From assembly GCF_010731295.1 (NCBI RefSeq), contig NZ_AP022579.1, positions 4,960,001-5,024,000 of the forward strand: a stretch of DNA of 64,000 nt. The letters are read 5' to 3'. The translations under genes and the position numbers were made by a program. The notes below the pieces were generated by a model. It saw nothing but the letters and a program-made list of their open reading frames with translations. It was not told the origin of the DNA and made no database searches. The DNA is from Mycolicibacterium boenickei (GTDB lineage: Bacteria; Actinomycetota; Actinomycetes; Mycobacteriales; Mycobacteriaceae). Shown piece after piece: positions 1 to 64,000 of this stretch (position 1 is the stretch's first letter; each line of letters starts with the position of its first letter).

Positions 1-2
1 CA

Positions 3-119
3 GGCACCCGCGTGTGCTGCTGCAAGCTCTGCCAGGACCACGGCTGGGACATCCGCCCCGGCAAGCGCCAGCGCCTCGAATCACGCCGCACATGCCGCAA
101 CTGGGAGTGCGAATACTAG
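3..119 (+). CDS. C-terminal fragment of a Cys-rich small protein (start outside window)
   Basis: An open frame enters from the left edge and stops at 117-119. The visible 38 residues contain a CCCKLC cluster, a DHGW segment and a closing CRNWEC pair, which suggests a small zinc-binding phage-type protein. It ends 16 bases before the HigA-like gene and is probably cotranscribed with it. It does not resemble the C-terminus of a HigB toxin. Family not recognised. Confidence 0.45.
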   Translation, partial: GTRVCCCKLCQDHGWDIRPGKRQRLESRRTCRNWECEY

Positions 120-135
120 AGAGGAAGGTCCCACC

Positions 136-423
136 ATGGCCGACTTCAAACCCACGCACCCCGGCGAGATCCTGGAGACCGAGTTCCTGGAGCCGATGGG
201 GATCTCTGCGTACGTACTCGCGAAGACCATCGACGTCCCCCAGTCCCGTATCAGTGCGATCATCCACGGACGGCGCGGAATCACCGCCGACACTGGCCTG
301 CGGTTGGCGAAGGCGTTCGGGTTGTCGGACATGTTCTGGATCAACATGCAGGCCCGGTACGACGCTGACATGGCGCGGGTTGAGCATGGCGCCGAGTTAG
401 CGAACATCTGCCCGCTGCGGTGA
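136..423 (+). CDS. HigA-family antitoxin / Xre-type HTH regulator
   Basis: This 95-residue protein has the HigA signature: an N-terminal HPGEIL segment, then a helix-turn-helix (about residues 30-65, with a SRISAIIHGRRGIT recognition region) and the LAKAFGLSDMFWINMQARYD tail typical of the VapI/HigA antitoxin group. HigA proteins bind their own promoter and usually pair with an upstream HigB RNase. No HigB is visible in the 119 bases upstream, so the gene may be an orphan antitoxin or regulator of the element. A purine-rich ribosome site (GAGAGGAAGG) precedes the ATG. Confidence 0.85.
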   Translation: MADFKPTHPGEILETEFLEPMGISAYVLAKTIDVPQSRISAIIHGRRGITADTGLRLAKAFGLSDMFWINMQARYDADMARVEHGAELANICPLR

Positions 424-516
424 ACGCAAGGCGAGATGAACCGGGGAAGAAAGGAGGCATCCCCGGGTCACCCGCCGGGTGACCGAGCAAGAGAAAGGCA
501 AGCTCGGGCACCCAAG

Positions 517-684
517 TCAGGACTCTGCCACCGGGCACCGACAAACCCGAACAGCGCCGAGGCGTTCATCAAGCAGCTCGTCGGCCCGCGCGATCCTCGG
601 CAACGGCTCACCATCCCGCCGGCACGCAGCACGAACCACCGCGATCAACCAAAGCTCGGTATCAATCGCCTCAATGGTGCGCAT
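517..684 (-). CDS. Small hypothetical protein, 55 aa
   Basis: A short reverse-strand frame encodes MRTIEAIDTELWLI followed by a charged helix ending in a RADELLDERL segment. The amphipathic composition and the MRTIEAID start look like small proteins found in actinobacterial prophages, an impression from memory. No clear ribosome site precedes the ATG, so it may be leaderless. It fills most of an otherwise gene-free gap between higA and the PIN gene. Function unknown. Confidence 0.45.
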   Translation of the reverse strand: MRTIEAIDTELWLIAVVRAACRRDGEPLPRIARADELLDERLGAVRVCRCPVAES

Positions 685-807
685 ACCGGATTAGACGGTA
701 TCCACCACCAAACGGTTCCCCGGGGGGCGGATTCGCCTATCCCCCTTCAGTAATCCACTCCAGACCAGCTACATTGGCGGACCACACCACATGTCACTGA
801 GGGGGTC

Positions 808-1962
808 ATGGTGTCGATGAAATCGGTCTTGTCGGAGTGGTACCCGCACAATGACGAGACCCTGGCAGACATCGTCAAAACAGGAACGATTTCTCTGGAC
901 ACCAACGCTCTGCTTGACCTCTATCGGGTGAACCGCGAACAAAGAGACGACATCCTGGAAGTCATCTCAAGCGTCAAAAACCGTCTCTTCATTCCGTACC
1001 AGGTGGCGCTAGAGTTCCAGCGCAACCGCCTCAAAGTGGTACATGACACTGCATCTGCCTACGACAAGATCCTGGGCAAGGTCACGCTGCCTCAGGACGT
1101 GCTGAATGGCATTCGCGACAGCAAACTTAAGAAGCACGTCGAGAGCATTTTCGGCGAGGCAACCAAGGTTCTTAAGGACGGCTTGGCCGAACTTCAGAAG
1201 GAACATGCGCTCAGCCTTGAAGAAGCACGTCGAGACGACCCTGTCCTCAAGGCACTGGACGACCTCATTGAGGACGGATCCCTGGGTTCCGCCCCATCCG
1301 TCGAAGAATTGAAGAAACGTCGCGCAACGGCTGTGCAACGAATCAAAGATGGAATACCCCCCGGGTTTGCCGATGCGCAGGGCAAAGAGGATCCCTCAGG
1401 CGACTATCTGATCTGGTACGAACTACTAGATCACGCCAAGGAGGCCGGACGCCCTCTCCTTTTCGTCACAAACGATGAGCGGAAAGGTGACTGGTACCGG
1501 GAGTCCGTGGGTGGGCAATCGCTGGGTCCACTGCCTGCGCTGGTCGCAGAGATGCGACTAGCTTCCCCTTTATGCACATACCACCAAGTGCCGCTATCCA
1601 CATTTCTCTGGCTAGCAAACCTGCACCTCGGCACCACGGTCGAGCCAGCGACCATCAAGACAGTCGAGAATATCGAGCCGGCAGGAGCGCAGCCGCCCTT
1701 CTCGGAGAGAAATCTCAACGCGCTGGTGTATCAAAAGATATTCGACTTATTAGTCGATAGGAATAAAGTCGACGTCGACACCCTATTGGAGTCAAAGGCC
1801 CTGAGAGATGCGCTCAACGATAGGCTTCAACGCGAAGAGCACGCTCGGACATTAGATAGAATATTTGAATCTATGCCAAGTATAGATATTTCCTGGGCGG
1901 CTGCAGACGACAATGCCGGCAATGAAACCGATTCAGACATGCCAAGCGAGGGCGGCGACTGA
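808..1962 (+). CDS. PIN-like domain protein (putative RNase, PIN_8 type)
   Basis: This 384-residue protein begins its PIN-like fold at ISLDTNALLDLYR (about residues 28-40), where the Asp-Thr-Asn is the first metal-binding acidic motif. A second acidic cluster lies near residues 190-225 (DAQGKEDPSGDYLIWYELLDHA, then LLFVTNDERKGDW), matching the PIN-like family with a conserved VTxDxKxDW end. A coiled-coil-rich insert separates the halves and an acidic tail follows. Such proteins are predicted RNases and occur in mobile elements beside partner genes. Here the next gene starts 5 bases downstream. A role in phage defence is inference. Confidence 0.75.
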   Translation: MVSMKSVLSEWYPHNDETLADIVKTGTISLDTNALLDLYRVNREQRDDILEVISSVKNRLFIPYQVALEFQRNRLKVVHDTASAYDKILGKVTLPQDVLNGIRDSKLKKHVESIFGEATKVLKDGLAELQKEHALSLEEARRDDPVLKALDDLIEDGSLGSAPSVEELKKRRATAVQRIKDGIPPGFADAQGKEDPSGDYLIWYELLDHAKEAGRPLLFVTNDERKGDWYRESVGGQSLGPLPALVAEMRLASPLCTYHQVPLSTFLWLANLHLGTTVEPATIKTVENIEPAGAQPPFSERNLNALVYQKIFDLLVDRNKVDVDTLLESKALRDALNDRLQREEHARTLDRIFESMPSIDISWAAADDNAGNETDSDMPSEGGD

Positions 1963-1967
1963 GCACA

Positions 1968-2744
1968 GTGGCCGAGTCCGATGGATTAACTGATGAGATT
2001 GTCTCAAACAAATGGCTGGAGATCGCTTCGGCGATCGAGGGGGTAGTGGCACGCATCCAGGACCCAGATGACTTCATTGTGCAGACATCGTCTGAGCTTG
2101 CCGGGGACGATGCCTGCAGCAGTCCCTACCACCTATCCCACTGCGCACGATGGTGTCTCAACGCTGGCGTAGACCATCTGCACGCCCTCAAAACGTTGGT
2201 CATAGATTCGTCCGTAATCCATTCGTCTGCCGACTACAGCCTCGCTCGTGGAGCCCTCGAAAATTTCGGTGCTGGATTTTGGCTGCTACATCCACCTGAC
2301 CGGCGGATCAGAGTTGAACGAGCAATGCGGTGGTGGGCAAAGAATTTCAAAGACCAAAGCAGAGCTACAAAAGGTATGCCAAACGAGACCCCATTAGCGC
2401 CCAAGCTCGACAAACTTGTAGACATCGCGCGTGCAGCCGACTGTGATCTTAAGCGGATACGAGATGGCTACACTTCTTCAGAAGCACTGCAATACGCAGA
2501 TCAGTATTCGTTGGCCCGCAGACCCTACTTAATCTGGCAAGTTTGCTCCGGCTTCGCGCACGGGCGACCCTGGGCCAATATTGGGATGAATGCGATGGAG
2601 AAACGTTCCACCGCGGACGAAGGTGTCTCGCTTGTTCGCTTGACCACAGATTACAAACGCTTGCTTGGCATCGCGTGGCCTGCGACGAGGCTGATGGAAG
2701 ATTTCCTAAGGCTCTACCAAGATCGCGCAAAACAAGCGCCGTGA
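1968..2744 (+). CDS. Hypothetical protein, partner of the PIN-like protein
   Basis: The GTG start lies 5 bases after the PIN gene stop, so the two are almost surely one operon. The 258-residue product is mostly helical and soluble, with a HSSADYSLARGALENF segment (about 85-100), WLLHPPDRR, and a SGFAHGRPWA segment (about 195-205). I have the impression of similar segments in uncharacterised actinobacterial proteins but cannot name a family. A HEPN-like helical fold was considered, but the R-x4-6-H motif is not convincing. It may modulate the nuclease. Confidence 0.6.
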   Translation: MAESDGLTDEIVSNKWLEIASAIEGVVARIQDPDDFIVQTSSELAGDDACSSPYHLSHCARWCLNAGVDHLHALKTLVIDSSVIHSSADYSLARGALENFGAGFWLLHPPDRRIRVERAMRWWAKNFKDQSRATKGMPNETPLAPKLDKLVDIARAADCDLKRIRDGYTSSEALQYADQYSLARRPYLIWQVCSGFAHGRPWANIGMNAMEKRSTADEGVSLVRLTTDYKRLLGIAWPATRLMEDFLRLYQDRAKQAP

Positions 2745-2842
2745 GTCCCTGGTCTTTCGTCTGCCCGACCTGGGCAGATCGGGCCGCCTTGTCCGATGCG
2801 CGAGCCGTCAGTCTGAGCAGCATTATTTCCGAGTGAAAATTG

Positions 2843-2872
2843 TTGACACTACATGCCAAGGGTTTTCCTTGG
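2843..2872 (+). promoter_or_regulatory. Candidate promoter and operator before the GAF-like membrane gene
   Basis: A consensus -35 hexamer TTGACA (2843-2848) is followed by a perfect inverted repeat CCAAGG-N5-CCTTGG (2856-2872), about 80 bases before the ATG at 2952. The repeat sits where a -10 spacer would be and could be an operator or part of an RNA hairpin. The -10 element itself is not obvious. Confidence 0.4.
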
Positions 2873-2951
2873 AATCGGCTGTGGGCCGATGCTCATCAGC
2901 GATAACTTTTGAGGATACTGCGAGCATCGGAACTGCACGGGGGTCAGTGCC

Positions 2952-3731
2952 ATGGCTGTCAAGTGGGGAACGTTAAGCAGGTTCATTCTGACGGTAGTAG
3001 CGATTGTCGGAGTGCCAACCTGCACCTTGTTCGTCAAGCGCGCAGATGGCACCTATGACTGGCGGTGGTTCGGCGGGCAAATCTTCTTCGTATTGCTGGC
3101 TGCCGGAGTCCCCGCATATGCAGCCTGGCGGCGGAAGCGGACAGAGATAAGCGACCTTACGCGCTCCCGGCTCCACTTGAGTTTTACTCTGAACCCAGTC
3201 TTGCGGCGGATAGTCAGGCGCACTGTCGAGGACCCAGCAGCCCTGCGGAACGAAATTAGAGCCATCGTCGTTCGGGCCGCTGCAGATATCGTCGGTCCTG
3301 GGTTAATGACACGGTCTTGTTACTTTGAGCTGGTCGAAGTAACAGCCCAGCCGGCACAGGCCGCCCCACTCAAACAGCTCGTATTGGAGGAGCAGGCGGG
3401 TCGGGCAGACCCAGTTCTTTCCGAGTTCACGAGCGCAACCCCCCGGGGGGCGGACGCGATCAAGCTGGTGATGACCGATGGTCAGGTCCGGTGCCGTGAT
3501 GTCATCAAGGAACCTCTGCCGCATTGGGCGGATGACGGAGATCAGACGTACAAGACCTTCATATCTGTTGCGGTCGTCGGTCACGGCACCGCATACGGCA
3601 TGCTGACCGTTGATGCGCCGAAAGCCGGTGACCTCGACAAACGCGACGTCTACCTCCTGCGCGCCATGGCGGGACTGATCGCGGTCGCCAACACGATCGC
3701 TCAGGTTGTCCCTGGTGCTGGCCAGCAATAG
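2952..3731 (+). CDS. Membrane-anchored GAF-like domain protein
   Basis: The 259-residue protein has two membrane helices near the N-terminus (about residues 8-28 and 38-58), separated by a short loop with KRADGTYDWRW, then a cytoplasmic domain. Its last third (TYKTFISVAVVGHGTAYGMLTVDAPKAG and LLRAMAGLIAVANT, about 195-250) reads like the end of a GAF domain, a ligand-sensing fold. No effector domain is visible. It lies in the AT-richer cargo segment after the PIN operon and has its own upstream region. Membrane sensor or abortive-infection effector are both possible. Confidence 0.6.
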   Translation: MAVKWGTLSRFILTVVAIVGVPTCTLFVKRADGTYDWRWFGGQIFFVLLAAGVPAYAAWRRKRTEISDLTRSRLHLSFTLNPVLRRIVRRTVEDPAALRNEIRAIVVRAAADIVGPGLMTRSCYFELVEVTAQPAQAAPLKQLVLEEQAGRADPVLSEFTSATPRGADAIKLVMTDGQVRCRDVIKEPLPHWADDGDQTYKTFISVAVVGHGTAYGMLTVDAPKAGDLDKRDVYLLRAMAGLIAVANTIAQVVPGAGQQ

Positions 3732-3785
3732 GCTTACCGGCACGTACACTATCTATGTCAGTAGTTATACGAGAGGCGGGTTGCG

Positions 3786-3920
3786 ATGGCAGTGACGATG
3801 AAGCCCGTTCATGACGAGCTGAACGAGCGCGCAGAGAAGATCCTCCAGAACCCGACGGCTTACTACGCCGAGGCGCGTGAGCTGGCGCGCGAGGAAGTTA
3901 AGAAGGAGATGGAGGGCTAA
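3786..3920 (+). CDS. Small helical protein, 44 aa
   Basis: A complete 45-codon frame starts at ATG 3786 after a GAGAGGCGGG ribosome site. The product is one amphipathic charged helix (LNERAEKILQNPTAYYAEA then ELAREEVKKEMEG), the look of a small antitoxin or a phage regulatory peptide. It follows the GAF-like gene by 54 bases and is the last rightward gene before the leftward block. Function unknown. Confidence 0.55.
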   Translation: MAVTMKPVHDELNERAEKILQNPTAYYAEARELAREEVKKEMEG

Positions 3921-3958
3921 AACCAGCCCCGTCATTTCTCTACACACAGGTCGTGGGT

Positions 3959-4165
3959 TCAGCGCACCAATCGGGTGTCGCCGATCCCTTTTGCATCGCT
4001 GGTGTCGTCACAGTGCACATCACAACGCCGCTTTCTATGGGCTCGATACGACTTCATCCGGCAGGAATCAGAGCACCAACGGCGCCGTCTGCCAGTGACG
4101 CGTTCAGGCACCCGATGCCCGCACCAACCGCACGGAATCAAGGCCGGCTTTCTCCTGCTCCACAT
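3959..4165 (-). CDS. Small zinc-finger protein, phage type
   Basis: The start at 4165 is chosen because a strong AAGGAG site lies 8 bases upstream. The 68-residue product has a CGWCGHRVPER knuckle followed by WCSDSCRMKSYRAHRKRR. This CxxC...CxxxC finger with a basic tail is common in small actinophage proteins, probably for DNA or RNA binding. It converges with the 44-aa gene and is the leftmost gene of the leftward block. Confidence 0.65.
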   Translation of the reverse strand: MWSRRKPALIPCGWCGHRVPERVTGRRRRWCSDSCRMKSYRAHRKRRCDVHCDDTSDAKGIGDTRLVR

Positions 4166-4290
4166 GCAATTACTCCTTAATGCGGGGCGTGCGGTTCGAA
4201 AACCTGGGGAACCGTACAGACAAGAATCATCAGCTTCCATCCGCTACTGAGAGGGGACGGCGGGTAGGGGGTCCAGGCCAGGGGGTCTAG

Positions 4291-4791
4291 TCAGTCTGGA
4301 TCCTCATCGTGATCACCGAGGTCCATCTCGAAGGTGCTTTGGTAGAACGACTCTGGCCATTCGTCCCAGCCTTCGGGGACCGTCCGAAGGACGCTGTTGC
4401 CTAAGTCGGCGAGCTGCCAGATCAGTTCCCCAGCGCCTTTGGGTCCGTGCTTGCCGACGTCGTCGGGAAGGTCGTCGGTGTAGTGGCGAATGTTGTTCCA
4501 CACCGCTTCCCAGTCACCTTCGAATGCTGCGTTGACAAACCGATGTGCGTCTTCGTGTGGCCCGCAGACGAGGTTGTTGTAACGGATCTCCATCCAGGTT
4601 GAGCCAGTCTTTGGATTGTCTTCGACCAGTTCGTGGACGAAGTAGGCGAGGTGGATCAACAGGTCCACGATGGGGTGATCGTGTTCATCGATCCCGTAGT
4701 CGGCGAGGATTGCGTATCGCATTCGGGGATTCCCGTGGCGAGCGCAGCGCACTAGTTGTACTGCGTCGCGGCGGATCGGTGCTCTGTTCAT
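4291..4791 (-). CDS. Hypothetical phage protein, 166 aa
   Basis: The start overlaps the stop of the HNH gene by 4 bases (ATGA), indicating translational coupling. The product is acidic and soluble, rich in Asp, Glu and Trp (LIHLAYFVHELVEDN, WEAVWNNIRHYTDDLPDDVG), with no membrane segment or recognised motif. Its position after HNH suggests a role in the same module. Family not recognised. Confidence 0.6.
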   Translation of the reverse strand: MNRAPIRRDAVQLVRCARHGNPRMRYAILADYGIDEHDHPIVDLLIHLAYFVHELVEDNPKTGSTWMEIRYNNLVCGPHEDAHRFVNAAFEGDWEAVWNNIRHYTDDLPDDVGKHGPKGAGELIWQLADLGNSVLRTVPEGWDEWPESFYQSTFEMDLGDHDEDPD

Positions 4792-5105
4792 TTCTTGTGC
4801 CTGTCCCGTGCTGTTTTCTTCTTATGGCAATCCTTGTGTACAGCTCGGAGATTGTGGCCGTCTTCGTTTCCACCGCGTGCTTGGTTGCGAACATGGTCGA
4901 CTTCGGTGGCGCCAGGGGTGTTGCAGAGGTAGCAGATGCCGTTGTCGCGGGCGAGGATTCGGGCACGTGTGGCGTCCCAGCCTTTGGGCTTCTTCCAGTT
5001 GCTGGTTCCCCAGCCGTATGGGTATGGGTGTTGCGGGCAGCGGGTGCCGCCGTGCACGAGTGTCGTGCATCCATCTGCAGTGCAGACTTTCGGCGCTCTC
5101 GGCAT
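4788..5105 (-). CDS. HNH endonuclease
   Basis: The 105-residue protein has an N-terminal zinc pair (CTADGC...CPQH, residues 8-26) and a classic HNH core: CYLC, then EVDHVRNQARGGNEDGHNLRAVHKDCH (about 59-95). The DH, N and H residues form the metal site and the Cys pairs bind zinc. Phage HNH proteins of this size usually sit next to the terminase and help DNA packaging. Here no terminase is visible on either side, so packaging, homing or satellite interference are all possible. Confidence 0.9.
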   Translation of the reverse strand: MPRAPKVCTADGCTTLVHGGTRCPQHPYPYGWGTSNWKKPKGWDATRARILARDNGICYLCNTPGATEVDHVRNQARGGNEDGHNLRAVHKDCHKKKTARDRHKK

Positions 5106-5116
5106 GTTGCGTCTCG

Positions 5117-5398
5117 CTAGTCTGCTAGGCGCACCTTGTCATCTGATGTGACGACGTAGGTGCGGGTGTGTCGGTCGATGAAGATTGGGACGTCGGAGGC
5201 GGTTGGGACTGGCCCGTCGAAGTGGTCGAGTTGGTTACCGCTGATGGTGAGTGGTTCTGCGGCGTAGATCTTTTGTGTGAATAGGGATTGAGCGGCATGT
5301 GGATCGTTGGGCTCTTGTTGCTCGCATTGGGCTCTGAGGGTGCGTCCGTAGAGCCCGCGCAGTCGTACCCATTGTGTGGGGTCGATGGGTGCGGTCAT
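5117..5398 (-). CDS. Hypothetical protein, 93 aa
   Basis: The frame starts 2 bases after the 49-aa gene stop and ends 11 bases before HNH, so it belongs to the leftward operon. The product has a basic helical start (WVRLRGLYGRTLRAQCEQQ) and a beta-rich C-terminus (DVPIFIDRHTRTYVVTSDDKVR). No family recognised. Confidence 0.55.
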   Translation of the reverse strand: MTAPIDPTQWVRLRGLYGRTLRAQCEQQEPNDPHAAQSLFTQKIYAAEPLTISGNQLDHFDGPVPTASDVPIFIDRHTRTYVVTSDDKVRLAD

Positions 5399-5400
5399 GG

Positions 5401-5550
5401 TCAGTACCCCGCTCCCGCGTAGCGGACGTTCTGTGTTCCCGCTTCTTTAGTGAAGCGGAGACGGATCTCCAACGATTCACGGTTGGCGTCGTTTTCGAAG
5501 TCTTTGAGGATCTGGTTGACAGTTTCCTCGTGCGGGTGAATCAAAGGCAT
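5401..5550 (-). CDS. Small hypothetical protein, 49 aa
   Basis: A longer frame continues upstream, but the start at 5550 has a good AAAGGAG site 9 bases before it and the upstream part has shadow-like composition. The product begins MPLIHPHEETVNQILKDFEN and contains ESLEIRLRFTKEAG. It is the first gene after a 353-base hairpin-rich gap. Function unknown. Confidence 0.6.
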   Translation of the reverse strand: MPLIHPHEETVNQILKDFENDANRESLEIRLRFTKEAGTQNVRYAGAGY

Positions 5551-5903
5551 TGTGAGTGCTCCTTTTACGCGTGATGTTTGGGTGGTGCCGCCCAGCCCGA
5601 ACGACATGAGACAACTGGGCGGCACCGTTGCGCGGGTGCGGCGTCCGAGATCGCAACCACCAGAAATCTCAGGTGCACTGCCGCGCAAGCTTTGTGGTGG
5701 CCCCGCCCCGTCACCGTGCATGGGAAGAAAACCGGTGTGGGGGGCGGGGCCGTTGTGGCGCTGTCCTGCCCTGGTGTGTCTAGGCCAGTGCGGTGTGCGC
5801 CGGGTGGTGCGCCGTTGAGGGTGACTACCTCGGGCGTACCGTTCGGGCGGAGTCACGAGCAGGTGCCGTTGCGGCGGTTAGCTCGCCACCCGAAGCTCTT
5901 GGT
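5551..5903. other. Gene-free gap with two long hairpins
   Basis: No convincing coding frame lies here. It holds a perfect 12-bp stem GGTGCCGCCCAG/CTGGGCGGCACC (arms 5584-5595 and 5615-5626) and a perfect 11-bp stem GGCCCCGCCCC/GGGGCGGGGCC (arms 5699-5709 and 5741-5751). Neither has a following T-run on the transcribed strand. They may be factor-dependent terminators, RNA processing sites or protein-binding sites that separate the tape measure genes from the HNH genes. Confidence 0.6.
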
Positions 5904-6668
5904 CTACTTCTTTTTCCGGTCCGGGTCGTATTTGGACGGATCACTAGGCGGCACGGAAATGCGGTGTGCGACGAAGCCTTGCTTGATCCTGCTGGCATCG
6001 GCACTGATGAGCTGGAGAGCCTGCTCGGCGCGATTCAGTTTGGCTTTGGCTGCGCTGTATTCGGGTACGACTGTCGCCACGTCCGAGTCGATCCAACTGC
6101 TGGGAGATCCGACTGATTGCAGGTAGGTCGGTAGCTCTTGGAGGAGGGTCCCGAGTTCTTCGCGGCTTGCTTTGGCTACGAGTTCGCGGGCGACACCAAG
6201 CTTGTCGCCTTTCGTACTGTCGAGGAGTCGTTCGGCGCGGTTCCAGTAGCGGGTGGCTCGGGATTCGGCGGCTACGTCGCCGTTTGGTGAGAGGGCGCGG
6301 AAGGCATTGTCGGCTTCCTGTTTGGCTTCATCGCGGCGGGCTCTCACTCGCTCTACGTGGTCATCGATCACCTTCACGGCGTCGGTGTTGTTGAATGCGT
6401 CGATCTGTTCGCGGTAGCCGTCGGTTGAGTAGCGGTGCTTGTTGGCGTCGACCGCTTTGAGGTGTTTGCCGAATTCGTTGTACGCGTGGACGATCGCGGC
6501 GTGCGCCTGTTCTACGACGGTGCCTTCTGTTCTTGCGGCGCGAACCTTGACCGGCTGGGGGTCGATGCGGTACTCGTCGGGAGGGGGCGGTGCGACGTAG
6601 TTGTCCCGTTCGGGGTACATCGACTGTGTGTCGCCGGGTTCTGCGTAGAGTCCGTTTCCGATTGCCAT
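5904..6668 (-). CDS. Hypothetical helical protein downstream of the tape measure gene
   Basis: The 254-residue product has a proline-rich start (YVAPPPPDEYRIDPQP, residues 24-39) and a long alpha-helical middle rich in Ala, Arg and Glu (about 50-240). It ends with a PSKYDPDRKKK tail. It starts 33 bases after the tape measure stop, with an AGAGGAG site. In ordinary siphophages this place holds a large distal tail protein, which this is not. It could be a structural or scaffold-like factor. Family not recognised. Confidence 0.55.
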   Translation of the reverse strand: MAIGNGLYAEPGDTQSMYPERDNYVAPPPPDEYRIDPQPVKVRAARTEGTVVEQAHAAIVHAYNEFGKHLKAVDANKHRYSTDGYREQIDAFNNTDAVKVIDDHVERVRARRDEAKQEADNAFRALSPNGDVAAESRATRYWNRAERLLDSTKGDKLGVARELVAKASREELGTLLQELPTYLQSVGSPSSWIDSDVATVVPEYSAAKAKLNRAEQALQLISADASRIKQGFVAHRISVPPSDPSKYDPDRKKK

Positions 6669-6701
6669 GTGGTTGTTCTCCTCTAAATGTGGTGGTGCTG
6701 C

Positions 6702-9700
6702 TTACATTCCTGGTGCGGCGTACATGTTTTGCAGGTGGTAGCCGATGTCTCGGCCTTGGGCTGCTCCGTCGTCGCGGGTTGTGGTGACGTTGATGTCGCC
6801 GAATGTGGGGCCCGGCTGACCGCCTTGGCCGTGTTGGGTGGTGTTGGGGTCGACTTGGTTGGGCTGCAACGGTTCAGCACCCTTGCCTGCAAGGTTGGGT
6901 AGAGCGGGTGCAGCTCCGGCGAGTCCGCCGACGATGCGGGTGAGCCAGTTGTTGCTCGCCAACTCGCTGCCACCTGTAGGCAGGAACGTTTCCATCAAGC
7001 CTTGGGCGCCGATGCCGGCTACCTGTCCGCCGTACTGGATTGCCCGGTTGATGAGTTTCATGCCGGTTTGTGCGGCTTGGCCTGCGCCAGGAGCCATTGC
7101 GTCGAGTGCCATTCCGCCGGCCTGCATCGCGATGCCCATGGCGCCGCCGCCATCCATAGCGATGCCGCCGGAGCCTGAGCCGGATGCGGGTGCCACGTTT
7201 GCACCGATCTGTGTGGTGTTGAGCGGGGCGCCCATTGGGAGCCCTTGTGGCATGCCGGAAGCCATCGGACCGCCTGGCATTGACGGGACGCCGGTAAGTG
7301 GCGGCAGCGCAGGAGTGTTCGACGCTGGGCCGTAGCTCGGTGCACCGACGGTGGCCGGGGAAGCGGGAGGCCCGATCGATGCGGGACCGACACGTGTCGG
7401 CGTGATGTTGTTGCTGCCCCCGGGCTTGTACCAAGCGTGGACGTGGTCCTGGTGATCCTGCGTCGGGTTACCGGTGTGGCCGGACTTGTAGTCCTGCGGC
7501 GTCAAGCCGTGGCCGTAGCCGTACGTCTTGTTGTCGAAGATCGCGCCGTAGACGTTGGGGTCACTGAGCACTTGTTGGAGAACCTGTTGGCCCTGGGCAA
7601 GGTCCTTGACCATGATGTCCAGCGCACCGTTCTGATGCTCGCCCGCATAGTCTGCGGCGTGATCGCCGACGGTGAGGCCCTGCTGCTTCCAGAACGGCAT
7701 CATTACGCGGTGGGCGAAGTCTCGTGCGGATTCACCCGGTTTGGCCATACCGCTTGGGCCGAAGGGCATTCCGCTAGCAGCAGCCGGGTAACTCATCGCG
7801 CCAGCGACACTGCCGCCGCTGAGACCGCTGACCAGGTCGGCGTACTGGTTGTTCTGATACATCGGCCCGAATGCGCCTTGCGCGGCGAGCACACCCATCA
7901 TCCCGTGTCCACCCTGCGTGGGATTGGCCTTCTCGATGGCTGACAATTGGCCGAGTAGTGGTGCGGCGGCGAGGTTGGCGACGAACTTCGTGATGTTCTC
8001 GGCGATACCAACCAAGCCCTTCGAGATACCGAAGTCCGCATCCAGCGATGCGCCAACATCGCCAAGATCCTTGGTCAGTCCTTCAAGCTTCTTCGCGTAC
8101 TTGTCCGACTGCTTCGTCAACTGCTCATACTGGTTTTGACGAGCTTCACCCATACGCATCTCAGCCGCGTCGAAGTCGCGTTGTGCCATTGCGGCTTCGT
8201 TGCGGGCGTTGAGCCGGTCGTCTTCGGTTGCGTTGGCGTCACGCTCCAACTGCGCAACACGAGCTGACTTTTCGGCCAACTTCTGGCGGGCGTCTAGGAA
8301 GCTGGACTCAGCACCGAACACTGAAGCGTCAGCGGGCATCCCGAGGATTCCGGGCGGCAAGCTGGTGTCATACGGGACCACTGGGGCGTCGGGCAGCTTC
8401 GGGCCGGAACCTGAACCAGCTCCGCTACCTGGTGCATCCAGGATCGGGTTGCCGGCAGGCGCATACCCAGCGGGGCCGTTCAGCGAGAAGGGAGCCAAGC
8501 CGTCACGGCGGGCAGGGTTGGGGCGGACCTGAGCCTGCCAGTCGTCATAGTCGAATAGGCCGCTGCCGCCTCCATACCCGGGAACGTTGAACTTGTTCTG
8601 CGGGGTATCGAAGTATGCGCGCCCATCCTTGTCGAACTTCACCTCGGGCAACCCAAGGTCAGTGGCGTCCTTCTGATCGGACTGCAACCCGACCATCGCC
8701 GGACCGCCCCACTTCATCAGCGTTGCCAACCAAGCCGGAATCTGTATCCCAGCAAGAGCGGCACCGATGCCCTTGGCAGCCTTGTCGGCCTTGCCTGGCA
8801 ACACATCCAGTGCGCCGCCAGCCTTGCCGAACATCCCAACGAGATCGCTGACAGTCTTGAAGACACCGATCGTCTTCCACGCTATGAACGCGGCGGCAAC
8901 GATCTTGATGGTGTTCTCCGTGCCGCCAAGAGCGTTCTTCAGCTCGTTCAACAGTTCAAGGATCGTCTTGCCTGCTGCCACACCGTCTTCGAAGAACTTT
9001 CGAATGTCGCCCTGGTGTGCGTTTACCCATCCTCCGACGTCATCGACGCGGACTCGCAGCGTCTTCAGCACCTCTACGAGTTCGTTGCCGTCCTCAGTGG
9101 GCTTCCCGAAAATCGCACCCAGGAAGTTCGCACCCAGGCGGGCCACCGACGTTTGCATGTTCGACATGGCGCCCTCGATGGTGTCGCCAGATGCCTTCGC
9201 AAACCCCGACGCATGCGACTCAACAGCCTTCATCAAATCGTTCAGGCCGACCTTGCCATCAGAGATCAACTTCTGAAGCTCACCACCGGTAACACCCAAC
9301 TGCTCTTGCAGCCAAGGAAGAATCGGAATGTTCCGAAGCTCGTTACCGATCTCCTCCATCGACACCTTGCCGGTATTCGCGATCTTCAAAAACGCGCCAC
9401 CGATCTCATCAACACCAGCCCCGGCGAACCCGGCAGCATCCGTGACAACGGTCATGAACCGCTTCAGATCACCCGTGTTCGACGCCAACGCCCGAGTGGC
9501 AACAGAGAACGCCTTGTCCATCGCGAACGGTGTATCCGTCACTGCCTGCGTGACCGTGTCCATCACGGCCTTCACATCGATACCCGCACGCCCGGTCGAC
9601 TCCAGGGTGCGGTTCAGATTCTCGAGTCGGTTCTTCGCCGCATCAATCGACTTGTAGCGTTCAAAACCCTTGAACAGGGTGAGGCTGGCTGCGCCGATCA

Positions 9701-10067
9701 GACCGCCGGCAGCGACCGTGAACGCCGTACCAAGAGCCTTACCGGCAAGCGAACCAACCTGAGTAGCGGAACCCTGATATCCGGCAAGGGCGGACGTGAA
9801 ACCACTCGTGTTGCCCACAGTCTGGCCGACTTGCCCGGTAAACCCGGTACCGAAGTTCCTGCCCGCAGTCTGACCATGCGTCGTGAACTGCCCCGTAACC
9901 CGCTGCCCAATATTGCTCGTAGACCGATCAATCGCCGCAGACATCCCACGACCCGCAGCATCACCAGCCGACGTACCAGCAGCACCAAACTGGCGCTCAA
10001 TCCTGGCAGCGGCAACAGCGGCAGAACGCTCATCGAGGCGCGCTATAACGTCGACTAGGATTGGCAT
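6702..10067 (-). CDS. Phage tail tape measure protein with C-terminal peptidase-like segment
   Basis: The 1,121-residue protein has the tape measure layout. A Gly/Ala-rich N-terminus is followed by a core (about residues 120-330) with FERYKSIDAAKNRLENLNR, FSVATRALASNTGDLKRFM, SMEEIGNELRNIPILPWL and the DTIEGAMSNMQTSVARLG repeat. A hydrophobic helix near 390-415 and a coiled-coil stretch near 600-680 follow. Residues about 770-880 (ARDFAHRVMMPFWKQQG, GDHAADYAGEHQNGALDIM, HQDHVHAWYKPGG) look like the His-rich peptidase-like domain of mycobacteriophage tape measures. The protein sets tail length, roughly 0.15 nm per residue. The usual frameshifted tail chaperone pair is absent upstream. Confidence 0.92.
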   Translation of the reverse strand: MPILVDVIARLDERSAAVAAARIERQFGAAGTSAGDAAGRGMSAAIDRSTSNIGQRVTGQFTTHGQTAGRNFGTGFTGQVGQTVGNTSGFTSALAGYQGSATQVGSLAGKALGTAFTVAAGGLIGAASLTLFKGFERYKSIDAAKNRLENLNRTLESTGRAGIDVKAVMDTVTQAVTDTPFAMDKAFSVATRALASNTGDLKRFMTVVTDAAGFAGAGVDEIGGAFLKIANTGKVSMEEIGNELRNIPILPWLQEQLGVTGGELQKLISDGKVGLNDLMKAVESHASGFAKASGDTIEGAMSNMQTSVARLGANFLGAIFGKPTEDGNELVEVLKTLRVRVDDVGGWVNAHQGDIRKFFEDGVAAGKTILELLNELKNALGGTENTIKIVAAAFIAWKTIGVFKTVSDLVGMFGKAGGALDVLPGKADKAAKGIGAALAGIQIPAWLATLMKWGGPAMVGLQSDQKDATDLGLPEVKFDKDGRAYFDTPQNKFNVPGYGGGSGLFDYDDWQAQVRPNPARRDGLAPFSLNGPAGYAPAGNPILDAPGSGAGSGSGPKLPDAPVVPYDTSLPPGILGMPADASVFGAESSFLDARQKLAEKSARVAQLERDANATEDDRLNARNEAAMAQRDFDAAEMRMGEARQNQYEQLTKQSDKYAKKLEGLTKDLGDVGASLDADFGISKGLVGIAENITKFVANLAAAPLLGQLSAIEKANPTQGGHGMMGVLAAQGAFGPMYQNNQYADLVSGLSGGSVAGAMSYPAAASGMPFGPSGMAKPGESARDFAHRVMMPFWKQQGLTVGDHAADYAGEHQNGALDIMVKDLAQGQQVLQQVLSDPNVYGAIFDNKTYGYGHGLTPQDYKSGHTGNPTQDHQDHVHAWYKPGGSNNITPTRVGPASIGPPASPATVGAPSYGPASNTPALPPLTGVPSMPGGPMASGMPQGLPMGAPLNTTQIGANVAPASGSGSGGIAMDGGGAMGIAMQAGGMALDAMAPGAGQAAQTGMKLINRAIQYGGQVAGIGAQGLMETFLPTGGSELASNNWLTRIVGGLAGAAPALPNLAGKGAEPLQPNQVDPNTTQHGQGGQPGPTFGDINVTTTRDDGAAQGRDIGYHLQNMYAAPGM

Positions 10068-10231
10068 ACGCCGACCCCCTCATCGACCACTCCCGTTGCG
10101 CCACGGCGCTTTCGCGCCTTTCCGATGGGGTGCTCACAAAGAGGCCCACGAACCCGAACCTGGAGGGCGTCCCACTCATCGTCAGGCAGCGCCGCTAGCG
10201 CCTCTTCCAAGGCTGCTTGCAGTGTTCCCAC
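10055..10231 (-). CDS. Small hypothetical protein, 58 aa
   Basis: The GTG at 10231 is preferred because a GGAGGAG site lies just upstream, inside the end of the HTH gene, and an upstream TTG has none. The product starts with a helix (GTLQAALEEALAALPDDEWDAL) and has a basic tail. It overlaps the HTH gene by 50 bases and the tape measure start by 13 bases, physically joining the regulatory and tail segments. Function unknown. Confidence 0.55.
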   Translation of the reverse strand: MGTLQAALEEALAALPDDEWDALQVRVRGPLCEHPIGKARKRRGATGVVDEGVGVCQS

Positions 10232-10586
10232 GGCGTTTCTCCTCCGCGTAGTCCTCAACGATGGAGCGGCGAAAGATCTTTGTCTTGCCCACGGTTATGC
10301 CATCGAGGTCCCGGAAGAGGCGCTGAGTTTGGCGCACTGTGAGCCCGAGGATCTTGGATGCGATGGTGGTGCCGATCCATTCTTCTTCTGGATCTAATTC
10401 TCCAGTGGTGCCCTGTTTTTCATGTCGCCGTGACGACATGGCGCGGACCTCTTGGTCAAGACGCTCATACAAGTGACCCACCCAACCCTCAACCGGAATC
10501 GGTTTGGGTTTGTTCAAAGTTCGTCGCCGTATCTCAGCTGAGACAACTCGGTACGCGTCACATATCTCACGCTCGCTGAGGCTCAT
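10182..10586 (-). CDS. Helix-turn-helix DNA-binding protein
   Basis: The start at 10586 overlaps the stop of the previous gene (ATGA). Residues about 20-50 form a charged helix (AEIRRRTLNKPKPIPVEGWVGHL). Residues 75-120 (WIGTTIASKILGLTVRQTQRLFRDLDGITVGKTKIFRRS) fit a MerR/HTH_17-like winged helix that reads DNA. The 134-residue product is probably a transcriptional regulator of the element, possibly of the tail genes that follow. Confidence 0.65.
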   Translation of the reverse strand: MSLSEREICDAYRVVSAEIRRRTLNKPKPIPVEGWVGHLYERLDQEVRAMSSRRHEKQGTTGELDPEEEWIGTTIASKILGLTVRQTQRLFRDLDGITVGKTKIFRRSIVEDYAEEKRRGNTASSLGRGASGAA

Positions 10587-10858
10587 AAACCGCCCTCCGC
10601 CATCGTGATTCGTGATGCTGCTGTACGCGCCAGTCGCCGGTCCTTGCCACCACGCCGGTACAGTTCGACCAGCAAGCGTGAATCCTGTGGCGGAAGGTGC
10701 CCCCAAAGCAGAGCCTCGTTGAGCGCGTCGCGATATTCCGATAGTTCACTGTCGGTTGCGGATTCGAACTCCAGAGGGGATCGAGGCTGGCGCATCATGA
10801 TCGCCAGTTCCGGATGCGAAGGAAACTGCGCGCCTCCACGGCGGTTGGCCCACCTCAC
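10583..10858 (-). CDS. Hypothetical protein, 91 aa
   Basis: Coupled by ATGA overlaps to WhiB upstream and to the HTH gene downstream. The product is helical and charged (SATDSELSEYRDALNEALLWGHLPPQDSRLLVELYRRG). No recognised motif. Its fixed place between WhiB and HTH suggests it belongs to the same regulatory module. Confidence 0.6.
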   Translation of the reverse strand: MRWANRRGGAQFPSHPELAIMMRQPRSPLEFESATDSELSEYRDALNEALLWGHLPPQDSRLLVELYRRGGKDRRLARTAASRITMAEGGL

Positions 10859-11145
10859 GCGATTTGTCGGGGCTCAGGCCGGCCAGGCGGCATCGGATTC
10901 GGGCGTGCCGCCGTAACGCCCCCAGGACGCTTCGATTTCGGCAAAGAGTCAAACCACGCAGCACAGGCTGAAAGCGCTAGACAGGACCGGCAGAGATGAA
11001 TGGCAGCCTCGTGACGCTCCGCCGCATGCTCGACAGACTCACGCTCCTCACGCGCATCAAACAATTCATGCTTGCCGACACACTTCGCACCCTCTAACCG
11101 GGGGACATCGGAGAGCGCCCCGAAAAGCCCTTCGAGATCACTCAC
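10855..11145 (-). CDS. WhiB-family iron-sulfur protein, phage type
   Basis: This 96-residue protein has the four cysteines that hold a [4Fe-4S] cluster: C22, C52, C55 and C61 (C-x29-C-x2-C-x5-C). The usual G-V/I-W-G-G turn that contacts sigma factor A is not intact; the segment reads RPGGVTAARP. Phage WhiB proteins such as the one from TM4 can down-regulate host whiB genes. GTG start at 11145, overlapping the DUF6011 gene by 8 bases. Confidence 0.85.
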   Translation of the reverse strand: MSDLEGLFGALSDVPRLEGAKCVGKHELFDAREERESVEHAAERHEAAIHLCRSCLALSACAAWFDSLPKSKRPGGVTAARPNPMPPGRPEPRQIA

Positions 11146-11296
11146 TTACACCGCCGCACTTCGGTCCGACGCCAGCCAAGACAGAGGCGGGATCGGTCAA
11201 CCAATGTCCACAAACAGAACAGCGGACCGCGATCCGCCAACCTGCCAGATCATCTGTAGATGGTGCTGCCTCGGGGATCGTTTCTGGGAGCGTCAT
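11138..11296 (-). CDS. DUF6011-type small zinc protein
   Basis: The start at 11296 overlaps the ATPase gene stop (ATGA). The 52-residue product ends with VRCSVCGHWLTDPASVLAGVGPKCGG, the CxxCg-x-LtdP-S-x-GvGPxC pattern of a small zinc-binding family common in actinophages. Exact function unknown. It is translationally coupled to both neighbours. Confidence 0.75.
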   Translation of the reverse strand: MTLPETIPEAAPSTDDLAGWRIAVRCSVCGHWLTDPASVLAGVGPKCGGVSE

Positions 11297-12465
11297 TCGG
11301 AGCCTCCCAAGTACGAGCACTCCATGCATTGCCCGCTCTCAATGGAGCCCTGTATGACAAGAGCAGTGCCACACTGGCAGGTAGGTGTTACGTCTGTTTC
11401 GACTGTTACGTTCGCATCGTTTTCGCTGATAAGAGCTGGGTTTAGGTACGCAACAGTGCCGTTCGTAACACTCGTAACGGTCGTAACACTCGTATATGCA
11501 CCGCGTGCGGCTTTGACAATCCGCTCAGCACCCGCCAGTCGGTTGAGATAGACGCGAGCCTGGTCATTGGCGATGCCAAGCGCTTCGGCCACGTCAGACG
11601 CTGTCGTGTGCAAATGCGGGGCACGGTCGTTCACGACGGTCAATACGTCGAGTGCCCGGTCGCCCAGATTCTTCGTCTCACGCCGCGTCTGAGCCTCGGT
11701 TGCAGCCGAGGCTAGGTCGGAACCCGACAAGGTCCAAGCGCCTTCTGCTGTGGTGAAGGCGTATTCCCCCTCAGGAGCATCTCGTCCTGTGACTTGCAAC
11801 GTGGCGTCATTACTGCCGCGCGACCGCCTCAGCACTAACACGTAATCTGCTGAGCCGGCTAGGCCGAGGGTGCCAGACAAGTCATCAACGAAGTCATCTG
11901 AGGACGCCTTGCGCGTGTGATGCACACCGAGCAGTGCTGATCCCGGAAAGGCGTCGACAATCTCTTTCAGCGCAACACCTGCCTGATAGTCGGCCAGGTA
12001 TGGATCATCAGCCCGCTTGCGTTGCTGACGAGCGCGTCCCAACGTGTCAAGAATGATGAGCCCGCCAGGATTGCCGATGAGCCAGGTCGTGATCGTTGGA
12101 ATAAGTAGGCCAGGCGGTACTGAGGTCAGGATGTGCAGCTTGTGTGGCGGCATGTCGGCGCCGTACACAGCTCGGATCCGGGACTGCAACCTTCGTCGTG
12201 AATCTTCCAACGCCAGCAACAGAACCGGTTTTTGATCGACCTTGATCTTGCCGAACGCGGAGCCACCTGCCGCCACCGCGAGCGCAAGATTCAATGTCCA
12301 CCAGCTCTTTCCGAGCTTTGGCGGGCCAGCGACAATGCCGAACCCCTCCTGCACGATGCCGTGCACGAACTGCACCAACTCAGGAAAGACCTCGTTGTGG
12401 AGTTCGGCAGCAGTGATAATTCCAGCGAGAAGGTTGACTTCAGGCTCTACCTCGACCGTCGTCAT
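11293..12465 (-). CDS. RepA-like AAA/RecA-fold ATPase
   Basis: The 390-residue protein has Walker A GPPKLGKSW (47-55), a sensor-like LLLALEDSRRRLQSR, Walker B GGLIILDTLGRAR (about 133-145) and GVHHTRK, the pattern of the AAA_25 replicative helicase group in plasmids and phages. A winged-helix-like segment (about 285-325, TTASDVAEALGIANDQARVYLNRL) and a C-terminal zinc ribbon-like CQCG...CMEC follow. It probably unwinds the element origin during replication. It overlaps the genes on both sides by 4 bases. Confidence 0.8.
   Translation of the reverse strand: MTTVEVEPEVNLLAGIITAAELHNEVFPELVQFVHGIVQEGFGIVAGPPKLGKSWWTLNLALAVAAGGSAFGKIKVDQKPVLLLALEDSRRRLQSRIRAVYGADMPPHKLHILTSVPPGLLIPTITTWLIGNPGGLIILDTLGRARQQRKRADDPYLADYQAGVALKEIVDAFPGSALLGVHHTRKASSDDFVDDLSGTLGLAGSADYVLVLRRSRGSNDATLQVTGRDAPEGEYAFTTAEGAWTLSGSDLASAATEAQTRRETKNLGDRALDVLTVVNDRAPHLHTTASDVAEALGIANDQARVYLNRLAGAERIVKAARGAYTSVTTVTSVTNGTVAYLNPALISENDANVTVETDVTPTCQCGTALVIQGSIESGQCMECSYLGGSE
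11387..11487. repeat. CGTAAC repeats inside repA (possible iterons)
   Basis: CGTAAC occurs three times at a 9-base period (11464, 11473, 11482) and twice inverted as GTTACG (11387 and 11405). The direct set encodes a repeated Val-Thr pattern. Iterons inside rep genes are known origins, but coding repetition alone could explain this. Confidence 0.3.
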
Positions 12466-12785
12466 GCGACGACCTCGGTGAGGGTGGCGAGATCGCGCCG
12501 GCCTACACGCCAGAGTGCGCGCCGCGTGGGGATCGTAAACAGTGGCATTAGGCCGTGCTGGAGAAGAAGTTCGGCGGCATTGATAGCAGCTTCTATCTGC
12601 TGGTCAGTGAGTTCCGGATCGTGACAGCGACAAATCCAGGGATCCTGACATCCGCATTCGAGAGGCTGGCAGCGGTGCGCCGCTTTGCGACGTCGGTCAA
12701 GTGCGCTAAACTGTTGAGAGAGAATGTGGTTCGTGGTGGGCCGGTCCTGGTGGTGCGGGGCCGGTTCATTTTTTGGGTGCGTCAA
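12462..12785 (-). CDS. Cys-rich small phage protein, 107 aa
   Basis: A TTG start at 12785 has an excellent GGGAGG site 6 bases upstream and no internal start is better. The product holds HRCQPLECGCQDPWICRCHDPE (about 37-58), a possible zinc site, then a helical C-terminus (IEAAINAAELLLQHGL). The stop overlaps the ATPase start (ATGA). It is the first gene of the leftward replication operon. Family not recognised. Confidence 0.6.
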   Translation of the reverse strand: MTHPKNEPAPHHQDRPTTNHILSQQFSALDRRRKAAHRCQPLECGCQDPWICRCHDPELTDQQIEAAINAAELLLQHGLMPLFTIPTRRALWRVGRRDLATLTEVVA

Positions 12786-12817
12786 GTCGCACCTCCCGTC
12801 GTATAGGGCTCATGCGG

Positions 12818-12880
12818 GCACTTATTCAGTTGTGGTTCAGCGACTTTGATGTGGTAGTCACTGCACTTATTCGGTTGTAG
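12818..12880. repeat. Pair of 18-bp direct repeats, candidate operators
   Basis: GCACTTATTCAGTTGTGG (12818-12835) and GCACTTATTCGGTTGTAG (12863-12880) differ at two positions and start 45 bases apart. They lie in the 117-base gap between the excisionase gene and the leftward replication operon. They may bind the excisionase or an element repressor. Confidence 0.55.
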
Positions 12881-12902
12881 GGTCTGCGTGTTTGCCGGAT
12901 GC

Positions 12903-13091
12903 CTAACTGCCAGCAAACCGTTCCAGGTCGCTGAATCGGATACGGAGAAGCTTTGGTCCGATCCGCCTTCCCGGGATTAGGCCGCGCGCAATGTAGTTGC
13001 GCACAGTGCGGTCGGTGACGTGCAGGTAGTCGGCTGACTGCCGCAGCGTCAGCAACGTTTCCTCAGATGGTGCCGTTTGCGTGAAAGTCAT
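12903..13091 (-). CDS. Excisionase-type HTH protein
   Basis: This 62-residue protein is almost entirely a MerR-like winged helix: LTLRQSADYLHVTDRTVRNYIARGLIPGRRIGPKLLRIRFSDLERF. This is the excisionase family pattern that bends DNA at attachment sites to direct excision. It lies 213 bases downstream of the integrase gene on the same strand, the usual recombination module. It could also act as a repressor. Confidence 0.85.
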   Translation of the reverse strand: MTFTQTAPSEETLLTLRQSADYLHVTDRTVRNYIARGLIPGRRIGPKLLRIRFSDLERFAGS

Positions 13092-13128
13092 GGAAATATT
13101 CGAACATACGTTTCCCTTGGTTGAGGGG

Positions 13129-13143
13129 GTCTAGAAACTAGAC
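13129..13143. promoter_or_regulatory. Perfect palindrome upstream of the excisionase gene
   Basis: GTCTAG-AAA-CTAGAC is a perfect 6-bp inverted repeat 38 bases upstream of the excisionase ATG, a good operator position. The sequence GGGGGTCTAG that begins it recurs at 4281-4290, upstream of the zinc-finger gene. Confidence 0.45.
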
Positions 13144-13179
13144 ACCGGAAGACGTTCCGTCGAGTCTCGGCTCAAACAA

Positions 13180-13216
13180 GTGCCCCTGAACTGCCCTTTC
13201 AGCACTTCAGGGGCAC
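13180..13216 (-). terminator. Hairpin downstream of integrase
   Basis: A perfect 11-bp stem GTGCCCCTGAA/TTCAGGGGCAC (13180-13190 and 13206-13216) lies 89 bases past the integrase stop. No long T-run follows on the reverse strand, so it may be a factor-dependent terminator or a structural element. Confidence 0.45.
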
Positions 13217-13255
13217 CCCTGACCAGCCCTCGAAAAGCAAGCCTTCTCCTTTAAA

Positions 13256-13271
13256 TGTGACATAGATCACA
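13256..13271. promoter_or_regulatory. CRP-family binding site
   Basis: TGTGACATAGATCACA matches the CRP consensus TGTGA-N6-TCACA exactly. Mycobacterial Crp and Cmr bind such sites. It lies between the integrase stop and the excisionase gene, in an AT-rich patch. Confidence 0.6.
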
Positions 13272-13304
13272 TCAATTCTTGGACCGGGCCTGACCGTCGG
13301 TCAG

Positions 13305-14456
13305 CTACTCGCTCGTGGACTGCGCGAGTGCCGCCATGCGTTCAGCAATGGTGCGGTCCCTGCCCTGGGCTGCGTGCTGGTAGCGCAGCGCGGCTTGAGG
13401 ACTCGAATGTCCAAGTCGCGCCATCAGTTCAGCCAGGGTGGCGCCGGCTACAGCCGCCATCACGGCACCGCTGTGCCGGAGGTCGTGCCAGCGCAAGTCT
13501 TCCCGGCCAGCAGCCGCGCGAGCCTTGTAGAAGTGCCGATACAGGGTGCTGGGCTGCAGGTGCCCGACTCCCCCGACTGGCGGGAACAACAGAGCGTCCT
13601 TGCCTTTGCCCACATATTTGTCTAGGTGGAGTTGTAACGCAGGGATCATGTTTGACGGCAGCACCACGTCTCGTTTACCAGCGGCGGTTTTCGGATCCCC
13701 CTCGATCCATTCACCCGTGAGGCGTACAGCTCCCCTGCGCACTCGAACCACGTCCCCGGCGATATCGCCGCGCCTGAGTTCTACGAGTTCACCGAATCGC
13801 AGCGCTCCCCATGCGGCGAGCAATGTCATGGCTCGCAGGTTCTCGGGCATCGCGGCGACGAGAGTGGCCAGCTCGTCGTGGTCGAGGGGTTTCGGTTTAA
13901 CCTTGCGCTCCGACTGTCCAGCGCCCTTGATGACGCAGGGGTTGGCATCTAGGAGCTTGTCGTCCGTAACGGCGGTTTCAAGGATGGACCGCAGCAGGCT
14001 ATATGAGTGCGCCCGGATGGTTGGCGTATCCGGATCGAGCTTGCGATACCAGCGGTCGACGGATTCGCGGGTGATGTTGGCGACAGGCTTGGATCCGAAC
14101 GTTGGGTTGATGTGGTGTTCGAGCAGTTTTCCGTAGTGCGCTTTGGTTCGGGGTTTCAGCGGCTTGCCCTTCACTAGGCGCTCGTCTACCCATTTGTTGG
14201 CGTAGTCACCGAAGGTCGTGGCCTTCTTCTTCGCCTTCTTAGTCTGCTCAGCAGTAGCCGGTGGAGACCACAGCTCCCGGTCGATCTCGCGGCGGCGGTC
14301 GGTGAGCCAGGCTTCGGCGTCGATCTTGGCGGCAAAGGTGGCAGGAGCCGGGTACACGATGCCGTCCGGCCCCGTGTACGCAGCTTGCCAGCGACCGGAT
14401 GCGCGTTGGCGGATTCGTCCGAAGCTCCGCCGCTCCCTTACCTGTCGTTTCGCCAT
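13305..14456 (-). CDS. int: Tyrosine recombinase / integrase
   Basis: The frame opens upstream, but the ATG at 14456 has a GGAGGG site 8 bases before it and begins MAKRQVRERR, a normal integrase start. The 383-residue product has an N-terminal arm-binding region (SFGRIRQRASGRWQAAYTG), a SAM-like core-binding domain (about 70-160) and a catalytic domain with ALRFGELVELRRGDI (first Arg), WHDLRHSGAV (His-x-x-Arg), LGHSS and a final Tyr in AALRYQHA. It faces away from the tRNA fragment 160 bases upstream. It catalyses insertion at and excision from the tRNA site. Confidence 0.95.
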   Translation of the reverse strand: MAKRQVRERRSFGRIRQRASGRWQAAYTGPDGIVYPAPATFAAKIDAEAWLTDRRREIDRELWSPPATAEQTKKAKKKATTFGDYANKWVDERLVKGKPLKPRTKAHYGKLLEHHINPTFGSKPVANITRESVDRWYRKLDPDTPTIRAHSYSLLRSILETAVTDDKLLDANPCVIKGAGQSERKVKPKPLDHDELATLVAAMPENLRAMTLLAAWGALRFGELVELRRGDIAGDVVRVRRGAVRLTGEWIEGDPKTAAGKRDVVLPSNMIPALQLHLDKYVGKGKDALLFPPVGGVGHLQPSTLYRHFYKARAAAGREDLRWHDLRHSGAVMAAVAGATLAELMARLGHSSPQAALRYQHAAQGRDRTIAERMAALAQSTSE

Positions 14457-14619
14457 CCGCTTACCCTCCATTTTGGGCAATATATGGGCAATAACAATAC
14501 CTACGAGATTCCCCAAACGGTCCTTGATTCCCGTGTTTCTGTTGGGTACTGTAACGCATATCAGCAGGTAAGACGCCTGTTGTGGCTGGTAAACCAACTA
14601 GCCGAGAGAACTCTATGAT

Positions 14620-14647
14620 ACAGGTTCAATCCCAGTATCGCGCACCA
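14620..14647 (+). other. attR candidate: 3' fragment of a tRNA gene (tRNA-Val-like)
   Basis: The stretch reads as a tRNA 3' end: T-arm ACAGG-TTCAATC-CCAGT, acceptor strand ATCGCGC, then ACCA. One T-stem pair is an A-A mismatch and no matching 5' half (expected acceptor GCGCGAT) is found upstream, so it is a fragment. That fits a host tRNA split by insertion, with the intact copy expected at the left end outside this window. The end resembles mycobacterial tRNA-Val, the known attachment gene of the M. tuberculosis element phiRv2. Confidence 0.7.
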
Positions 14648-14650
14648 CTA

Positions 14651-14677
14651 TAGCCCCTGATCAGGGGCTATTTTTTT
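14651..14677 (+). terminator. Rho-independent terminator after the tRNA fragment
   Basis: The perfect palindrome TAGCCCCTGATCAGGGGCTA is followed by seven T residues, a textbook intrinsic terminator. It is presumably the original host tRNA terminator and marks the start of chromosomal DNA. The next 169 bases up to the pseudokinase stop hold nothing recognisable. Confidence 0.92.
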
Positions 14678-14846
14678 GCCCAAAATCGGCGCCCTGACGG
14701 GCCCGCCCGGGGCGCTTACCCCGAACGGCGATCAACTGCTCGTCGCCGCTGCACCCATGACTTGCTCACACACCGTCGGCGTCACGAGAGGCGCTTCTCC
14801 AAACCCGGCAAGCCGGAACTGCCGGTGGGCCAGGAAGGTTCGGTAC

Positions 14847-16541
14847 CTATGCCGGCGGCGGGGCCGGCGGAAGAGGTGGCGGCGGCATGATCGGGCCGAT
14901 CGACGGCGGCGGGGGCGGCGCCAACGGAGGCTGGGGCAGCGGCACCGGCGCAGGGGCCGGCGGCAGCGGCGGAGGCAGCTGAGGAGCGGGCGGCAGCGGG
15001 GCCGCCACCGCGACCGGGTCGGCAATCGGGCTGCCCGGTGGAACTTCGTCGAGCCGGGTGGCGAGAACCGGCACGGTGATCACCGCGCCTTGCAGCCCGC
15101 ACTCGTTGGATTGAATGGTCGTCGTTTGAGCGCCGGCCAGCACGCCGTCAGGCTGCGGCGTCAACGCCAAGGCCGTATCCATCGCCTGCTGCCCGGCGTT
15201 CGGCGCCTCGCAGGGCAGTGTGCCGCGCCCCGGCTCACCCAGCCACGAATTGTCGACGAGGCGGAATACCGCTGTCATACCGCCGCCTTCGGTATACGCG
15301 ACGGCATGGTTGGTACCGTCCATCCGCGTCGACGTGGCAACGCACCCCGAGGGTGTGCAGGCCGACCGGAATGCCCACCAGTAGCTGGCGATCTGGTTGC
15401 CCGCCGCCGGCCACGGGTTGCCGTTGAGGGTGGCGCGGGGGTTGTCGTAGTCGAGGCGGTAGAGCCCGTCGAAAACCGGAGCGGCGGGCGGCGGGGTGGC
15501 CGCCGCGTTCGTCACGCTCGCAACCGAGGTGGCCGGCGATGAGTCCGGCTGCGCACTCGCCGCGGCGTCAGCGGCGGGCCACAGCTGCCACACGCCGATG
15601 CCGACGACGACTGCGGCGGCCACGATCGACGCGACGGGTGCCCAGCTCGGCAAGTCGGGTAACCGGAACCCGCTCGCCTGTTGACCGAATACCGGTGCGG
15701 CCGGTGCCGGCGTCAAAATCAGTGCGGGCATCGGGGTTTCATCGGCCAGCGCGTGGGCGAAAGCGCCGCAGCTGGCGAATCGGTCGGCCGGGTTCTTGGC
15801 GAGTGCTTTGGCAAACACCGGGTCGAGATCGGCCAACTCGGGTCGGATGTCGGCCAAGGCCGGCGGCTTGGAGTTGACGTGGCGGCTGACCACGACGGCG
15901 GGGTTCGGGTGGGCGAACAGCTGTGCCCCGGTCAGCAGGTGGTACGCGGTGCAGGCCAGGGCGTACTGGTCTGCCCGGCCGTCGACGTCCTCTCCCACCA
16001 GTTGTTCCGGTGCCGCATAGCCGGGGTTGTCCGCAGCGCCTACGTTGCGAGCAATTCCAAGACCGACGAGCACAGCGGGCGGCTCCGCCTCACCGTCGAC
16101 GTCGCTGAGGATAATGTTGCCCGGCCTGACGTCGCGATGCAGCAGACCATGTTTGTGCGCGTAGTCGAGTGCCCCGGCAACCGCGATGACGATGCGGAGA
16201 ACCTGTTCGCGCGGCATACCGTTGGGGTACTGCCGCTGGAGAAGACCGGCGAGATCGGCGCCGTCGACGAACGCCCTCGAGACCCACAGCCGACCGTCGT
16301 GTTCCCCGTGACCCCAGACCCTGGCAAGGCTGGGATGCCACAACGTGACGGCCGTATCCGCCTCGCGGTGAAACCGGTCCCGGTACCCGGGCTCGGCGGA
16401 CCAATCCTCGGGCAGCACCGTCAGCGCAACACGTCCGCCATGCCGAGGATGCTGAGCGAGGTAGACCTCCCCTGTCCCGCCTGACCCCAGCGATCGAACG
16501 ATCCGGAACACGGAGAACGCCTCACCGACGTTGAGCGGCAT
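14847..16541 (-). CDS. Membrane Ser/Thr kinase-like protein, predicted pseudokinase
   Basis: The 564-residue protein resembles the PknF group: glycine loop LGSGGTGEVYLA (18-29), alphaC Glu60, HRD at 135-137, Asn142 and APE at 177-179. The ATP-anchoring Lys is replaced (VALTVL, Thr41), the HRDVK Lys is Arg139, and the metal-binding DFG reads GLG (160-162), so catalysis is unlikely. A membrane helix near residue 300 leads to an outer sensor domain with four Cys and a long proline-rich tail. Its role may be ligand sensing or scaffolding. A TAGGAT -10 motif six bases before the ATG suggests leaderless expression. Confidence 0.85.
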   Translation of the reverse strand: MPLNVGEAFSVFRIVRSLGSGGTGEVYLAQHPRHGGRVALTVLPEDWSAEPGYRDRFHREADTAVTLWHPSLARVWGHGEHDGRLWVSRAFVDGADLAGLLQRQYPNGMPREQVLRIVIAVAGALDYAHKHGLLHRDVRPGNIILSDVDGEAEPPAVLVGLGIARNVGAADNPGYAAPEQLVGEDVDGRADQYALACTAYHLLTGAQLFAHPNPAVVVSRHVNSKPPALADIRPELADLDPVFAKALAKNPADRFASCGAFAHALADETPMPALILTPAPAAPVFGQQASGFRLPDLPSWAPVASIVAAAVVVGIGVWQLWPAADAAASAQPDSSPATSVASVTNAAATPPPAAPVFDGLYRLDYDNPRATLNGNPWPAAGNQIASYWWAFRSACTPSGCVATSTRMDGTNHAVAYTEGGGMTAVFRLVDNSWLGEPGRGTLPCEAPNAGQQAMDTALALTPQPDGVLAGAQTTTIQSNECGLQGAVITVPVLATRLDEVPPGSPIADPVAVAAPLPPAPQLPPPLPPAPAPVPLPQPPLAPPPPPSIGPIMPPPPLPPAPPPA

Positions 16542-16723
16542 CCACGAATCCTACGAACTGGCCTCCGCCGCCTGCGTCCGGCATCCGGATCACCGGCGCC
16601 CGCCCGTTGCGCGGATTTGTTCTTGTTGCCCCACAATGCAAGTCAAACCGAGGGATTTGTGTCTGCGCGCACCGGTGGGCTACTGTTCGGCTTCGCGACG
16701 GGCGACGATCTCGCTCGTGGCGC

Positions 16724-16796
16724 GCGGATGTAGCGCAGTTGGTAGCGCATCACCTTGCCAAGGTGAGGGTCGCGGGTTCGAATCCCGTCATCCGCT
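16724..16796 (+). tRNA. glyU: tRNA-Gly (GCC)
   Basis: A 73-base cloverleaf: acceptor GCGGATG/CATCCGC, D-arm with AGTTGGTAG, anticodon loop CTTGCCA (GCC), T-loop TTCGAATC. CCA is not encoded. In M. smegmatis a tRNA-Gly gene is the attachment site of phage L5. This copy is intact, with no sign of insertion. The symbol is tentative. Confidence 0.97.
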
Positions 16797-16843
16797 CAAC
16801 AGTGTGATCGAGCCGCGTACCGTTCGGTCGTCCGGCGGCCGGG

Positions 16844-18523
16844 TCAGCCGGACTGATCGCTCCGCGCGATCGCGTCCTGAATCCGGTCGGTCAGCGCGGG
16901 ATCCCAAGGACGCGGCGCCAGGATGTCGACCCACAGGTCGGCGGCATCCGGGCCGAAGGCATGCCCGTATCCGTAGGGCACATCCGCGGAGAAGATCATG
17001 TCCAGCGTCACCTGCCAGAACGTCACGAACGGCAGCCATCGCATGCCCGGGTCCACATCGGGTCCCAGCGGTTCCCGCAGCCAGTCCGGGCGATGCAGCA
17101 GCAGGTCGAACGACCACCAGGTGATCGGGTCACTGGCATGCTGCCAGAACACCACGCGCGGAAACTCCCACGGACCGGGCAGATTCACATCGGAAGTCCG
17201 GGAAGCGAAGCGGATGTGGCGTCCCCGGTCGACCACCGGCAGGCGCTCGAACGAGCCGGCGTCACGGTTGGCGGTGATCCTCCCCCACGGCTGAGCGAAA
17301 TTGGGTGTGCCGACCAGCAACGCGCCGTCGGTGCGGGCGACGATGTCCGCGCCCGAGGCGAACGCCGACTGTCCGCCGAAGGAACCCAGGCTCTCCCCGA
17401 ACACCACGAGTTTCGGCCGCTTGGCTTCCGGCAGGGTGGCCCAAACCCGATGCACCGCTTCGAACAAGGCCTGCCCCGCCAACGGCGGTGTTTCCCGATC
17501 GGCGATGAAGGACAGCGCGCTGGGCAGGAACGAATACTGCATGGACGCGATCGCTGTGTCCCCGCCGTTGACGTATTCGAGCGCCGCCGCGACATTCGGG
17601 TTCACCCAGCCCCGGCCCGTCGTGGTCACCACCGCGAGCACCTTGCGCTCGAACGCGTGGGTGCGATGCAGTTCGGCGACGACCTGCTCGGCGATGCCGC
17701 TGACGCTGTCCGCCGAGGTGCGGCCGGCGTACACCCGGATCGGGGTGAGCGCCGGCTGCGTGGTCACCGTCGAGATCTGTTGCGCGCTCGGGCCGCCGGC
17801 CACAAAGCTGCGCCCTTCCCGCCCGAGGGTGTCCCACGCCTGTGCCGAGGCCGGCGAACCGGAGCGCTCCGGCGCATTCGGTTGTGTCACGCCCTCCGCG
17901 GTGCTCTTGTCGGCAGCCTCGGCCGACCGTTCGGCCATGCTTAGCAGTCCACGATGCAGGGCGCCGTCAAGCCCCATCACCACCAGGGCCACCACGATCA
18001 CCACCGCGGTCAGCCGGGCGGCCGGCGCGGGCACGACCCGCCCGCCGACGTCAGTCAAACGGTTGGTGGCCCAGCGCAATCCACGTCCGATGACGACGAG
18101 GCCAATCGCGATGACCACCGCGATCAGCAACACCAGGAGGTAGAAGGACCGCTCGGTGCGCGGCATCCCGATCAGGTCGCGCAGGATCTGCTGCCACCAT
18201 GACCCGAGCACCAGGAACGTCGGGACGACCACAACAGCGGTACCGGCCAGCGCCCACCACCCGATCCGGCGGGTGCCGGACGACCACTGCGGGCGGATCC
18301 CGCAGCGGCGCACCAACCACGCGATGGCACGCCCCAACCCGTACCCGATGCCGACGCTGATACCCGTCGCGACGCCTTGCAGATACCAGGCGCGGGGCAA
18401 CAGCGACGGGCTCATCGACCAGGCGAAGAACAGCAGGGCGACGGCCAGTCCGACCGGATGCAGGGTGCGCGCCGCGACGCCGACGCGCGAAGGGATGGAC
18501 GAGCCCCGCAAGGCACGCAACAC
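16844..18523 (-). CDS. Membrane alpha/beta-hydrolase family protein (Abhydrolase_9 type)
   Basis: The 559-residue protein starts with about four membrane helices (about 25-45, 55-75, 90-115, 130-150, with another near 175). A large hydrolase-like domain follows with the nucleophile elbow VVFGESLGSFGG (about 355-365). This is the actinobacterial two-part family with an N-terminal membrane domain. Substrate unknown; lipid or cell-envelope ester hydrolysis is a guess. GTG start with an AAGGG site. Divergent from the TetR gene. Confidence 0.8.
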   Translation of the reverse strand: MLRALRGSSIPSRVGVAARTLHPVGLAVALLFFAWSMSPSLLPRAWYLQGVATGISVGIGYGLGRAIAWLVRRCGIRPQWSSGTRRIGWWALAGTAVVVVPTFLVLGSWWQQILRDLIGMPRTERSFYLLVLLIAVVIAIGLVVIGRGLRWATNRLTDVGGRVVPAPAARLTAVVIVVALVVMGLDGALHRGLLSMAERSAEAADKSTAEGVTQPNAPERSGSPASAQAWDTLGREGRSFVAGGPSAQQISTVTTQPALTPIRVYAGRTSADSVSGIAEQVVAELHRTHAFERKVLAVVTTTGRGWVNPNVAAALEYVNGGDTAIASMQYSFLPSALSFIADRETPPLAGQALFEAVHRVWATLPEAKRPKLVVFGESLGSFGGQSAFASGADIVARTDGALLVGTPNFAQPWGRITANRDAGSFERLPVVDRGRHIRFASRTSDVNLPGPWEFPRVVFWQHASDPITWWSFDLLLHRPDWLREPLGPDVDPGMRWLPFVTFWQVTLDMIFSADVPYGYGHAFGPDAADLWVDILAPRPWDPALTDRIQDAIARSDQSG

Positions 18524-18640
18524 GAGGTACCGCCCTTCATTCAGTTGGGTATCGAGACTGTAGTGGACCGCGTGATCGCCGGCCGATTGCTAAGGCTGGA
18601 CTAACAGCTTCGGATTCCGTGGCGGGCGTTAGAGTCGAGC

Positions 18641-19204
18641 GTGCCCAGGATCAGCGCCTCATCGGTCGAAGAACACCGCGAGCTGGTCCAACAGCGCATC
18701 TTCGAGGCCTTCGCCACACTCATGGCCGAGCACAGCTTCGATGCCATCACGATGGCCAAGCTCGCGGCCGAGGCCGGCATCGGCCGCACCGCGATCTATC
18801 ACCACTTCCCAGACAAAGAATCCGTGGTGATCGCCTTCGCCTCCCACGAGACGACGCGCTACCTCGACGGACTGCGCGCCGCACTGTCGGAGGTCGACGC
18901 TCCGGTCGCACGTCTGGGCGTCTACATCCGGCATCAGCTGGAGGCCGGGCAGGAATTCCACATGGGCATGGGCATGCAGCTCTACGGCACGTTGTCGCCC
19001 GAAACGATGCTGGCCATCCGCGACCACGTCGTGGCGGTGGAAGACGTGCTGCGCGAGATCCTGGCCCAGGGTGTGGCCACCGGGCAGTTCGTCGTCGACG
19101 ACGAGCCGGCCACGATGTCGTTGATTCATGCCTGTCTGGCGCCGCGGCACCTTCCTGTCGAGGCAATCGAACGGTTCGTCCTGCGCGCCCTGGGCGCCGC
19201 TTAA
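18641..19204 (+). CDS. TetR-family regulator
   Basis: The 187-residue protein has an N-terminal TetR helix-turn-helix (residues about 15-60: IFEAFATLMAEHSFDAITMAKLAAEAGIGRTAIYHHFPDKESVV) and a helical ligand-binding C-terminal half. The GTG start has a TAGAGT -10 motif five bases upstream, so leaderless translation is likely. It lies just upstream of the heme oxygenase gene, with a perfect palindrome between them, and probably represses it. The ligand could be heme or a porphyrin, by inference only. Confidence 0.88.
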   Translation: MPRISASSVEEHRELVQQRIFEAFATLMAEHSFDAITMAKLAAEAGIGRTAIYHHFPDKESVVIAFASHETTRYLDGLRAALSEVDAPVARLGVYIRHQLEAGQEFHMGMGMQLYGTLSPETMLAIRDHVVAVEDVLREILAQGVATGQFVVDDEPATMSLIHACLAPRHLPVEAIERFVLRALGAA

Positions 19205-19269
19205 TCACGACCCGCCCTCGAACCCGTAGGCCCCCGAACCGGTAGACGCCGTGTTAGGTTCTCGACAGG

Positions 19270-19290
19270 TTGTCAGCATCATGCTGACAA
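19270..19290. promoter_or_regulatory. Perfect 21-bp palindrome, candidate TetR operator
   Basis: Half-sites TTGTCAGCAT and ATGCTGACAA flank a single C, a perfect 10-1-10 inverted repeat 36 bases upstream of the heme oxygenase ATG and 65 bases after the tetR stop. The size and position match TetR operators. Confidence 0.75.
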
Positions 19291-19326
19291 GATGTCAAAG
19301 TTGAGCCCTACCAAGTGGAGCCGAGT

Positions 19327-19983
19327 ATGCCGCCGAGCGCCGTCGCAACCGAGTCCGTCCGTTCACTGTCCGCGGCGATGCGTCAGGACTCGACCGACCA
19401 GCACGACGCCGCCGAGCATTCGCCGTTTGTCACCGAGCTGCTGAGCGGCCGGGTCAACGAGCAGGGCTACATCGACTACCTGCTGCGGCTGCGGGCGATC
19501 TATGCCGCGCTGGAAAGCGCCGTCCGCGAGCACCGCAACGATCCCCTCGTCGGCGCCGTGTACGACCCGGCCCTCGAGCGGTTGGATGCCATCGACGCGG
19601 ATCTGGCCCATTGGGCACCCGGCGCGGACCGCGATGTCGATTCACCCGCCGTGCGCGCCTACTGCGACCGGTTCGCCGATTCTCCGTGGGGCGGTGCCCT
19701 GGTGGCGCACCACTACACCCGCTACCTCGGCGACCTCTCCGGCGGCCAGGCCATCGGGCGCATCCTGGGGCGCTCGTTCGAGCTCGATGGCAAAGGTCTG
19801 GACTTCTACGACTTCCCGATGCGGCCCAAACCGTACAAGGACGCCTACCGCGCCCGCCTCGACGGACTCGACCTCGACCCGGATGAGATCGACCGCGTGG
19901 TCGACGAGGTGAAACTGGCCTTCAGCCTCAACCAGCGCGTCTTCGACGAACTCGCCGAGAAGCTGCCCGCCTACCAGCGCTGA
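19327..19983 (+). CDS. Biliverdin-producing heme oxygenase
   Basis: The 218-residue protein belongs to the canonical HO-1/HmuO fold family. The proximal His lies in TDQHDAAEHSPF (about residues 21-32), and the distal helix glycine motif is YTRYLGDLSGGQAIGRILG (about 134-152). It opens heme to biliverdin, CO and iron. The ATG at 19327 is chosen over an upstream GTG because GTGGAG is then its ribosome site. Most mycobacteria also use MhuD, an unrelated IsdG-type enzyme, so this is a second route. Neighbours: TetR upstream and an iron-box PPE gene downstream. Confidence 0.92.
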   Translation: MPPSAVATESVRSLSAAMRQDSTDQHDAAEHSPFVTELLSGRVNEQGYIDYLLRLRAIYAALESAVREHRNDPLVGAVYDPALERLDAIDADLAHWAPGADRDVDSPAVRAYCDRFADSPWGGALVAHHYTRYLGDLSGGQAIGRILGRSFELDGKGLDFYDFPMRPKPYKDAYRARLDGLDLDPDEIDRVVDEVKLAFSLNQRVFDELAEKLPAYQR

Positions 19984-20051
19984 CCTCACCCCGAACTCGA
20001 ATTGACGATTCCGCCAACACATAGGAACTTCATACCCCAAATCAGCTGAAG

Positions 20052-20070
20052 TTAGCTTACGCTAACCATA
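20052..20070 (+). promoter_or_regulatory. IdeR-like iron box upstream of PPE
   Basis: TTAGCTTACGCTAACCATA matches the 19-bp IdeR consensus TTAGGTTAGGCTAACCTAA at 15 of 19 positions, including the inner GCTAACC half. It lies 152 bases upstream of the PPE start. IdeR-Fe represses such promoters in high iron. Confidence 0.65.
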
Positions 20071-20221
20071 CTTAGCTGCTGGGGGGCAAAGCGATCGAAA
20101 GGAGGCTCCGGGCCGCCTGCGTGCAGTGCACCCCGGACAACCCGATGACCATCTGCACTCCCCATTCCAAGGCAGCAAACCGCGACAACGCGTCGTCGAT
20201 CACCCTGCCGGACGGTCCCCG

Positions 20222-21820
20222 ATGACCGCCCCGGTCTGGATGGCCGTACCGCCCGAAGTGCACTCCGCGCTTCTGAGCAGCGGCCCCGGCGCCGGACCGC
20301 TACTGGCCGCGGCCGGAGCCTGGAGCTCCTTGAGCACCGAATACTCCTCGGCGGCAAGCGAATTGACCGCACTGATGGGCACCGTGCAGGCCGGCGCCTG
20401 GGAGGGCCCGAGCGCCGAGCGTTACACGGCGGCACACGTGCCCTACCTGGCCTGGCTGAGTGAGACGAGTGCGAGCACCGCCGGGGTGGCCGCGCAGATC
20501 GAGACCGCCGCCGCCTCCTACACCGCCGCCCTGGCCGCGATGCCGACCCTGGCCGAGTTGGCCGCCAACCGCACGACCCTCGGTGTCCTGGTGGCCACCA
20601 ACTTCTTCGGGATCAACACGGTCCCGATCGCCGTCAATGAAGCCGACTACGTACGCATGTGGATCCAGGCAGCGACGACGATGACCGTCTACCAGGGCGC
20701 CACCGCGGTCGCGGTCGCCACCACACCGACCTCCACACCGGCCCCGCTGCTGGTGACGCCGGGAGTCGGCGAAGCCGGTTCCGCATCGGCCACCATGACG
20801 CAGTCCGCGACCGTGGCCAGGGCTTCCGAGTCCGGTTCTTCCCTGAGCTTGAGCGACTTGATCAGTTCGTACGAGGAGTTCGTCGAGTGGGTGAAGGCCA
20901 ACGATCCGATCGGCAATTGGTTGGCCGGGCAGTCTGAGCACTTCTACGGGATGTACGACCAGCTCAGGGAATTCATTCTCGAGCCGTGGCGGATTCCCCA
21001 GGTCCTGGCCGAGATCATCGCCGACCCGTCATTGCTGTTCACCACCTACATCAACGTGTTCTTCCTGGGTGCCTACACGGCAACGTTCGCGGTACTGGGT
21101 ACGCCGTTGTACGCCGCGGCGGTCGCGGCGGCCTCCCCCGCGATGCTCGGCATGCTCGGGCTCATCGGACTGGCACAGGCGTACGACGTCCCGCTCGACC
21201 AGCCGGCCGAGGACATCGCCCCGCGTGCCGAGCAGCCCGCGGTGGCCGCGTTGCCCGGCTCCCCGGCTCCGGCCTCGGTTACTGCGGGTGCCGCACCTAC
21301 GACGGCACCCACCTCCGCGCCCACCGCCCCCGCACCGTCAACTCCCACTCCGCTGCCTGCCGGCGCCGAGAACGCCCTCTATGCGGTGCCGGGCGGGGGT
21401 GCAGGATTCGGTTTCGGCTCGACATCGAAGTACAGCGCCACCGCCAAGTCCTCGGAGTCCGTCGGCGCATCGGCCGCTGCGGCCGCGACCGCGGCGGCGA
21501 TCAACAAGCGACGGGCGCAGGCCCGCAAGCGTCGTGCCGGCACGGCCAAGGACCGCGGCTACCGCTACGAGTTCATGACCGCCGACGGCGACGCCGCCGC
21601 GCCGCCGCCCGAACAACGCTCCACCAGCGCCTCCGGCAGCGGCGCCGGCAATCTCGGATTCACCGGCACCGCAGTGAAATCCGCTGTCGCCGGTCCGGCC
21701 GGGCTGACCACGCTGGCCGATGACACGTTCGGCAACGGCACCACCACCCCGATGATGCCGGGAAGCTGGCAGAGTGAGGCAGACGAGCGGCCCGCCCCGG
21801 AAGACGAAGCCGACGCCTGA
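20222..21820 (+). CDS. PPE-family protein, PPW subgroup
   Basis: The 532-residue protein starts [25 protein letters not shown], the PPE domain (about 1-180), with the WEGPSAERY segment that packs against a PE partner. The C-terminus has GFTGT (about 481) and PMMPGSW, the PPW-subgroup signature. A frame extends upstream to 20126, but the Pro-Pro-Glu context fixes the start at 20222. PPE-PPW proteins PPE36 and PPE37 of M. tuberculosis are linked to heme and iron uptake. Here an iron box and a heme oxygenase lie next door. No PE gene is adjacent. Confidence 0.9.
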
Positions 21821-21937
21821 CCGATCTGTGTTGAGGTGGTGAACAATTGGTGAGAACCGGCGCCGTCTGCCGCCTGTGAGGCCCGGGGTCCGGCATCACA
21901 CGGCGATACTGGTGACTCCGAGCGAAGGGGGCACCGC

Positions 21938-22750
21938 ATGACTTCCGACACCGCGCCGCAGCCCGGCAGCTGGGAAAGCACGCTCCCCCACTTCTCGACC
22001 GTGGAGACGCACGGCGAAATCACCGTACCGATCACCCACCCCTCGGAGACTCTTCGGTTCTTCGCCGGGCTCACCTTCGTGCTGTGGGCGCTCGTCGCCG
22101 TCGGGGCGGCGTTCTGGTGTCACCGCATGCAGACCCACGACCCGTCGCCATGGCTTGGTTTCGCAACGATCCTGGGCTCGTTCCTGCCCGCCATCCTCTC
22201 GACCATCGTCGCCGACGAGGCCCGCGACACGTTCGGGCAACGCCGGACCGGCAACTGGATCGCACTGATCCCTACCTTGTCCGGTATCGCCGTCGGGTTG
22301 CTCGGCGCCGCCGTGTGGTTCAGAGATTTCAGCGGCGGAGTCATCGCGCTCGCCAGCGCGGCGTGCTCAGCCGGCGCGGCGATCGCCACACTCACCGCAT
22401 GGCGGGGCGTGCGTTACCTCCGGCGGCGTCAACACTGGCTGGCGGCGTTGCGGGGTCACGGCGTTCGTTCCACGGGCGAGCTGCGCAACGTGAAATTCCT
22501 GAACCGCTGGACCGCGGACGACCCGCAATTCACCGTCACGGTCGCGTTCGATGCTCCGACCGGACGCCGGGTGGTGACGGCGAACATGGTCGCCGATCAC
22601 GCCCGGGTTCCGCTGGCGGGGTCACGCGTCGTCGTCTTCAGTGCACCGCACGACGCAGGCAACGACGTGCTGATCGAACTCGACCCCGCCAACCCGCCCA
22701 AGTTCGACCGCGATCCCGGTGGGCAGTACCGCAAGCCGAGCGGCACTTAG
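21938..22750 (+). CDS. Hypothetical membrane protein
   Basis: The 270-residue protein has four predicted membrane helices (about 38-60, 68-90, 104-122, 128-150) and then a soluble beta-rich domain (WLAALRGHGVRSTGELRNVKFL to DVLIELDPANPPKFDRDPGG, about 165-260) like an NfeD/OB-type tail. It follows the PPE gene with its own ribosome site and converges with the DAHP synthase gene, overlapping its end by 4 bases. Family not recognised. Confidence 0.6.
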   Translation: MTSDTAPQPGSWESTLPHFSTVETHGEITVPITHPSETLRFFAGLTFVLWALVAVGAAFWCHRMQTHDPSPWLGFATILGSFLPAILSTIVADEARDTFGQRRTGNWIALIPTLSGIAVGLLGAAVWFRDFSGGVIALASAACSAGAAIATLTAWRGVRYLRRRQHWLAALRGHGVRSTGELRNVKFLNRWTADDPQFTVTVAFDAPTGRRVVTANMVADHARVPLAGSRVVVFSAPHDAGNDVLIELDPANPPKFDRDPGGQYRKPSGT

Positions 22751-23805
22751 GAGTTGCCGACGGCCAACTCCCGCAGCACCAGATCCGTTGCGTCCCAATC
22801 CATGCACTTGTCGGTGACGGACTGGCCGTAGGTCAGCGGACGGGCCTCGGGCGACTGGGCACCGGCGATCAGGAAGCTCTCCAGCATCACGCCGCTGATC
22901 GGCAACCCGTCGCGCACCAACTGGGCCACCTCGGCGGCCACCGACGCCTGGCGGATGTGGTCCTTGCCGGAATTGGCGTGGCTGCAATCGATCACGACAC
23001 GACCGGGCAGCCCGGCAGCGGTCAGCTTGGCGGCGGCATCGGCCACCGCGTCGGCCCCGTAGTTGGGTCCGTCGGTCCCGCCGCGCAGGATCACGTGGCA
23101 GTCCTCGTTGCCTGCTGTGCTCACCACCGCGCCCCGGCCCATGTCGTCCATACCGAAGAAGACATGCTCGGCCGCAGCGGCTTTCACGCCGTCGACCGCG
23201 ACCTGGATGTTGCCGTCGGTGCCGTTCTTGAATCCGACCGGCATCGACAGGCCCGACGCCAGCTGACGGTGCACCTGCGACTCGGTGGTCCGGGCGCCGA
23301 TCGCGCCCCAGGCGACGGCGTCGGCGATGTACTGCGGGCTGGTCGGCTCCAGGAACTCACACCCGACCGGCAGGCCGATGTCGATGATGTCGAGCAGCAG
23401 TTGACGGGCCACCCGCAGGCCACGCGCGACGTCGTAGGTGCCGTCCATGCCCGGATCGTTGATCAGGCCCTTCCAGCCGATGGTGGTGCGCGGCTTCTCG
23501 AAGTACACCCGCATCACGATCTTGAGCTGGTCTTTGAGCTCGTCGGCCACCTTGACCAACCGGCTGGCGTATTCCAGCGCCGCCGCCGGGTCATGCACCG
23601 AGCAGGGACCGACGACCACCAGGAGCCGGTCGTCCCGACCGGCCAGGATGTCGGCGATCTCGTCGCGGTCACGGGACACCCGCTCAGCGCGGCGCTCCCC
23701 CAACGGGAACTCGGTCAGTACGTCGTGCGGGCTGGGGATCGCGCTGAAACTGCGGACCCGGCGGTCCGAAGTGGCGGGTGCGTTGGCGATCTGCGCCAAA
23801 TTCAT
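22747..23805 (-). CDS. aroG: 3-deoxy-7-phosphoheptulonate (DAHP) synthase, type I
   Basis: The 352-residue enzyme joins phosphoenolpyruvate and erythrose 4-phosphate, the first shikimate step. Visible motifs are VVVGPCSVHDP (about 69-79), MRVYFEKPRTTIGWKGLINDP, GARTTESQVHRQLASGLSMPVGFKNGTDG and VIDCSHANSGKD, typical of the AroFGH class. The ATG at 23805 has an AGGAAGG site. M. tuberculosis uses a type II enzyme, so this gene may be an additional isozyme. A leader peptide and hairpins upstream suggest control by aromatic amino acid supply. Confidence 0.93.
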   Translation of the reverse strand: MNLAQIANAPATSDRRVRSFSAIPSPHDVLTEFPLGERRAERVSRDRDEIADILAGRDDRLLVVVGPCSVHDPAAALEYASRLVKVADELKDQLKIVMRVYFEKPRTTIGWKGLINDPGMDGTYDVARGLRVARQLLLDIIDIGLPVGCEFLEPTSPQYIADAVAWGAIGARTTESQVHRQLASGLSMPVGFKNGTDGNIQVAVDGVKAAAAEHVFFGMDDMGRGAVVSTAGNEDCHVILRGGTDGPNYGADAVADAAAKLTAAGLPGRVVIDCSHANSGKDHIRQASVAAEVAQLVRDGLPISGVMLESFLIAGAQSPEARPLTYGQSVTDKCMDWDATDLVLRELAVGNS

Positions 23806-23866
23806 TTTCAGGTGCCTTCCTGGTGGTGGGCACCTACGAGAGAACCGGCGCCCTGTAACGACGAAA

Positions 23867-23889
23867 GGCAGCGACCGATGGTCACTGCC
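23867..23889 (-). terminator. Attenuator hairpin before DAHP synthase
   Basis: On the reverse strand GGCAGTGACC-ATC-GGTCGCTGCC forms a 10-bp stem with one G-T pair, followed by TTTCGTCGTT. It lies between the leader peptide and the aroG start, where an attenuation terminator would be. Confidence 0.6.
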
Positions 23890-23911
23890 TGGGCTCCGGG
23901 TGGATGCGTGC

Positions 23912-23986
23912 TTAGTGCTGCGCTTTATCGGCTCCGCCCGGAGCCTTGATAAAGCGCCAATAGCTGGCACACACACCGATAGTCAC
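23912..23986 (-). CDS. Leader peptide with Tyr-Trp-Arg-Phe codons (24 aa)
   Basis: A GTG at 23986 opens a 24-codon frame whose core reads CASYWRFIKAPG, stopping at 23912. Tyr, Trp and Phe, the three end products of the pathway, are grouped within four codons. A TAGCCT -10 motif at 23999-23994 places the transcript start on the GTG, so it should be leaderless. The codons after SYW lie inside the strong hairpin at 23920-23957. Ribosome-mediated attenuation of aroG is inferred. Confidence 0.7.
   Translation of the reverse strand: MTIGVCASYWRFIKAPGGADKAQH
23920..23957 (-). promoter_or_regulatory. Long hairpin overlapping the leader peptide
   Basis: GCGCTTTATC-GGCTCC-GCCC-GGAGCC-TT-GATAAAGCGC (+ strand) is a 16-bp stem with a two-base bulge and a four-base loop. 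Segment 23937-23945 can also pair with 23892-23900 (nine bases, perfect), giving an alternative fold next to the downstream terminator hairpin. Confidence 0.65.
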
Positions 23987-24033
23987 GTCGGCCAGGCTAC
24001 ACGACCGCCGACGCCGGACCACAACCGGGCAGT

Positions 24034-24052
24034 TCACAAGCGCGGTTTGTGA
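24034..24052. promoter_or_regulatory. Candidate LysR binding site
   Basis: TCACAA-N7-TTGTGA is an inverted repeat with the T-N11-A layout of LysR boxes, 21 bases before the lysR start and between lysR and the divergent aroG leader. Confidence 0.55.
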
Positions 24053-24073
24053 CCACAACCTACGATCCTGGAC

Positions 24074-25027
24074 ATGCCGCTCAGCGCAAGGATGCCCGAG
24101 CTCGCAGCGTTCGAAGTGCTGCTGGCGATCGCGCGCACCGGCAGCCTCGGAGCCGCCGGCCGCGAACTCGGGCTCACCCAGCAGGCAGTATCGGCCCGCC
24201 TGGCGTCGATCGAAGCCCAGACCGGGGTGCGACTGGTGCAGCGCAGTCCCCGTGGATCACGGTTGACCGCCGCCGGGGTGGTGGTCGCCGAGTGGGCCGA
24301 TCAGTTGCTCGATGTCGCCGGACGGGTGGACGCCGGACTGGCCGCGATGCGCAGCGAAAGTCACAGCCGGATCACCGTCGCGGCCAGCCTGACCATCGCC
24401 GAGCAGCTGATGCCACGGTGGTTGGTGTCGTTGCAGGCCGATGCCGCGCGCCGGGGTGTCGGCGCGCCGCGGGTCATTCTCACCGCGGCCAACAGCGACC
24501 AGGTGATCGCCGCGGTGCACGACGGTTCGGCCGACCTCGGCTTCATCGAATCTCCAGGCGCCCCAGCCGGTTTACACGGCCGGGTGATCGCCCGTGACGA
24601 GTTGGTGACGGTGGTACCGCCGGAGCACAAATGGGCGCGGCGATCGGCCCCGATCAGCCCCGCCGAGCTCAACGAGACCGCGCTCGTGTCACGCGAAACA
24701 GGTTCGGGCACAAGGGAAGCCCTCAGCGCTGCGCTGCGATCCGCGCTGGGACCGTCGATCCGGCAGGCCGATCCGGCGATCGAATTGTCCTCCGCGGCGG
24801 CGATGCGCGCCGCGGTGCTGGCCGGCGCCGGGCCTGCCGTGATGAGCAGGCTGGCCGTCGACGACGACCTCGCCCTCGGCCGGCTGCGCGAAGTGCCCGT
24901 CGCTGGGTTGGATCTGCGTCGCGAGCTGCGCGCGATCTGGTCGGGAGGGCGCACCCCGCCGGCGGGGGCGGTCCGCGACCTGCTCAGCCACATCGCGTCG
25001 CATCGCCTGACGTCAGCCGCGCAGTAG
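24074..25027 (+). CDS. LysR-family regulator
   Basis: The 317-residue protein has the N-terminal winged helix (residues 9-66: AFEVLLAIARTGSLGAAGRELGLTQQAVSARLASIEAQTGVRLVQR) and a periplasmic-binding-like effector domain. It reads away from the aroG leader and converges with the TDT transporter gene, overlapping it by 15 bases. It may control that transporter, itself, or both. Effector unknown. Confidence 0.92.
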   Translation: MPLSARMPELAAFEVLLAIARTGSLGAAGRELGLTQQAVSARLASIEAQTGVRLVQRSPRGSRLTAAGVVVAEWADQLLDVAGRVDAGLAAMRSESHSRITVAASLTIAEQLMPRWLVSLQADAARRGVGAPRVILTAANSDQVIAAVHDGSADLGFIESPGAPAGLHGRVIARDELVTVVPPEHKWARRSAPISPAELNETALVSRETGSGTREALSAALRSALGPSIRQADPAIELSSAAAMRAAVLAGAGPAVMSRLAVDDDLALGRLREVPVAGLDLRRELRAIWSGGRTPPAGAVRDLLSHIASHRLTSAAQ

Positions 25028-26149
25028 GCGGCCGGACCGCACCCCACGCACCGTGTTGGTGGCGACCGTCGCCCAGGCGCCCAACAACAGCACGTACAAC
25101 GCCACCGCCAGCAAGGAGATCGCCACCGCACCGGTCGCCGCACCCAGCGCCGAGGCCCCCGTCACGCAGGTACCCACCGGGAAGGTGAAGCTCCACCAGG
25201 TCAGGCTGAACGACAACCCCCGCCGCGCGGCATGCACCGTCAGTGCCGCCGCGAGGCAGAACACGAACGCCCCGAAGCCACCCATCACCAAGCCGTACAC
25301 GATGCCGAACGCGTGCAGGGCCGAGACCGTACCGGCGTCGGTGAGGACCGAACCGGCGTGGGCGGGCAGCAGATTGGCCGCGGTGATCGACTGGCCGACG
25401 ACACCGAGCACGATCCACACCGTGGGGATCGCCTGCACCTGACTGAAGCCGCCGTGCATGAGCCGCGAATACACCATGGTCGTGGTGATCAGGCCGGCCA
25501 GCAGACTCAGACCGAACATGGCGTAGCAGCCCACCAGCAAGGTCATCCCGGCCTGCCCCGGCCCGAGGTGAGACAGCAGCAGGGCGCCGGTGGAGGCCGA
25601 GACCATGGGCGACACGACCGGCATCATCCAGGCCGGGACCGCCTCCACGTCGGTGTGATCCTCACGGGTGATCATCGCGAACGGAAGCCACAGGGCGACA
25701 ACCAGTCCCAGTGCCGTACCGGCGGTCCACAGCACCACGTCCAGGGCCAGCGCCGCGGACGGGCCGATGATCGGGGGGCCGAACAGCAACGCCCCCGCCC
25801 CGACGGTGAGCAGTGCCATCGCCGGGGCACCGTAGAACTGACCCACCACCTGATGGGCGGCATACGCTTTCGCCTGCTCCCGATACCGGATCCAGTGCGT
25901 GGCGAACGCCCCGGTCAGCACCACCAACACGGTGCCGGCGAGAATCCACACCGCGGTGGCGAATCCGTGCAGACCCGGCAGCCGAAGCGGCAGGGTGGCC
26001 GCCGCGGTCGCGACGATGCCGGTGCCCATGACCGAGGCGAACCAGTTCGGCGTGATGTGCCGGAACGCCGAACCCGCACTGTCCAATTCGGCCAGTAGCG
26101 CGGTGTGGAACGGCCTCTCGGCGGTGTAGGCGGCTGCGTAGGTGGTCAC
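25013..26149 (-). CDS. TDT/SLAC1-family transporter
   Basis: The 378-residue protein has about ten membrane helices. ITPNWFASVMGTGIVATAAATLP (about 32-54) is the typical first helix of the TehA/Mae1/SLAC1 family (tellurite-resistance and dicarboxylate transporters and anion channels). Substrate is not clear; C4-dicarboxylate, sulfite or another anion is possible. GTG start. It shares its 3' end with lysR. Confidence 0.85.
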   Translation of the reverse strand: MTTYAAAYTAERPFHTALLAELDSAGSAFRHITPNWFASVMGTGIVATAAATLPLRLPGLHGFATAVWILAGTVLVVLTGAFATHWIRYREQAKAYAAHQVVGQFYGAPAMALLTVGAGALLFGPPIIGPSAALALDVVLWTAGTALGLVVALWLPFAMITREDHTDVEAVPAWMMPVVSPMVSASTGALLLSHLGPGQAGMTLLVGCYAMFGLSLLAGLITTTMVYSRLMHGGFSQVQAIPTVWIVLGVVGQSITAANLLPAHAGSVLTDAGTVSALHAFGIVYGLVMGGFGAFVFCLAAALTVHAARRGLSFSLTWWSFTFPVGTCVTGASALGAATGAVAISLLAVALYVLLLGAWATVATNTVRGVRSGRLLRG

Positions 26150-26225
26150 CTCACCAATGGTGGTGGGCTGTTCCGATCACCGGTAGGCGCCGCAATGTTG
26201 TGGCGTCACAAACCAGGCTTGTGGC

Positions 26226-27479
26226 TCAGACGTAGCGGTTACGGCCGGCTTGTGCACCGGCCACCATCTGCACCAGGTAGACCACCAGGACCATGACGAA
26301 CGGCGCGGTCCAGCCCGCGGTCATGTCGTGGAGCAAGCCGAACGTGAACGGTCCCACGCCGGCCAGCAGGTAGCCGAAGCCCTGCGCCATGCCCGACAGC
26401 CTCGCGGTGTCCTCGGCATCCCGGGCCCGCAGCGCGATCACGGTGAGCGCCAACGAGAACACGCTCATCCCGATGCCGACGAAGAAGCTCCACAGCAGCG
26501 GCGCCGCGCCCGGATTGACGAGCAGTCCGATCATGCCGACCATCCCGATCACCCCGAGGCCGACGATCCACCCGCTCTGGTTCTTCTGCTTTGCCGCCAG
26601 CGGCGGCACGATCAGGCTGATCGGCACCGCGAGGATCGACACCAAGCCGAGCAGCAGCCCTGCGTCGGTCTTGCTGACCCCGCTGTCGATGAACACCTCG
26701 GGCAGCCAGCCCATCATGATGTAGGCCAGGAACGACTGGCAGCCGAAGAACAACGTGATGGTCCAGGCCAGCGGGCTGCGGAGCAGGGACCGGGCGGAAG
26801 CGCCCGAGGCAGCTTCCTCGGTGCGGGCCTGACTGATGCCCCGCGCGCCCACCAGCCAGAACAGCAGCGCGACGACGGCCACCAAGGCCCAGGAACCCAG
26901 CGCCCCGCGCCAGCCGCCGAGCAGGGGCTCCAGCGGCGGGGTGACCGCCGATCCCAGCGCACCGCCGCCCTGCAGGGCCGCGGTGTAGACACCGGTCATC
27001 AGACCGATCTGAGCCGGGAAAGAACCCTTGATCACGACCGGGATGAGCACGTTGACCAGCGCGATTCCGCCCGTGGCCACCAGCGTCCCGCCGATCACCA
27101 CGTAGGGGCCGTCCAGCACGCGGGTGACCAGACCGATGCTGAGGATCACCAGGGCGACCGAGATCGCCCGGCCCAACCCGATCCGGCGGGCCAGCCATGG
27201 CGCGGTCAGGCCCGCTGCGGCGAAGCACAGCCCGGGCAGGGTGGTCAGCACACCGGCCCAGACGGCCGAGGCGCCGAGCGATTCCCGCATTTCCCCGAGG
27301 ACCGGTCCGATGCTGGTGATCGCCGGGCGCAGGTTCAGCGCGGTCAGGATCACCGCGACGACCAGGAGGGCTCCGCCTGCCGCCATCGCCCCAGGGCGGA
27401 CCTCTACGGCACCGTCCAGCTCGAGCTCCAGATCGTGCTCGTAACCGTTCAGGGATTCATTGCGCAGGGTCCGACTCAC
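26226..27479 (-). CDS. MFS transporter, CynX/NimT type
   Basis: The 417-residue protein has twelve membrane helices. LTALNLRPAITSIGPVLGEM (about 45-64) is a hallmark of the CynX/NimT (cyanate/2-nitroimidazole) group. A charged, acidic N-terminal extension precedes the first helix. It is divergent from a GntR regulator with a palindrome between them. Substrate unknown. Confidence 0.85.
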   Translation of the reverse strand: MSRTLRNESLNGYEHDLELELDGAVEVRPGAMAAGGALLVVAVILTALNLRPAITSIGPVLGEMRESLGASAVWAGVLTTLPGLCFAAAGLTAPWLARRIGLGRAISVALVILSIGLVTRVLDGPYVVIGGTLVATGGIALVNVLIPVVIKGSFPAQIGLMTGVYTAALQGGGALGSAVTPPLEPLLGGWRGALGSWALVAVVALLFWLVGARGISQARTEEAASGASARSLLRSPLAWTITLFFGCQSFLAYIMMGWLPEVFIDSGVSKTDAGLLLGLVSILAVPISLIVPPLAAKQKNQSGWIVGLGVIGMVGMIGLLVNPGAAPLLWSFFVGIGMSVFSLALTVIALRARDAEDTARLSGMAQGFGYLLAGVGPFTFGLLHDMTAGWTAPFVMVLVVYLVQMVAGAQAGRNRYV

Positions 27480-27496
27480 CCGGTTATGATGCCATA

Positions 27497-27513
27497 CATC
27501 CTATGATTGGATG
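27497..27513. promoter_or_regulatory. Candidate GntR operator in the divergent promoter
   Basis: CATCC-TATGATT-GGATG is an inverted repeat in the 47-base gap between the MFS and gntR starts. It covers the space needed for both promoters, so one regulator could control both genes. Confidence 0.6.
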
Positions 27514-27526
27514 AAAGGACTTTTGA

Positions 27527-28189
27527 GTGCCTCTCGCCACAACGCGACGCACGGGCCTGGTCGACCAGGTCATCGAGCAGTTGCGCACCCTCGTCACCTC
27601 CGGCGAATGGCCGGTGGACAGCCGGATCCCCACCGAGCCCGAACTGGTCGAGGCGCTGGGGGTCGGGCGCAACACGGTGCGTGAGGCCATCCGGGCGCTG
27701 GCACACAACGGCATCTTCGAAGTCCGCCAGGGTGACGGCACCTACGTCCGCGCCACCAGCGAGGTATCGGCAGCGCTGCGCCGGCTGTGCGGATCCGAGC
27801 TGCGCGACGTGTTGCAGGTGCGGCGCTGCCTCGAGGTGGAGGGCGCCCGACTGGCTGCCACCGCGCGCACCGACGAGGACCTGGCCGAGCTGCGCGCCCT
27901 GCTGGCACACACCGACACCACCGACCACGCGCAGTTCACCCACTCCGACACGGAGTTCCACCTGGCGGTGGTGCGCGCGTCGCACAACCCGGTGCTGATC
28001 GAGATCTACCGCGGGCTTCTCGAGGCGATCACCGCCAGCGTCGCGACCACGAGCGCAGGCCCGGGCGGCATGTTCCCGCACGACGAACTGGTCGAGGCGA
28101 TCGCCGCCGGCGATGTCGAACGCGCGGGGCGCGAGGCCACGGGCTTTCTCGACGAGCTCCTGGCCCGGATGCCGGCTCCGGACTGCTGA
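27527..28189 (+). CDS. GntR-family regulator, FadR/FCD subgroup
   Basis: The 220-residue protein has an N-terminal GntR winged helix (residues 10-75: LVDQVIEQLRTLVTSGEWPVDSRIPTEPELVEALGVGRNTVREAIRALAHNGIFEVRQGDGTYV) and an all-helical FCD domain with acidic and His residues (DTEFHLAVVRASHN) for a metal-bound carboxylate ligand. GTG start. It probably represses the divergent CynX-type transporter. Confidence 0.93.
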   Translation: MPLATTRRTGLVDQVIEQLRTLVTSGEWPVDSRIPTEPELVEALGVGRNTVREAIRALAHNGIFEVRQGDGTYVRATSEVSAALRRLCGSELRDVLQVRRCLEVEGARLAATARTDEDLAELRALLAHTDTTDHAQFTHSDTEFHLAVVRASHNPVLIEIYRGLLEAITASVATTSAGPGGMFPHDELVEAIAAGDVERAGREATGFLDELLARMPAPDC

Positions 28190-28206
28190 CCTTCGACTCA
28201 AGTCAC

Positions 28207-28230
28207 ATAAGTGCGCAACTGCGCACTTAT
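28207..28230. promoter_or_regulatory. Perfect ArsR-type operator
   Basis: Half-sites ATAAGTGCGCA and TGCGCACTTAT, two bases apart, form a perfect 24-bp palindrome that ends 16 bases before the MFS start. The form and length match ArsR/SmtB operators. The ArsR gene is the second gene of the same operon. Confidence 0.8.
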
Positions 28231-28245
28231 TGACATACTGGCGGG

Positions 28246-29520
28246 GTGACGAGCCATCCCCTGCGCATCAGCTTGTTCCGGCGTCTGTACGCGGCGCAGG
28301 TCGTGGCGCTGCTCGGCACCGGTCTACTGACCGTCGCCCTGGGGCTGCTGGCGTACGACATCGCCGGAGACGACGCCGGTGCGGTGCTCGGAACCGCGCT
28401 GGCGATCAAGATGATCGCCTATGTGTTCGTCGCTCCGGTGATGGCTGCGGCCACCTCTCTGCTGCGGCCCCGGTCGGTCCTCGTCGCGACGGACATCCTG
28501 CGGGCCGGCGTCGCCCTCTGCCTACCATTCGTCGAATCCGTCTGGCAGATCTACCTTTTGGTATTTCTACTGCAGGCCGCATCCGCCACGTTCACACCCG
28601 CCTATCAGGCGGTGATCGCATCGGCACTGACCGACGAGCACACCTACACCAGGGCACTGTCGTTGTCCCGCCTCGCCTACGACCTGGAATCGCTGGCCAG
28701 TCCGGTACTCGCGGCCACCCTGCTGACCGTCGTCGGCTACCCCACCCTGTTCCTCGGAACCGTCGCCGGATTCCTGTCCTCGGCTACCGCGATCTCGCTG
28801 GCCCGCAGCCCCCGCACCCCGGAAACCGCGCGTCCGGCTCGGTTTCGCGACCGCACCCTGGCCGGCGTCTGCGTGATGTGGCGCTCGCCGCAACTGCGGG
28901 CCCTGCTGGCACTCAATGTCGTCGTGGCAGCCGCCACCGCGCTCGTGGTGGTCAACACCGTGATCTATGTCCGGACCCTGCTCGACGGTCGGGACAGCGG
29001 TCTTGCGTTGGCACTAGCCAGTTTCGGCGGTGGTTCGATGTTGGTCGCGCTGACGTTGCCGCGGCTGCTCAACTCGATCCCCGACCGCGCGATCATGCTC
29101 ACCGGCGCAGTCGTCTGCGCCGGGACACTGGGCGCCACAACCGATTTCATCCTTGCCGCACCTTCCGGAGCGTTCGGCTGGATCACGCTGTGCACGCTGT
29201 GGGCGGTCACCGGTGCAGGCACCTCGATGATCAACACACCGTCAGCCCGCCTGCTGCGCCGCAACTCGACCGACCAGAACCGCACCGAGGTGTTCACCGC
29301 ACAGTTCTCGCTGTCACACTCCGGGTTCCTGCTCACCTACCCGGTGGCCGGCTGGGTCGGCGCCACGCTCAACCAAGCTATTGCCGCCCTCCTACTGGCC
29401 GCGCTGGCTACACTCGCGACACTGGCGGCAGTCACGACGTGGCCGCGTCACGGGAGGGAGTTCCATGGCACCGCAGCCCGGGAGTCCATCGTCGCGGCCG
29501 CAGGACAGCCTGGTCCATGA
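28246..29520 (+). CDS. MFS efflux transporter
   Basis: The 424-residue protein has about twelve membrane helices and the MFS_3-type layout (RLYAAQVVALLGTGLLTVALGLLAYD near the start, then YQAVIASALTDEHTYTRALSLSRLAYDL). It shares an operon with arsR, which starts inside its last codons, under a perfect ArsR-type palindrome. That suggests metal or small-molecule efflux. No metal-binding motif identifies the substrate. Confidence 0.85.
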   Translation: MTSHPLRISLFRRLYAAQVVALLGTGLLTVALGLLAYDIAGDDAGAVLGTALAIKMIAYVFVAPVMAAATSLLRPRSVLVATDILRAGVALCLPFVESVWQIYLLVFLLQAASATFTPAYQAVIASALTDEHTYTRALSLSRLAYDLESLASPVLAATLLTVVGYPTLFLGTVAGFLSSATAISLARSPRTPETARPARFRDRTLAGVCVMWRSPQLRALLALNVVVAAATALVVVNTVIYVRTLLDGRDSGLALALASFGGGSMLVALTLPRLLNSIPDRAIMLTGAVVCAGTLGATTDFILAAPSGAFGWITLCTLWAVTGAGTSMINTPSARLLRRNSTDQNRTEVFTAQFSLSHSGFLLTYPVAGWVGATLNQAIAALLLAALATLATLAAVTTWPRHGREFHGTAARESIVAAAGQPGP

Positions 29521-29836
29521 GGGCGCGCCCAACCAGGAGCGGCTCGACGTCGCCAGCGAGACGTTTCGGATGTTGTCGGACCGCACCCGGCTTCACCTGC
29601 TGTGGCTCCTGACCCAGGGCGAGGCCGATGTCACCGCACTGGCCGAGGCCACCGGAGGATCCCGCACCTCGATCAGCCAGCACCTGGCGAAACTCCGTTT
29701 CGCCCGCATGGTCGACACCCGCAAAGACGGACGCCGGGTCTACTACCGGCTGCGCGACGGGCACCTGAGCCGTCTGGTCCAAGAAGGGCTCAACCACGCC
29801 GACCACCGCGTCACCGGGGAACCGTCGCACCCCTGA
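29465..29836 (+). CDS. ArsR-family regulator
   Basis: The start at 29465 has a GGGAGGGAG site and overlaps the MFS gene by 56 bases. The 123-residue product has the ArsR winged helix (residues 27-90: ASETFRMLSDRTRLHLLWLLTQGEADVTALAEATGGSRTSISQHLAKLRFARMV). It lacks the ELCVCDL-type Cys metal site. His residues in the C-terminal helix (DGHLSRLVQEGLNHADH) could form an alpha5-type metal site. It likely binds the palindrome at 28207-28230. Confidence 0.9.
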   Translation: MAPQPGSPSSRPQDSLVHEGAPNQERLDVASETFRMLSDRTRLHLLWLLTQGEADVTALAEATGGSRTSISQHLAKLRFARMVDTRKDGRRVYYRLRDGHLSRLVQEGLNHADHRVTGEPSHP

Positions 29837-29838
29837 AC

Positions 29839-31236
29839 TCAGAACGGCGCGTCCTCCACGCGCGCCCGTCTCAGCGGCAGCCGCAACAACAACCGCGCTC
29901 CGCCCAGCGGACTCTCCAGCAAAGCCGCTGTGCCACCGTGCAATTCGGCCTGCTGGGCCACCAGAGCCAGGCCCAGCCCGGACCCTGAACGCGACGCGGT
30001 CGAGCCCCGGGCGAACCGCTCGAACACCTCGGCCCGCTCCGCCTCGGGCACCCCGGAACCGTTGTCGTCGACCACGATCTGCACGTCGTCGGCCGAACTG
30101 ACCGCGCTGAGCCGGATCTCGGTGGCACCCCCGTGTTTGACGGCGTTGGCGATGGCATTGTCGATCACCAGACGCAGGCCCGCCGGCATGCCGAGCATCA
30201 GCACCGTCGGCGAGGGCATCAGCGTGGCCCGCAAGCCCGGATAGGTGCGCAACGCGTCGTGCGCCGCGCGGTCGAGCAGTTCGGTGACATCCATCGGCAC
30301 AAAGTCCTCGACCGTGGTCAACTCCCCCTGCGCCAACCGCTCCAGCGCGGTCAAGGTGCCCTCGATACGACTCTGCGTGCGCAGCACGTCCCCGATCACC
30401 TCCTGGCGCTGATCGGCGGTCATGTCCAAGGTGGACAGCACTTCCAGATTGGTGCGCATCGCCGTCAGCGGCGTGCGCAGCTCGTGAGAGGCCACCGCGG
30501 CGAAGTCGCGGGCCGACTCCAGCGCGGCCTTGGTGCGTTCCTGTTCGTTGCCGATGCGCGCCAGCATGCCCTCGACGGCCTCGGCGATCTCCACGGCCTC
30601 GCGCACACCGCGCACCTGCACCTCGTCGGGCTTGGACTGGGCGTTGATGGCCCGCGCCTGCTGCGCCAGCAGCCGGAACGGCGTGATCATCACCAGCGAG
30701 ATCATCCAACCCACCACGATGGTGCTGCCGATGACACCGCCGCAGATCAACAGCACGCGCAGGTGCAGCTCGTCGATCCGGCGCTGGGTCTCGGCCAGCG
30801 GCGCCCCGAGCGCGATGCTGGCCGGACCGGCGGTGAACGTGCGCACGCGGTACTCGACCCCGTCGATCGTGGTGTTGGCGTAACCGTTCTCCAGCTTGGG
30901 CAAGACGATGTCGCTGGGGACCGAGACACTGACACCGCCGATGTGTGCGGTGCGGACCAGGCCGCCGTCGTCGGGCATGGACTTGTCCGCCGCGCCCTGC
31001 TTCGTCGCGCTGAGCAGCGTGCTCACGTCGCCGAGACTGCTCAACGAATCGAGACGCCGGTCCAGCTGGCTGTACTGGTCGTTGGTGACGCCGAGCCACA
31101 CCCAGGTCCCGAGCGTGATCACGGTGACCACCACCGACAGCGCACCGACGATGACGATGGTGCGCAGCGACAGCACCCGCATCACCGGCCGCAGCACCGG
31201 CCGCAACAGGTTGAGCACGCGCTCTTCGAGATTCAC
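29839..31236 (-). CDS. PrrB-like sensor histidine kinase, no adjacent response regulator
   Basis: The 465-residue protein has membrane helices at about 25-51 and 160-184 with an outer sensor between them, a HAMP-like linker, a SHELRTPLTAMRTNLEVLSTLD H-box (His251) and ATPase motifs DNAIANAVKHGG, DDNGSGVPE and GSGLGLAL. The kinase core is very close to mycobacterial PrrB as I remember it. No response regulator lies beside it: arsR is on one side and clpC2 on the other. The GTG at 31236 is the most likely start, although the frame stays open further upstream. Confidence 0.85.
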   Translation of the reverse strand: MNLEERVLNLLRPVLRPVMRVLSLRTIVIVGALSVVVTVITLGTWVWLGVTNDQYSQLDRRLDSLSSLGDVSTLLSATKQGAADKSMPDDGGLVRTAHIGGVSVSVPSDIVLPKLENGYANTTIDGVEYRVRTFTAGPASIALGAPLAETQRRIDELHLRVLLICGGVIGSTIVVGWMISLVMITPFRLLAQQARAINAQSKPDEVQVRGVREAVEIAEAVEGMLARIGNEQERTKAALESARDFAAVASHELRTPLTAMRTNLEVLSTLDMTADQRQEVIGDVLRTQSRIEGTLTALERLAQGELTTVEDFVPMDVTELLDRAAHDALRTYPGLRATLMPSPTVLMLGMPAGLRLVIDNAIANAVKHGGATEIRLSAVSSADDVQIVVDDNGSGVPEAERAEVFERFARGSTASRSGSGLGLALVAQQAELHGGTAALLESPLGGARLLLRLPLRRARVEDAPF

Positions 31237-31302
31237 CGGCGCTATCTTGCCCGATCCGCACGGGCGGATGCCCGGCGCTCCGGTCGCCGACGCCCGACCA
31301 TC

Positions 31303-31347
31303 GTCAACTTTTGGTTGACGACCCGCTATCGTCAACCTAGAGTTGAC
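31303..31347. promoter_or_regulatory. Two tandem GTCAAC-N5-GTTGAC operators of clpC2
   Basis: Two perfect palindromes, 31303-31319 and 31331-31347, lie 28 bases apart; the second ends three bases before the clpC2 ATG. A TATCGT -10 motif overlaps the second. This fits the reported autorepression of mycobacterial clpC2. Confidence 0.85.
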
Positions 31348-31350
31348 GCC

Positions 31351-32094
31351 ATGACCAAGCCAGTCACCCTCACCAACCCCGTCCGCCTCGACGACCTCAT
31401 CGGCGCGATCAAGAAGGCGCACACCGAACCCCTCGAGCAGTTGATCGACGCCGTGATCGCCGCAGATGCCCTCGGCGACATCGCCGACCACCTCATCGGA
31501 CATTTCGTCGACCAGGCCCGGCGCTCCGGCGCCTCCTGGACCGACATCGGCAAGGCCATGGGCGTCACCAAGCAGGCCGCCCAGAAACGGTTCGTACCGA
31601 AGGTTCCCGATTTCGACCCGGCCACCCTCGACCCCAACGCCGGATTCGGCCGGTTCACCCCGCGCGCCCGCAACGTGGTCGTTGTCTCCCAGAACACCGC
31701 GCACGCGGCAGGCAACGCCGAGATCACGCCCGAGCACCTGTTGCTGGCACTGTTCGCCGAACCCGACGGCCTTGCCGCCAAACTCCTTGCGGGTCAAGGC
31801 ATCACCGAGGAGTCGGCCCGGGACGCCATCACCCTGCCGCCGCCGGCCGGCGAGGTCCCGGCCCTGATCCCGTTCAACGGCGGCGCCAAGAAGGCACTGG
31901 AACTGACCTTCCGCCAAGCACTTCGGCTCGGCCACAACTACATCGGCACCGAACACATCCTGCTCGCCCTGGCCGAGGCCGAAGACGAGGACGGACCACT
32001 GCACCGCCTCGGCGCCGACCCGCAACGATTCGAGACCGACCTGGCCGCCGCGCTGGCACCGTTCATGGCCAAAGACCAGGCCGCCGAAGAATGA
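31351..32094 (+). CDS. clpC2: ClpC2: HTH plus tandem Clp-N domains
   Basis: The 247-residue protein (Rv2667 homologue) starts with a helical region containing an HTH (SWTDIGKAMGVTKQAAQKRF, about 68-87) and ends with a Clp-N double repeat (about 100-240; AEITPEHLLLALFAEPDG and HNYIGTEHILLALAEAEDEDG). It has no AAA ATPase domain, so it is not a protease chaperone. In mycobacteria ClpC2 has been reported to sequester ClpC1-targeting antibiotics such as cyclomarin and to repress its own gene. The double palindrome here fits that. Confidence 0.92.
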   Translation: MTKPVTLTNPVRLDDLIGAIKKAHTEPLEQLIDAVIAADALGDIADHLIGHFVDQARRSGASWTDIGKAMGVTKQAAQKRFVPKVPDFDPATLDPNAGFGRFTPRARNVVVVSQNTAHAAGNAEITPEHLLLALFAEPDGLAAKLLAGQGITEESARDAITLPPPAGEVPALIPFNGGAKKALELTFRQALRLGHNYIGTEHILLALAEAEDEDGPLHRLGADPQRFETDLAAALAPFMAKDQAAEE

Positions 32095-32133
32095 GCCGGG
32101 AATGAAGGCGGCCGGCCATCCGTAGAACCAACC

Positions 32134-32559
32134 GTGATACTCAACGACGCCGCACGCGAACTGATCGGCGCAGGGGCCGACGCCACGCTGGTCACGCTGA
32201 ACCCGGACGGCAGCCCACAGGTCACGCTGGTCTGGGTGGCGTTGCAGTCCACCCCCGACGGCGATGAACTCGTCACGGCCCACCTGTCCGAACACAAGAA
32301 GGTCCGCAATGTCCGCCGCGATCCCCGGGTCGCGGTGACGATCATCGACCCGGGTCGGGTGGGCGAGGTGATGCGCCCTTACCTGGCGATCACCGGCACT
32401 GCCCGCATCGTCGAAGGCGGCGCACCGGAACTCCTCAAGGAACTGGCCCAGACCCTGGCCGCTCCCGACGTTCCGTTCCCCCCGAAGGACGCGCCGCCGG
32501 GCTGGCTCACCCGGATCCGGATCGACAAGGTGGGCGGCGTCGGCCCCTGGGTGTCCTGA
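32134..32559 (+). CDS. PPOX-class F420-dependent oxidoreductase (FDOR-B)
   Basis: The 141-residue split-barrel protein begins ILNDAARELIGAGADATLVTLNPDGSPQVTLVWVAL, typical of F420-dependent PPOX-class enzymes such as Rv1155. It probably reduces an unknown substrate with F420H2. GTG start, 39 bases after clpC2. It lies between Rv2667- and Rv2668-like genes and is not part of the M. tuberculosis order as I remember it. Confidence 0.8.
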   Translation: MILNDAARELIGAGADATLVTLNPDGSPQVTLVWVALQSTPDGDELVTAHLSEHKKVRNVRRDPRVAVTIIDPGRVGEVMRPYLAITGTARIVEGGAPELLKELAQTLAAPDVPFPPKDAPPGWLTRIRIDKVGGVGPWVS

Positions 32560-32603
32560 CCCATCCGGCTGTAACACGTTTCACTGTGTGCGATCATGCC
32601 TGG

Positions 32604-33137
32604 ATGCCTCGCTGGTTTGCGCTCATGTTCACGGCCATGGTGGTGGCTGTCACCGCACTCGTGGCCCCGCCGGCGGCCTCGGCCGAAGGCACACCCATCG
32701 GCAACATCGGCGACACCCTGCGGGTCCAGACTGCCAACGGCATCATCGCCGACGTCACTGTGCACGACGTGCTCGCCAGCGACGTTCCGCCCGGCTGGGG
32801 CTGGAACGGCTCGCCACGGTGGCGCGCCCAGGGCGGTCCGTGGCGGGTCCCGATCACGGTGACCACCATCCAGGCACCCAACCCCTACGCGATGGCACTG
32901 GCGTTCACGTTCAACGGCGTCACCCCGTACGCGGACGCCTACGCGCCCAAGCACACCGACGCGCCCAACCGGCTCGAAGAGGCGCTGCGCAACGCGCCCC
33001 CTGGCGCCACCGTCAACGGCGACGTCTACTGGGACGTCTACCGCGCCCTGGTCACCAACGTGGTGCTGACCGACACCAAGTCGGGCAAGCACCTGGCGCA
33101 GTGGAATCTGTGGCAGCCCGGCGCGCCCCTGCCTTGA
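32604..33137 (+). CDS. Secreted MPT63-like (DUF1942) protein
   Basis: The 177-residue protein has a signal peptide (MPRWFALMFTAMVVAVTALVA, cut near AASA-EG at about 27) and an immunoglobulin-like beta domain whose end (TVNGDVYWDVYR, VVLTDTKSGKHLAQWNLW) fits the MPT63 family. Position matches Rv2668. Function of the family unknown. The stop overlaps the next gene start by 4 bases. Confidence 0.8.
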   Translation: MPRWFALMFTAMVVAVTALVAPPAASAEGTPIGNIGDTLRVQTANGIIADVTVHDVLASDVPPGWGWNGSPRWRAQGGPWRVPITVTTIQAPNPYAMALAFTFNGVTPYADAYAPKHTDAPNRLEEALRNAPPGATVNGDVYWDVYRALVTNVVLTDTKSGKHLAQWNLWQPGAPLP

Positions 33138-33655
33138 TAGTCACGCGCGCCGCGGCAGCCGACCTTCCGGAACTCGCCGCCGTCGCGGCCGTCACCTTTC
33201 CGCTGGCCTGTCCCCCGTCCGCGACGCCCGACAACGTCGCCGCCTTCATCGCCGAGAACCTCTCCGCGGAACGCTTCGGCGAGTACCTCACCGACCCGAA
33301 CCGGATCGTGCTGGTGGCACGGGACACCTCAATCACGGGATACGCCATGCTGATTCACGGCGTCCCCGACGACGACGCCGTCCAGCGAGCGGTGGCGCTG
33401 CGGCCGGCGCTGGAGCTGTCGAAGATCTACGTGCTGCCCGACCACCATGGCGCCGGCGTGGCCCAGGCGCTGATGACCGCGGCCTTGGACGCCGGGACCC
33501 GATCCGGCGCGAGCTGTGTGTGGCTGGGCGTCAACCAACTGAACCAACGCGCGCAACGCTTCTACGCCAAGAACGGCTTCACCGTCAGCGGCACCAAGAC
33601 CTTCCGGCTCGGGACCGGCACCGAGAACGACTACGTGATGGTCCGACCGGTCTAA
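33134..33655 (+). CDS. GNAT N-acetyltransferase (Rv2669-like)
   Basis: A TTG start at 33134 overlaps the previous stop (TTGA), indicating coupling. The 173-residue product has the GNAT fold: LELSKIYVLPDHHGAGVAQALMTAALDAGTRSGASCVWLGVNQLNQRAQRFYAKNGFTVSG. The acetyl-CoA loop reads HHGAGVA. Substrate unknown. It converges with zapE, overlapping by 4 bases. Confidence 0.88.
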   Translation: MIVTRAAAADLPELAAVAAVTFPLACPPSATPDNVAAFIAENLSAERFGEYLTDPNRIVLVARDTSITGYAMLIHGVPDDDAVQRAVALRPALELSKIYVLPDHHGAGVAQALMTAALDAGTRSGASCVWLGVNQLNQRAQRFYAKNGFTVSGTKTFRLGTGTENDYVMVRPV

Positions 33656-34689
33656 GCGGTCTTCTGCGCGGCAGCGGTCAGGGCCAGCAGACGCGAGGTC
33701 GCTCGCAGGTACTTCTTCCGGAACCCACCGGCCACCATCTCCGGGCTGAAAATGGTGTCCAGCTTGGTCCCTGAGGCCAGCACCGGCACGCCCGCGTCGT
33801 ACAGCCGGTCGGTCAACGCCACGAGCCGCAGCGCCACGCTCTGATCCTCGATCGGGTGCACCCCGGTGATGAACACCTCGGTGACTCCTTCGATCAGCGC
33901 GTGGTAGCGCGACGGGTGCATGGTGGCCAGATGCGCGCACAGGCCGTCGAAATCGTCGAGGGTCGCGCCGACGACGCCCTCGGCCCGCTGCGCCACCTCG
34001 TCGTCCGACAACGGCTCGGGGGCAGGCGGCAGGTCGCGATGGCGGTAGTCAGGCCCCTCGATCCGCACCGTGGTGAAGATCTGAGCCAGCGTGTTGATCT
34101 CCCGCAGGAAGTCCTGGGCGGCGAATCGGCCCTCGCCGAGCTGTTCGGGCAGGGTGTTCGAGGTGGCCGCGATCGACACACCGCGCTCCACCAACGCCGA
34201 GAGCAACCGCGAGATCAGCGTCGTGTTGCCCGGGTCGTCGAGCTCGAACTCGTCGATGCACACCACCGAGTACTCCGACAGCAGGTCGATGCACTCGTTG
34301 TAGCCGAACACGCCGGCCAGCTGGGTCAGCTCGCCGAACGTGGCGAACGCCGTCGGCGCCTCCCCCTGCGACAGCGTGTAATACGTCGAGGCCAACAGGT
34401 GGGTCTTGCCGACGCCGAATCCGCCGTCCAGGTACAGCCCGACCCCGGGCAGCACCTCGCGCTTGCCGAACAGCTTCTTCTTGCCCGCCCGTCGAATCGC
34501 GGCCTGTTCGCAGAAGCTGCGGCAGGACTCCACCGCGGCGGCCTGGGAGGGTTCGGCGGGATCCGGGCGGTAGCTGTCGAAGCTGACGTCGGCGAACGTC
34601 GGCGGCGGGATCAGCTGTGCGACCAGCCGCTCCGGCGTGACAGTGGGATGACGATCGGCGAGATGAGCGACGCCGCTGGACCCGTGCAT
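33652..34689 (-). CDS. zapE: ZapE / AFG1-family ATPase
   Basis: The 345-residue protein has Walker A GGFGVGKTHLL (about 93-103), Walker B SVVCIDEFELDDPGN (about 141-155) and the AFG1 C-terminal block (SRYHALIEGVTEVFITGVHPIEDQSVALRLVALTDRLYD). The family acts at the division ring in E. coli. Matches Rv2670c by position. The role in mycobacteria is less clear. Confidence 0.88.
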   Translation of the reverse strand: MHGSSGVAHLADRHPTVTPERLVAQLIPPPTFADVSFDSYRPDPAEPSQAAAVESCRSFCEQAAIRRAGKKKLFGKREVLPGVGLYLDGGFGVGKTHLLASTYYTLSQGEAPTAFATFGELTQLAGVFGYNECIDLLSEYSVVCIDEFELDDPGNTTLISRLLSALVERGVSIAATSNTLPEQLGEGRFAAQDFLREINTLAQIFTTVRIEGPDYRHRDLPPAPEPLSDDEVAQRAEGVVGATLDDFDGLCAHLATMHPSRYHALIEGVTEVFITGVHPIEDQSVALRLVALTDRLYDAGVPVLASGTKLDTIFSPEMVAGGFRKKYLRATSRLLALTAAAQKTA

Positions 34690-34723
34690 TCAGGCAGCGT
34701 AACGACGTGCTCCAATTCAGTTC

Positions 34724-35494
34724 ATGTCCGATGACACCGCCGGGACTGACCTGACCGTGCTGGGAAACGTCGAAAAGATCGCCGACGGACAACTGGCCGA
34801 CTACTACGCATATCCCGATGACCTGCAGAGATGTTGGGTGCGTGGCAACATGATCAGCAGCCTGGACGGTGGTGCGACCGAGGACGGCAAGTCCGGTGGG
34901 CTGGGCAGCCCGGGCGATCGGGCTGTGTTCAATCTCATGCGCCACACCGCCGACGTCATCCTGATGGGCGCGGCGACGGTGCGGATCGAGAACTACTCCG
35001 GTGTGCAGTTGTCGCCGGCGCAACGGCAGGAACGCCAGCGCCGCGGGCAGGCAGAGGTGCCGCCGATCGCCGTCATCACCGCATCGGCCGAGCTCGACCA
35101 TGACGCCAAGTTCTTCACCCGCACCGAGACACCGCCGCTGATCCTCACCGCCGCCAAGACCGTCGCCGATGCACGGCACCGGCTGGGCGCGGTCGCCGAG
35201 GTACTCGACGCGTCCGGCGCGGACCCGACGCGCGTCGACCCGGGCGTGGCACTGCGAATCCTGGCCGAACGCAAGCTCTTCCGGGTGCTGACCGAGGGCG
35301 GCCCGTCGCTGCTGAGTCTGCTCATCGAGAACGACCTACTCGACGAGCTGTGCCTGACCGTGGCACCGATCCTGGTCGGCGGGGTGGCCCGGCGCATCGC
35401 CACCGGTCCGGGCCAGGCGCACACCCGGATGCGGCCGGCACACCTGCTCACCGACGACGAGGGCTACCTCTACACGCGCTACGTCCGCGGGTAG
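34724..35494 (+). CDS. ribD: RibD C-terminal-type pyrimidine reductase (Rv2671-like)
   Basis: The 256-residue protein is a stand-alone RibD_C/DHFR-like reductase: WVRGNMISSLDGGATEDGKSGGLGSPGD (about 38-65), ADVILMGAATVRIENY and LTEGGPSLLSLLIENDLLDELCLTVAPILVGG. The deaminase half is missing. In M. tuberculosis Rv2671 can replace dihydrofolate reductase when overexpressed. Normal role: NADPH-dependent reduction in riboflavin synthesis or a related step. Confidence 0.85.
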   Translation: MSDDTAGTDLTVLGNVEKIADGQLADYYAYPDDLQRCWVRGNMISSLDGGATEDGKSGGLGSPGDRAVFNLMRHTADVILMGAATVRIENYSGVQLSPAQRQERQRRGQAEVPPIAVITASAELDHDAKFFTRTETPPLILTAAKTVADARHRLGAVAEVLDASGADPTRVDPGVALRILAERKLFRVLTEGGPSLLSLLIENDLLDELCLTVAPILVGGVARRIATGPGQAHTRMRPAHLLTDDEGYLYTRYVRG

Positions 35495-35553
35495 CGCCGA
35501 CGAGCGCTTGCGCAAGGAGCATCGGCTCAGCACGTGTCGCTACTGTGGTCAGC

Positions 35554-37131
35554 ATGCGTCATCAGCTGGTGAAAGCCCTGAGGAGATCGGCGGTCGCCGC
35601 GCCCGTCCTGTCATTACTGCTCACCTCCTGCTCACCACTGTTCGCCGCAGATCCGCGCTACGCCACCAACTCCGGCGCCCACCCGCAGGGACAGCCCGAG
35701 TCCACGTCGGCGGCCCCGCCCGGTCCGCCCGGTATCGACGCGCCCAAGAACGACCTGTCCTGGCGGGACTGCACCCCCCGGGTGTTCAACAGCGCCGGAA
35801 TCCAGCCGCCCGCCGACGTCACGCTGGAGTGCGCGAGCTATGACGCCGACCTCGACTCGATCAACGGGGCCACCGGCACGGTCAGCATCGGCGTGGTGCG
35901 GGCCCGTTCGCCCCAGACCCCGCCCGACGCCGGTCCGCTGGTGATGACCACCGGATCCGACATCCCAAGCTCGGTGCAGCTGCCGACCTGGTTGGCGCGC
36001 TCGGGAACCGACATCCTCAAGACCCACCCCATCGTCGCCGTCGACCGGCGCGGCATGGGCATGTCCGGCGCACTCGATTGCCGCGACGTCTACGACCGTC
36101 AGGAAATGCTGGACCAGACCCAGTTTCAGGCCGGCGACGATCCGGTGGCCAACCTCGGCGCGGTCACCATGACCGCCACCACCAGTTGCACCGACACCAT
36201 CGCCCCTGGCGACTCGGCCTACGACAACGCGCACGCGGCCGAGGATCTGGAGCGGCTGCGCAGCACCTGGGACGTGCCGACCCTGGCGCTGCTGGGCATC
36301 GGCAACGGCGCACAGGTGGCCCTGGCCTACGCCGGTTTGCATCCCAACAAGGTGTCGCGACTGGCCCTCGACTCCCCGCTGCCGCTGGCAGTCGGTGCCG
36401 AGACCGCCGCCGAGCAACGCGTCAAGGGCCAGCAGGCCGCGCTGGACGCGTTCGCCGCGCAGTGCGTGGCCACCAACTGCCCGCTGGCTCCCGATCCGAA
36501 GGGCGCCGTCGACGCGCTACTGGCCGATGCGCGCGCCGGACGCGGCCCCGGCGGGGCCTCGGTGGCCACCCTGGCCGACGCGATCACCACCGGAATGGGC
36601 TTCCCGCAAGGCGACCGGATCGCCGCGACCAACAACCTGGCGACGGCCCTGGCCGCGGCTCGCGCCGGTGACGCAGGCCCGATCTCGGCCCTGATCACCC
36701 AGACCGACGGCCTGCGCCAGACCGACGGCCAATTCGTCAACTCCTGCAGCGACGCGCTGAACCGGCCGACCCCGGACCGCGTCCGTGAGCTGGTGGTCGC
36801 CTGGGGCAAGCTCTACCCGCAGTTCGGCGCCGTCGGCGCACTGAACCTCGTCAAATGCCTCAACTGGCCCAGCGGCACCGCACCGAAAGACCCGCAGGAC
36901 CTCAAGATTCCGGTGCTGCTGCTCGGCGTGCGCAACGATCCGATCGTCGGCAGCGAGGGCGTCGCGGCCGTCGCCGCGACCATCATCAACGCCGGTGCCA
37001 ACAACCGCCGGGTGATGTGGCAGGGCATCGGCCACGGCGCCAGCATCTACACCGCGTGCGCTCTGCCCCCGTTGACGGGCTATCTCGACAGCGGCAAACT
37101 GCCCGAGACCGACACGTACTGTCCCGCCTGA
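35554..37131 (+). CDS. Secreted lipoprotein, alpha/beta-hydrolase homologue (Rv2672-like) without a Ser nucleophile
   Basis: The 525-residue protein has a lipoprotein signal (LSLLLTSC, lipid-bearing Cys at about 27) and the fold of the tripeptidyl aminopeptidase-like (TAP) family with a C-terminal TAP domain. The elbow that normally reads G-x-S-x-G is GIGNG in LALLGIGNGAQVALAYAG (about 247-264), so the nucleophile appears lost. The acidic (RNDPIVG) and His (GIGHGAS) regions remain. It may be a binding protein or use another residue. It is upstream of aftC in the usual order. Confidence 0.8.
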   Translation: MRHQLVKALRRSAVAAPVLSLLLTSCSPLFAADPRYATNSGAHPQGQPESTSAAPPGPPGIDAPKNDLSWRDCTPRVFNSAGIQPPADVTLECASYDADLDSINGATGTVSIGVVRARSPQTPPDAGPLVMTTGSDIPSSVQLPTWLARSGTDILKTHPIVAVDRRGMGMSGALDCRDVYDRQEMLDQTQFQAGDDPVANLGAVTMTATTSCTDTIAPGDSAYDNAHAAEDLERLRSTWDVPTLALLGIGNGAQVALAYAGLHPNKVSRLALDSPLPLAVGAETAAEQRVKGQQAALDAFAAQCVATNCPLAPDPKGAVDALLADARAGRGPGGASVATLADAITTGMGFPQGDRIAATNNLATALAAARAGDAGPISALITQTDGLRQTDGQFVNSCSDALNRPTPDRVRELVVAWGKLYPQFGAVGALNLVKCLNWPSGTAPKDPQDLKIPVLLLGVRNDPIVGSEGVAAVAATIINAGANNRRVMWQGIGHGASIYTACALPPLTGYLDSGKLPETDTYCPA

Positions 37132-37167
37132 CGCCGGGCCTGATCGGCGTCGGTATAAGGTTCGCTG

Positions 37168-38469
37168 GTGGCCGAAGCAGAATCCACGACCAATCCAGTC
37201 AGATTCGGTCTTCTGAACCTTTTCCGTCCTCGCACCACCCCGCCGAGCACCGCCTCGGTGCTGCGTTCGGTGCTGTGGCCGCTCGCGATCCTGTCGATCA
37301 TCCATCGCAGCTACGTGCTGGCCACCAACGGCTACATCACCGACGACTTCGGTCCGGTGTACCGCGCGGTGTCGAACTTCCGACGGCACTGGGCCATCTA
37401 CAACGAGCACTTCAGCTACGTCGACCCGCACTACCTGTATCCCCCGGGCGGCACGCTGCTGCTGTCCCCGTTCGGCTTCCTGCCGGAGTTCGCCTCCCGC
37501 TTCTGGTTCGTCGCGATCAACGCGGTGGCCGTCATCATTGCGGCCGCCCTTCTGGTGCGCCTCTTCAAGTTCTCGCTCACCTCGGTGGCGCTGCCGGCTC
37601 TGCTGCTGGCCATGTTCTGCACCGAATCGGTGACCAACACATTGGTTTTCACCAACATCAACGGCTGCATCCTGCTCGCCGAGGTGCTGTTCTTCACCTG
37701 GCTGCTGTCGGGGAAGGTGGGACATCAGTGGTGGGCCGGCGCGGCGATCGGGATGACGCTGGTGGTCAAACCACTGCTCGGCGTGCTGCTGCTCCTGCCG
37801 CTGCTCAACCGGCAGTGGCGTGCATTGGTGACGGCGATCGCGGTGCCCGTCGTGTTCAACGCCGTCGCCTGGCCGCTGTCGGCAGACCCGATGGGCTTCG
37901 TCCGCAACACGCTGCCCTACATCATGGAGACCCGCGACTACTTCAACTCCGCCATCCTGGGCAACGGCATCTACTACGGGCTGCCGATGTGGCTGATCGT
38001 CGCGCTGCGGGTGACATTCGTGGTACTCGCCGCGGTCAGCCTGTGGCTGCTGTACCGCTACTACCGCGAGCGCGATCAACTGTTCTGGATGCTGACGTCC
38101 TCGGGCGTGCTGCTGATCACCTCGTGGCTGGTGCTCTCGCTGGCCCAGGGCTACTACTCGATGACGCTGTTCCCGTTCCTGATGACCGTGGTCCTGCCGA
38201 ACTCGGTTCTCCGTAACTGGCCGGCCTGGCTGGCGGTCTACGGGTTCATGACGATGGACCGCTGGCTGCTGTGGCGCTGGCCCACCACCGGGCGGTTCCT
38301 GGAGTACATGAAGATCACCTACGGCTGGTCGCTGATGCTGGTCGTGGTGTTCTGCGTGCTGTACTTCCGGTATCTGGACGCCAAACAGGACGGCAGGCTC
38401 GACGGAGGTATCGACCCGCCGTGGCTGAGCCGTCCCGAGGCCAAGGACAAGGAAGCCGCGTCAGTCTGA
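37168..38469 (+). CDS. aftC: AftC, alpha-(1,3)-arabinofuranosyltransferase
   Basis: The 433-residue GT-C membrane enzyme has about ten helices and an early extracytoplasmic acidic pair (NGYITDDFGPVYRAV, about 51-65), the usual catalytic Asp region for decaprenyl-phosphoarabinose donors. AftC adds the alpha-1,3 branches of arabinan in arabinogalactan and lipoarabinomannan. Matches Rv2673. GTG start. The gene end overlaps the methyltransferase on the other strand by 9 bases. Confidence 0.92.
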   Translation: MAEAESTTNPVRFGLLNLFRPRTTPPSTASVLRSVLWPLAILSIIHRSYVLATNGYITDDFGPVYRAVSNFRRHWAIYNEHFSYVDPHYLYPPGGTLLLSPFGFLPEFASRFWFVAINAVAVIIAAALLVRLFKFSLTSVALPALLLAMFCTESVTNTLVFTNINGCILLAEVLFFTWLLSGKVGHQWWAGAAIGMTLVVKPLLGVLLLLPLLNRQWRALVTAIAVPVVFNAVAWPLSADPMGFVRNTLPYIMETRDYFNSAILGNGIYYGLPMWLIVALRVTFVVLAAVSLWLLYRYYRERDQLFWMLTSSGVLLITSWLVLSLAQGYYSMTLFPFLMTVVLPNSVLRNWPAWLAVYGFMTMDRWLLWRWPTTGRFLEYMKITYGWSLMLVVVFCVLYFRYLDAKQDGRLDGGIDPPWLSRPEAKDKEAASV

Positions 38470-39033
38470 GGTGAACTGCATGACCTGACCCGCCAGCCGG
38501 GTCCGGGTCTGCATCTGCAGACCGTGGCGCGCGCAGACGTCGTCGAGTTCGCCGGGATTCACCAACCGGAACGGTGACCGGTCGAGCCGGTGGATCGCCG
38601 TCGCCATCGGAGTGCGGGTCAGGTCGTAGCCGGTGAACACACCACCGGGCCGCAGCACCCGGGCGATCTCGGCGATCGCCTTCTCCCACTCCACGATGTG
38701 GTGCAGCATCAGGCAACTGAGCACGGAGTCGAAGGAGTCGTCGGCGAACGGCAGATCGGTGGCGTCGGCCCCGCGCACCGTCACATCCGGGAACCTCTGC
38801 AATCGCCGGGCCGCGGTGCGCACCATGGCCGGGTCGAAGTCGGTCGCGGTGATGGCCAGCTCCGGTTTCGCCTGCCGCAGTCGAACTGCGATATCGCCAC
38901 TGCCCGAGCCGATTTCGAGCACATCGTGGCCCAGCCGATCGATCGGGATGCTGCCGAGCACTGCCTGCCCGGTCCCCGTTCGCCACAGCGCCGTCTTGCA
39001 GAAGGCGCGCTCGATCTGTGACATTGCCGGCAT
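38461..39033 (-). CDS. Class I SAM-dependent methyltransferase
   Basis: The ATG at 39033 is preferred because AGGAGC precedes it. The 190-residue product has VLEIGSGSGDIAVRL (about 37-51, SAM-binding), ATDFDPAMV and FDSVLSCLMLHHIVEWEKAIAEIARVLRPGGVF, a UbiE/COQ5-like pattern. Substrate unknown. It is not in the M. tuberculosis order between aftC and msrB as I remember it, so it may be lineage-specific. Confidence 0.8.
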   Translation of the reverse strand: MPAMSQIERAFCKTALWRTGTGQAVLGSIPIDRLGHDVLEIGSGSGDIAVRLRQAKPELAITATDFDPAMVRTAARRLQRFPDVTVRGADATDLPFADDSFDSVLSCLMLHHIVEWEKAIAEIARVLRPGGVFTGYDLTRTPMATAIHRLDRSPFRLVNPGELDDVCARHGLQMQTRTRLAGQVMQFTSD

Positions 39034-39108
39034 GGGAGCTCCTGTCCTCGGTGTGTGCGTCGAGCATCGCGCCGAATCGCGGGGCAACGCTTGAACGGAT
39101 CCGTCCGA

Positions 39109-39858
39109 TCAGCCCAATGCCCGCGCCACGTCACTGGGGGCGATACCGGTCAGCTCACGACACACCCGGGTGGCATGCGCGCCGTCGGCGAACCCGGCCA
39201 GATGCGCCGCATCGGTGATCGACGCCCCCGCGCCGAGATGCTCGAGCGCGGACAGCAGGCGCGTCCACCGCGCCATCGCCCCGAACGACGTCCCGGTCTG
39301 TTTGCGGAAAAGCCGGCCAAGATGGTCCGCCGACATCGCCACCTCGCCGGCCACCGAGCCCAGATCGGTGCGACTCGGGATCCGGGCCGTGACGAGTTGG
39401 ATCGCCTCGCGCACCTGCGGGTGCACCGCTGCCTCGGTGTCGGCGCCGAACCAGCCCAGCAGCGCGTCGATGACCATCTCCGCCGCACCGGCGAGATCCT
39501 CGGCCCGCACCGCGTCGGCCACCGACGCCGCCAGTGAATCGGCACCGCCGATCGCCCACAGGCCGGCATGGTCACCGTGCGCCCGGATCACGGCGTTGAG
39601 CGTTGTCGCAGTGGATGTTTCAGCACCCAGATACACCGAAAGCGCCGCACTCGCGCCGCCCGGCCGCATCGCATGCCGGGTACCGCCGGCCACCGCCGCG
39701 ACGGAGCAGCGCTGTTCGGCACCGTCGCCGGACACCAACACCAGTGGGCCACCGATCCCGACCGCGAGCTGCACCGCGGGATGGTGGTGCACCTCGATGT
39801 CACCGAACGAACCCACCACCGCCGTCATGCCGGGCCTGGTGAGCCAGCTGCCGCCCAT
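39109..39858 (-). CDS. AraC-family regulator
   Basis: The ATG at 39858 is preferred: a TAGCCT -10 motif five bases upstream suggests a leaderless start. The frame is open to 39921. The 249-residue product has an N-terminal cupin-like sensor and a C-terminal double HTH (DLGSVAGEVAMSADHLGRLFRKQTGTSFGAMARWTRLLSALEHL and ITDAAHLAGFADGAHATRVCRELTG). Divergent from msrB. Target unknown. Confidence 0.85.
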   Translation of the reverse strand: MGGSWLTRPGMTAVVGSFGDIEVHHHPAVQLAVGIGGPLVLVSGDGAEQRCSVAAVAGGTRHAMRPGGASAALSVYLGAETSTATTLNAVIRAHGDHAGLWAIGGADSLAASVADAVRAEDLAGAAEMVIDALLGWFGADTEAAVHPQVREAIQLVTARIPSRTDLGSVAGEVAMSADHLGRLFRKQTGTSFGAMARWTRLLSALEHLGAGASITDAAHLAGFADGAHATRVCRELTGIAPSDVARALG

Positions 39859-39947
39859 ACCGCAGGCTAGCGCGCCGACGGCGGCCTGCGCTTGTACGGA
39901 TCCGTCGTACCTGGCGCGCACCGGCGGACACCACGTAATTTGGGTTC

Positions 39948-40364
39948 ATGACGACCGACGGTCCCAAGCTGCAACTGACCGATGACGAGTGGCGCGAGAA
40001 GCTGACCCCCGAGGAGTTCGCGGTGCTGCGCCGGGCCGGCACCGAACGGCCCTTCACCGGTGAGTACACCGACACCAAGACCGAAGGCGTGTACGAGTGC
40101 CGGGCCTGCGGCGCCGAGTTGTTCCGCAGCAGCGAGAAGTTCGAATCCCATTGCGGGTGGCCGTCGTTCTTCGATCCGGCCGATTCGGCCGCGGTGATCC
40201 TACGCTCGGACACCTCGCTCGGCATGCGCCGCGTCGAAGTGCTGTGCGCCAACTGCCACAGCCACCTGGGTCATGTGTTCGAAGGCGAGGGCTACCCCAC
40301 CCCGACCGATCAGCGGTACTGCATCAACTCCATCTCGCTGAAGCTGGTGCCCAAGACCACCTGA
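39948..40364 (+). CDS. msrB: Peptide methionine-R-sulfoxide reductase
   Basis: The 138-residue enzyme repairs methionine-R-sulfoxide. Zinc is held by CRAC (about 49-52) and CANC (about 97-100), substrate by the [10 protein letters not shown] segment, and the catalytic Cys is in [10 protein letters not shown] near the C-terminus. Matches Rv2674. Confidence 0.96.
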
Positions 40365-40379
40365 CCCCAAAGGCGGGGG

Positions 40380-41123
40380 TCAGTCGACGCGGGTGGCGTG
40401 CACCTCCCAGAACGGCATGTGCACCCGGCCGTCGACCAGCCACGGCTCGATGACGCGCAGTCGCTCCAGCACCGGGGCCATCTGGTCGGCCATGTCGGTG
40501 TCACGCGCAGCCATCGTCTCGAAGACCTCGACGCTGACGTTGCCCTGATACGTCGTGGTGCCGAGATAGGTGATCTCCCACCCGGCGTCGGGAAGCACCC
40601 CGCGGAAATCGTCGGCAGTCATCGAACGCGGCATCTTGAAGCCGTTCACGTTGTGCTCACCGAACTCGTACATGTACAGCCGCGCACCAGGTTTGGTGGC
40701 CCGGTGCAGGGCGCGTACGTACGACTTCTGCATTTCGGGCTCACCGGTGAAGACGTGGTAGAACGCGGTGTCGACGACGGTGTCGAACTTCCCCTCCAGC
40801 CCGTCGAGCCTCGTGGCGTCGGCCACCCGGAAATCCACCGTCACGCCGGCCTTCTGCGCGTTCTGCCGGGCCCGCTCGATCGCGGCCGGTGACGCGTCAA
40901 CACCCGTGGCCGACAACCCTTTTGACGCATAGTGGATGGCGTGGTGACCGGGACCGGTACCCGGATCCAGCACCTCCCCCTTGACCGCACCCAAGGCGAC
41001 GAGCTGCTGCACGACCGGCTGCGGCCCACCGATATCCCACGGGGTCGCGGCGGGCAGGCCGTGCGATGTCCGCTCGTCGCGGTACATCTCTTCGAAATGA
41101 TCGGATTCTTGCGGAGCAGTCAT
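40380..41123 (-). CDS. SAM-dependent methyltransferase (Rv2675c-like)
   Basis: The 247-residue protein has LDPGTGPGHHAIHYASKG (about 56-73) and VDASPAAIERARQNAQKAG, then FDTVVDTAFYHVF, a class I methyltransferase core. It is the last gene downstream of hemE-hemY-chdC, with 36 bases between, in the same order as in M. tuberculosis. Substrate unknown. Confidence 0.85.
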   Translation of the reverse strand: MTAPQESDHFEEMYRDERTSHGLPAATPWDIGGPQPVVQQLVALGAVKGEVLDPGTGPGHHAIHYASKGLSATGVDASPAAIERARQNAQKAGVTVDFRVADATRLDGLEGKFDTVVDTAFYHVFTGEPEMQKSYVRALHRATKPGARLYMYEFGEHNVNGFKMPRSMTADDFRGVLPDAGWEITYLGTTTYQGNVSVEVFETMAARDTDMADQMAPVLERLRVIEPWLVDGRVHMPFWEVHATRVD

Positions 41124-41159
41124 GCCCGCGAGGGTAGACCCGCTAACTAAAGACCCTGG

Positions 41160-41855
41160 TCAGGGCAGCTTGGCGACCAGATCCTCGACGCTGACCCGCG
41201 GGCCGGTGAAGAACGGCGTCTCCTCGCGGGTGTGGCGACGGGCGTCGGTGGCCCGCAGATCGCGCATGAGGTCGACGATTCGGTGCAGTTCGGGCGCCTC
41301 GAAGGCCAGGATCCACTCGTAGTCGCCCAGGGCGAACGCGGGCACGGTGTTGGCCCGCACGTCCTTGTAGCCGCGGGCGGCCATGCCGTGCTCGGACAGC
41401 ATGCGGCGACGCTCCTCGTCGGGCAGCAGGTACCACTCGTAGGAGCGCACGAACGGGTACACGCAGATGTAGTTGCCCGGATCCTCACCGGCGATGAACG
41501 CCGGGACATGGCTCTTGTTGAACTCGGCCGGGCGGTGCAGCGCAACGCTGCTCCACACCGGGTCGCTGATCCGGCCCAGCGCGGTGGTGCGGCGGAAGTC
41601 CGAGTAGGTCGCCTGCAGCGCCTCGATGTTGTCGGCGTGGGTCCAGACCATGAAGTCGGCGTCGGCCCGCAGGCCGGCCACGTCGTACAGGCCGCGCACG
41701 ACCACTCCACGCTCTTCCTGGGTCTTGAAGAACGCCGCGGCCTCTTCGGTGATCTGGGTGCGTTCCTCACCCAGTTCCCCCGGGCTCACCGCGAACACCG
41801 AGAACATCAGGTAGCGGATCGTGGAGTTGAGTTCGTCGTAGTCGAGCTTGGCCAT
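41160..41855 (-). CDS. chdC: Coproheme decarboxylase (ChdC/HemQ)
   Basis: The 231-residue chlorite-dismutase-fold enzyme converts coproheme III to heme b with peroxide, the last step of the coproporphyrin pathway of actinobacteria. The start at 41855 ([21 protein letters not shown]) matches family length. [22 protein letters not shown] (about 130-151) holds the candidate catalytic Tyr, and EHGMAARGY the proximal His. It starts 4 bases after hemY. Matches Rv2676c. Confidence 0.93.
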
Positions 41856-41859
41856 ACGC

Positions 41860-43215
41860 CTATCGTGCCACGCCGCTGTACACCAGTTCCGCGGCCGCCC
41901 GGGTGGCGGTGCCCACACACGCCGGCACCCCGATCCCGTCCAGATATGCGCCGGCCACGGCGAGCGTCGGGGGCAGGCCCGCACGAAGTTCAGCGACCAG
42001 ATCGGGGTGGCCGGGGCCGTACTGGGGCATCGCGTCGATCCACCGGTGCACGTGACTGTCCACCGGCTCCACCGCGACCCCGAACAGCGCGTTCAGATCG
42101 CGCGCCGACCAGGCCAGCAGGTCCTCGTCCCCAGTACTGCGAGCCATGTCGTCGCCGTAGCGGCCGAAGGACAACCGCACCATCTCGACATTCCCGCGCC
42201 GGCCCCACTTGCGCGAGGACATCGTGATCGCCTTTGCATTGAGCCGTTCGCCCGCGGCCACCAGGACCCCGGACTGCTGCGGCAACGGCGTTCCGCCCGG
42301 CAGAGCCAGGGCCACCACCGCCGCCGAGGCCACCCGGATACGCCGGGCCGCCGCCGCAGTACGCGGGGCGATGTGTTCGATCAGCGAGGGCAGGTGCGGG
42401 GCCGGGACCGCCAGCATCACCGCGTCGGCATACCAACTCGCGCCCTCGTCGTCGAGCACCGACCAGCCCTGTCCGCGGCGGTCCACCCGCACCGCGGCGA
42501 CCTGCGCCCACCGCACATCGGCCCGCCGCCGCAGTTCCTCCAGCAGCACCGTGTAACCACCGTCGACGGCCCCGAACACGGGCGCATCCGACGGTGGCGG
42601 CAGCGCCTCACGCACCGCATCGGTGAGGCTTCGCGCCCCGCGATCCAGAGCGGCCGCCAGCGACGGCACCGCCGAGCGCAACCCGATCGTCGCCGAGGAC
42701 CCTGCGTACACACCGGTGAGCAGCGGGTCCACCGACCGGGTCACCACCTGTGTCCCGAACCGGTCACCGACCAGGTCGGCGACCGCCGGATCGGCACCGC
42801 GGTTCCATCGCAGCGGCCGGTTGCGCTCGTCGAGGATGCGGGCGACCGTCTCGTCGTCGACCAGACCGAGCAGCGAGGACGCCTGGGCGGGAATGCCCTG
42901 CAAGGTGCCCTGCGGCAGCTGATGCAGCCGGGCACCGCTGTAGATCAGGGGGCGGGTGCCCGTGGGACTGATCTGACGACCGGCCAGGCCCAGCTCGGCG
43001 AGCAGATCCGGCATCTCCGGCCGGCGGACGATGAATGCCTCGGCCCCGACATCGAACGGTTGCCCGCCGACCCGCTCGGTGCGCAGCACCCCGCCCAGCC
43101 GGTCAGCCGGGTCGAGCAGCGTGATCTGAGCCCGCGGTCCGGCCGCGAGCCTCAACCGGTACGCCGCGACGAGGCCTGAAATGCCGCCGCCGACAACGCA
43201 ATAGGTGGCACTCAC
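41860..43215 (-). CDS. hemY: Coproporphyrinogen III oxidase, FAD-dependent (HemY/CgoX)
   Basis: The 451-residue protein starts with the FAD Rossmann motif [15 protein letters not shown] (about 7-21) and ends with the second flavin motif [22 protein letters not shown]. In monoderm-type heme synthesis it oxidises coproporphyrinogen III to coproporphyrin III. The GTG start overlaps the hemE stop (GTGA), so translation is coupled. Matches Rv2677c. Confidence 0.93.
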
Positions 43216-44273
43216 AGCGAGTGCACCAGCGTCACCGCCTCGGTGATGATGCCGGGATCGGTCGCCGGCAGCACACCGTGGCCCAAGTTGAAGACGTGAC
43301 CGGCCGCCCCGGCCGCCACCGCCGCGCGCCCGTCCTCGACGACCCGCCGCACCGCCGCCTCGGCCACCGGCCAACCCGCCAGCAGCACCACCGGATCGAG
43401 GTTGCCCTGCAGCGCGCTGCCCGGTTTGACCCGGGCCGCGGCGTCGACCAGCGAGGTGCGCCAGTCCACCCCGACCATGGTGGCCGGTGCCGGGCCCAGG
43501 GCCTCGGACATCGCCCCCAGCAGTTCGGCCGTGCCGACGCCGAAATGCGTCATCGGCACGCCGGCCGCGGCCATGGTGGCGAACACCCGGGTGGTGTGGG
43601 GAAGCACGTAGGCGCGGTAGTCGGCCAACGACAGCGTCCCGGCCCACGAATCGAACACCTGCAGCGCGTCCACCCCCGCGTCGACCTGGGCCTGCAGGAA
43701 CTCGATGGTCAGATCGGTCAGCGCGCTCATCAGCGCATGCCAGGTAGCCGACTCCCCCAGCATCATCGCCTTGGTGCGCTCATGGTGCCGGCTGGGGCCG
43801 CCCTCCACCAGGTAGGAGGCCAGCGTGAACGGCGCGCCCGCGAAGCCGATCAGCGGCACGTCGCCCAACTCGCGCACCAACATCGAGACCGCCTCGGTGA
43901 CCGGTGAAACCTGCCCCGGTTCAAGCGGTTTCATGTCCTCGACGTCGGCGACCGACCGGATCGGGTGTTCGATGACCGGTCCGACGTCGGGGACGATGTC
44001 CAGACCGATCCCGGCCGCCTTCAGCGGCACCACGATGTCGGAGAACAGGATCGCCGCGTCCACGCCGTGCCTGCGCACCGGCTGCAGCGTGATCTCGCAG
44101 ACCAGTTCGGGGTCGAAGCAGGCCTCCAGCATCCGATGCTGGGCGCGCAGCGCGCGGTACTCCGGCAACGAGCGGCCGGCCTGCCGCATGAACCACACCG
44201 GTACACGGTGCGGGGCGCGGCCGCTCGCGGCGGCAAGATACGGGGAATCGGGCAGCTCCCGGCGGGTATTCAT
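43212..44273 (-). CDS. hemE: Uroporphyrinogen decarboxylase
   Basis: The 353-residue enzyme removes four carboxyl groups from uroporphyrinogen III. Motifs: [19 protein letters not shown] (about 25-43), [36 protein letters not shown] and [13 protein letters not shown]. First gene of hemE-hemY-chdC, with an AGGAG site. Matches Rv2678c. Confidence 0.96.
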
Positions 44274-44384
44274 CGGCTCCTATGGTGCCACGTGCCCGCG
44301 GGCGCAGACCGTTGCCGGTTCGTGACGCCCCCACTACGGCGCGCCTGCGTCCTGTCCTGACAGTATCCGCTAGCGTCAAACGCC

Positions 44385-44966
44385 GTGACCTCTGCCGAAC
44401 CGGCCCAGTTCCGGACGGCGGTGGCGGCGATGAATGCCACCACCGTGCGGCCAGAAATCGAACTGGGTCCGATACGCCCGCCACAGCGGTTGGCGCCTTA
44501 CAGCTACGCGCTGGGCGCCGAGGTCCGACATCCCGATATGGCAGTCGTCCCGGAGCGCTCCGAGGGCGACGCGTTCGGCCGGCTGATCTTGCTGCACGAC
44601 CCCGACGGAGCCGAGGCCTGGGACGGCACCATGCGACTGGTCGCCTACATCCAGGCCGACCTCGACTCCAGCGAGGCCGTCGACCCGCTGCTGCCCGAGG
44701 TGGCCTGGAGCTGGCTCGTGGACGCCCTGGAGTCGCGTGCCGAGCACGTCACCGCACTCGGCGGCACCGTCACCGCCACCACCTCGGTGCGCTACGGTGA
44801 CATATCCGGCCCACCGCGGGCACACCAGCTCGAGCTGCGTGCCTCCTGGACCGCGACCGATCTGGAGTTGGGACCGCATGTGGAGGCATTCTGTGAAGTG
44901 CTTGAGCACGCCGCAGGGCTGCCCCCGGCAGGTGTCACCGACCTGAGTTCCCGTACCCGCGCTTGA
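44385..44966 (+). CDS. DUF3000 protein (Rv2680-like)
   Basis: The 193-residue protein is a conserved actinobacterial family of unknown function, soluble, alpha/beta, with LAPYSYALGAEVRHP and WDGTMRLVAYIQADLDSSEAVDPLLPEVAWSWLVDAL. The GTG start has a TAGCGT -10 motif eight bases upstream, so it is probably leaderless. The RNase D start lies one base after its stop. Confidence 0.85.
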   Translation: MTSAEPAQFRTAVAAMNATTVRPEIELGPIRPPQRLAPYSYALGAEVRHPDMAVVPERSEGDAFGRLILLHDPDGAEAWDGTMRLVAYIQADLDSSEAVDPLLPEVAWSWLVDALESRAEHVTALGGTVTATTSVRYGDISGPPRAHQLELRASWTATDLELGPHVEAFCEVLEHAAGLPPAGVTDLSSRTRA

Positions 44967-44967
44967 G

Positions 44968-46218
44968 ATGACCGACCAAGACCCAGACTCTGCCGAGCCC
45001 GACGAGGCCGAAGCAACCCCACTGCTCTCCCCCGCCGAAGGGGTGCCAGAAGTCTGCGTCACCTCCGGTGAAATATCTTCCGCAGCAACATCTCTCGCCA
45101 AAGGCAGCGGACCCTTCGCGATCGACGCCGAACGTGCGTCCGGCTTCCGCTACTCCAACCGCGCGTACCTGGTGCAGATCCGCCGCGCCGGCTCGGGAAC
45201 CGCACTCATCGACCCGGTCAACCACGGCGGCTCCCCCATCGACGCGATGGCGCCGGTGGCCGAAGCCCTGGCCGCCGACGAATGGGTGCTGCACGCCGCA
45301 GACCAGGACCTGCCGTGCCTGTCCGAGATCGGCCTGCGCCCGGGCAAACTCTACGACACCGAGCTGGCGGGCCGCCTGGCCGGCTTCGAGCGGGTCAACC
45401 TGGCCGCGATGGTGCAACGGTTGCTCGGCCTGCAGTTGATGAAGGGGCACGGTGCGGCCGACTGGTCCAAGCGACCACTGCCGCCGGAATGGCTCAACTA
45501 CGCCGCCCTGGACGTCGAGGTGCTGCTGGAATTGCGCAACGCAATCGCCGCCGTCCTCGAAGAACAGGGTAAAACCGACTGGGCTGCACAGGAATTCGAG
45601 TATCTGCGCACCTACGTGGCACAGCCCACCCGGCGTGACCGCTGGCGGCGCACCTCCGGCATTCACAAGGTGCGCAACCCGCAGGCACTGTCCGCCGTGC
45701 GCGAGCTGTGGACCACGCGTGACACCATCGCCCGCGGCCGCGACATCGCGCCCGGGCGCATCCTGCCCGACTCGGCGATCATCAACGCGGCAACGGCCAA
45801 TCCCAAGACGGTCGACGAGCTCATCGCGCTGCCGGTCTTCGGAGGTTCGAAACAGCGCAAGAGCGCGAAGGTGTGGCTGGACGCACTGAACCGGGCCAGG
45901 GAGAACACCGATCCTCCCGAGGCCAATGAGAGCCAGAGCGGCCCGCCCCCGGCGGCCCGTTGGGCCAGGCGCAAGCCGGAAGCCGCCGCGCGCCTCGAAG
46001 CCGCGCGCGCCGGGCTGGCCGAACTGTCAGAGCGGGTGTCCGTACCTGCCGAGAACCTGATCACCCCTGAGGTGGTGCGCCGGCTGTGCTGGGACTGGCG
46101 CCCCGTCGGCGATGTGGCCACCGCGGTATCGGAGTTCCTCGTCGAGGCCAACGTCCGGCCCTGGCAGCGGGAGCTGACGGTGCCGGTGCTGACCAAGGCG
46201 CTCAGCTCCGCTGAGTGA
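44968..46218 (+). CDS. RNase D-like 3'-5' exonuclease with HRDC domain
   Basis: The 416-residue protein has the DEDDy exonuclease motifs: FAIDAERASGF (DxE, about 51-61), HAADQDLPCL and LNYAALDVEVLLEL (Tyr and Asp, about 172-185). An HRDC domain (about 225-310) and a helical C-terminus follow. It trims RNA 3' ends. Matches Rv2681 and is cotranscribed with the DUF3000 gene. Confidence 0.92.
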   Translation: MTDQDPDSAEPDEAEATPLLSPAEGVPEVCVTSGEISSAATSLAKGSGPFAIDAERASGFRYSNRAYLVQIRRAGSGTALIDPVNHGGSPIDAMAPVAEALAADEWVLHAADQDLPCLSEIGLRPGKLYDTELAGRLAGFERVNLAAMVQRLLGLQLMKGHGAADWSKRPLPPEWLNYAALDVEVLLELRNAIAAVLEEQGKTDWAAQEFEYLRTYVAQPTRRDRWRRTSGIHKVRNPQALSAVRELWTTRDTIARGRDIAPGRILPDSAIINAATANPKTVDELIALPVFGGSKQRKSAKVWLDALNRARENTDPPEANESQSGPPPAARWARRKPEAAARLEAARAGLAELSERVSVPAENLITPEVVRRLCWDWRPVGDVATAVSEFLVEANVRPWQRELTVPVLTKALSSAE

Positions 46219-46221
46219 CGC

Positions 46222-47121
46222 TCACCCGCTCACCCGGTCGATGTGGGCCAGGAAATGGGTCAGCACCGCCTGCGGATCCTCGATCTGCGGCCAGTGTGCG
46301 ATGTCGTCGGCGAGCATCACCACGTCGGGATCGGGAATCACCTCGAGATAGCGCTTCGCCATGTGCCGCCCCGAGTTCGGGTCGGACGGCCCGTCGATCA
46401 GCCGCATCGACACCGCGGTCTCCCGCATCGCCCGAACCCACCGATTCCGGTGCGTGTAGCGGTCATTGACGAACCGGCCGACCTTGTGGATGACCCGCTT
46501 ACCGTCGTTGTACTCCAGGATCTGGTGGAACTTCTCCATGAGCGCCGGCGACGGCTTGGTGTTCACCCCGAACATCTCGTTGATGGTCGGCTCCACGAGG
46601 CGGCGCGACAACCGGCTGCCCTGCAACGGACTCATGATGTCGCCCAAAGGCGTTCGTGACATCGCCTTCTGCAGCAGCCGTGGCGTGTAGGCCTCGTTGA
46701 ACAGGCCGCCGTTGAGCCAGGTGATCGACTCGATGTTCAGCGCGCCGTAGGCCCGGCCGCCGAATTCGTGGCGGGCCAGCAGTTCCTGACCCACCGAGTC
46801 GCCCAGATCATGGGCCAGCACGTGGGCGCTACCGACCCCGAGATGAGCCAGCAGCGCCTCGTGCATGTCGGCGTGGTCGGGTACCGAGTATCCGTAGGCG
46901 ACGGGCTTGTCGGAGAAACCCATCCCGATCATGTCCGGCGCGATGACGGTGAAGCGCTCGGTCAGCGTGGGCCAGATCAGCGACCAGTCCCATGAGCTGA
47001 ACGGATAGCCGTGGATGAGAAGGAGATTCGGCCCGCTGCCCTCGACCCGGTAGAAGATGTCGAAGCCGAGGTAGTCGAAGAACTGCCCGGCGTCCTTCCA
47101 GTTCTGCAGTTCGGCGTCCAT
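46222..47121 (-). CDS. Alpha/beta hydrolase, epoxide hydrolase / dehalogenase-like
   Basis: The 299-residue protein has an oxyanion motif LLLIHGYPFSSWDWSLIWP (about 34-52) and an Asp nucleophile in VLAHDLGDSVGQE (about 100-112). The acid/base His lies near LADDIAHWPQIEDP (about 276-289). The Asp elbow places it with epoxide hydrolases and haloalkane dehalogenases. Substrate unknown. It lies between RNase D and dxs. Confidence 0.82.
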   Translation of the reverse strand: MDAELQNWKDAGQFFDYLGFDIFYRVEGSGPNLLLIHGYPFSSWDWSLIWPTLTERFTVIAPDMIGMGFSDKPVAYGYSVPDHADMHEALLAHLGVGSAHVLAHDLGDSVGQELLARHEFGGRAYGALNIESITWLNGGLFNEAYTPRLLQKAMSRTPLGDIMSPLQGSRLSRRLVEPTINEMFGVNTKPSPALMEKFHQILEYNDGKRVIHKVGRFVNDRYTHRNRWVRAMRETAVSMRLIDGPSDPNSGRHMAKRYLEVIPDPDVVMLADDIAHWPQIEDPQAVLTHFLAHIDRVSG

Positions 47122-47137
47122 GTCCGCAGCCTAGGCG

Positions 47138-49051
47138 TCAGTCGACCCGGTGGGTGACTTCCTGCTCGCCCACCGGCGCACCGATCGCGGCGATCCAGCC
47201 GGTGATCTGACGGGCGATGTGCTGATCGGTCAGGCCGACCTCGGCAAGTACCTCGCCACGTGACGCGTGTTCCTGGAAGACCTGCGGGACACCGAGATCC
47301 CGGCACGGGACGTCGATCTCTGCGTGGCGCAACGCCGCGGACACCGACGAGCCGATGCCGCCGTGCACACCGTTGTCCTCGACGGTGACCACCAGCTTGT
47401 GAGCACGGGCCAGCTCGCCGATGGCCTCAGGGACCGGCAGCACCCAGCGCGGGTCCACCACCGTCACGCCGATGCCCTGATCGCGCAGCCGCTCGGCGAC
47501 AGCGAGGGCCATGGTGGCGAACGAGCCCACCGCGACAAGCAGCACGTCGTCGGTCAGACCGGCGGCCGGGACGGCGAGCACATCGACCCCACCGCGTCGC
47601 TCGACGGCCGGAATATCTGCGCCCACATCGCCTTTGGGGAATCGGAGGGCGGTCGGTCCGTCGTTGACAGCCAACGCCTCGCCCAGTTCCTCCCGCAGTC
47701 GCGCGCCGTCGCGCGGGGCGGCGACCCGGATGCCGGGGATGATGCCGAGGATCGAAAGGTCCCAGACCCCGTTGTGACTGGCCCCGTCCGGCCCCGTGAC
47801 ACCGGCCCGGTCCAGCACCATGGTGACGGGCAGCTTGTGCAGCGCGACGTCCATCATCAGCTGGTCGAAGGCGCGGTTGAGGAAGGTGGAGTAGATCGCC
47901 ACCACCGGATGCAGGCCACCCATGGCGAGCCCGGCCGCCGAGGTCATGGCGTGCTGCTCGGCGATGCCGACGTCAAAGAACCTGTCGGGGAACCGATCCC
48001 GGAATACACTCAGCCCCGTCGGCCCGGGCATGGCCGCGGTGATCGCCACGACATCGCGCCGTTTGGCGCCGATCTTGACCAGTTCGTCGGAGAACACCGA
48101 CGTCCAACCGGGCGCCGACTCCTTCGTCGGCAGCCCCGTCTCCGGGTCGATGACGCCGCACGCGTGCATCTGGTCCGCTTCGTCGTTCTCGGCATGCGCG
48201 TAGCCCATGCCCTTACGGGTCACCACGTGCACGATCACCGGGGCCTTGAAGCCGCGGGCGTGGCGCAGCGCATTCTCCACCGCATGCTCGTCGTGGCCGT
48301 CGATCGGACCGACGTACTTGATCCCGAGATCGGTGAACATCACCTGCGGGGCGACCGCATCCTTGATGCCCGCCTTGATGCTGTGCATGCACTGATAGCA
48401 GAACTCGCCCACGACGGGCAGCCCGCGCACGGCCTTGCGGCCCTCTTCCAGGATGCGCTCGTAGGCCGGCTGCAGCCGCAGGCCGGCGAGGTGGTCGGCG
48501 AACCCGCCGATGGTGGGCGCGTAGCTGCGGCCGTTGTCGTTGACGACGATGACCACCGGGCGACCACCCGTGGCGATGTTGTTGAGCGCCTCCCAGCACA
48601 TGCCGCCGGTCAGCGCGCCGTCGCCGACGACCGCCACCACATGGCGATTGCGGTGACCCGTCAGCTCGAAGGCCTTCGCCAGACCATCGGCATAGGACAG
48701 CGCCGTGCTCGCGTGGCTGGACTCCACCCAGTCGTGCTCGCTCTCGCTGCGCGACGGGTAGCCCGACAGGCCGTCTTTCATCCGCAGGGTGTCGAAATCC
48801 TGTGCGCGACCGGTCAGCATCTTGTGCACATAGGCCTGATGGCCGGTGTCGAAGATGATCGGATCGTGCGGCGAATCGAACACACGATGAAGGGCCAGGG
48901 TGAGTTCGACGACACCCAGATTGGGGCCAAGATGTCCACCGGTTGCAGCGACCTTGTGGATCAGGAACTGACGGATTTCCTGTGCCAAATCAGTCAACTG
49001 GGACTGTGACAGGTGCTGCAGATCAGCGGGACCGCGGACCTGTTCAAGCAT
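47138..49051 (-). CDS. dxs: 1-deoxy-D-xylulose-5-phosphate synthase
   Basis: The 637-residue thiamine diphosphate enzyme makes DXP from pyruvate and glyceraldehyde 3-phosphate, the entry to the MEP isoprenoid pathway. Motifs: [40 protein letters not shown] (ThDP/Mg) and [19 protein letters not shown] (catalytic Glu). The start at [11 protein letters not shown] matches the family; the frame is open further upstream. Matches Rv2682c. Confidence 0.96.
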
Positions 49052-49079
49052 TCCGCCAGTGTACGCACGCACCCCGGGG

Positions 49080-50372
49080 TCAGTCCTGCCGAGGCTGATA
49101 GACATCGGGCACACCGTCGTGGTCCGCATCGACGGTCTCGAGCTGGTGGATCCGGCGATATGCGGCGTTGCGCGACACCAGGACCACCGACGCCAGCAGG
49201 CCCGCCACCACCGATCCGGTGACCACCGCGATCTTCACGTCGTCGTCGGCCACGCTGGCGTGTCCGAAGGCCAGTTCACCGATGAGCAGCGACACCGTGA
49301 ACCCGATCCCGGCCAGCATCGCGACACCGAGCACATCCCGCCAGGCGAGATCCTCGTCCAGGCTGGCGTGGGTGAAGCGGGCCAGCAAATACGTGGTGCC
49401 CAGCACGCCGATGGGTTTGCCGAGCACCAGGCCGGCGATCACCCCGATGGTCACCGGATGCGACAACGCGTTGGCGAAGCCCGACCAGCCGCCGACCGTC
49501 ACACCGGCGGCGAAGAACGCGAACACCGGCACGGCGAACCCCGCCGAAAGCGGCCGGACCAGGTGTTCGAAGTGCTCGGCCGAAGCGTGGCGGCCCAACA
49601 CCGGGACGGTGAATCCGAGCACCACGCCGGCCACGGTGGCGTGCACACCACTGGCGTGCACGAGCGCCCAGGCCAGCACGGCCGGTGGCAGCAGAATCCA
49701 CCACTGACGCGCCCCCCGCTGCACCGCGACCGCATACAGTCCGATCGGGATCAGGGCGGCCGCCAGCGGCCCGAGCGCCACGTGATCGGTGAAGAACACG
49801 GCGATCACCGTGATCGCCAGCAGATCGTCGACCACCGCCAGGGTCAGCAGGAAAATCCGCAGCGCCGCGGGCAGATGGGTGGACACCACGGCCAGTACCG
49901 CCAGGGCGAAAGCGATGTCCGTGGCGATGGGCACCGCCCACCCGTCGATGTTCTCCGGATGGCCGGAGAACAGGTTGATGCCGACGAAGATGGCCGCGGG
50001 CACCACCATGCCGCCCACGGCCGCCGCGATGGGCAGCGCGGCACGGGCCGGATCACGCAGGTCCCCCGCGACGAATTCCCGCTTGAGCTCGACGCCCACG
50101 ACGAAGAAGAAGATCGCCAGCAGTCCGTCGGCCGCCCAGGCCGACAGGCTGAGGTTCAGATGCAGGGACTCGGGGCCGACGACGAACTCCGAGAGCCGGT
50201 GATAGCCACCGGACCACGGCGAATTGGCCCAGACCAGCGCCGCACCCGCGGCGGCCAACAGCAATGCCCCGCCGACCGTCTCGGTGCGCAGCAGCTCGGA
50301 CACCCGCTGCCACTCCGGCCACGACCCGCGCGCGAGCAGGCGTCGGCTGGTGGGTTGACGGCGATCGCTCAT
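49080..50372 (-). CDS. nhaA: NhaA-type Na+/H+ antiporter
   Basis: The 430-residue membrane protein has about twelve helices, [20 protein letters not shown] and [19 protein letters not shown], the Asp pair that binds sodium in NhaA. The start at 50372 has an AGGAGC site. The C-terminal tail [11 protein letters not shown] is acidic and looks like a calcium-binding loop, unusual for the family. It is not in the M. tuberculosis order here. Confidence 0.9.
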
Positions 50373-50560
50373 CAGGCTCCTGAGGTCAGCATGCATCGAA
50401 CGCCGACCAGACTTCCCGGCACACCTGCGGATAACGCTAACAGGTGAGGTGTCCGAGCAAATACCGACGAAGTCCGTGGCAGCGCCTCAAACCGGCGACA
50501 AAACTCCGGTGCTCATGATTACGTAAGGTGTAGGCGAAGTCGATTAGTCCGGGGTGCGGG

Positions 50561-51649
50561 TTGAGTCCATTCGATCACTACTACGCGCGTACCGCCCTGC
50601 TCGCTGCGCAGGGCAAGCGCCACCGGATGCAGCGCCTCGTCGGCGTGACCATCGTCGGGCTGAGCCTGATCCCGCTGCTGTTGCTGGTCAGCCCGAAGGG
50701 TCCGCACGGCGCCCTCCAATACGTGGCCGTGGCGGTCAGCGTCGGCGGCCTGACGCTGGCGCAATGGTGGTGGCGGCGACAGTGGCCCAGCCGCACCCAG
50801 TCGTGGACGGTGGTGGCCATCGGGACGGCCTGCATCGCGGCCACCTGCATCCTGCTGGTGGACCCGGTCGTCGGCCTCATGGGGTCCAGTTCGCTGAGCC
50901 TGATCACCGCCTACACGGCGTTCCTGCACAGCCGCCGGGTTCTGCACCTCACCTGGTTGGCCTCGGGTGCCGTGGTGGCCTTCCTCGGGGTGCGGGTGGC
51001 CGTCACCGACGTCTGGCTCGGTGTGGTCGGCACGCTGGTGGCGGTCCTGATCATCCTGAGCACCTCGGCGCTGTGCCGGATGGCCGTCGAGTTGATCGAA
51101 CCCGACCGCGTCCAGCACCCGGGCGAGATCGACCCGCTGACCGGCCTGCTCAACCGCGAGGCGTTCGACATGCACACCGCCACGATGCTCGGGTCCCACA
51201 GCCGCCACGACGATCAGTACCTGGTGGTCGTGGCCGTCGGCATCGACGACATGGCGCTGCTCAGCGACATGGACGGCAGCCACAGCACCCTGCACGCCCG
51301 CGTGGCCGTGGCCCAGGCGATCCGCGAGACGGTGCGCCACAAGGTGCCCCTGGCCCACGTGTCCGACAGCGAGTTCCTGATCGCCGACGTGTTCAAGACC
51401 AACGATCCCTCGCCGCTGGTCAACCGGATCCGTATGGCACTGACCACCACGCCCATGCGCCTGACGGCCAGCATCGGCACGGCCTGCAGCCAGTTGCGCC
51501 CGCTCACCGAACTGCCCACCCAGCAGATCGTCGACGCGCTCGTGGCACTGGCCGACACCGCGATGAACCAGTCGCGGGCCCAGGGCGGCAACCGGGCCAC
51601 CTACGCCCACTTCCCCACCCCGACGATCGGCCCCGACGCTCAGGAGTGA
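50561..51649 (+). CDS. Membrane protein with degenerate GGDEF domain
   Basis: The 362-residue protein has about six membrane helices (about 25-185) and a GGDEF-type domain beginning at DPLTGLLNREAF (about 191-202). The catalytic GGDEF signature reads VSDSEF (about 266-271), so diguanylate cyclase activity is unlikely. It may bind GTP or c-di-GMP or be an evolutionary remnant. TTG start after GGGGTGCGGG. It faces away from nhaA. Confidence 0.78.
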   Translation: MSPFDHYYARTALLAAQGKRHRMQRLVGVTIVGLSLIPLLLLVSPKGPHGALQYVAVAVSVGGLTLAQWWWRRQWPSRTQSWTVVAIGTACIAATCILLVDPVVGLMGSSSLSLITAYTAFLHSRRVLHLTWLASGAVVAFLGVRVAVTDVWLGVVGTLVAVLIILSTSALCRMAVELIEPDRVQHPGEIDPLTGLLNREAFDMHTATMLGSHSRHDDQYLVVVAVGIDDMALLSDMDGSHSTLHARVAVAQAIRETVRHKVPLAHVSDSEFLIADVFKTNDPSPLVNRIRMALTTTPMRLTASIGTACSQLRPLTELPTQQIVDALVALADTAMNQSRAQGGNRATYAHFPTPTIGPDAQE

Positions 51650-51655
51650 GCAGGG

Positions 51656-52876
51656 TCAGCGGGTCAGCACCGCCACGCACTCCACATGGTGGGTGAGCGG
51701 GAAGGAATCGAACACCCGCAGATCCTCCACGGCATAGCCGTGCCGCAGATACAGCCCGATGTCACGGGCGAACGACGCTGCCTCACAACCGATATGGATG
51801 ATCCGCGGCACCTCGGTGGCGGCCAGCGCGTCGATCACCTCGCGACCGGCACCGGTGCGCGGCGGGTCGAGAACCGCGACATCTGGGCGCCCCGATTCGG
51901 CGGACAGGGCACGTCGCACCGAGTCGGTGACCACCGAGACCCAGGGCAGGTCGGCCAGCGCGCTCCGCGCCGCGCGGGACGCCCCGCGCGAGGTGTCGAC
52001 GGTCAGCACGCGGCCGTCGGGGCCGACCTGCTCGGCCAGCGCCGCGGCGAACACCCCGGCACCGCCGTACAGGTCCCACGCCGTCATGCCCGGCCGCAGC
52101 CCGGACCAGTCGGCCACCAGCCCGCTGTAGAGGGCGGCAGCGTCACGGTGGGCCTGCCAGAACGCGGTCACCGGCAGCATCCACTGCCGTCCCCCGACGC
52201 GCTGCACCGCCTCGTAATCACCCTCGATGACGCGTGTGGTGTTCTTCGGGCCGGATGCCCGGCCACCCTTGCGGGCGGGCGCCTTCGGACCCGATTGCAC
52301 GACGTGCCTGCGACCGTCGGAATCCAGCACCGCATGCACGTGCGCGCCCGGTGTCCAACGCATCTCGGCCAGCCCGTCGGTCAGCTCGGCGGGCAGCTGT
52401 CCGCAACCGAGGTCGGTGACCAGCTCGGCGCTGTGGTAGCGGTGCAGTCCGGCCCGGCCCTCGGCAGTGGTGTCGAGCCGCACGCGGGTCCGCCAGCCGA
52501 GGACGTCGCCGGAACCGACCGGTTCGGCGACCGCGGTCTCCTCGTCACGCCAGGTGAATCCGCCCAGCCGGGACAGCTGGTTGGCCACCACCGAACCCTT
52601 GAGCCGCCGCGCCGCGGCCGGCTCGGCGAACGCCAGATCGCAGCATCCGGCACCGTCCACGCCGGCGATCGAGCACAGCGAGGCCACCCGGTCCGGCGAA
52701 GCCTCGATCACCTCGACAACCTCGGCGTGCCAATACGATCCGCGTTCGTCGAACACGTTGACCCGCACGGTCTCGCCGGGCAGGGCATACCGGACGAACA
52801 CCACGCGCCCGTCATGACGGGCCACGCAACTGCCACCGTTGGCGGCCGGCCCGGTGGTCAGCGTCAGTTCCGTCAT
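51656..52876 (-). CDS. TrmA/RumA-like RNA (uracil-5-)methyltransferase (Rv2689c-like)
   Basis: The 406-residue protein has an N-terminal TRAM domain (VFVRYALPGETVRVNV), a SAM core (AWDLYGGAGVFAAALAEQVG, about 265-284) and VAVLDPPRTGAGREVI, then IHIGCEAASFARDI with the catalytic Cys. It methylates U in tRNA or rRNA. The ATG overlaps the transporter gene stop (ATGA), so the two are translationally coupled. Confidence 0.88.
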   Translation of the reverse strand: MTELTLTTGPAANGGSCVARHDGRVVFVRYALPGETVRVNVFDERGSYWHAEVVEVIEASPDRVASLCSIAGVDGAGCCDLAFAEPAAARRLKGSVVANQLSRLGGFTWRDEETAVAEPVGSGDVLGWRTRVRLDTTAEGRAGLHRYHSAELVTDLGCGQLPAELTDGLAEMRWTPGAHVHAVLDSDGRRHVVQSGPKAPARKGGRASGPKNTTRVIEGDYEAVQRVGGRQWMLPVTAFWQAHRDAAALYSGLVADWSGLRPGMTAWDLYGGAGVFAAALAEQVGPDGRVLTVDTSRGASRAARSALADLPWVSVVTDSVRRALSAESGRPDVAVLDPPRTGAGREVIDALAATEVPRIIHIGCEAASFARDIGLYLRHGYAVEDLRVFDSFPLTHHVECVAVLTR

Positions 52877-54867
52877 TCCAGGAATCCCCTGCGCGCGTCA
52901 CCCGGGGTGGCCCGCGGCTGCAGCGCCTTCAACCGCTCCGACGAATTCAATTGCCACGGAACTGATGTCACCATCACATTGGGCATGAACAGCAACCGGC
53001 CCTTGAGCCGCAGCGCACTCTGGTTGTGCAGGACCTGTTCCCACCAATGGCCCACCACGTACTCCGGGATGAACACCGTCACCACCGTCCGCGGCGATTC
53101 CTTGGTCACACGTTTGACGTAATCCAGTACCGGGCGCGTGATTTCGCGGTACGGCGAGGCGATCACCTTCAGTGGCACGCTGATGTCGCTGTCCTCCCAC
53201 TGATGTACCAGCGCACGGGTCTCGGCGTCGTCGACGCTGACCGTGATCGCCTCCAGCACGTCCGGCCGGGTGGCCCGGGCATAAGCCAGCGCCCGTTTGG
53301 TCGGCAGGTGCAGCTTGGACACCAGGACCACAGCGTGGTTGCGGCTCGGCAACACCAGGTCGCCCGCGTCCTCGTCCTCCTTCTCGAGTTCGCGGGCCAC
53401 GGTGTCGTAGTGCTTGTGGATGAGCTTCATGATCACGAACAGCGCACCCATCGCCAGGATGGCGATCCAGGCGCCGGCCACGAACTTGGTCACCACCACG
53501 ACCACCAGGACCGTGCCGGTGGCGGTCAGACCGACCGCGTTGATGATCCGTGACCGCATCATGTGCCGCCGCACCGCCGGGTCGGTTTCGGTGCGCAACA
53601 ACCGCGTCCAGTGCCGGACCATGCCGATCTGACTCAGCGTGAACGACACGAACACGCCCACGATGTAAAGCTGGATCAGCGCCGTCACCTCGGCGCGGAA
53701 CGCCACCACGAAGGCGATCGCGGCGAACGCGAGAAACAGGATGCCGTTGGAGAACGCCAACCGGTCCCCGCGGGTGTGCAGCTGCCGCGGCAGGAACCGG
53801 TCCTGGGCCAGGATCGACCCGAGCACCGGAAATCCGTTGAAGGCGGTGTTGGCCGCCAGCACCAGGATCAGCGCGGTCACGCCGGCGATCAGATACAGAC
53901 CGACCGGGAAGTTGTGGAACACCGCGTCGGCGAGCTGCGCGATCAATGTCTTCTGGTGGTAGTCGGGCGGCGCACCGATCAACTGCTCCTGCGGCCGTTC
54001 GGCGATCTGCACCCCCGTCGCCTTGGACAGCAGGATGATCCCCATGAACAGCGTGACCGAGATCACCCCGAGCAGCAGCAAGGTGGTCGCCGCGTTGCGC
54101 GACTTTGGTTTCCGGAACGCCGGTACGCCGTTGCTGATCGCCTCGACACCGGTCAGCGCTGCCGAACCCGAGGAGAACGCCCGCGCCACCAGGAACACCA
54201 GAGCGAAGCCGAGCACCTCGCCGTGTTCGGGGTGCATCTCGAAACCGGCGGATTCGGCGCGCAGCGGGTGACCCAGAACGTAGATCTGGAACAGACCCCA
54301 GCCCAGCATGACGTACATGCCGACCATGAAGGCGTAGGTGGGAATCGCGAATGCGGTGCCCGATTCCCGCAACCCGCGCAGGTTCATCGAAGCCAGCAGC
54401 AGGATCGCCACCACCGCGAAAAGCACCTTGTGCTGTGCGACGAACGGCACCGCCGAGCCGATGTTCGACATGGCAGACGACATCGACACCGCAACTGTCA
54501 GCACATAATCCACCATCAGCGCGCTGGCGACCGTGAGCCCCGCGGTGGGCCCGAGGTTCGTGGTGACGACCTCGTAATCGCCGCCGCCGGACGGATAGGC
54601 ATGCACATTCTGCCGGTAGCTCGCGATCACGATGAGCATCACGCCGGCCACTGCCAGGCCGATCCACGGCGTCAGCGAGTAGGCAGTCAGCCCGGCTACC
54701 GATAGCACCAGAAAGATTTCCTCCGGTGCGTAGGCCACCGACGACAAGGCGTCGGAGGCGAACACCGGCAGGGCTATCCGTTTGGGCAGCAGGGTGTGAG
54801 AGAGCTTGTCGCTGCGGAACGGCCGCCCCAGTACCAACCGGCGCGTCGCCGTCGAAAGCTTGGACAC
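52873..54867 (-). CDS. KimA-like APC-superfamily potassium transporter (Rv2690c-like)
   Basis: The 664-residue protein closely follows B. subtilis KimA as I remember it: LPVFASDALSSVAYAPEEI, YRQNVHAYPSGGGDYEV, VDYVLTVAVSMSSAMSNI, AFSSGSAALTGVEAISNGVPAF and LVLAANTAFNGFPVLGSILAQDRFLPRQ in twelve helices. A cytoplasmic USP-like domain (about 455-620) follows. KimA is a K+/H+ symporter. It is divergent from the RCK genes ceoB-ceoC. The GTG at 54867 is the likely start; the frame stays open upstream. Confidence 0.82.
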   Translation of the reverse strand: MSKLSTATRRLVLGRPFRSDKLSHTLLPKRIALPVFASDALSSVAYAPEEIFLVLSVAGLTAYSLTPWIGLAVAGVMLIVIASYRQNVHAYPSGGGDYEVVTTNLGPTAGLTVASALMVDYVLTVAVSMSSAMSNIGSAVPFVAQHKVLFAVVAILLLASMNLRGLRESGTAFAIPTYAFMVGMYVMLGWGLFQIYVLGHPLRAESAGFEMHPEHGEVLGFALVFLVARAFSSGSAALTGVEAISNGVPAFRKPKSRNAATTLLLLGVISVTLFMGIILLSKATGVQIAERPQEQLIGAPPDYHQKTLIAQLADAVFHNFPVGLYLIAGVTALILVLAANTAFNGFPVLGSILAQDRFLPRQLHTRGDRLAFSNGILFLAFAAIAFVVAFRAEVTALIQLYIVGVFVSFTLSQIGMVRHWTRLLRTETDPAVRRHMMRSRIINAVGLTATGTVLVVVVVTKFVAGAWIAILAMGALFVIMKLIHKHYDTVARELEKEDEDAGDLVLPSRNHAVVLVSKLHLPTKRALAYARATRPDVLEAITVSVDDAETRALVHQWEDSDISVPLKVIASPYREITRPVLDYVKRVTKESPRTVVTVFIPEYVVGHWWEQVLHNQSALRLKGRLLFMPNVMVTSVPWQLNSSERLKALQPRATPGDARRGFLE

Positions 54868-54972
54868 GAGTGCCAAGACTAAGCCCGAACACGAAAAGTC
54901 GTCACAAAGCTGTAGCGTTCGATGGCACGGACAGCGCAACAGCGCGTTTCTGCCACCGGAAAGGACCGTCGG

Positions 54973-55647
54973 GTGCGTGTAGTCGTCATGGGGTGCGGCC
55001 GAGTGGGCGCCTCCCTCGCAGACAGCCTGGCCCGGATCGGCCACGAAGTGGCGGTCATCGACCGCGACAGCACCGCGTTCCACCGGCTGTCGCCGGAATT
55101 CGCCGGCGAACGCGTCCTCGGGATGGGCTTCGACCGCGACGTGCTGCTGCGCGCCGGAATCGAGGAGGCCGGCGCATTCGCCGCGGTGTCCTCGGGCGAC
55201 AACTCCAACATCATCTCGGCACGGGTGGCCCGTGAAACGTTCGGTGTCGAACGCGTGGTGGCACGCATCTACGACGCCAAGCGCGCCGCGGTCTACGAGC
55301 GCCTCGGTATCCCCACCGTGGCCACGGTGCCGTGGACCACCGACCGCCTGCTCAACGTGCTGACCCGGGAGACCGAGACCACCAAGTGGCGGGACCCGTC
55401 GGGAAATGTGGGCGTGGCCGAACTTCCGCTGCACCAGGATTGGGCCGGGCACCTGGTCACCGACCTGGAAGCGGCAACCGGCGGCCGGGTGGCCTTCATG
55501 ATCCGGTTCGGCAACGGTTACCTGCCCGAACCGAAGACCGTGATCCAGGCCGGCGATCAGGTGTACGTGGCCGCGGTGTCCGGGCACATCGCCGAGGCGC
55601 TGGCCATCGCGGCGCTGCCGCCGAGCGAGGACTTGGAGTCGCACTGA
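54973..55647 (+). CDS. ceoB: TrkA-type RCK protein CeoB
   Basis: The 224-residue protein starts RVVVMGCGRVGASLADSLARIGHEVAVIDRD (NAD-binding Rossmann fold, with Asp at the end of strand 2) and ends with a TrkA-C domain (about 135-220). It is a nucleotide-sensing potassium transport subunit. The GTG at 54973 has a GGAAAGGA site; an upstream in-frame start is weaker. It shares one base with ceoC. Matches Rv2691. Confidence 0.92.
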   Translation: MRVVVMGCGRVGASLADSLARIGHEVAVIDRDSTAFHRLSPEFAGERVLGMGFDRDVLLRAGIEEAGAFAAVSSGDNSNIISARVARETFGVERVVARIYDAKRAAVYERLGIPTVATVPWTTDRLLNVLTRETETTKWRDPSGNVGVAELPLHQDWAGHLVTDLEAATGGRVAFMIRFGNGYLPEPKTVIQAGDQVYVAAVSGHIAEALAIAALPPSEDLESH

Positions 55648-56315
55648 TGAAGGTTGCCATCGCCGGGGCCGGCGCCGTCGGCCGCTCCATCGCCCGCGAG
55701 TTGCTCGACAGCAATCACGACGTGACCCTGCTGGAGCGCAATCCCGACCATATTGACGTCGACGCCATCCCGGCCGCGCACTGGCGGCTGGGTGACGCCT
55801 GTGAGATCACCATGCTGGAGTCGGTCAAGCTCGAAGAATTCGACGTGGTGATCGCGGCGACCGGTGACGACAAGGTCAATGTCGTGGTCAGCCTGCTGGC
55901 CAAGACAGAGTTCGCGGTGCCCAGGGTGGTGGCCCGCGTCAACGACCCCCGCAACGAGTGGCTGTTCGACGAGAACTGGGGTGTGGACGTGGCGGTGTCG
56001 ACACCGCGCATGCTCGCCTCACTGGTCGAAGAGGCGGTGGCCGTCGGCGACCTGGTGCGCTTGATGGAGTTCCGCAAGGGACAGGCCAACCTGGTCGAGA
56101 TCACGCTGCCCGACGACACCCCGTGGGGCGGGCGTCCCGTCAAGCGTCTCGAGCTGCCCCGGGACACCGCGCTGGTGACGATCCTGCGCGGGTCCAGGGT
56201 GATCGTGCCCGAATCCGATGAGCCGCTCGAGGGTGGCGACGAGCTGTTGTTCGTGGCCGTCACCGAGTCCGAGGACGAACTGCGGGAGCTGCTGCTGCAC
56301 CCGGCCCCGCGCTAG
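55647..56315 (+). CDS. ceoC: TrkA-type RCK protein CeoC
   Basis: The 222-residue paralogue of CeoB starts MKVAIAGAGAVGRSIARELLDSNHDVTLLERNPDHID and has a C-terminal TrkA-C domain (GWGGRPVKRLELPRD region to LFVAVTESEDELRE). It overlaps ceoB by one base and probably works with it. No TrkH/KtrB membrane subunit is in the window. Matches Rv2692. Confidence 0.92.
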   Translation: MKVAIAGAGAVGRSIARELLDSNHDVTLLERNPDHIDVDAIPAAHWRLGDACEITMLESVKLEEFDVVIAATGDDKVNVVVSLLAKTEFAVPRVVARVNDPRNEWLFDENWGVDVAVSTPRMLASLVEEAVAVGDLVRLMEFRKGQANLVEITLPDDTPWGGRPVKRLELPRDTALVTILRGSRVIVPESDEPLEGGDELLFVAVTESEDELRELLLHPAPR

Positions 56316-56330
56316 CCGGGCGTATCGCGC

Positions 56331-57026
56331 TCAGTCGGCGCTGTGTGCGCCGTCCTCGGCGTGTACGGCACGCTGTGCGGCCCGGATGGCCAGATAGGTC
56401 ACCAACGCCGCGACCGCGGTCAGCGGCCAGCCCATCGCGATCCGCGCGAAGCCCAGCCAGCCTGTCTCGTCGGAGTCGTACAGGTACTGCTGCACCAGGA
56501 ACCGCGACGCGAAAACCGCCACCCAGGTGAGCGTGGCGACGTCGAACGCCAGCACCGCCTTACGGACGTCGCGCCAGGCGCGATCGTGCGTGTTCACCCA
56601 GCCCCAGATGTAACCGACGACCGGGCGACGGATCACGACCGAGACCCCGAACAGGACGGCGTACACCAGCGAGCTCCAGATGCCAAGCAGGAAATAGCCT
56701 TTCGACTCCCCCACCAGGTATGCGATCAAGGCGCTGACACCGACGGCGAAGAATCCCGACACCGCGGGCTGAACGGATTCGCGGCGGATCAACCGCCAGA
56801 TCAAGATGAGTGTCGCCACACCGAGTGCGGCGGCGATCGCGGGCATCAGCCCGAACGCGGTGGAAACCGGGACGAACACCACCACTGGCAGCGACGAATA
56901 GATCAGCCCGCTGATGCCGCCCATCTGCTCGAGCACGGCACGGCCACCGCCATGGGCAGGGGGCGGCGCCGGATCACTCTCAGTGGGGTGAGGTGTGTCG
57001 CCTGCGTTCTGTTCGGCCTGGCTCAC
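56331..57026 (-). CDS. DUF3159 membrane protein (Rv2693c-like)
   Basis: The 231-residue protein has an unstructured start (VSQAEQNAGDTPHPTESDPAPPPAHGGGR) and about five membrane helices (VVVFVPVSTAFGLMPAIAAALG, LIWRLIRRES, GVSVVIRRPVVGYIWGWV and others). The GTG start overlaps the OB-fold gene stop (GTGA). Function unknown. Potassium-related function is possible only by position. Confidence 0.85.
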   Translation of the reverse strand: MSQAEQNAGDTPHPTESDPAPPPAHGGGRAVLEQMGGISGLIYSSLPVVVFVPVSTAFGLMPAIAAALGVATLILIWRLIRRESVQPAVSGFFAVGVSALIAYLVGESKGYFLLGIWSSLVYAVLFGVSVVIRRPVVGYIWGWVNTHDRAWRDVRKAVLAFDVATLTWVAVFASRFLVQQYLYDSDETGWLGFARIAMGWPLTAVAALVTYLAIRAAQRAVHAEDGAHSAD

Positions 57027-57394
57027 TTCTGGATTTCGTAGCGGGGGTTGTAAATCGCCTTGGCGCCGTTCTCCAGCTTGCCGACCCGGCCGTGCACCCG
57101 CAGGGTGCAGCCCGACTCGATACCGGGAATGCGGCGCTGCCCGAGCCACACCAACAAGACGGTGTCGGTGCCGTCGAACAGCTCGGCTTTGATGCCGCCG
57201 GAACACCCCTTGCCGTTACATTCGACGCTGCGCAGAGTGCCGACCATCGTCACTTCCTGGCCGCGCTGGGCGTCGATCGCCTTGAGCGCGCCGGTATTGA
57301 CGGCCTCGTCGCTGAGCTCTTCGACATCAAGCTGTTCGGGGTCTTCCGTCAGGCGTCGCGTAAGCCGGCGCAGATACCCTTCGGCCGTAGCCAT
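57023..57394 (-). CDS. OB-fold nucleic-acid-binding protein (Rv2694c-like)
   Basis: The start at MATAEGYLRRLTRRLTEDPE has an AGGAG site. The 123-residue product has a helical start and an OB-fold (GQEVTMVGTLRSVECNGKGCSGGIKAELFDGTDTVLLVWLGQRRIPGIESGCTLRVHGRV) like the RecG wedge domain. The family is conserved in actinobacteria; function unknown. Confidence 0.85.
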   Translation of the reverse strand: MATAEGYLRRLTRRLTEDPEQLDVEELSDEAVNTGALKAIDAQRGQEVTMVGTLRSVECNGKGCSGGIKAELFDGTDTVLLVWLGQRRIPGIESGCTLRVHGRVGKLENGAKAIYNPRYEIQK

Positions 57395-57528
57395 GGCCTC
57401 TCCTGACCTTCTGCGGATCCACTGTGAATCCGCCCAACCAAGGCCACGGTAGACCTCTTGCACGGGGAATGCCACGTGGGGTGCGGGTCGGCACGCCGAC
57501 GATTTGACGGGGCAGGCACGATCATGTG

Positions 57529-58248
57529 ATGAGCGTCATCCTGCGCGGTGTCCCAACCGTTTTGCTGCCCGGTACCGGGTCCGACGACAACTACGTCTAC
57601 CGGGCGTTTTCGGGTGCGCTGCACGCCGCCGACGCGCTGGTGGTGACCCCGCCGCCGACTCCGGACCGGCTCGTCGAGGGCTACCTGCATGCGCTCGACG
57701 ACGCGGCCAGGTCGGGACCGATCGCGGTCGGTGGGGTGTCGATCGGCGCCGTCGTGGCGGTGCAGTGGGCGCTGGACCACCCCGGCCGGACCGTTGCCGT
57801 ACTGGCCGCTCTGCCGCCCTGGACGGGTTCCTCCCAGCACGCCCCCGCCGCACTGTTGGCACGGCAGTCCGCGGAGCTGTTGCGCCGGGACGGACTGGCG
57901 GCCACGGTCGCGCAGATGCGCGCCTCCAGCCCGCCGTGGCTGGCCGACGAACTGGCCCGCTCCTGGGTGGGCCAGTGGCCGACCCTGCCCGATGCCATGG
58001 AGGAAGCCGCGGGTTACCGCGCGCCCGGCAGCGCCGAACTCGAACGGCTCGCGGTGCCCATGGGTGTCGCGGTGGCCACCGACGACCCCGTGCACCCGGC
58101 CGAAGTCGGGTACGAGTGGGTGGCCGCGGCCCCGCAGGCGGCATTGCGGTCGGTGACGCTGGAACAGATGGGTGTCGACACCGGCGTGCTGGGCGCGGCG
58201 TGTCTGGCGGCGCTGCAGGAGGCTGCCAGCGACACGGTGGCGGGTTGA
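57529..58248 (+). CDS. Alpha/beta hydrolase (Rv2695-like)
   Basis: The 239-residue protein has an oxyanion-type start (VPTVLLPGTGSDDNYVYRAF) and the nucleophile elbow IAVGGVSIGAVVAVQWAL (GVSIG, Ser at about 71). A GTG lies just before the ATG and is also possible. Substrate unknown. Confidence 0.8.
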   Translation: MSVILRGVPTVLLPGTGSDDNYVYRAFSGALHAADALVVTPPPTPDRLVEGYLHALDDAARSGPIAVGGVSIGAVVAVQWALDHPGRTVAVLAALPPWTGSSQHAPAALLARQSAELLRRDGLAATVAQMRASSPPWLADELARSWVGQWPTLPDAMEEAAGYRAPGSAELERLAVPMGVAVATDDPVHPAEVGYEWVAAAPQAALRSVTLEQMGVDTGVLGAACLAALQEAASDTVAG

Positions 58249-58254
58249 GGGGTA

Positions 58255-59058
58255 CTACCCGCCGGTGATGGTGCGCAGCTGCTGCATCGCCGAGCCCTGC
58301 ACGCTGCGGCGCGCCACCGGCTCGGCCGGCGGCTGATCCTGCGGCGGCGTCTGCGCCGCGGCGGCGATCTGCTGGGCGGCCTGCTGCATCGCGGCCTGCT
58401 GCGCCGCGGCGCGCAGTTGGGCGGCCATCGGTTCGGGCAGCTGCACCTGCAGTGGCGTGCGCACCGGCATCGGCGTGTCACCGCGACGAATCACGCTGTC
58501 AGCCAATGATGCCCGCGCCTCGTCGGCCAGCGCATCGATGGTCTCGGGAGCACCGTTGACCACGCAGCGCACCATCCAGCGGTAGCCGTCGACACCGATG
58601 AAGCGGACCACGCCGCCGTTGCCCGCGCCGACCACCTCGCGGCCCCACGGGCCGTCCTGGATGTTCACCGAGCTGGCGTCCTTGCGCAATGATTCGGCGA
58701 GTTCGCCGGCCACCTCGCGCCACAGGCCTGCGCTCTTGGGTGCGGCGTAGGCGGCGATGGTGAACCGCCCGTTCGGGGTCACCACCCACACCGCGCTGGG
58801 CGCGCCTGCCTCGTTGAGCTCGACCTGGACCTGCCCGCCGTCGGGCATCGGGATCAGTACCGAGCCGAGGTCGAGCCTGCCCTGCGCGGCCACCTCGGGA
58901 TCGTCGAAGTCCTCGATGTCGAACGGCCCGTCGTCGGAACCCTCGTCGAAGTCGTCGGCCTCGTCAGCCGGGACCGGTTGGTCGACAACCTGCTCGTCAT
59001 CGTTCTGACGAGCCGAGTCGTCAGCCGAATCGTTGCTCTTGCGCTTTCCGAATGCCAT
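58255..59058 (-). CDS. DUF3710 protein (Rv2696c-like)
   Basis: The 267-residue protein has an acidic, disordered N-terminus (about 8-50), a conserved domain (GSVLIPMPDGGQVQVELNE, SLRKDASSVNIQDGPWGREVVG, RFIGVDGYRWMVRCVVNG) and an Ala/Gln-rich tail. The ATG shares one base with the dut stop. Function unknown; the linkage to dut is widely conserved. Confidence 0.88.
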   Translation of the reverse strand: MAFGKRKSNDSADDSARQNDDEQVVDQPVPADEADDFDEGSDDGPFDIEDFDDPEVAAQGRLDLGSVLIPMPDGGQVQVELNEAGAPSAVWVVTPNGRFTIAAYAAPKSAGLWREVAGELAESLRKDASSVNIQDGPWGREVVGAGNGGVVRFIGVDGYRWMVRCVVNGAPETIDALADEARASLADSVIRRGDTPMPVRTPLQVQLPEPMAAQLRAAAQQAAMQQAAQQIAAAAQTPPQDQPPAEPVARRSVQGSAMQQLRTITGG

Positions 59059-59522
59059 CACAAACTCGCATGTCCGCCGGAGGAACCGTGGCCGCCGTCG
59101 CCACGGGAGGTGTCAGCCAGGCCCGCCTCGTCGAACGAGGTCACCTCGACCAACTCGGGCAGTTCTACCCGCTGTACCAACAGCTGGGCAATCCGGTCAC
59201 CGCGATTGATCACGATCGGCGTGTCGGGATCGAGGTTGATCAGCGAAACCTTGATCTCGCCGCGATAACCGGCGTCTACCGTGCCCGGGCTGTTGACGAT
59301 CGAAAGTCCCACGCGGGCAGCCAGACCCGAGCGCGGGTGGATCAGCCCCACCATTCCGTGCGGAATGGCGACAGCGACGCCGGTCGGCACGAGCTCGCGT
59401 TGCCCGGGGGCCAGTTCGACATCGCGCGCGCTGTAGAGGTCTACGCCCGCGTCCCCATCGTGCGCCCGGCTGGGCATCGGTAGTTCGCGGTCCAATCGGA
59501 CGACCGCCAGAGAGGTGGACAC
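59058..59522 (-). CDS. dut: dUTP pyrophosphatase
   Basis: The 154-residue trimeric enzyme cleaves dUTP to dUMP and PPi. All motifs are present: [13 protein letters not shown] (I), [12 protein letters not shown] ([12 protein letters not shown]), [15 protein letters not shown] (III), [12 protein letters not shown] (IV) and the Gly-rich tail [14 protein letters not shown] (V). Length equals the M. tuberculosis enzyme. GTG start at 59522. Confidence 0.96.
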
Positions 59523-59547
59523 GACGTCACAGATTACTCTGAGCCGC

Positions 59548-60027
59548 GTGTCAGACACGCGCGCAACCACCCAAAGCGTTCAGTACCGCGAACGTTTGTG
59601 GGTGCCTTGGTGGTGGTCACTGCCGGCTGCGGTGCTGGCAGGAGTGATCGCGTTCGAGATCGGCCTGGCCGCTCCGGCCATTCCGGTGTGGTTGCCGTAC
59701 GTGCTGCTCTTCGGCGTGGCGGGGGCCGTGCTGATGTGGTTCAGCAAGACGGAATTGAAAGTGGTGCGCGACAGCGCCGGCGACACCGAGCTGTGGGTCG
59801 GCGACGCACACCTGCCGACGAGCGTCATCTCCCGGACCGCAGAGGTGCCGCGGTCAGCCAAGTCGGCCGCGCTGGGCCGTCAGCTCGATCCCGCCGCCTT
59901 CGTCGTCCATCGGGCCTGGGTAGGCCCGATGGTCCTGGTAGTGCTCGACGATCCGGATGACCCCACCCCGTACTGGCTCATCAGTTCGCGTCATCCGGAT
60001 CGCGTCCTTGCTGCGATCCGCGGCTGA
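59548..60027 (+). CDS. DUF3093 membrane protein (Rv2698-like)
   Basis: The 159-residue protein has two membrane helices ([22 protein letters not shown] and [19 protein letters not shown], about 18-66) and a soluble C-terminal domain ending [18 protein letters not shown]. The GTG start follows a TACTCT -10 motif by seven bases (leaderless). It is divergent from dut. Function unknown. Confidence 0.87.
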
Positions 60028-60060
60028 GCCGCGAATACAGCTCCTGTGACCGAGCCGCCG

Positions 60061-60363
60061 TCAGGCGGCGCAGTCCGTGCAGATCATCACGCCGTTCTTC
60101 TCGCTTGCCAGCCGGCTCCGGTGATGCACCAGGAAGCAGCTGGAGCAGGTGAACTCGTCGGCCTGCTTCGGGACCACCCGCACCGACAGTTCCTCGCCGG
60201 ACAGGTCTGCGCCCGGCAGCTCGAACGACTCGGCCGATTCTGATTCATCGACATCCACCACGGCGGACTGCGCCTCGTTGCGTCGCGCCTTGAGCTCCTC
60301 GAGCGAATCCTCAGAAACCTCGTCTGCCTCGGAACGTCGTGGAGCGTCGTAGTCGGTTGCCAT
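60061..60363 (-). CDS. DUF4193 zinc-ribbon protein (Rv2699c-like)
   Basis: The 100-residue protein starts MATDYDAPRRSEADEVSEDSLEELKARR and ends with a zinc ribbon (CSSCFLVHHRSRL...MICTDC). It is highly conserved and abundant in mycobacteria. Function unknown. Confidence 0.88.
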   Translation of the reverse strand: MATDYDAPRRSEADEVSEDSLEELKARRNEAQSAVVDVDESESAESFELPGADLSGEELSVRVVPKQADEFTCSSCFLVHHRSRLASEKNGVMICTDCAA

Positions 60364-60528
60364 CGTCTGTGTCCCCTCCCTTACCTTGCAGCAGAGCTTT
60401 GTACCAGCGTCGAACGCATTCCCCAAATGATTCGTGCCCGTATTGCCACACGTTTCAGTGTGATTTACATCACACTACCGTCTGAGCACTGGTGCGTCAG
60501 CGAACACGTTTGCCCTTAGAGTGCACAT

Positions 60529-61179
60529 GTGGTCGCGCAAATCACCGATGGCACCGCCTTCGACCGACACGGTCGACCGTTCCGTCGGCGCAGTTTCGTT
60601 CCGGGCATAGTCCTCTTCGTCGCACTCGCCGTGGTGACGATGATCGTCTGGATCATCGCGCTCAATCAGCCCAGCGATGTGCACGAGGCCACGGTGTGCA
60701 ACAACCCGCCGCCCGCCACCGATCCGGCAGCCCCCAAGCTCGGCGAACAGGTGGCCAACTCGGCCATGACCGAAGTCACACCGGCACCGCTGGCCGAGAC
60801 CAGGATCCGGGTACTCAACGCCAGCGGACAGGGCGGCCAGGCCGGCGAGGTGGCAGGCGCGCTGCGCGATCTGGGCTTTGCCCAGCCCGAGGCGGCGAAC
60901 GACCCGATCTACTCCACCACCCGACTGGAGTGCCAGGGCCAGATCCGGTTCGGCCCGTCCGGCCGCACCGCCGCCGCGGCCGTGTGGCTGGTGGCCCCGT
61001 GCACGGAGCTGTTCCAGGACGAAAGGCCGGACGCCACAGTCGATCTGGCGCTGGGCACCGAGTTCAACGAGCTCGCCAGCAACGATGACATCAAGGCCGT
61101 ACTCGCGAGCCTGCGGCCCGACGCCACCGCCCCGTCCGATTCCGCGCTGCTGTCAAAGATCCATACCGGCACCTGCTAG
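60529..61179 (+). CDS. cei: Cell envelope integrity protein Cei (LytR_C)
   Basis: The 216-residue protein has one membrane helix (VPGIVLFVALAVVTMIVWIIAL, about 24-45) and an extracytoplasmic LytR C-terminal domain (RIRVLNASGQGGQAGEVAGALRDLGF, about 92-117) with paired Cys. Rv2700 (Cei) is needed for envelope integrity in M. tuberculosis. GTG start. Its end overlaps suhB on the other strand by 27 bases. Confidence 0.9.
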   Translation: MVAQITDGTAFDRHGRPFRRRSFVPGIVLFVALAVVTMIVWIIALNQPSDVHEATVCNNPPPATDPAAPKLGEQVANSAMTEVTPAPLAETRIRVLNASGQGGQAGEVAGALRDLGFAQPEAANDPIYSTTRLECQGQIRFGPSGRTAAAAVWLVAPCTELFQDERPDATVDLALGTEFNELASNDDIKAVLASLRPDATAPSDSALLSKIHTGTC

Positions 61180-61998
61180 CGCCGCGTGTAGGGCATCGGC
61201 CACGCCCGGCGCCGACGCGGCCACGTACTCGGCATCGGCGGCGGTGGGCAACCACACCGTCGCTCCGGCCTCGGCGGCGATCAGCGCCGCGGCGGCCCAG
61301 TCCCAGACCTGGACGCCCTCTTCGTAGTAGGCGTCCAACCGGCCCGCGGCGACCATGCACAAATCCAGCGCACACGAGCCGATGCGACGAATGTCGCGCA
61401 CCGCGGGCAGCACCTGGGCCAGCACTGCGGCCTGTCGCACCCGCCGGCCGGGGTCGTAGGCGAAGCCGGTACCCAGCAGTGCCATCGACAGATCGTCGAC
61501 ACCGCTGCAGCGCAGCGCGCTGCGGACCCCGTCCCGCACCACCTCGGCACCATGACCCAGGGCCGCCGAGTACACCTCACCGGCAGGCACATTCGCCACG
61601 GCGCCTGCCACCGATCGCCCGTCGTACTGCGCGGCCACCGACACGGCGTAGGCCGGGATCCCGTAGACGAAGTTGACCGTGCCGTCGATCGGGTCGAGCA
61701 CCCAACTCAGTCCCCGTCGGCCGTCCCGCCGGCCGCCCTCCTCCTCCCCCAGGATCGCCTCACCCGGCCGCAATACCGCCAGCCGCTCCCGCAACCATCG
61801 CTCGGTCTCGGTGTCGACGATCGTGACGGGGTCGGTCGGGGTGCTCTTGGCTCTGACAGTCCGCCCGTCGTCACGCACCGCCGCGCCGTCGGAGCTGAAC
61901 ACCTCGGCGCGCCGGCGCATGACGAACTCGGCGGCTTCGGTGGCCAGCTGCTCGGCCACGATCCGTAGGGCGGGAGCATCGAAACTGTTGTCGGTCAC
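61153..61998 (-). CDS. suhB: Inositol monophosphatase family protein SuhB
   Basis: The 281-residue protein has the metal site EAILGEEEGG (about 79-88), LDPIDGTVNFVYGIPAYAVSVA and VWDWAAAALIAAEAGA. It dephosphorylates inositol 1-phosphate, a step toward PIM/LAM lipids and mycothiol. GTG start at 61998. Matches Rv2701c. Confidence 0.93.
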   Translation of the reverse strand: MTDNSFDAPALRIVAEQLATEAAEFVMRRRAEVFSSDGAAVRDDGRTVRAKSTPTDPVTIVDTETERWLRERLAVLRPGEAILGEEEGGRRDGRRGLSWVLDPIDGTVNFVYGIPAYAVSVAAQYDGRSVAGAVANVPAGEVYSAALGHGAEVVRDGVRSALRCSGVDDLSMALLGTGFAYDPGRRVRQAAVLAQVLPAVRDIRRIGSCALDLCMVAAGRLDAYYEEGVQVWDWAAAALIAAEAGATVWLPTAADAEYVAASAPGVADALHAALAGAGMDL

Positions 61999-62156
61999 CG
62001 CCCTATCGCAACATCTTCGGCCCGAAAAGTCGCTGCGCGGTGGATCGCGGACCACCGGCGGGTGCGATGTTCAACGACTAGGGTGGGGACGCGCCTTGGT
62101 TTGTCCCTCACCCTGTCCGACAGCCTGCTCACGGCCTGTCCCACAAAGGAGCACCC

Positions 62157-62978
62157 ATGACCGCACCCGATGCGCCCGCGGCAGATCCGGTTCCCGCCGT
62201 CGAAGCCCAACGCCGCGGATTCGGCGTCGACGTCGGCGGCAGCGGGATCAAGGGCGGCATCGTCGACCTCGACACCGGGCAGCTCATCGGCGAGCGGTTC
62301 AAGCTCGACACGCCGCAGCCGTCAACTCCGGAATCGGTGGCGAAAACGGTGGCTGCGGTGGTGGCCGAGTTCGGCTGGACGGGCAACGTGGGCGTCACCT
62401 ACCCGGGCGTCGTCACCGACGGCATCGTGCGCACCGCGGCCAACGTCGACAAGGGCTGGATCGGCGTGAACGCCTCGGAGGTGATCAGCGCCGCGCTCGG
62501 CGGACAGCCGGTGCGGGTGCTCAACGACGCCGACGCGGCAGGCCTGGCCGAGGAACGCTACGGGGCGGGCAAGGACAACTCCGGCGTGGTGGTGCTGCTG
62601 ACCTTCGGCACCGGTATCGGCTCCGCAGTGATCCACAACGGTGTCTTGTTGCCCAACACCGAATTTGGCCACCTCGAAGTGGACGGCAAGGAGGCCGAAC
62701 ACCGCGCCGCCTCCTCGGTGAAAGAACGCAAGGACTGGAGCTACGCCCGGTGGAGCGAGGAGGTGAACAAGGTTCTGGTGACGATCGAGAACGCGATCTG
62801 GCCCGACCTGTTCATCGCCGGCGGCGGCATCAGCCGCAAGTCCGACAAGTGGCTGCCACTGCTGGAGATCCGCACCCCGATCGTCCCGGCGGCTTTGCTC
62901 AACACCGCGGGCATCGTGGGCGCAGCCATGGCCAGTCAGGGCCCGGGCCCCGCCGGCACGCAGGCTACCGCCGGGTAA
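62157..62978 (+). CDS. ppgK: Polyphosphate glucokinase
   Basis: The 273-residue ROK-family enzyme phosphorylates glucose with polyphosphate or ATP. Motifs: FGVDVGGSGIKGGIVDL (about 22-38), VLNDADAAGLAE (sugar-binding Asp) and VVLLTFGTGIGSAVIHNG, then TEFGHLEVDGKEAEH. ATG after an AAAGGAG site. Matches Rv2702. Confidence 0.96.
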   Translation: MTAPDAPAADPVPAVEAQRRGFGVDVGGSGIKGGIVDLDTGQLIGERFKLDTPQPSTPESVAKTVAAVVAEFGWTGNVGVTYPGVVTDGIVRTAANVDKGWIGVNASEVISAALGGQPVRVLNDADAAGLAEERYGAGKDNSGVVVLLTFGTGIGSAVIHNGVLLPNTEFGHLEVDGKEAEHRAASSVKERKDWSYARWSEEVNKVLVTIENAIWPDLFIAGGGISRKSDKWLPLLEIRTPIVPAALLNTAGIVGAAMASQGPGPAGTQATAG

Positions 62979-63000
62979 CTTTGCCGCTTCGGCCACCTCA

Positions 63001-63026
63001 CGTGCCGAAATTTGCCGCTCGGCACG
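63001..63026 (+). terminator. Hairpin after ppgK
   Basis: CGTGCCGA (63001-63008) pairs with TCGGCACG (63019-63026), 23 bases after the ppgK stop. No T-run follows, as is common for mycobacterial terminators, so function is uncertain. Confidence 0.4.
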
Positions 63027-63046
63027 GTGAACACCCACACTGTCGT

Positions 63047-63052
63047 TACAAT
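63047..63052 (+). promoter_or_regulatory. Candidate sigA promoter -10 element
   Basis: TACAAT matches the SigA -10 consensus (TANNNT, close to TATAAT) about 130 bases upstream of the sigA GTG. A weak TGAAC lies at a plausible -35 distance. This gives a leader of about 125 bases. Confidence 0.55.
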
Positions 63053-63184
63053 GGTCCTCGGCGGCCGCCTACCGAATAGCGGTGAATATCCCAGCCGATA
63101 AGAACGCCAACATTCGATAGCAGACGCTTTCGGTGGAGTATGCCCATGCCCGCCGAGAAATTTCGTGAGACCGAAAGGGTGTAC

Positions 63185-64000
63185 GTGGCAGCGACAAAGG
63201 CAAGCCCGGCGACCGACGAGCCGGTGAAGCGCACCGCTACCAAGACTCCCGCCAAGAAGGCCCCGGCCAAGCGGGCAGCCAAGAGCACCGCGGCCAAGGC
63301 TGAGGGCGGCACCGCCACCAAGCGCGCTCCCGCCAAGAAGGCGCCCGCCAAGAAGGCCACCAAGGCCGCGGCGAGCAAGCCCGAAGACGTCAACGACGAT
63401 CTCGAGACCACCGACGACCTGGAAGCCGGTCCCGGCGACGAGCTCGACGTCGAGGACACCGACCTCGAGCTCGACGACGACCTCGACACGGACGACGAGG
63501 TCGAGGAGTCCGGCGACGACGAGGACGAGGACGAGGCCGAGGAAGGCAAGGACGCCAAGGCGGCCACGCCTGCTGCGGGCAAGGCGGCCAAGGCCGACGA
63601 GGAGCATCCCGAGCCGTCCGAGAAGGACAAGGCCTCCGGCGACTTCGTGTGGGACGAGGAGGAGTCCGAGGCACTGCGGCAGGCCCGCAAGGACGCCGAG
63701 CTGACGGCTTCGGCCGACTCGGTGCGCGCCTACCTGAAGCAGATCGGCAAGGTCGCCCTGCTGAACGCCGAGGAAGAGGTCGAGCTCGCCAAGCGCATCG
63801 AGGCCGGTTTGTTCGCCACCCAGAAGATGGCCGAGTTCGCCGAGAAGGGCGAGAAGCTCACCACTCAGGTGCGACGCGACTACCAGTGGATCTGCCGCGA
63901 CGGCGATCGTGCGAAAAACCATCTGCTGGAAGCCAACCTGCGTCTGGTGGTGTCGCTGGCCAAGCGCTACACCGGCCGCGGCATGGCGTTCCTGGACCTC
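63185..64000 (+). CDS. sigA: Principal sigma factor SigA, N-terminal part (continues past window)
   Basis: 272 codons are visible. The GTG at 63185 has an AAAGGGT site and gives the known start [17 protein letters not shown]. Residues 10-65 are Lys/Ala/Pro-rich with repeated AKKAP motifs, and 66-150 are acidic. [53 protein letters not shown] (about 157-208) begins region 1.2. [29 protein letters not shown] is region 2.1. It directs RNA polymerase to housekeeping promoters. Confidence 0.97.

Follow-up and report, generated by a model that had tools for sequence, protein, structure and literature searches.

The integrated element of about 16.3 kb at the left side of the window (the whole 64,000-nucleotide stretch of Mycolicibacterium boenickei DNA analysed here) is probably a cos-type phage satellite that borrows the capsid, the terminase and tail parts of a helper phage and builds the tail on its own tape measure protein (TMP). 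The original prediction of a satellite bringing its own TMP is supported by the att sites, an empty insertion site, sister elements, genes found only in satellites and a cos-like site.

Positions 1..14648 of the window belong to the element, the left end of which lies at window coordinate -1672 (G000:C1:4958328). The element is bounded by a perfect 26-bp direct repeat (L003 8328-8353 and window 14623-14648); the left copy is the 3' end of a tRNA-Val(gac) gene (8278-8352), in which the element sits. An empty site is present in one relative, G020 (L083), where the homologous right flank follows the tRNA-Val sequence within 0.6 kb. Thus, as expected of a satellite, the element combines its own integrase with precise att sites. 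The leftward extension that had been proposed as a check places attL just 1.67 kb beyond the window, with no room for a head module, and a head module concealed to the left of the window is therefore ruled out.

The genes run leftward, in a mostly overlapping operon, from the integrase via a RepA-like gene of the AAA_25 family to a full-length TMP gene. All open reading frames listed in the original prediction exist, and its seven junctions (six overlaps of 4-13 bp and one of 50 bp) are correct provided that three genes are given internal starts, taken from the translations (11296, 10586 and 10231). A chance layout can be rejected because other genomes show a similar order of genes. The features are as follows.

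14623..14648, no strand: attR core, duplicating the 3' end of tRNA-Val (26-bp repeat and empty site in G020)
13305..14456, minus: tyrosine integrase (phrog_1 3e-62, Pfam Phage_integrase 6e-16; 55% to the integrase of sister L053)
12903..13091, minus: excisionase-like HTH_17 protein (Pfam HTH_17 8e-11, phrog_7506 RDF 5e-7)
12462..12785, minus: small Cys-rich protein ahead of RepA (tblastn matches before RepA in L046, L050, L051 and L052)
11293..12465, minus: RepA-like AAA_25 ATPase (Pfam AAA_25 5e-23)
11138..11296 (longest ORF to 11329), minus: small DUF6011 protein (PF19474 7e-11)
10855..11145, minus: WhiB-like regulator, weak call (phrog_9926; 46% to the L099 homolog)
10583..10858, minus: 91-aa protein (ORF; no clear family in profile searches)
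10182..10586 (longest ORF to 10706), minus: o174 (matches in four other loci)
10055..10231, minus: o67, small protein, gene running into the start of TMP (matches immediately ahead of o254 in L058 and L099)
6702..10067, minus: TMP, 1,121 aa (phrog_1942, tail length tape measure, 1035 bits; Pfam TMP_3 8e-18)
5904..6668, minus: o254, satellite protein often paired with TMP (57 homologs)
4788..5105, minus: HNH protein of the terminase/cos-associated type (phrog_144 9e-20)
4291..4722 (ORF to 4791), minus: acidic protein between HNH and the cos-like site (gene model; no clear family)
4192..4243, minus: cos-like site (phage-only weight matrix, 22.5 bits)
3959..4165 (start set here, not at 4240), minus: o93, 68-aa zinc-finger-like protein (matches in L099 and L107)
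2952..3731, plus: GAF-domain protein, left cargo (PF13185 7e-7)
1968..2744, plus: o258, cargo protein adjoining PIN_8 (ORF; no family match)
808..1962, plus: PIN_8-domain protein, left cargo (PF18476 2e-46)
136..423, plus: HigA-type antitoxin/HTH, left cargo (phrog_1381 7e-23)

The RepA-like ATPase is probably the replication protein of the satellite. Its homologs are present in 12 of the 198 genomes of the genus sample, including the genome studied here, and in seven of 50,697 phage records, none of the seven labelled as an actinophage. The matches to o174 in L046, L053, L058 and L099 are located between RepA and either TMP or o254. The assignment of a WhiB regulator is weak: phrog_9926 is matched at 1e-4, whereas the Pfam Whib profile remains under the cut-off. 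No match to the acidic protein was found in the 11 sister loci examined. The left cargo was considered as a candidate defence module, and the PIN_8, o258 and GAF proteins yielded no PADLOC matches.

As had been claimed, genes for head, portal, terminase, tail tube or chaperones were not found in the element alongside TMP. Of the proteins scanned, TMP alone is matched best by a PHROG for head, portal, TerL, tail tube, chaperone or minor tail proteins; the HNH protein and two HTH proteins also reach terminase-small-subunit profiles, never as the best match. In a tblastn search (E 1e-4) with 27 Wachhund proteins, including the structural set, the element was matched by TMP and, weakly, the integrase only. 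Hence, with the left end extended to att, the element does not show the head, packaging, tail-tube and lysis genes of a siphophage prophage, and its virion gene set is incomplete, as is general among satellites. A divergent master repressor switch is a feature of PICIs; at its left, the element encodes a HigA-like and an Xis-like HTH protein, among which no clear divergent pair was seen. Searches of the host genome itself with phrog_9 TerL and with the Wachhund TerL (the latter without a positive control) gave no matches and thus revealed no resident helper.

The search of other genomes for a similar gene order, which had also been proposed, revealed sister elements in other mycobacteria and in Nocardia. 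One of these, L053, resides at the identical tRNA-Val locus and contains Int, Xis, RepA, o174 and TMP in matching order, differing in that DUF6011 precedes rather than follows RepA. The genus search gave 20 additional TMP loci, which their gene maps divide into 12 satellite-like and eight prophage-like ones; of the 12, eight contain an integrase-family gene and a ninth a fragment. The major tail protein was matched in seven of 10 prophage-like and none of 13 satellite-like loci, in a sorting that is our own and partly uses the tail genes counted here. Six of the 14 sister TMP carriers examined have att-like repeats of their own. One o254 element of similar order, L058, lacks a cos-like site as well as a TMP between o67 and o254; TMP is therefore dispensable in some relatives.

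Over aligned codons, the TMP of the element shares about 80% identity with the phage TMPs L111 and L112, and it has an intact frame and low dN/dS (0.13-0.17; dN 0.15-0.16, dS 0.92-1.18). The first 300 residues are 92-100% and the last 71 residues 100% identical to those of the two phages (L112, L111), and the middle part is as variable between L111 and L112 themselves. Conserved ends combined with phage-like variation in the middle are as expected for a working ruler. This pattern argues against the alternative, which we consider unlikely, that a genuine satellite uses its TMP for interference, an excess of the protein titrating the chaperones or tail tube of the helper or poisoning its tails, and the satellite particles carrying the helper TMP. 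The grouping of TMP with replication rather than structural genes in the operon is compatible with such a role, and interference with tail assembly is a reported defence (PMC11364771, in the available part of the text); in the V. cholerae PLE satellites, however, deletion of tmp lowers satellite transduction (PMC12987554, here and below in the part of the text available).

In a tree of 34 TMPs, the element TMP is nested among phage TMPs, and satellite and phage sequences interleave: the label changes 12 times, at least 10 of the changes being forced by well supported branches, and clusters no more strongly than shuffled labels do. This interleaving, along with the lack of TMP in L058, would also fit a TMP that is a mere passenger, swapped with helper phages by recombination and devoid of any role in the satellite. 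Such an explanation seems very improbable, given that the recurrence of TMP in many different satellites, its pairing with o254 and the intact frames argue for selection. The TMP frame of L105 comprises just 675 aa in the gene model used, a point against the satellite reading.

The suggestion that the satellite TMP alters the tail length of a helper is unsupported for this element. At 1121 aa, compared with 1149 and 1162 aa in the nearest phages, the TMP is shorter by 2.4-3.5%. In a second satellite-phage pair, the lengths are 1328 and 1336 aa versus 1332 aa. A length effect may exist in other satellites: satellite TMPs are somewhat shorter overall (median 1179 aa, n=21, versus 1292 aa, n=13, for phage loci; Mann-Whitney p 0.04) in the tree set, a non-random sample of related sequences. 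Among distant tree sisters, L053 (953 aa) and L099 (1242 aa) are much shorter than L071 (1388 aa) and L066 (1695 aa), respectively.

A frequent neighbor of TMP is o254, which had no matches among the 50,697 phage records and adjoins TMP in nine of 12 loci, those TMPs being of different kinds. Probably, though this is a guess, o254 is an assembly partner of TMP or a factor redirecting heads or tails. Identification as a phage scaffold or tail chaperone finds no support (hhalign probabilities of 0.1 and 0.5 percent; no profile match), and the best PDB profile match is to a 'Conserved protein' (E 0.009). In L103, L106 and L107, a gene of about 106 aa separates TMP and o254; the L103 copy gave no functional match when searched. 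In the Nocardia locus L101, the intervening 71-aa gene resembles the C-terminus of a phage scaffold (phrog_2592 0.005; pairwise), and a motif scan detected no such sequence in the element studied here.

The cos-like site resembles mycobacteriophage genome ends. With a weight matrix built from phages only, it reaches the 22.5 bits listed above, compared with 11.0 for the next best site in the element and 14.2 for the top site across 77 kb of host DNA, and the pattern has three matches in 198 genomes; the nick predicted by analogy with phage ends is near 4232/4233. An initial comparison, against the junction of one phage, gave only moderate significance (score reached in 4 of 300 shuffles). In blastn against phages, the region gave nothing relevant, and the 10-base cluster-F overhang is uninformative alone (27 window matches with at most one mismatch versus 33 expected). 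The HNH gene, whose homologs in Wachhund and phiGD20-1 are the final gene ahead of the genome end, is located upstream of the motif, the arrangement seen, at the sequence level, at cluster-F/phiGD20-1-type phage ends; the distance is about 550 bp, with an unrelated ORF in between. Directly after the site, in the position occupied by TerS in phages, is o93, which had no matches among the 50,697 phage records. Homologs of o93 in L099 and L107 (73% and 78% identical over 45 aa) start 40-65 bp behind their own cos-like sites, and L125 has a short match (15 aa) behind its site. The HNH-cos-o93 module is thus conserved in three elements, the one studied and two other satellites; eight of the 10 sister loci scored have no cos-like match above 14.0 bits.

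These findings bear on the alternative that had been regarded as simpler, a decaying prophage left by deletion of the head and packaging genes and most of the tail genes of one phage, with TMP, HNH and cos retained. All three retained features do look phage-derived, no Wachhund-type lysin was matched in the element by tblastn, and o254 of the relative L058 carries an internal stop. Nevertheless, a scar left by deletion in a single phage is unlikely because RepA, o254 and o93 lack matches in the actinophage records searched, sister elements exist and o254 recurs next to TMP. Other genomes combine the same non-phage genes with TMPs from different phage lineages, and the three-element module, the intact TMP frame under low dN/dS and the att-like repeats of sisters also count against decay, which we accordingly regard as improbable.

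Under the favored satellite reading, infection by a siphophage, inferred to be related to L112, phiGD20-1 and cluster F, would be followed by excision of the island and its replication with RepA. The helper terminase, aided by the satellite HNH protein and perhaps o93, would cut the satellite cos and fill helper-made heads. The tail tube, chaperones and tip would come from the helper, and the tail assembled around the satellite TMP would be chimeric, as in V. cholerae PLE. The gain from TMP is probably compatibility or escape rather than a new tail length: the protein could be a tail core usable by satellite particles when the helper TMP is blocked or less suitable. A broader scenario can be offered tentatively, namely that TMP piracy is common and repeatedly evolved in actinobacterial satellites, from capsid-less to capsid-forming ones, with TMPs like those of phages of related hosts, and that in one lineage TMP-o254-HNH-cos-o93 forms a head-tail routing module. 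Satellite DNA would then be cut at its own cos and tails with the satellite TMP steered onto satellite heads, and the particles would use helper parts and escape factors acting on the helper TMP.

A satellite-borne TMP has so far been shown in one family, the V. cholerae PLEs. Satellites studied in detail hijack the tails of phages, and chimeric tails are known first from PLEs: the PLE11 TMP is incorporated in such tails, and its deletion lowers transduction (PMC12987554). The element resembles PLE (PLE11, PLE1, PLE4; tmp-tac(-bhuB)) in encoding a TMP and, probably, in depending on a helper for most virion parts. In contrast, the tails of the PLE helper ICP1 are contractile, a tail chaperone and in some cases a hub are encoded by PLEs, with no recognisable counterpart here, and the PLE11 TMP is only 20% identical to that of ICP1 (PMC12987554), compared with the identity of about 80% to a phage TMP in the element, which, unlike PLE, has the cos/HNH module and o254. 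The candidate PICIs of Mycobacterium (Abad et al. 2023, including phiRv1/phiRv2; PMC10654092) are likewise small integrated elements that often occupy tRNA genes; some have replication genes and a small number of virion genes. These are defined by an integrase plus a major capsid gene; no capsid gene was found in the element, which therefore falls outside this definition, and 'tape measure' does not occur in the available text of that study. Putative tmp genes are present in a sampling of cf-PICIs (PMC12987554, Extended Data Fig. 10 legend), satellites with some virion genes; the sisters L069, L070, L072 and L078 look cf-PICI-like with an added TMP, whereas the element lacks capsid, portal and terminase genes. 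The cos-type PICIs/SaPIs (SaPIbov5, EcCIEDL933) carry a cos sequence recognised by the helper terminase and, to our knowledge, no tape measure has been reported for them.

If siphovirus-type satellites also substitute TMP, tail piracy would be a wider rule rather than a cholera oddity, and capsid-based surveys would miss TMP-swapping satellites by definition. The satellite cos and TMP indicate the class of phage expected as the helper, which makes the question directly testable. Such elements would provide a natural system for understanding why satellites require a tail core of their own even though the length hardly changes.

The element integrated at the left end of the window (C1:4960001-5024000 of the 6.59-Mb genome) is supported as a putative satellite carrying its own tape measure protein (TMP). 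It is 16.3 kb long and is bounded by a perfect 26-bp repeat, with the left copy at the 3' end of tRNA-Val(gac), 1.67 kb outside the window, and the right copy at 14623-14648. A complete head and packaging module beyond the left edge would have contradicted the original prediction; the left end is reached at 1.67 kb, where the att repeat is located, and no head module is hidden there. A search of 60 genomes with the right flank gave long matches in three genomes besides its own (G020, G021 and G049). G020 has an intact tRNA-Val sequence with the homologous right flank no more than 0.6 kb after it, indicating an empty site; the G049 locus contains attR of that genome's own element, and the G021 locus showed no exact att core. 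A tRNA-Gly copy within a 105-bp repeat lies beside attL. The tRNA-Gly at 16724 is not the integration target.

Left part, plus strand: Xis-like HTH protein, HigA-type antitoxin, PIN_8 protein, unknown protein, GAF protein
3959..4165, minus strand: o93, zinc-finger-like protein
4192..4243, minus strand: cos-like site
4788..5105, minus strand: HNH protein
5904..6668, minus strand: o254, adjoining the TMP gene
6702..10067, minus strand: TMP, 1,121 aa
11293..12465, minus strand: RepA-like AAA_25 ATPase (RepA)
Right part, leftward order: Int, Xis, Cys-rich protein, RepA, DUF6011 protein, WhiB-like protein, small genes, TMP, o254, small ORFs, HNH, acidic ORF, cos-like site, o93

The predicted leftward run from the integrase to the 1,121-aa TMP is present as described, and searches of the element revealed no gene for a head, portal, TerL, tail-tube or chaperone protein, in agreement with the predicted lack of head and packaging genes. 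The gene taken for WhiB exists; its assignment to this family is weak. Of the 50,697 phage records searched, 7 match RepA, none of these seven carrying an actinophage label, and neither o254 nor o93 has a match in this set. The o254 protein shares 90% identity with proteins of Mycolicibacterium fortuitum, which points to the host genus. The PIN_8, unknown and GAF genes (808-3731), on the opposite strand, look like cargo; none of the three has a PADLOC match.

Across the genus sample of 198 genomes, matches were detected in 20 genomes for the TMP (1e-20; own included), in 12 for RepA (1e-15) and in three for o254 (1e-5). By gene maps, the 20 non-own TMP loci comprise 12 satellite-like and 8 prophage-like ones, with the class of L074 and L066 resting mainly on gene sizes. 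An integrase-family gene is present in 8 of the 12 satellite-like loci and as a fragment in L068; none was found in L062, L067 and L070 within the stretches examined. Searches with the major tail proteins of three reference phages were positive in 7 of 10 prophage-like loci (the eight plus L111, which is cut, and L112, the phage loci with the nearest TMPs) and in none of the 13 satellite-like loci, the window element among them; these counts are a description rather than a test because the sorting partly used such genes. The sisters differ in content: L053 and L065, as well as L046 and L055 from the RepA search, resemble the window element in encoding a TMP and no recognised capsid; L060, L062, L067, L068, L075 and L077 combine an MCP-type match with the TMP; and L069, L070, L072 and L078 additionally encode TerL, portal and protease. 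Of the 14 sister TMP carriers examined, 6 have exact att-like repeats (L046, L053, L055, L065, L075 and L078). The proposed search for the same gene order elsewhere uncovered satellite-like sisters, among which L053 shares with the window element both the tRNA-Val locus and the neighbouring kinase gene (identity to the window element: Int 55%, RepA 45%, TMP 34-36% over about 420-440 aa). The delimited sisters L046, L053, L055 and L065 encode 53 further predicted proteins, of which 7 already labelled (including an Ad3-like connector in L055) were omitted and 46 were scanned against PHROG. Among the best 25 of the 49 matched families are single TerS, head closure and HNH families; major head, portal, TerL and major tail proteins are absent from these 25.

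Several loci show additional features. L067 and L068 combine the MCP-type match and TMP with a minor-tail-like protein of ~400 aa, possibly a satellite-supplied tail tip; L107 encodes one of 483 aa. The same genome contains a second satellite-like element, L114 (G000:C1:709000-728000), with integrase, WhiB-like, MCP-like (384 aa) and short TMP-like (739 aa) genes, and a third integrase-bearing island, L113 (G000:C1:3124000-3142000), with Xis-like and MCP-like genes and no TMP match.

The putative packaging module consists of HNH, the cos-like site and o93. The element HNH resembles Wachhund gp101 and phiGD20-1 gp118, both encoded by the final gene ahead of the genome end; HNH proteins can reportedly facilitate packaging together with terminase (PMC9611059, citing Kala et al. 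2014). Past the acidic ORF, about 550 bp downstream of HNH and in the same orientation, the element carries TCTGTACGGTTCCCCAGGTTTTC, similar to the sequence with which phiGD20-1 and cluster-F genomes begin. Seven phage starts, representing three distinct sequences, were used to build a weight matrix (the Squirty and ThetaBob starts, which lack the motif, were left out); it scores 22.5 bits at this site, against 11.0 for the next best position within the element and 14.2 for the best one across 77 kb of host DNA. Among the sisters, L099 (26.2 bits) and L107 (23.3) carry the site with HNH at most about 150 and 75 bp away, and o93 is conserved behind it (73% over 45 aa and 78%, respectively); eight other sister loci have no match above 14.0 bits. 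L101 contains a shorter related string after HNH, and no cos-like string was found in L058. The pattern CTGTACGG-(0-1)-TTCCC-(3-5)-TTTT is present in 3 of the 198 genomes, against 0 for the reversed control: in the window element, in prophage G184 between HNH and TerS/TerL, two small ORFs separating HNH from the pattern, and in G161. As the pattern partly derives from the window element's site, G184 is the independent match. The G161 match lies in an integrase-bearing island (L125, G161:C1:4449000-4468999) with a 15-aa o93-like match behind the site; this island lacks a TMP match and may be another satellite with this type of packaging.

The o254 gene was traced to 12 loci (the window element, L058, L059 and L099-L107, L103 and L104 being near-copies). 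A TMP is encoded in nine of these, the L107 one cut at the contig end, and in eight it directly precedes o254, separated from it by no more than one small gene; the L099 TMP is located past HNH and cos. No TMP was found in L058, L059 and L100. The TMP behaves like a cassette, since L058 retains the surrounding order (WhiB, o174, o67, o254, HNH) without it. The TMPs of o254 loci differ in origin: that of L103, a locus probably from M. abscessus, shares ~85% identity with its counterpart in the M. abscessus phage phiGD20-1, and that of the window element ~80% with those of L111 and L112. L112 is a phage locus encoding portal, MCP, tail tube, chaperone and minor tail proteins. In L101 (Nocardia), a 71-aa gene between TMP and o254 (9624-9839) resembles the C-terminus of phage scaffolding proteins and is a candidate capsid redirector. 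L105 (IMGVR_UViG_2667527720_000005), a 16-kb contig, contains five separate HNH-like stretches (7071, 11009, 11991, 12834 and 14798) along with MCP-like and scaffold-like genes.

Judged by its sequence, the window TMP looks like a working ruler. Its dN and dS are 0.15 and 1.18 against L112 and 0.16 and 0.92 against L111, ratios to which changes in the phages also contribute. Per 50-residue block, identity to L112 is 92-100% over the first 300 residues, and over the final 71 residues identity to L111 is 100%; in the variable middle, the two phages differ as much from each other. A tree was built from 34 TMPs, 21 of them from satellites and 13 from phages or prophages, with L104, L105 and L107 excluded; in it, the window TMP is sister to L112 (97/94) and L103 to phiGD20-1 (100/99). 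This tree, which has some long branches and labels taken from gene maps, requires 12 satellite/phage label changes, counted irrespective of transfer direction, at least 10 of them forced by starred branches; label clustering is no greater than with shuffled labels (mean 10.6 changes). Satellite TMPs in the tree, a non-random set of related sequences, are shorter (median 1179 vs 1292, p 0.04). For the window element, the predicted change of tail length finds no support (1121 vs 1149 and 1162 aa in the nearest phages); in a second satellite-phage pairing, the lengths are 1328 and 1336 vs 1332.

Under the proposed mechanism, a helper terminase would cut the element DNA at the cos-like site, helper parts would make the particle, and the satellite TMP would serve as the tail core. 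The precedent is PLE, the Vibrio cholerae satellites of ICP1. PLE11 particles are reported to contain the PLE TMP without that of ICP1, and tmp deletion to reduce transduction by about 99.9% (PMC12987554). The PLE11 TMP is 95 aa shorter than that of ICP1 and PLE11 tails are about 10 nm shorter (PMC12987554), so that TMP substitution there is accompanied by a small length change. The 16.3-kb genome is far below helper size, and therefore small capsids or multimers would be needed; o254 is a speculative candidate for such a role.

Putative tmp genes are also reported in other putative satellites, cf-PICIs included (PMC12987554, Extended Data Figure 10 legend). Abad et al. (2023) required a capsid gene for candidate PICIs, and 'tape measure' has 0 occurrences in their text (PMC10654092). 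No report of a tape measure in a mycobacterial satellite was found among the titles and abstract openings from a literature search for which subscription papers and bioRxiv were mostly beyond reach.
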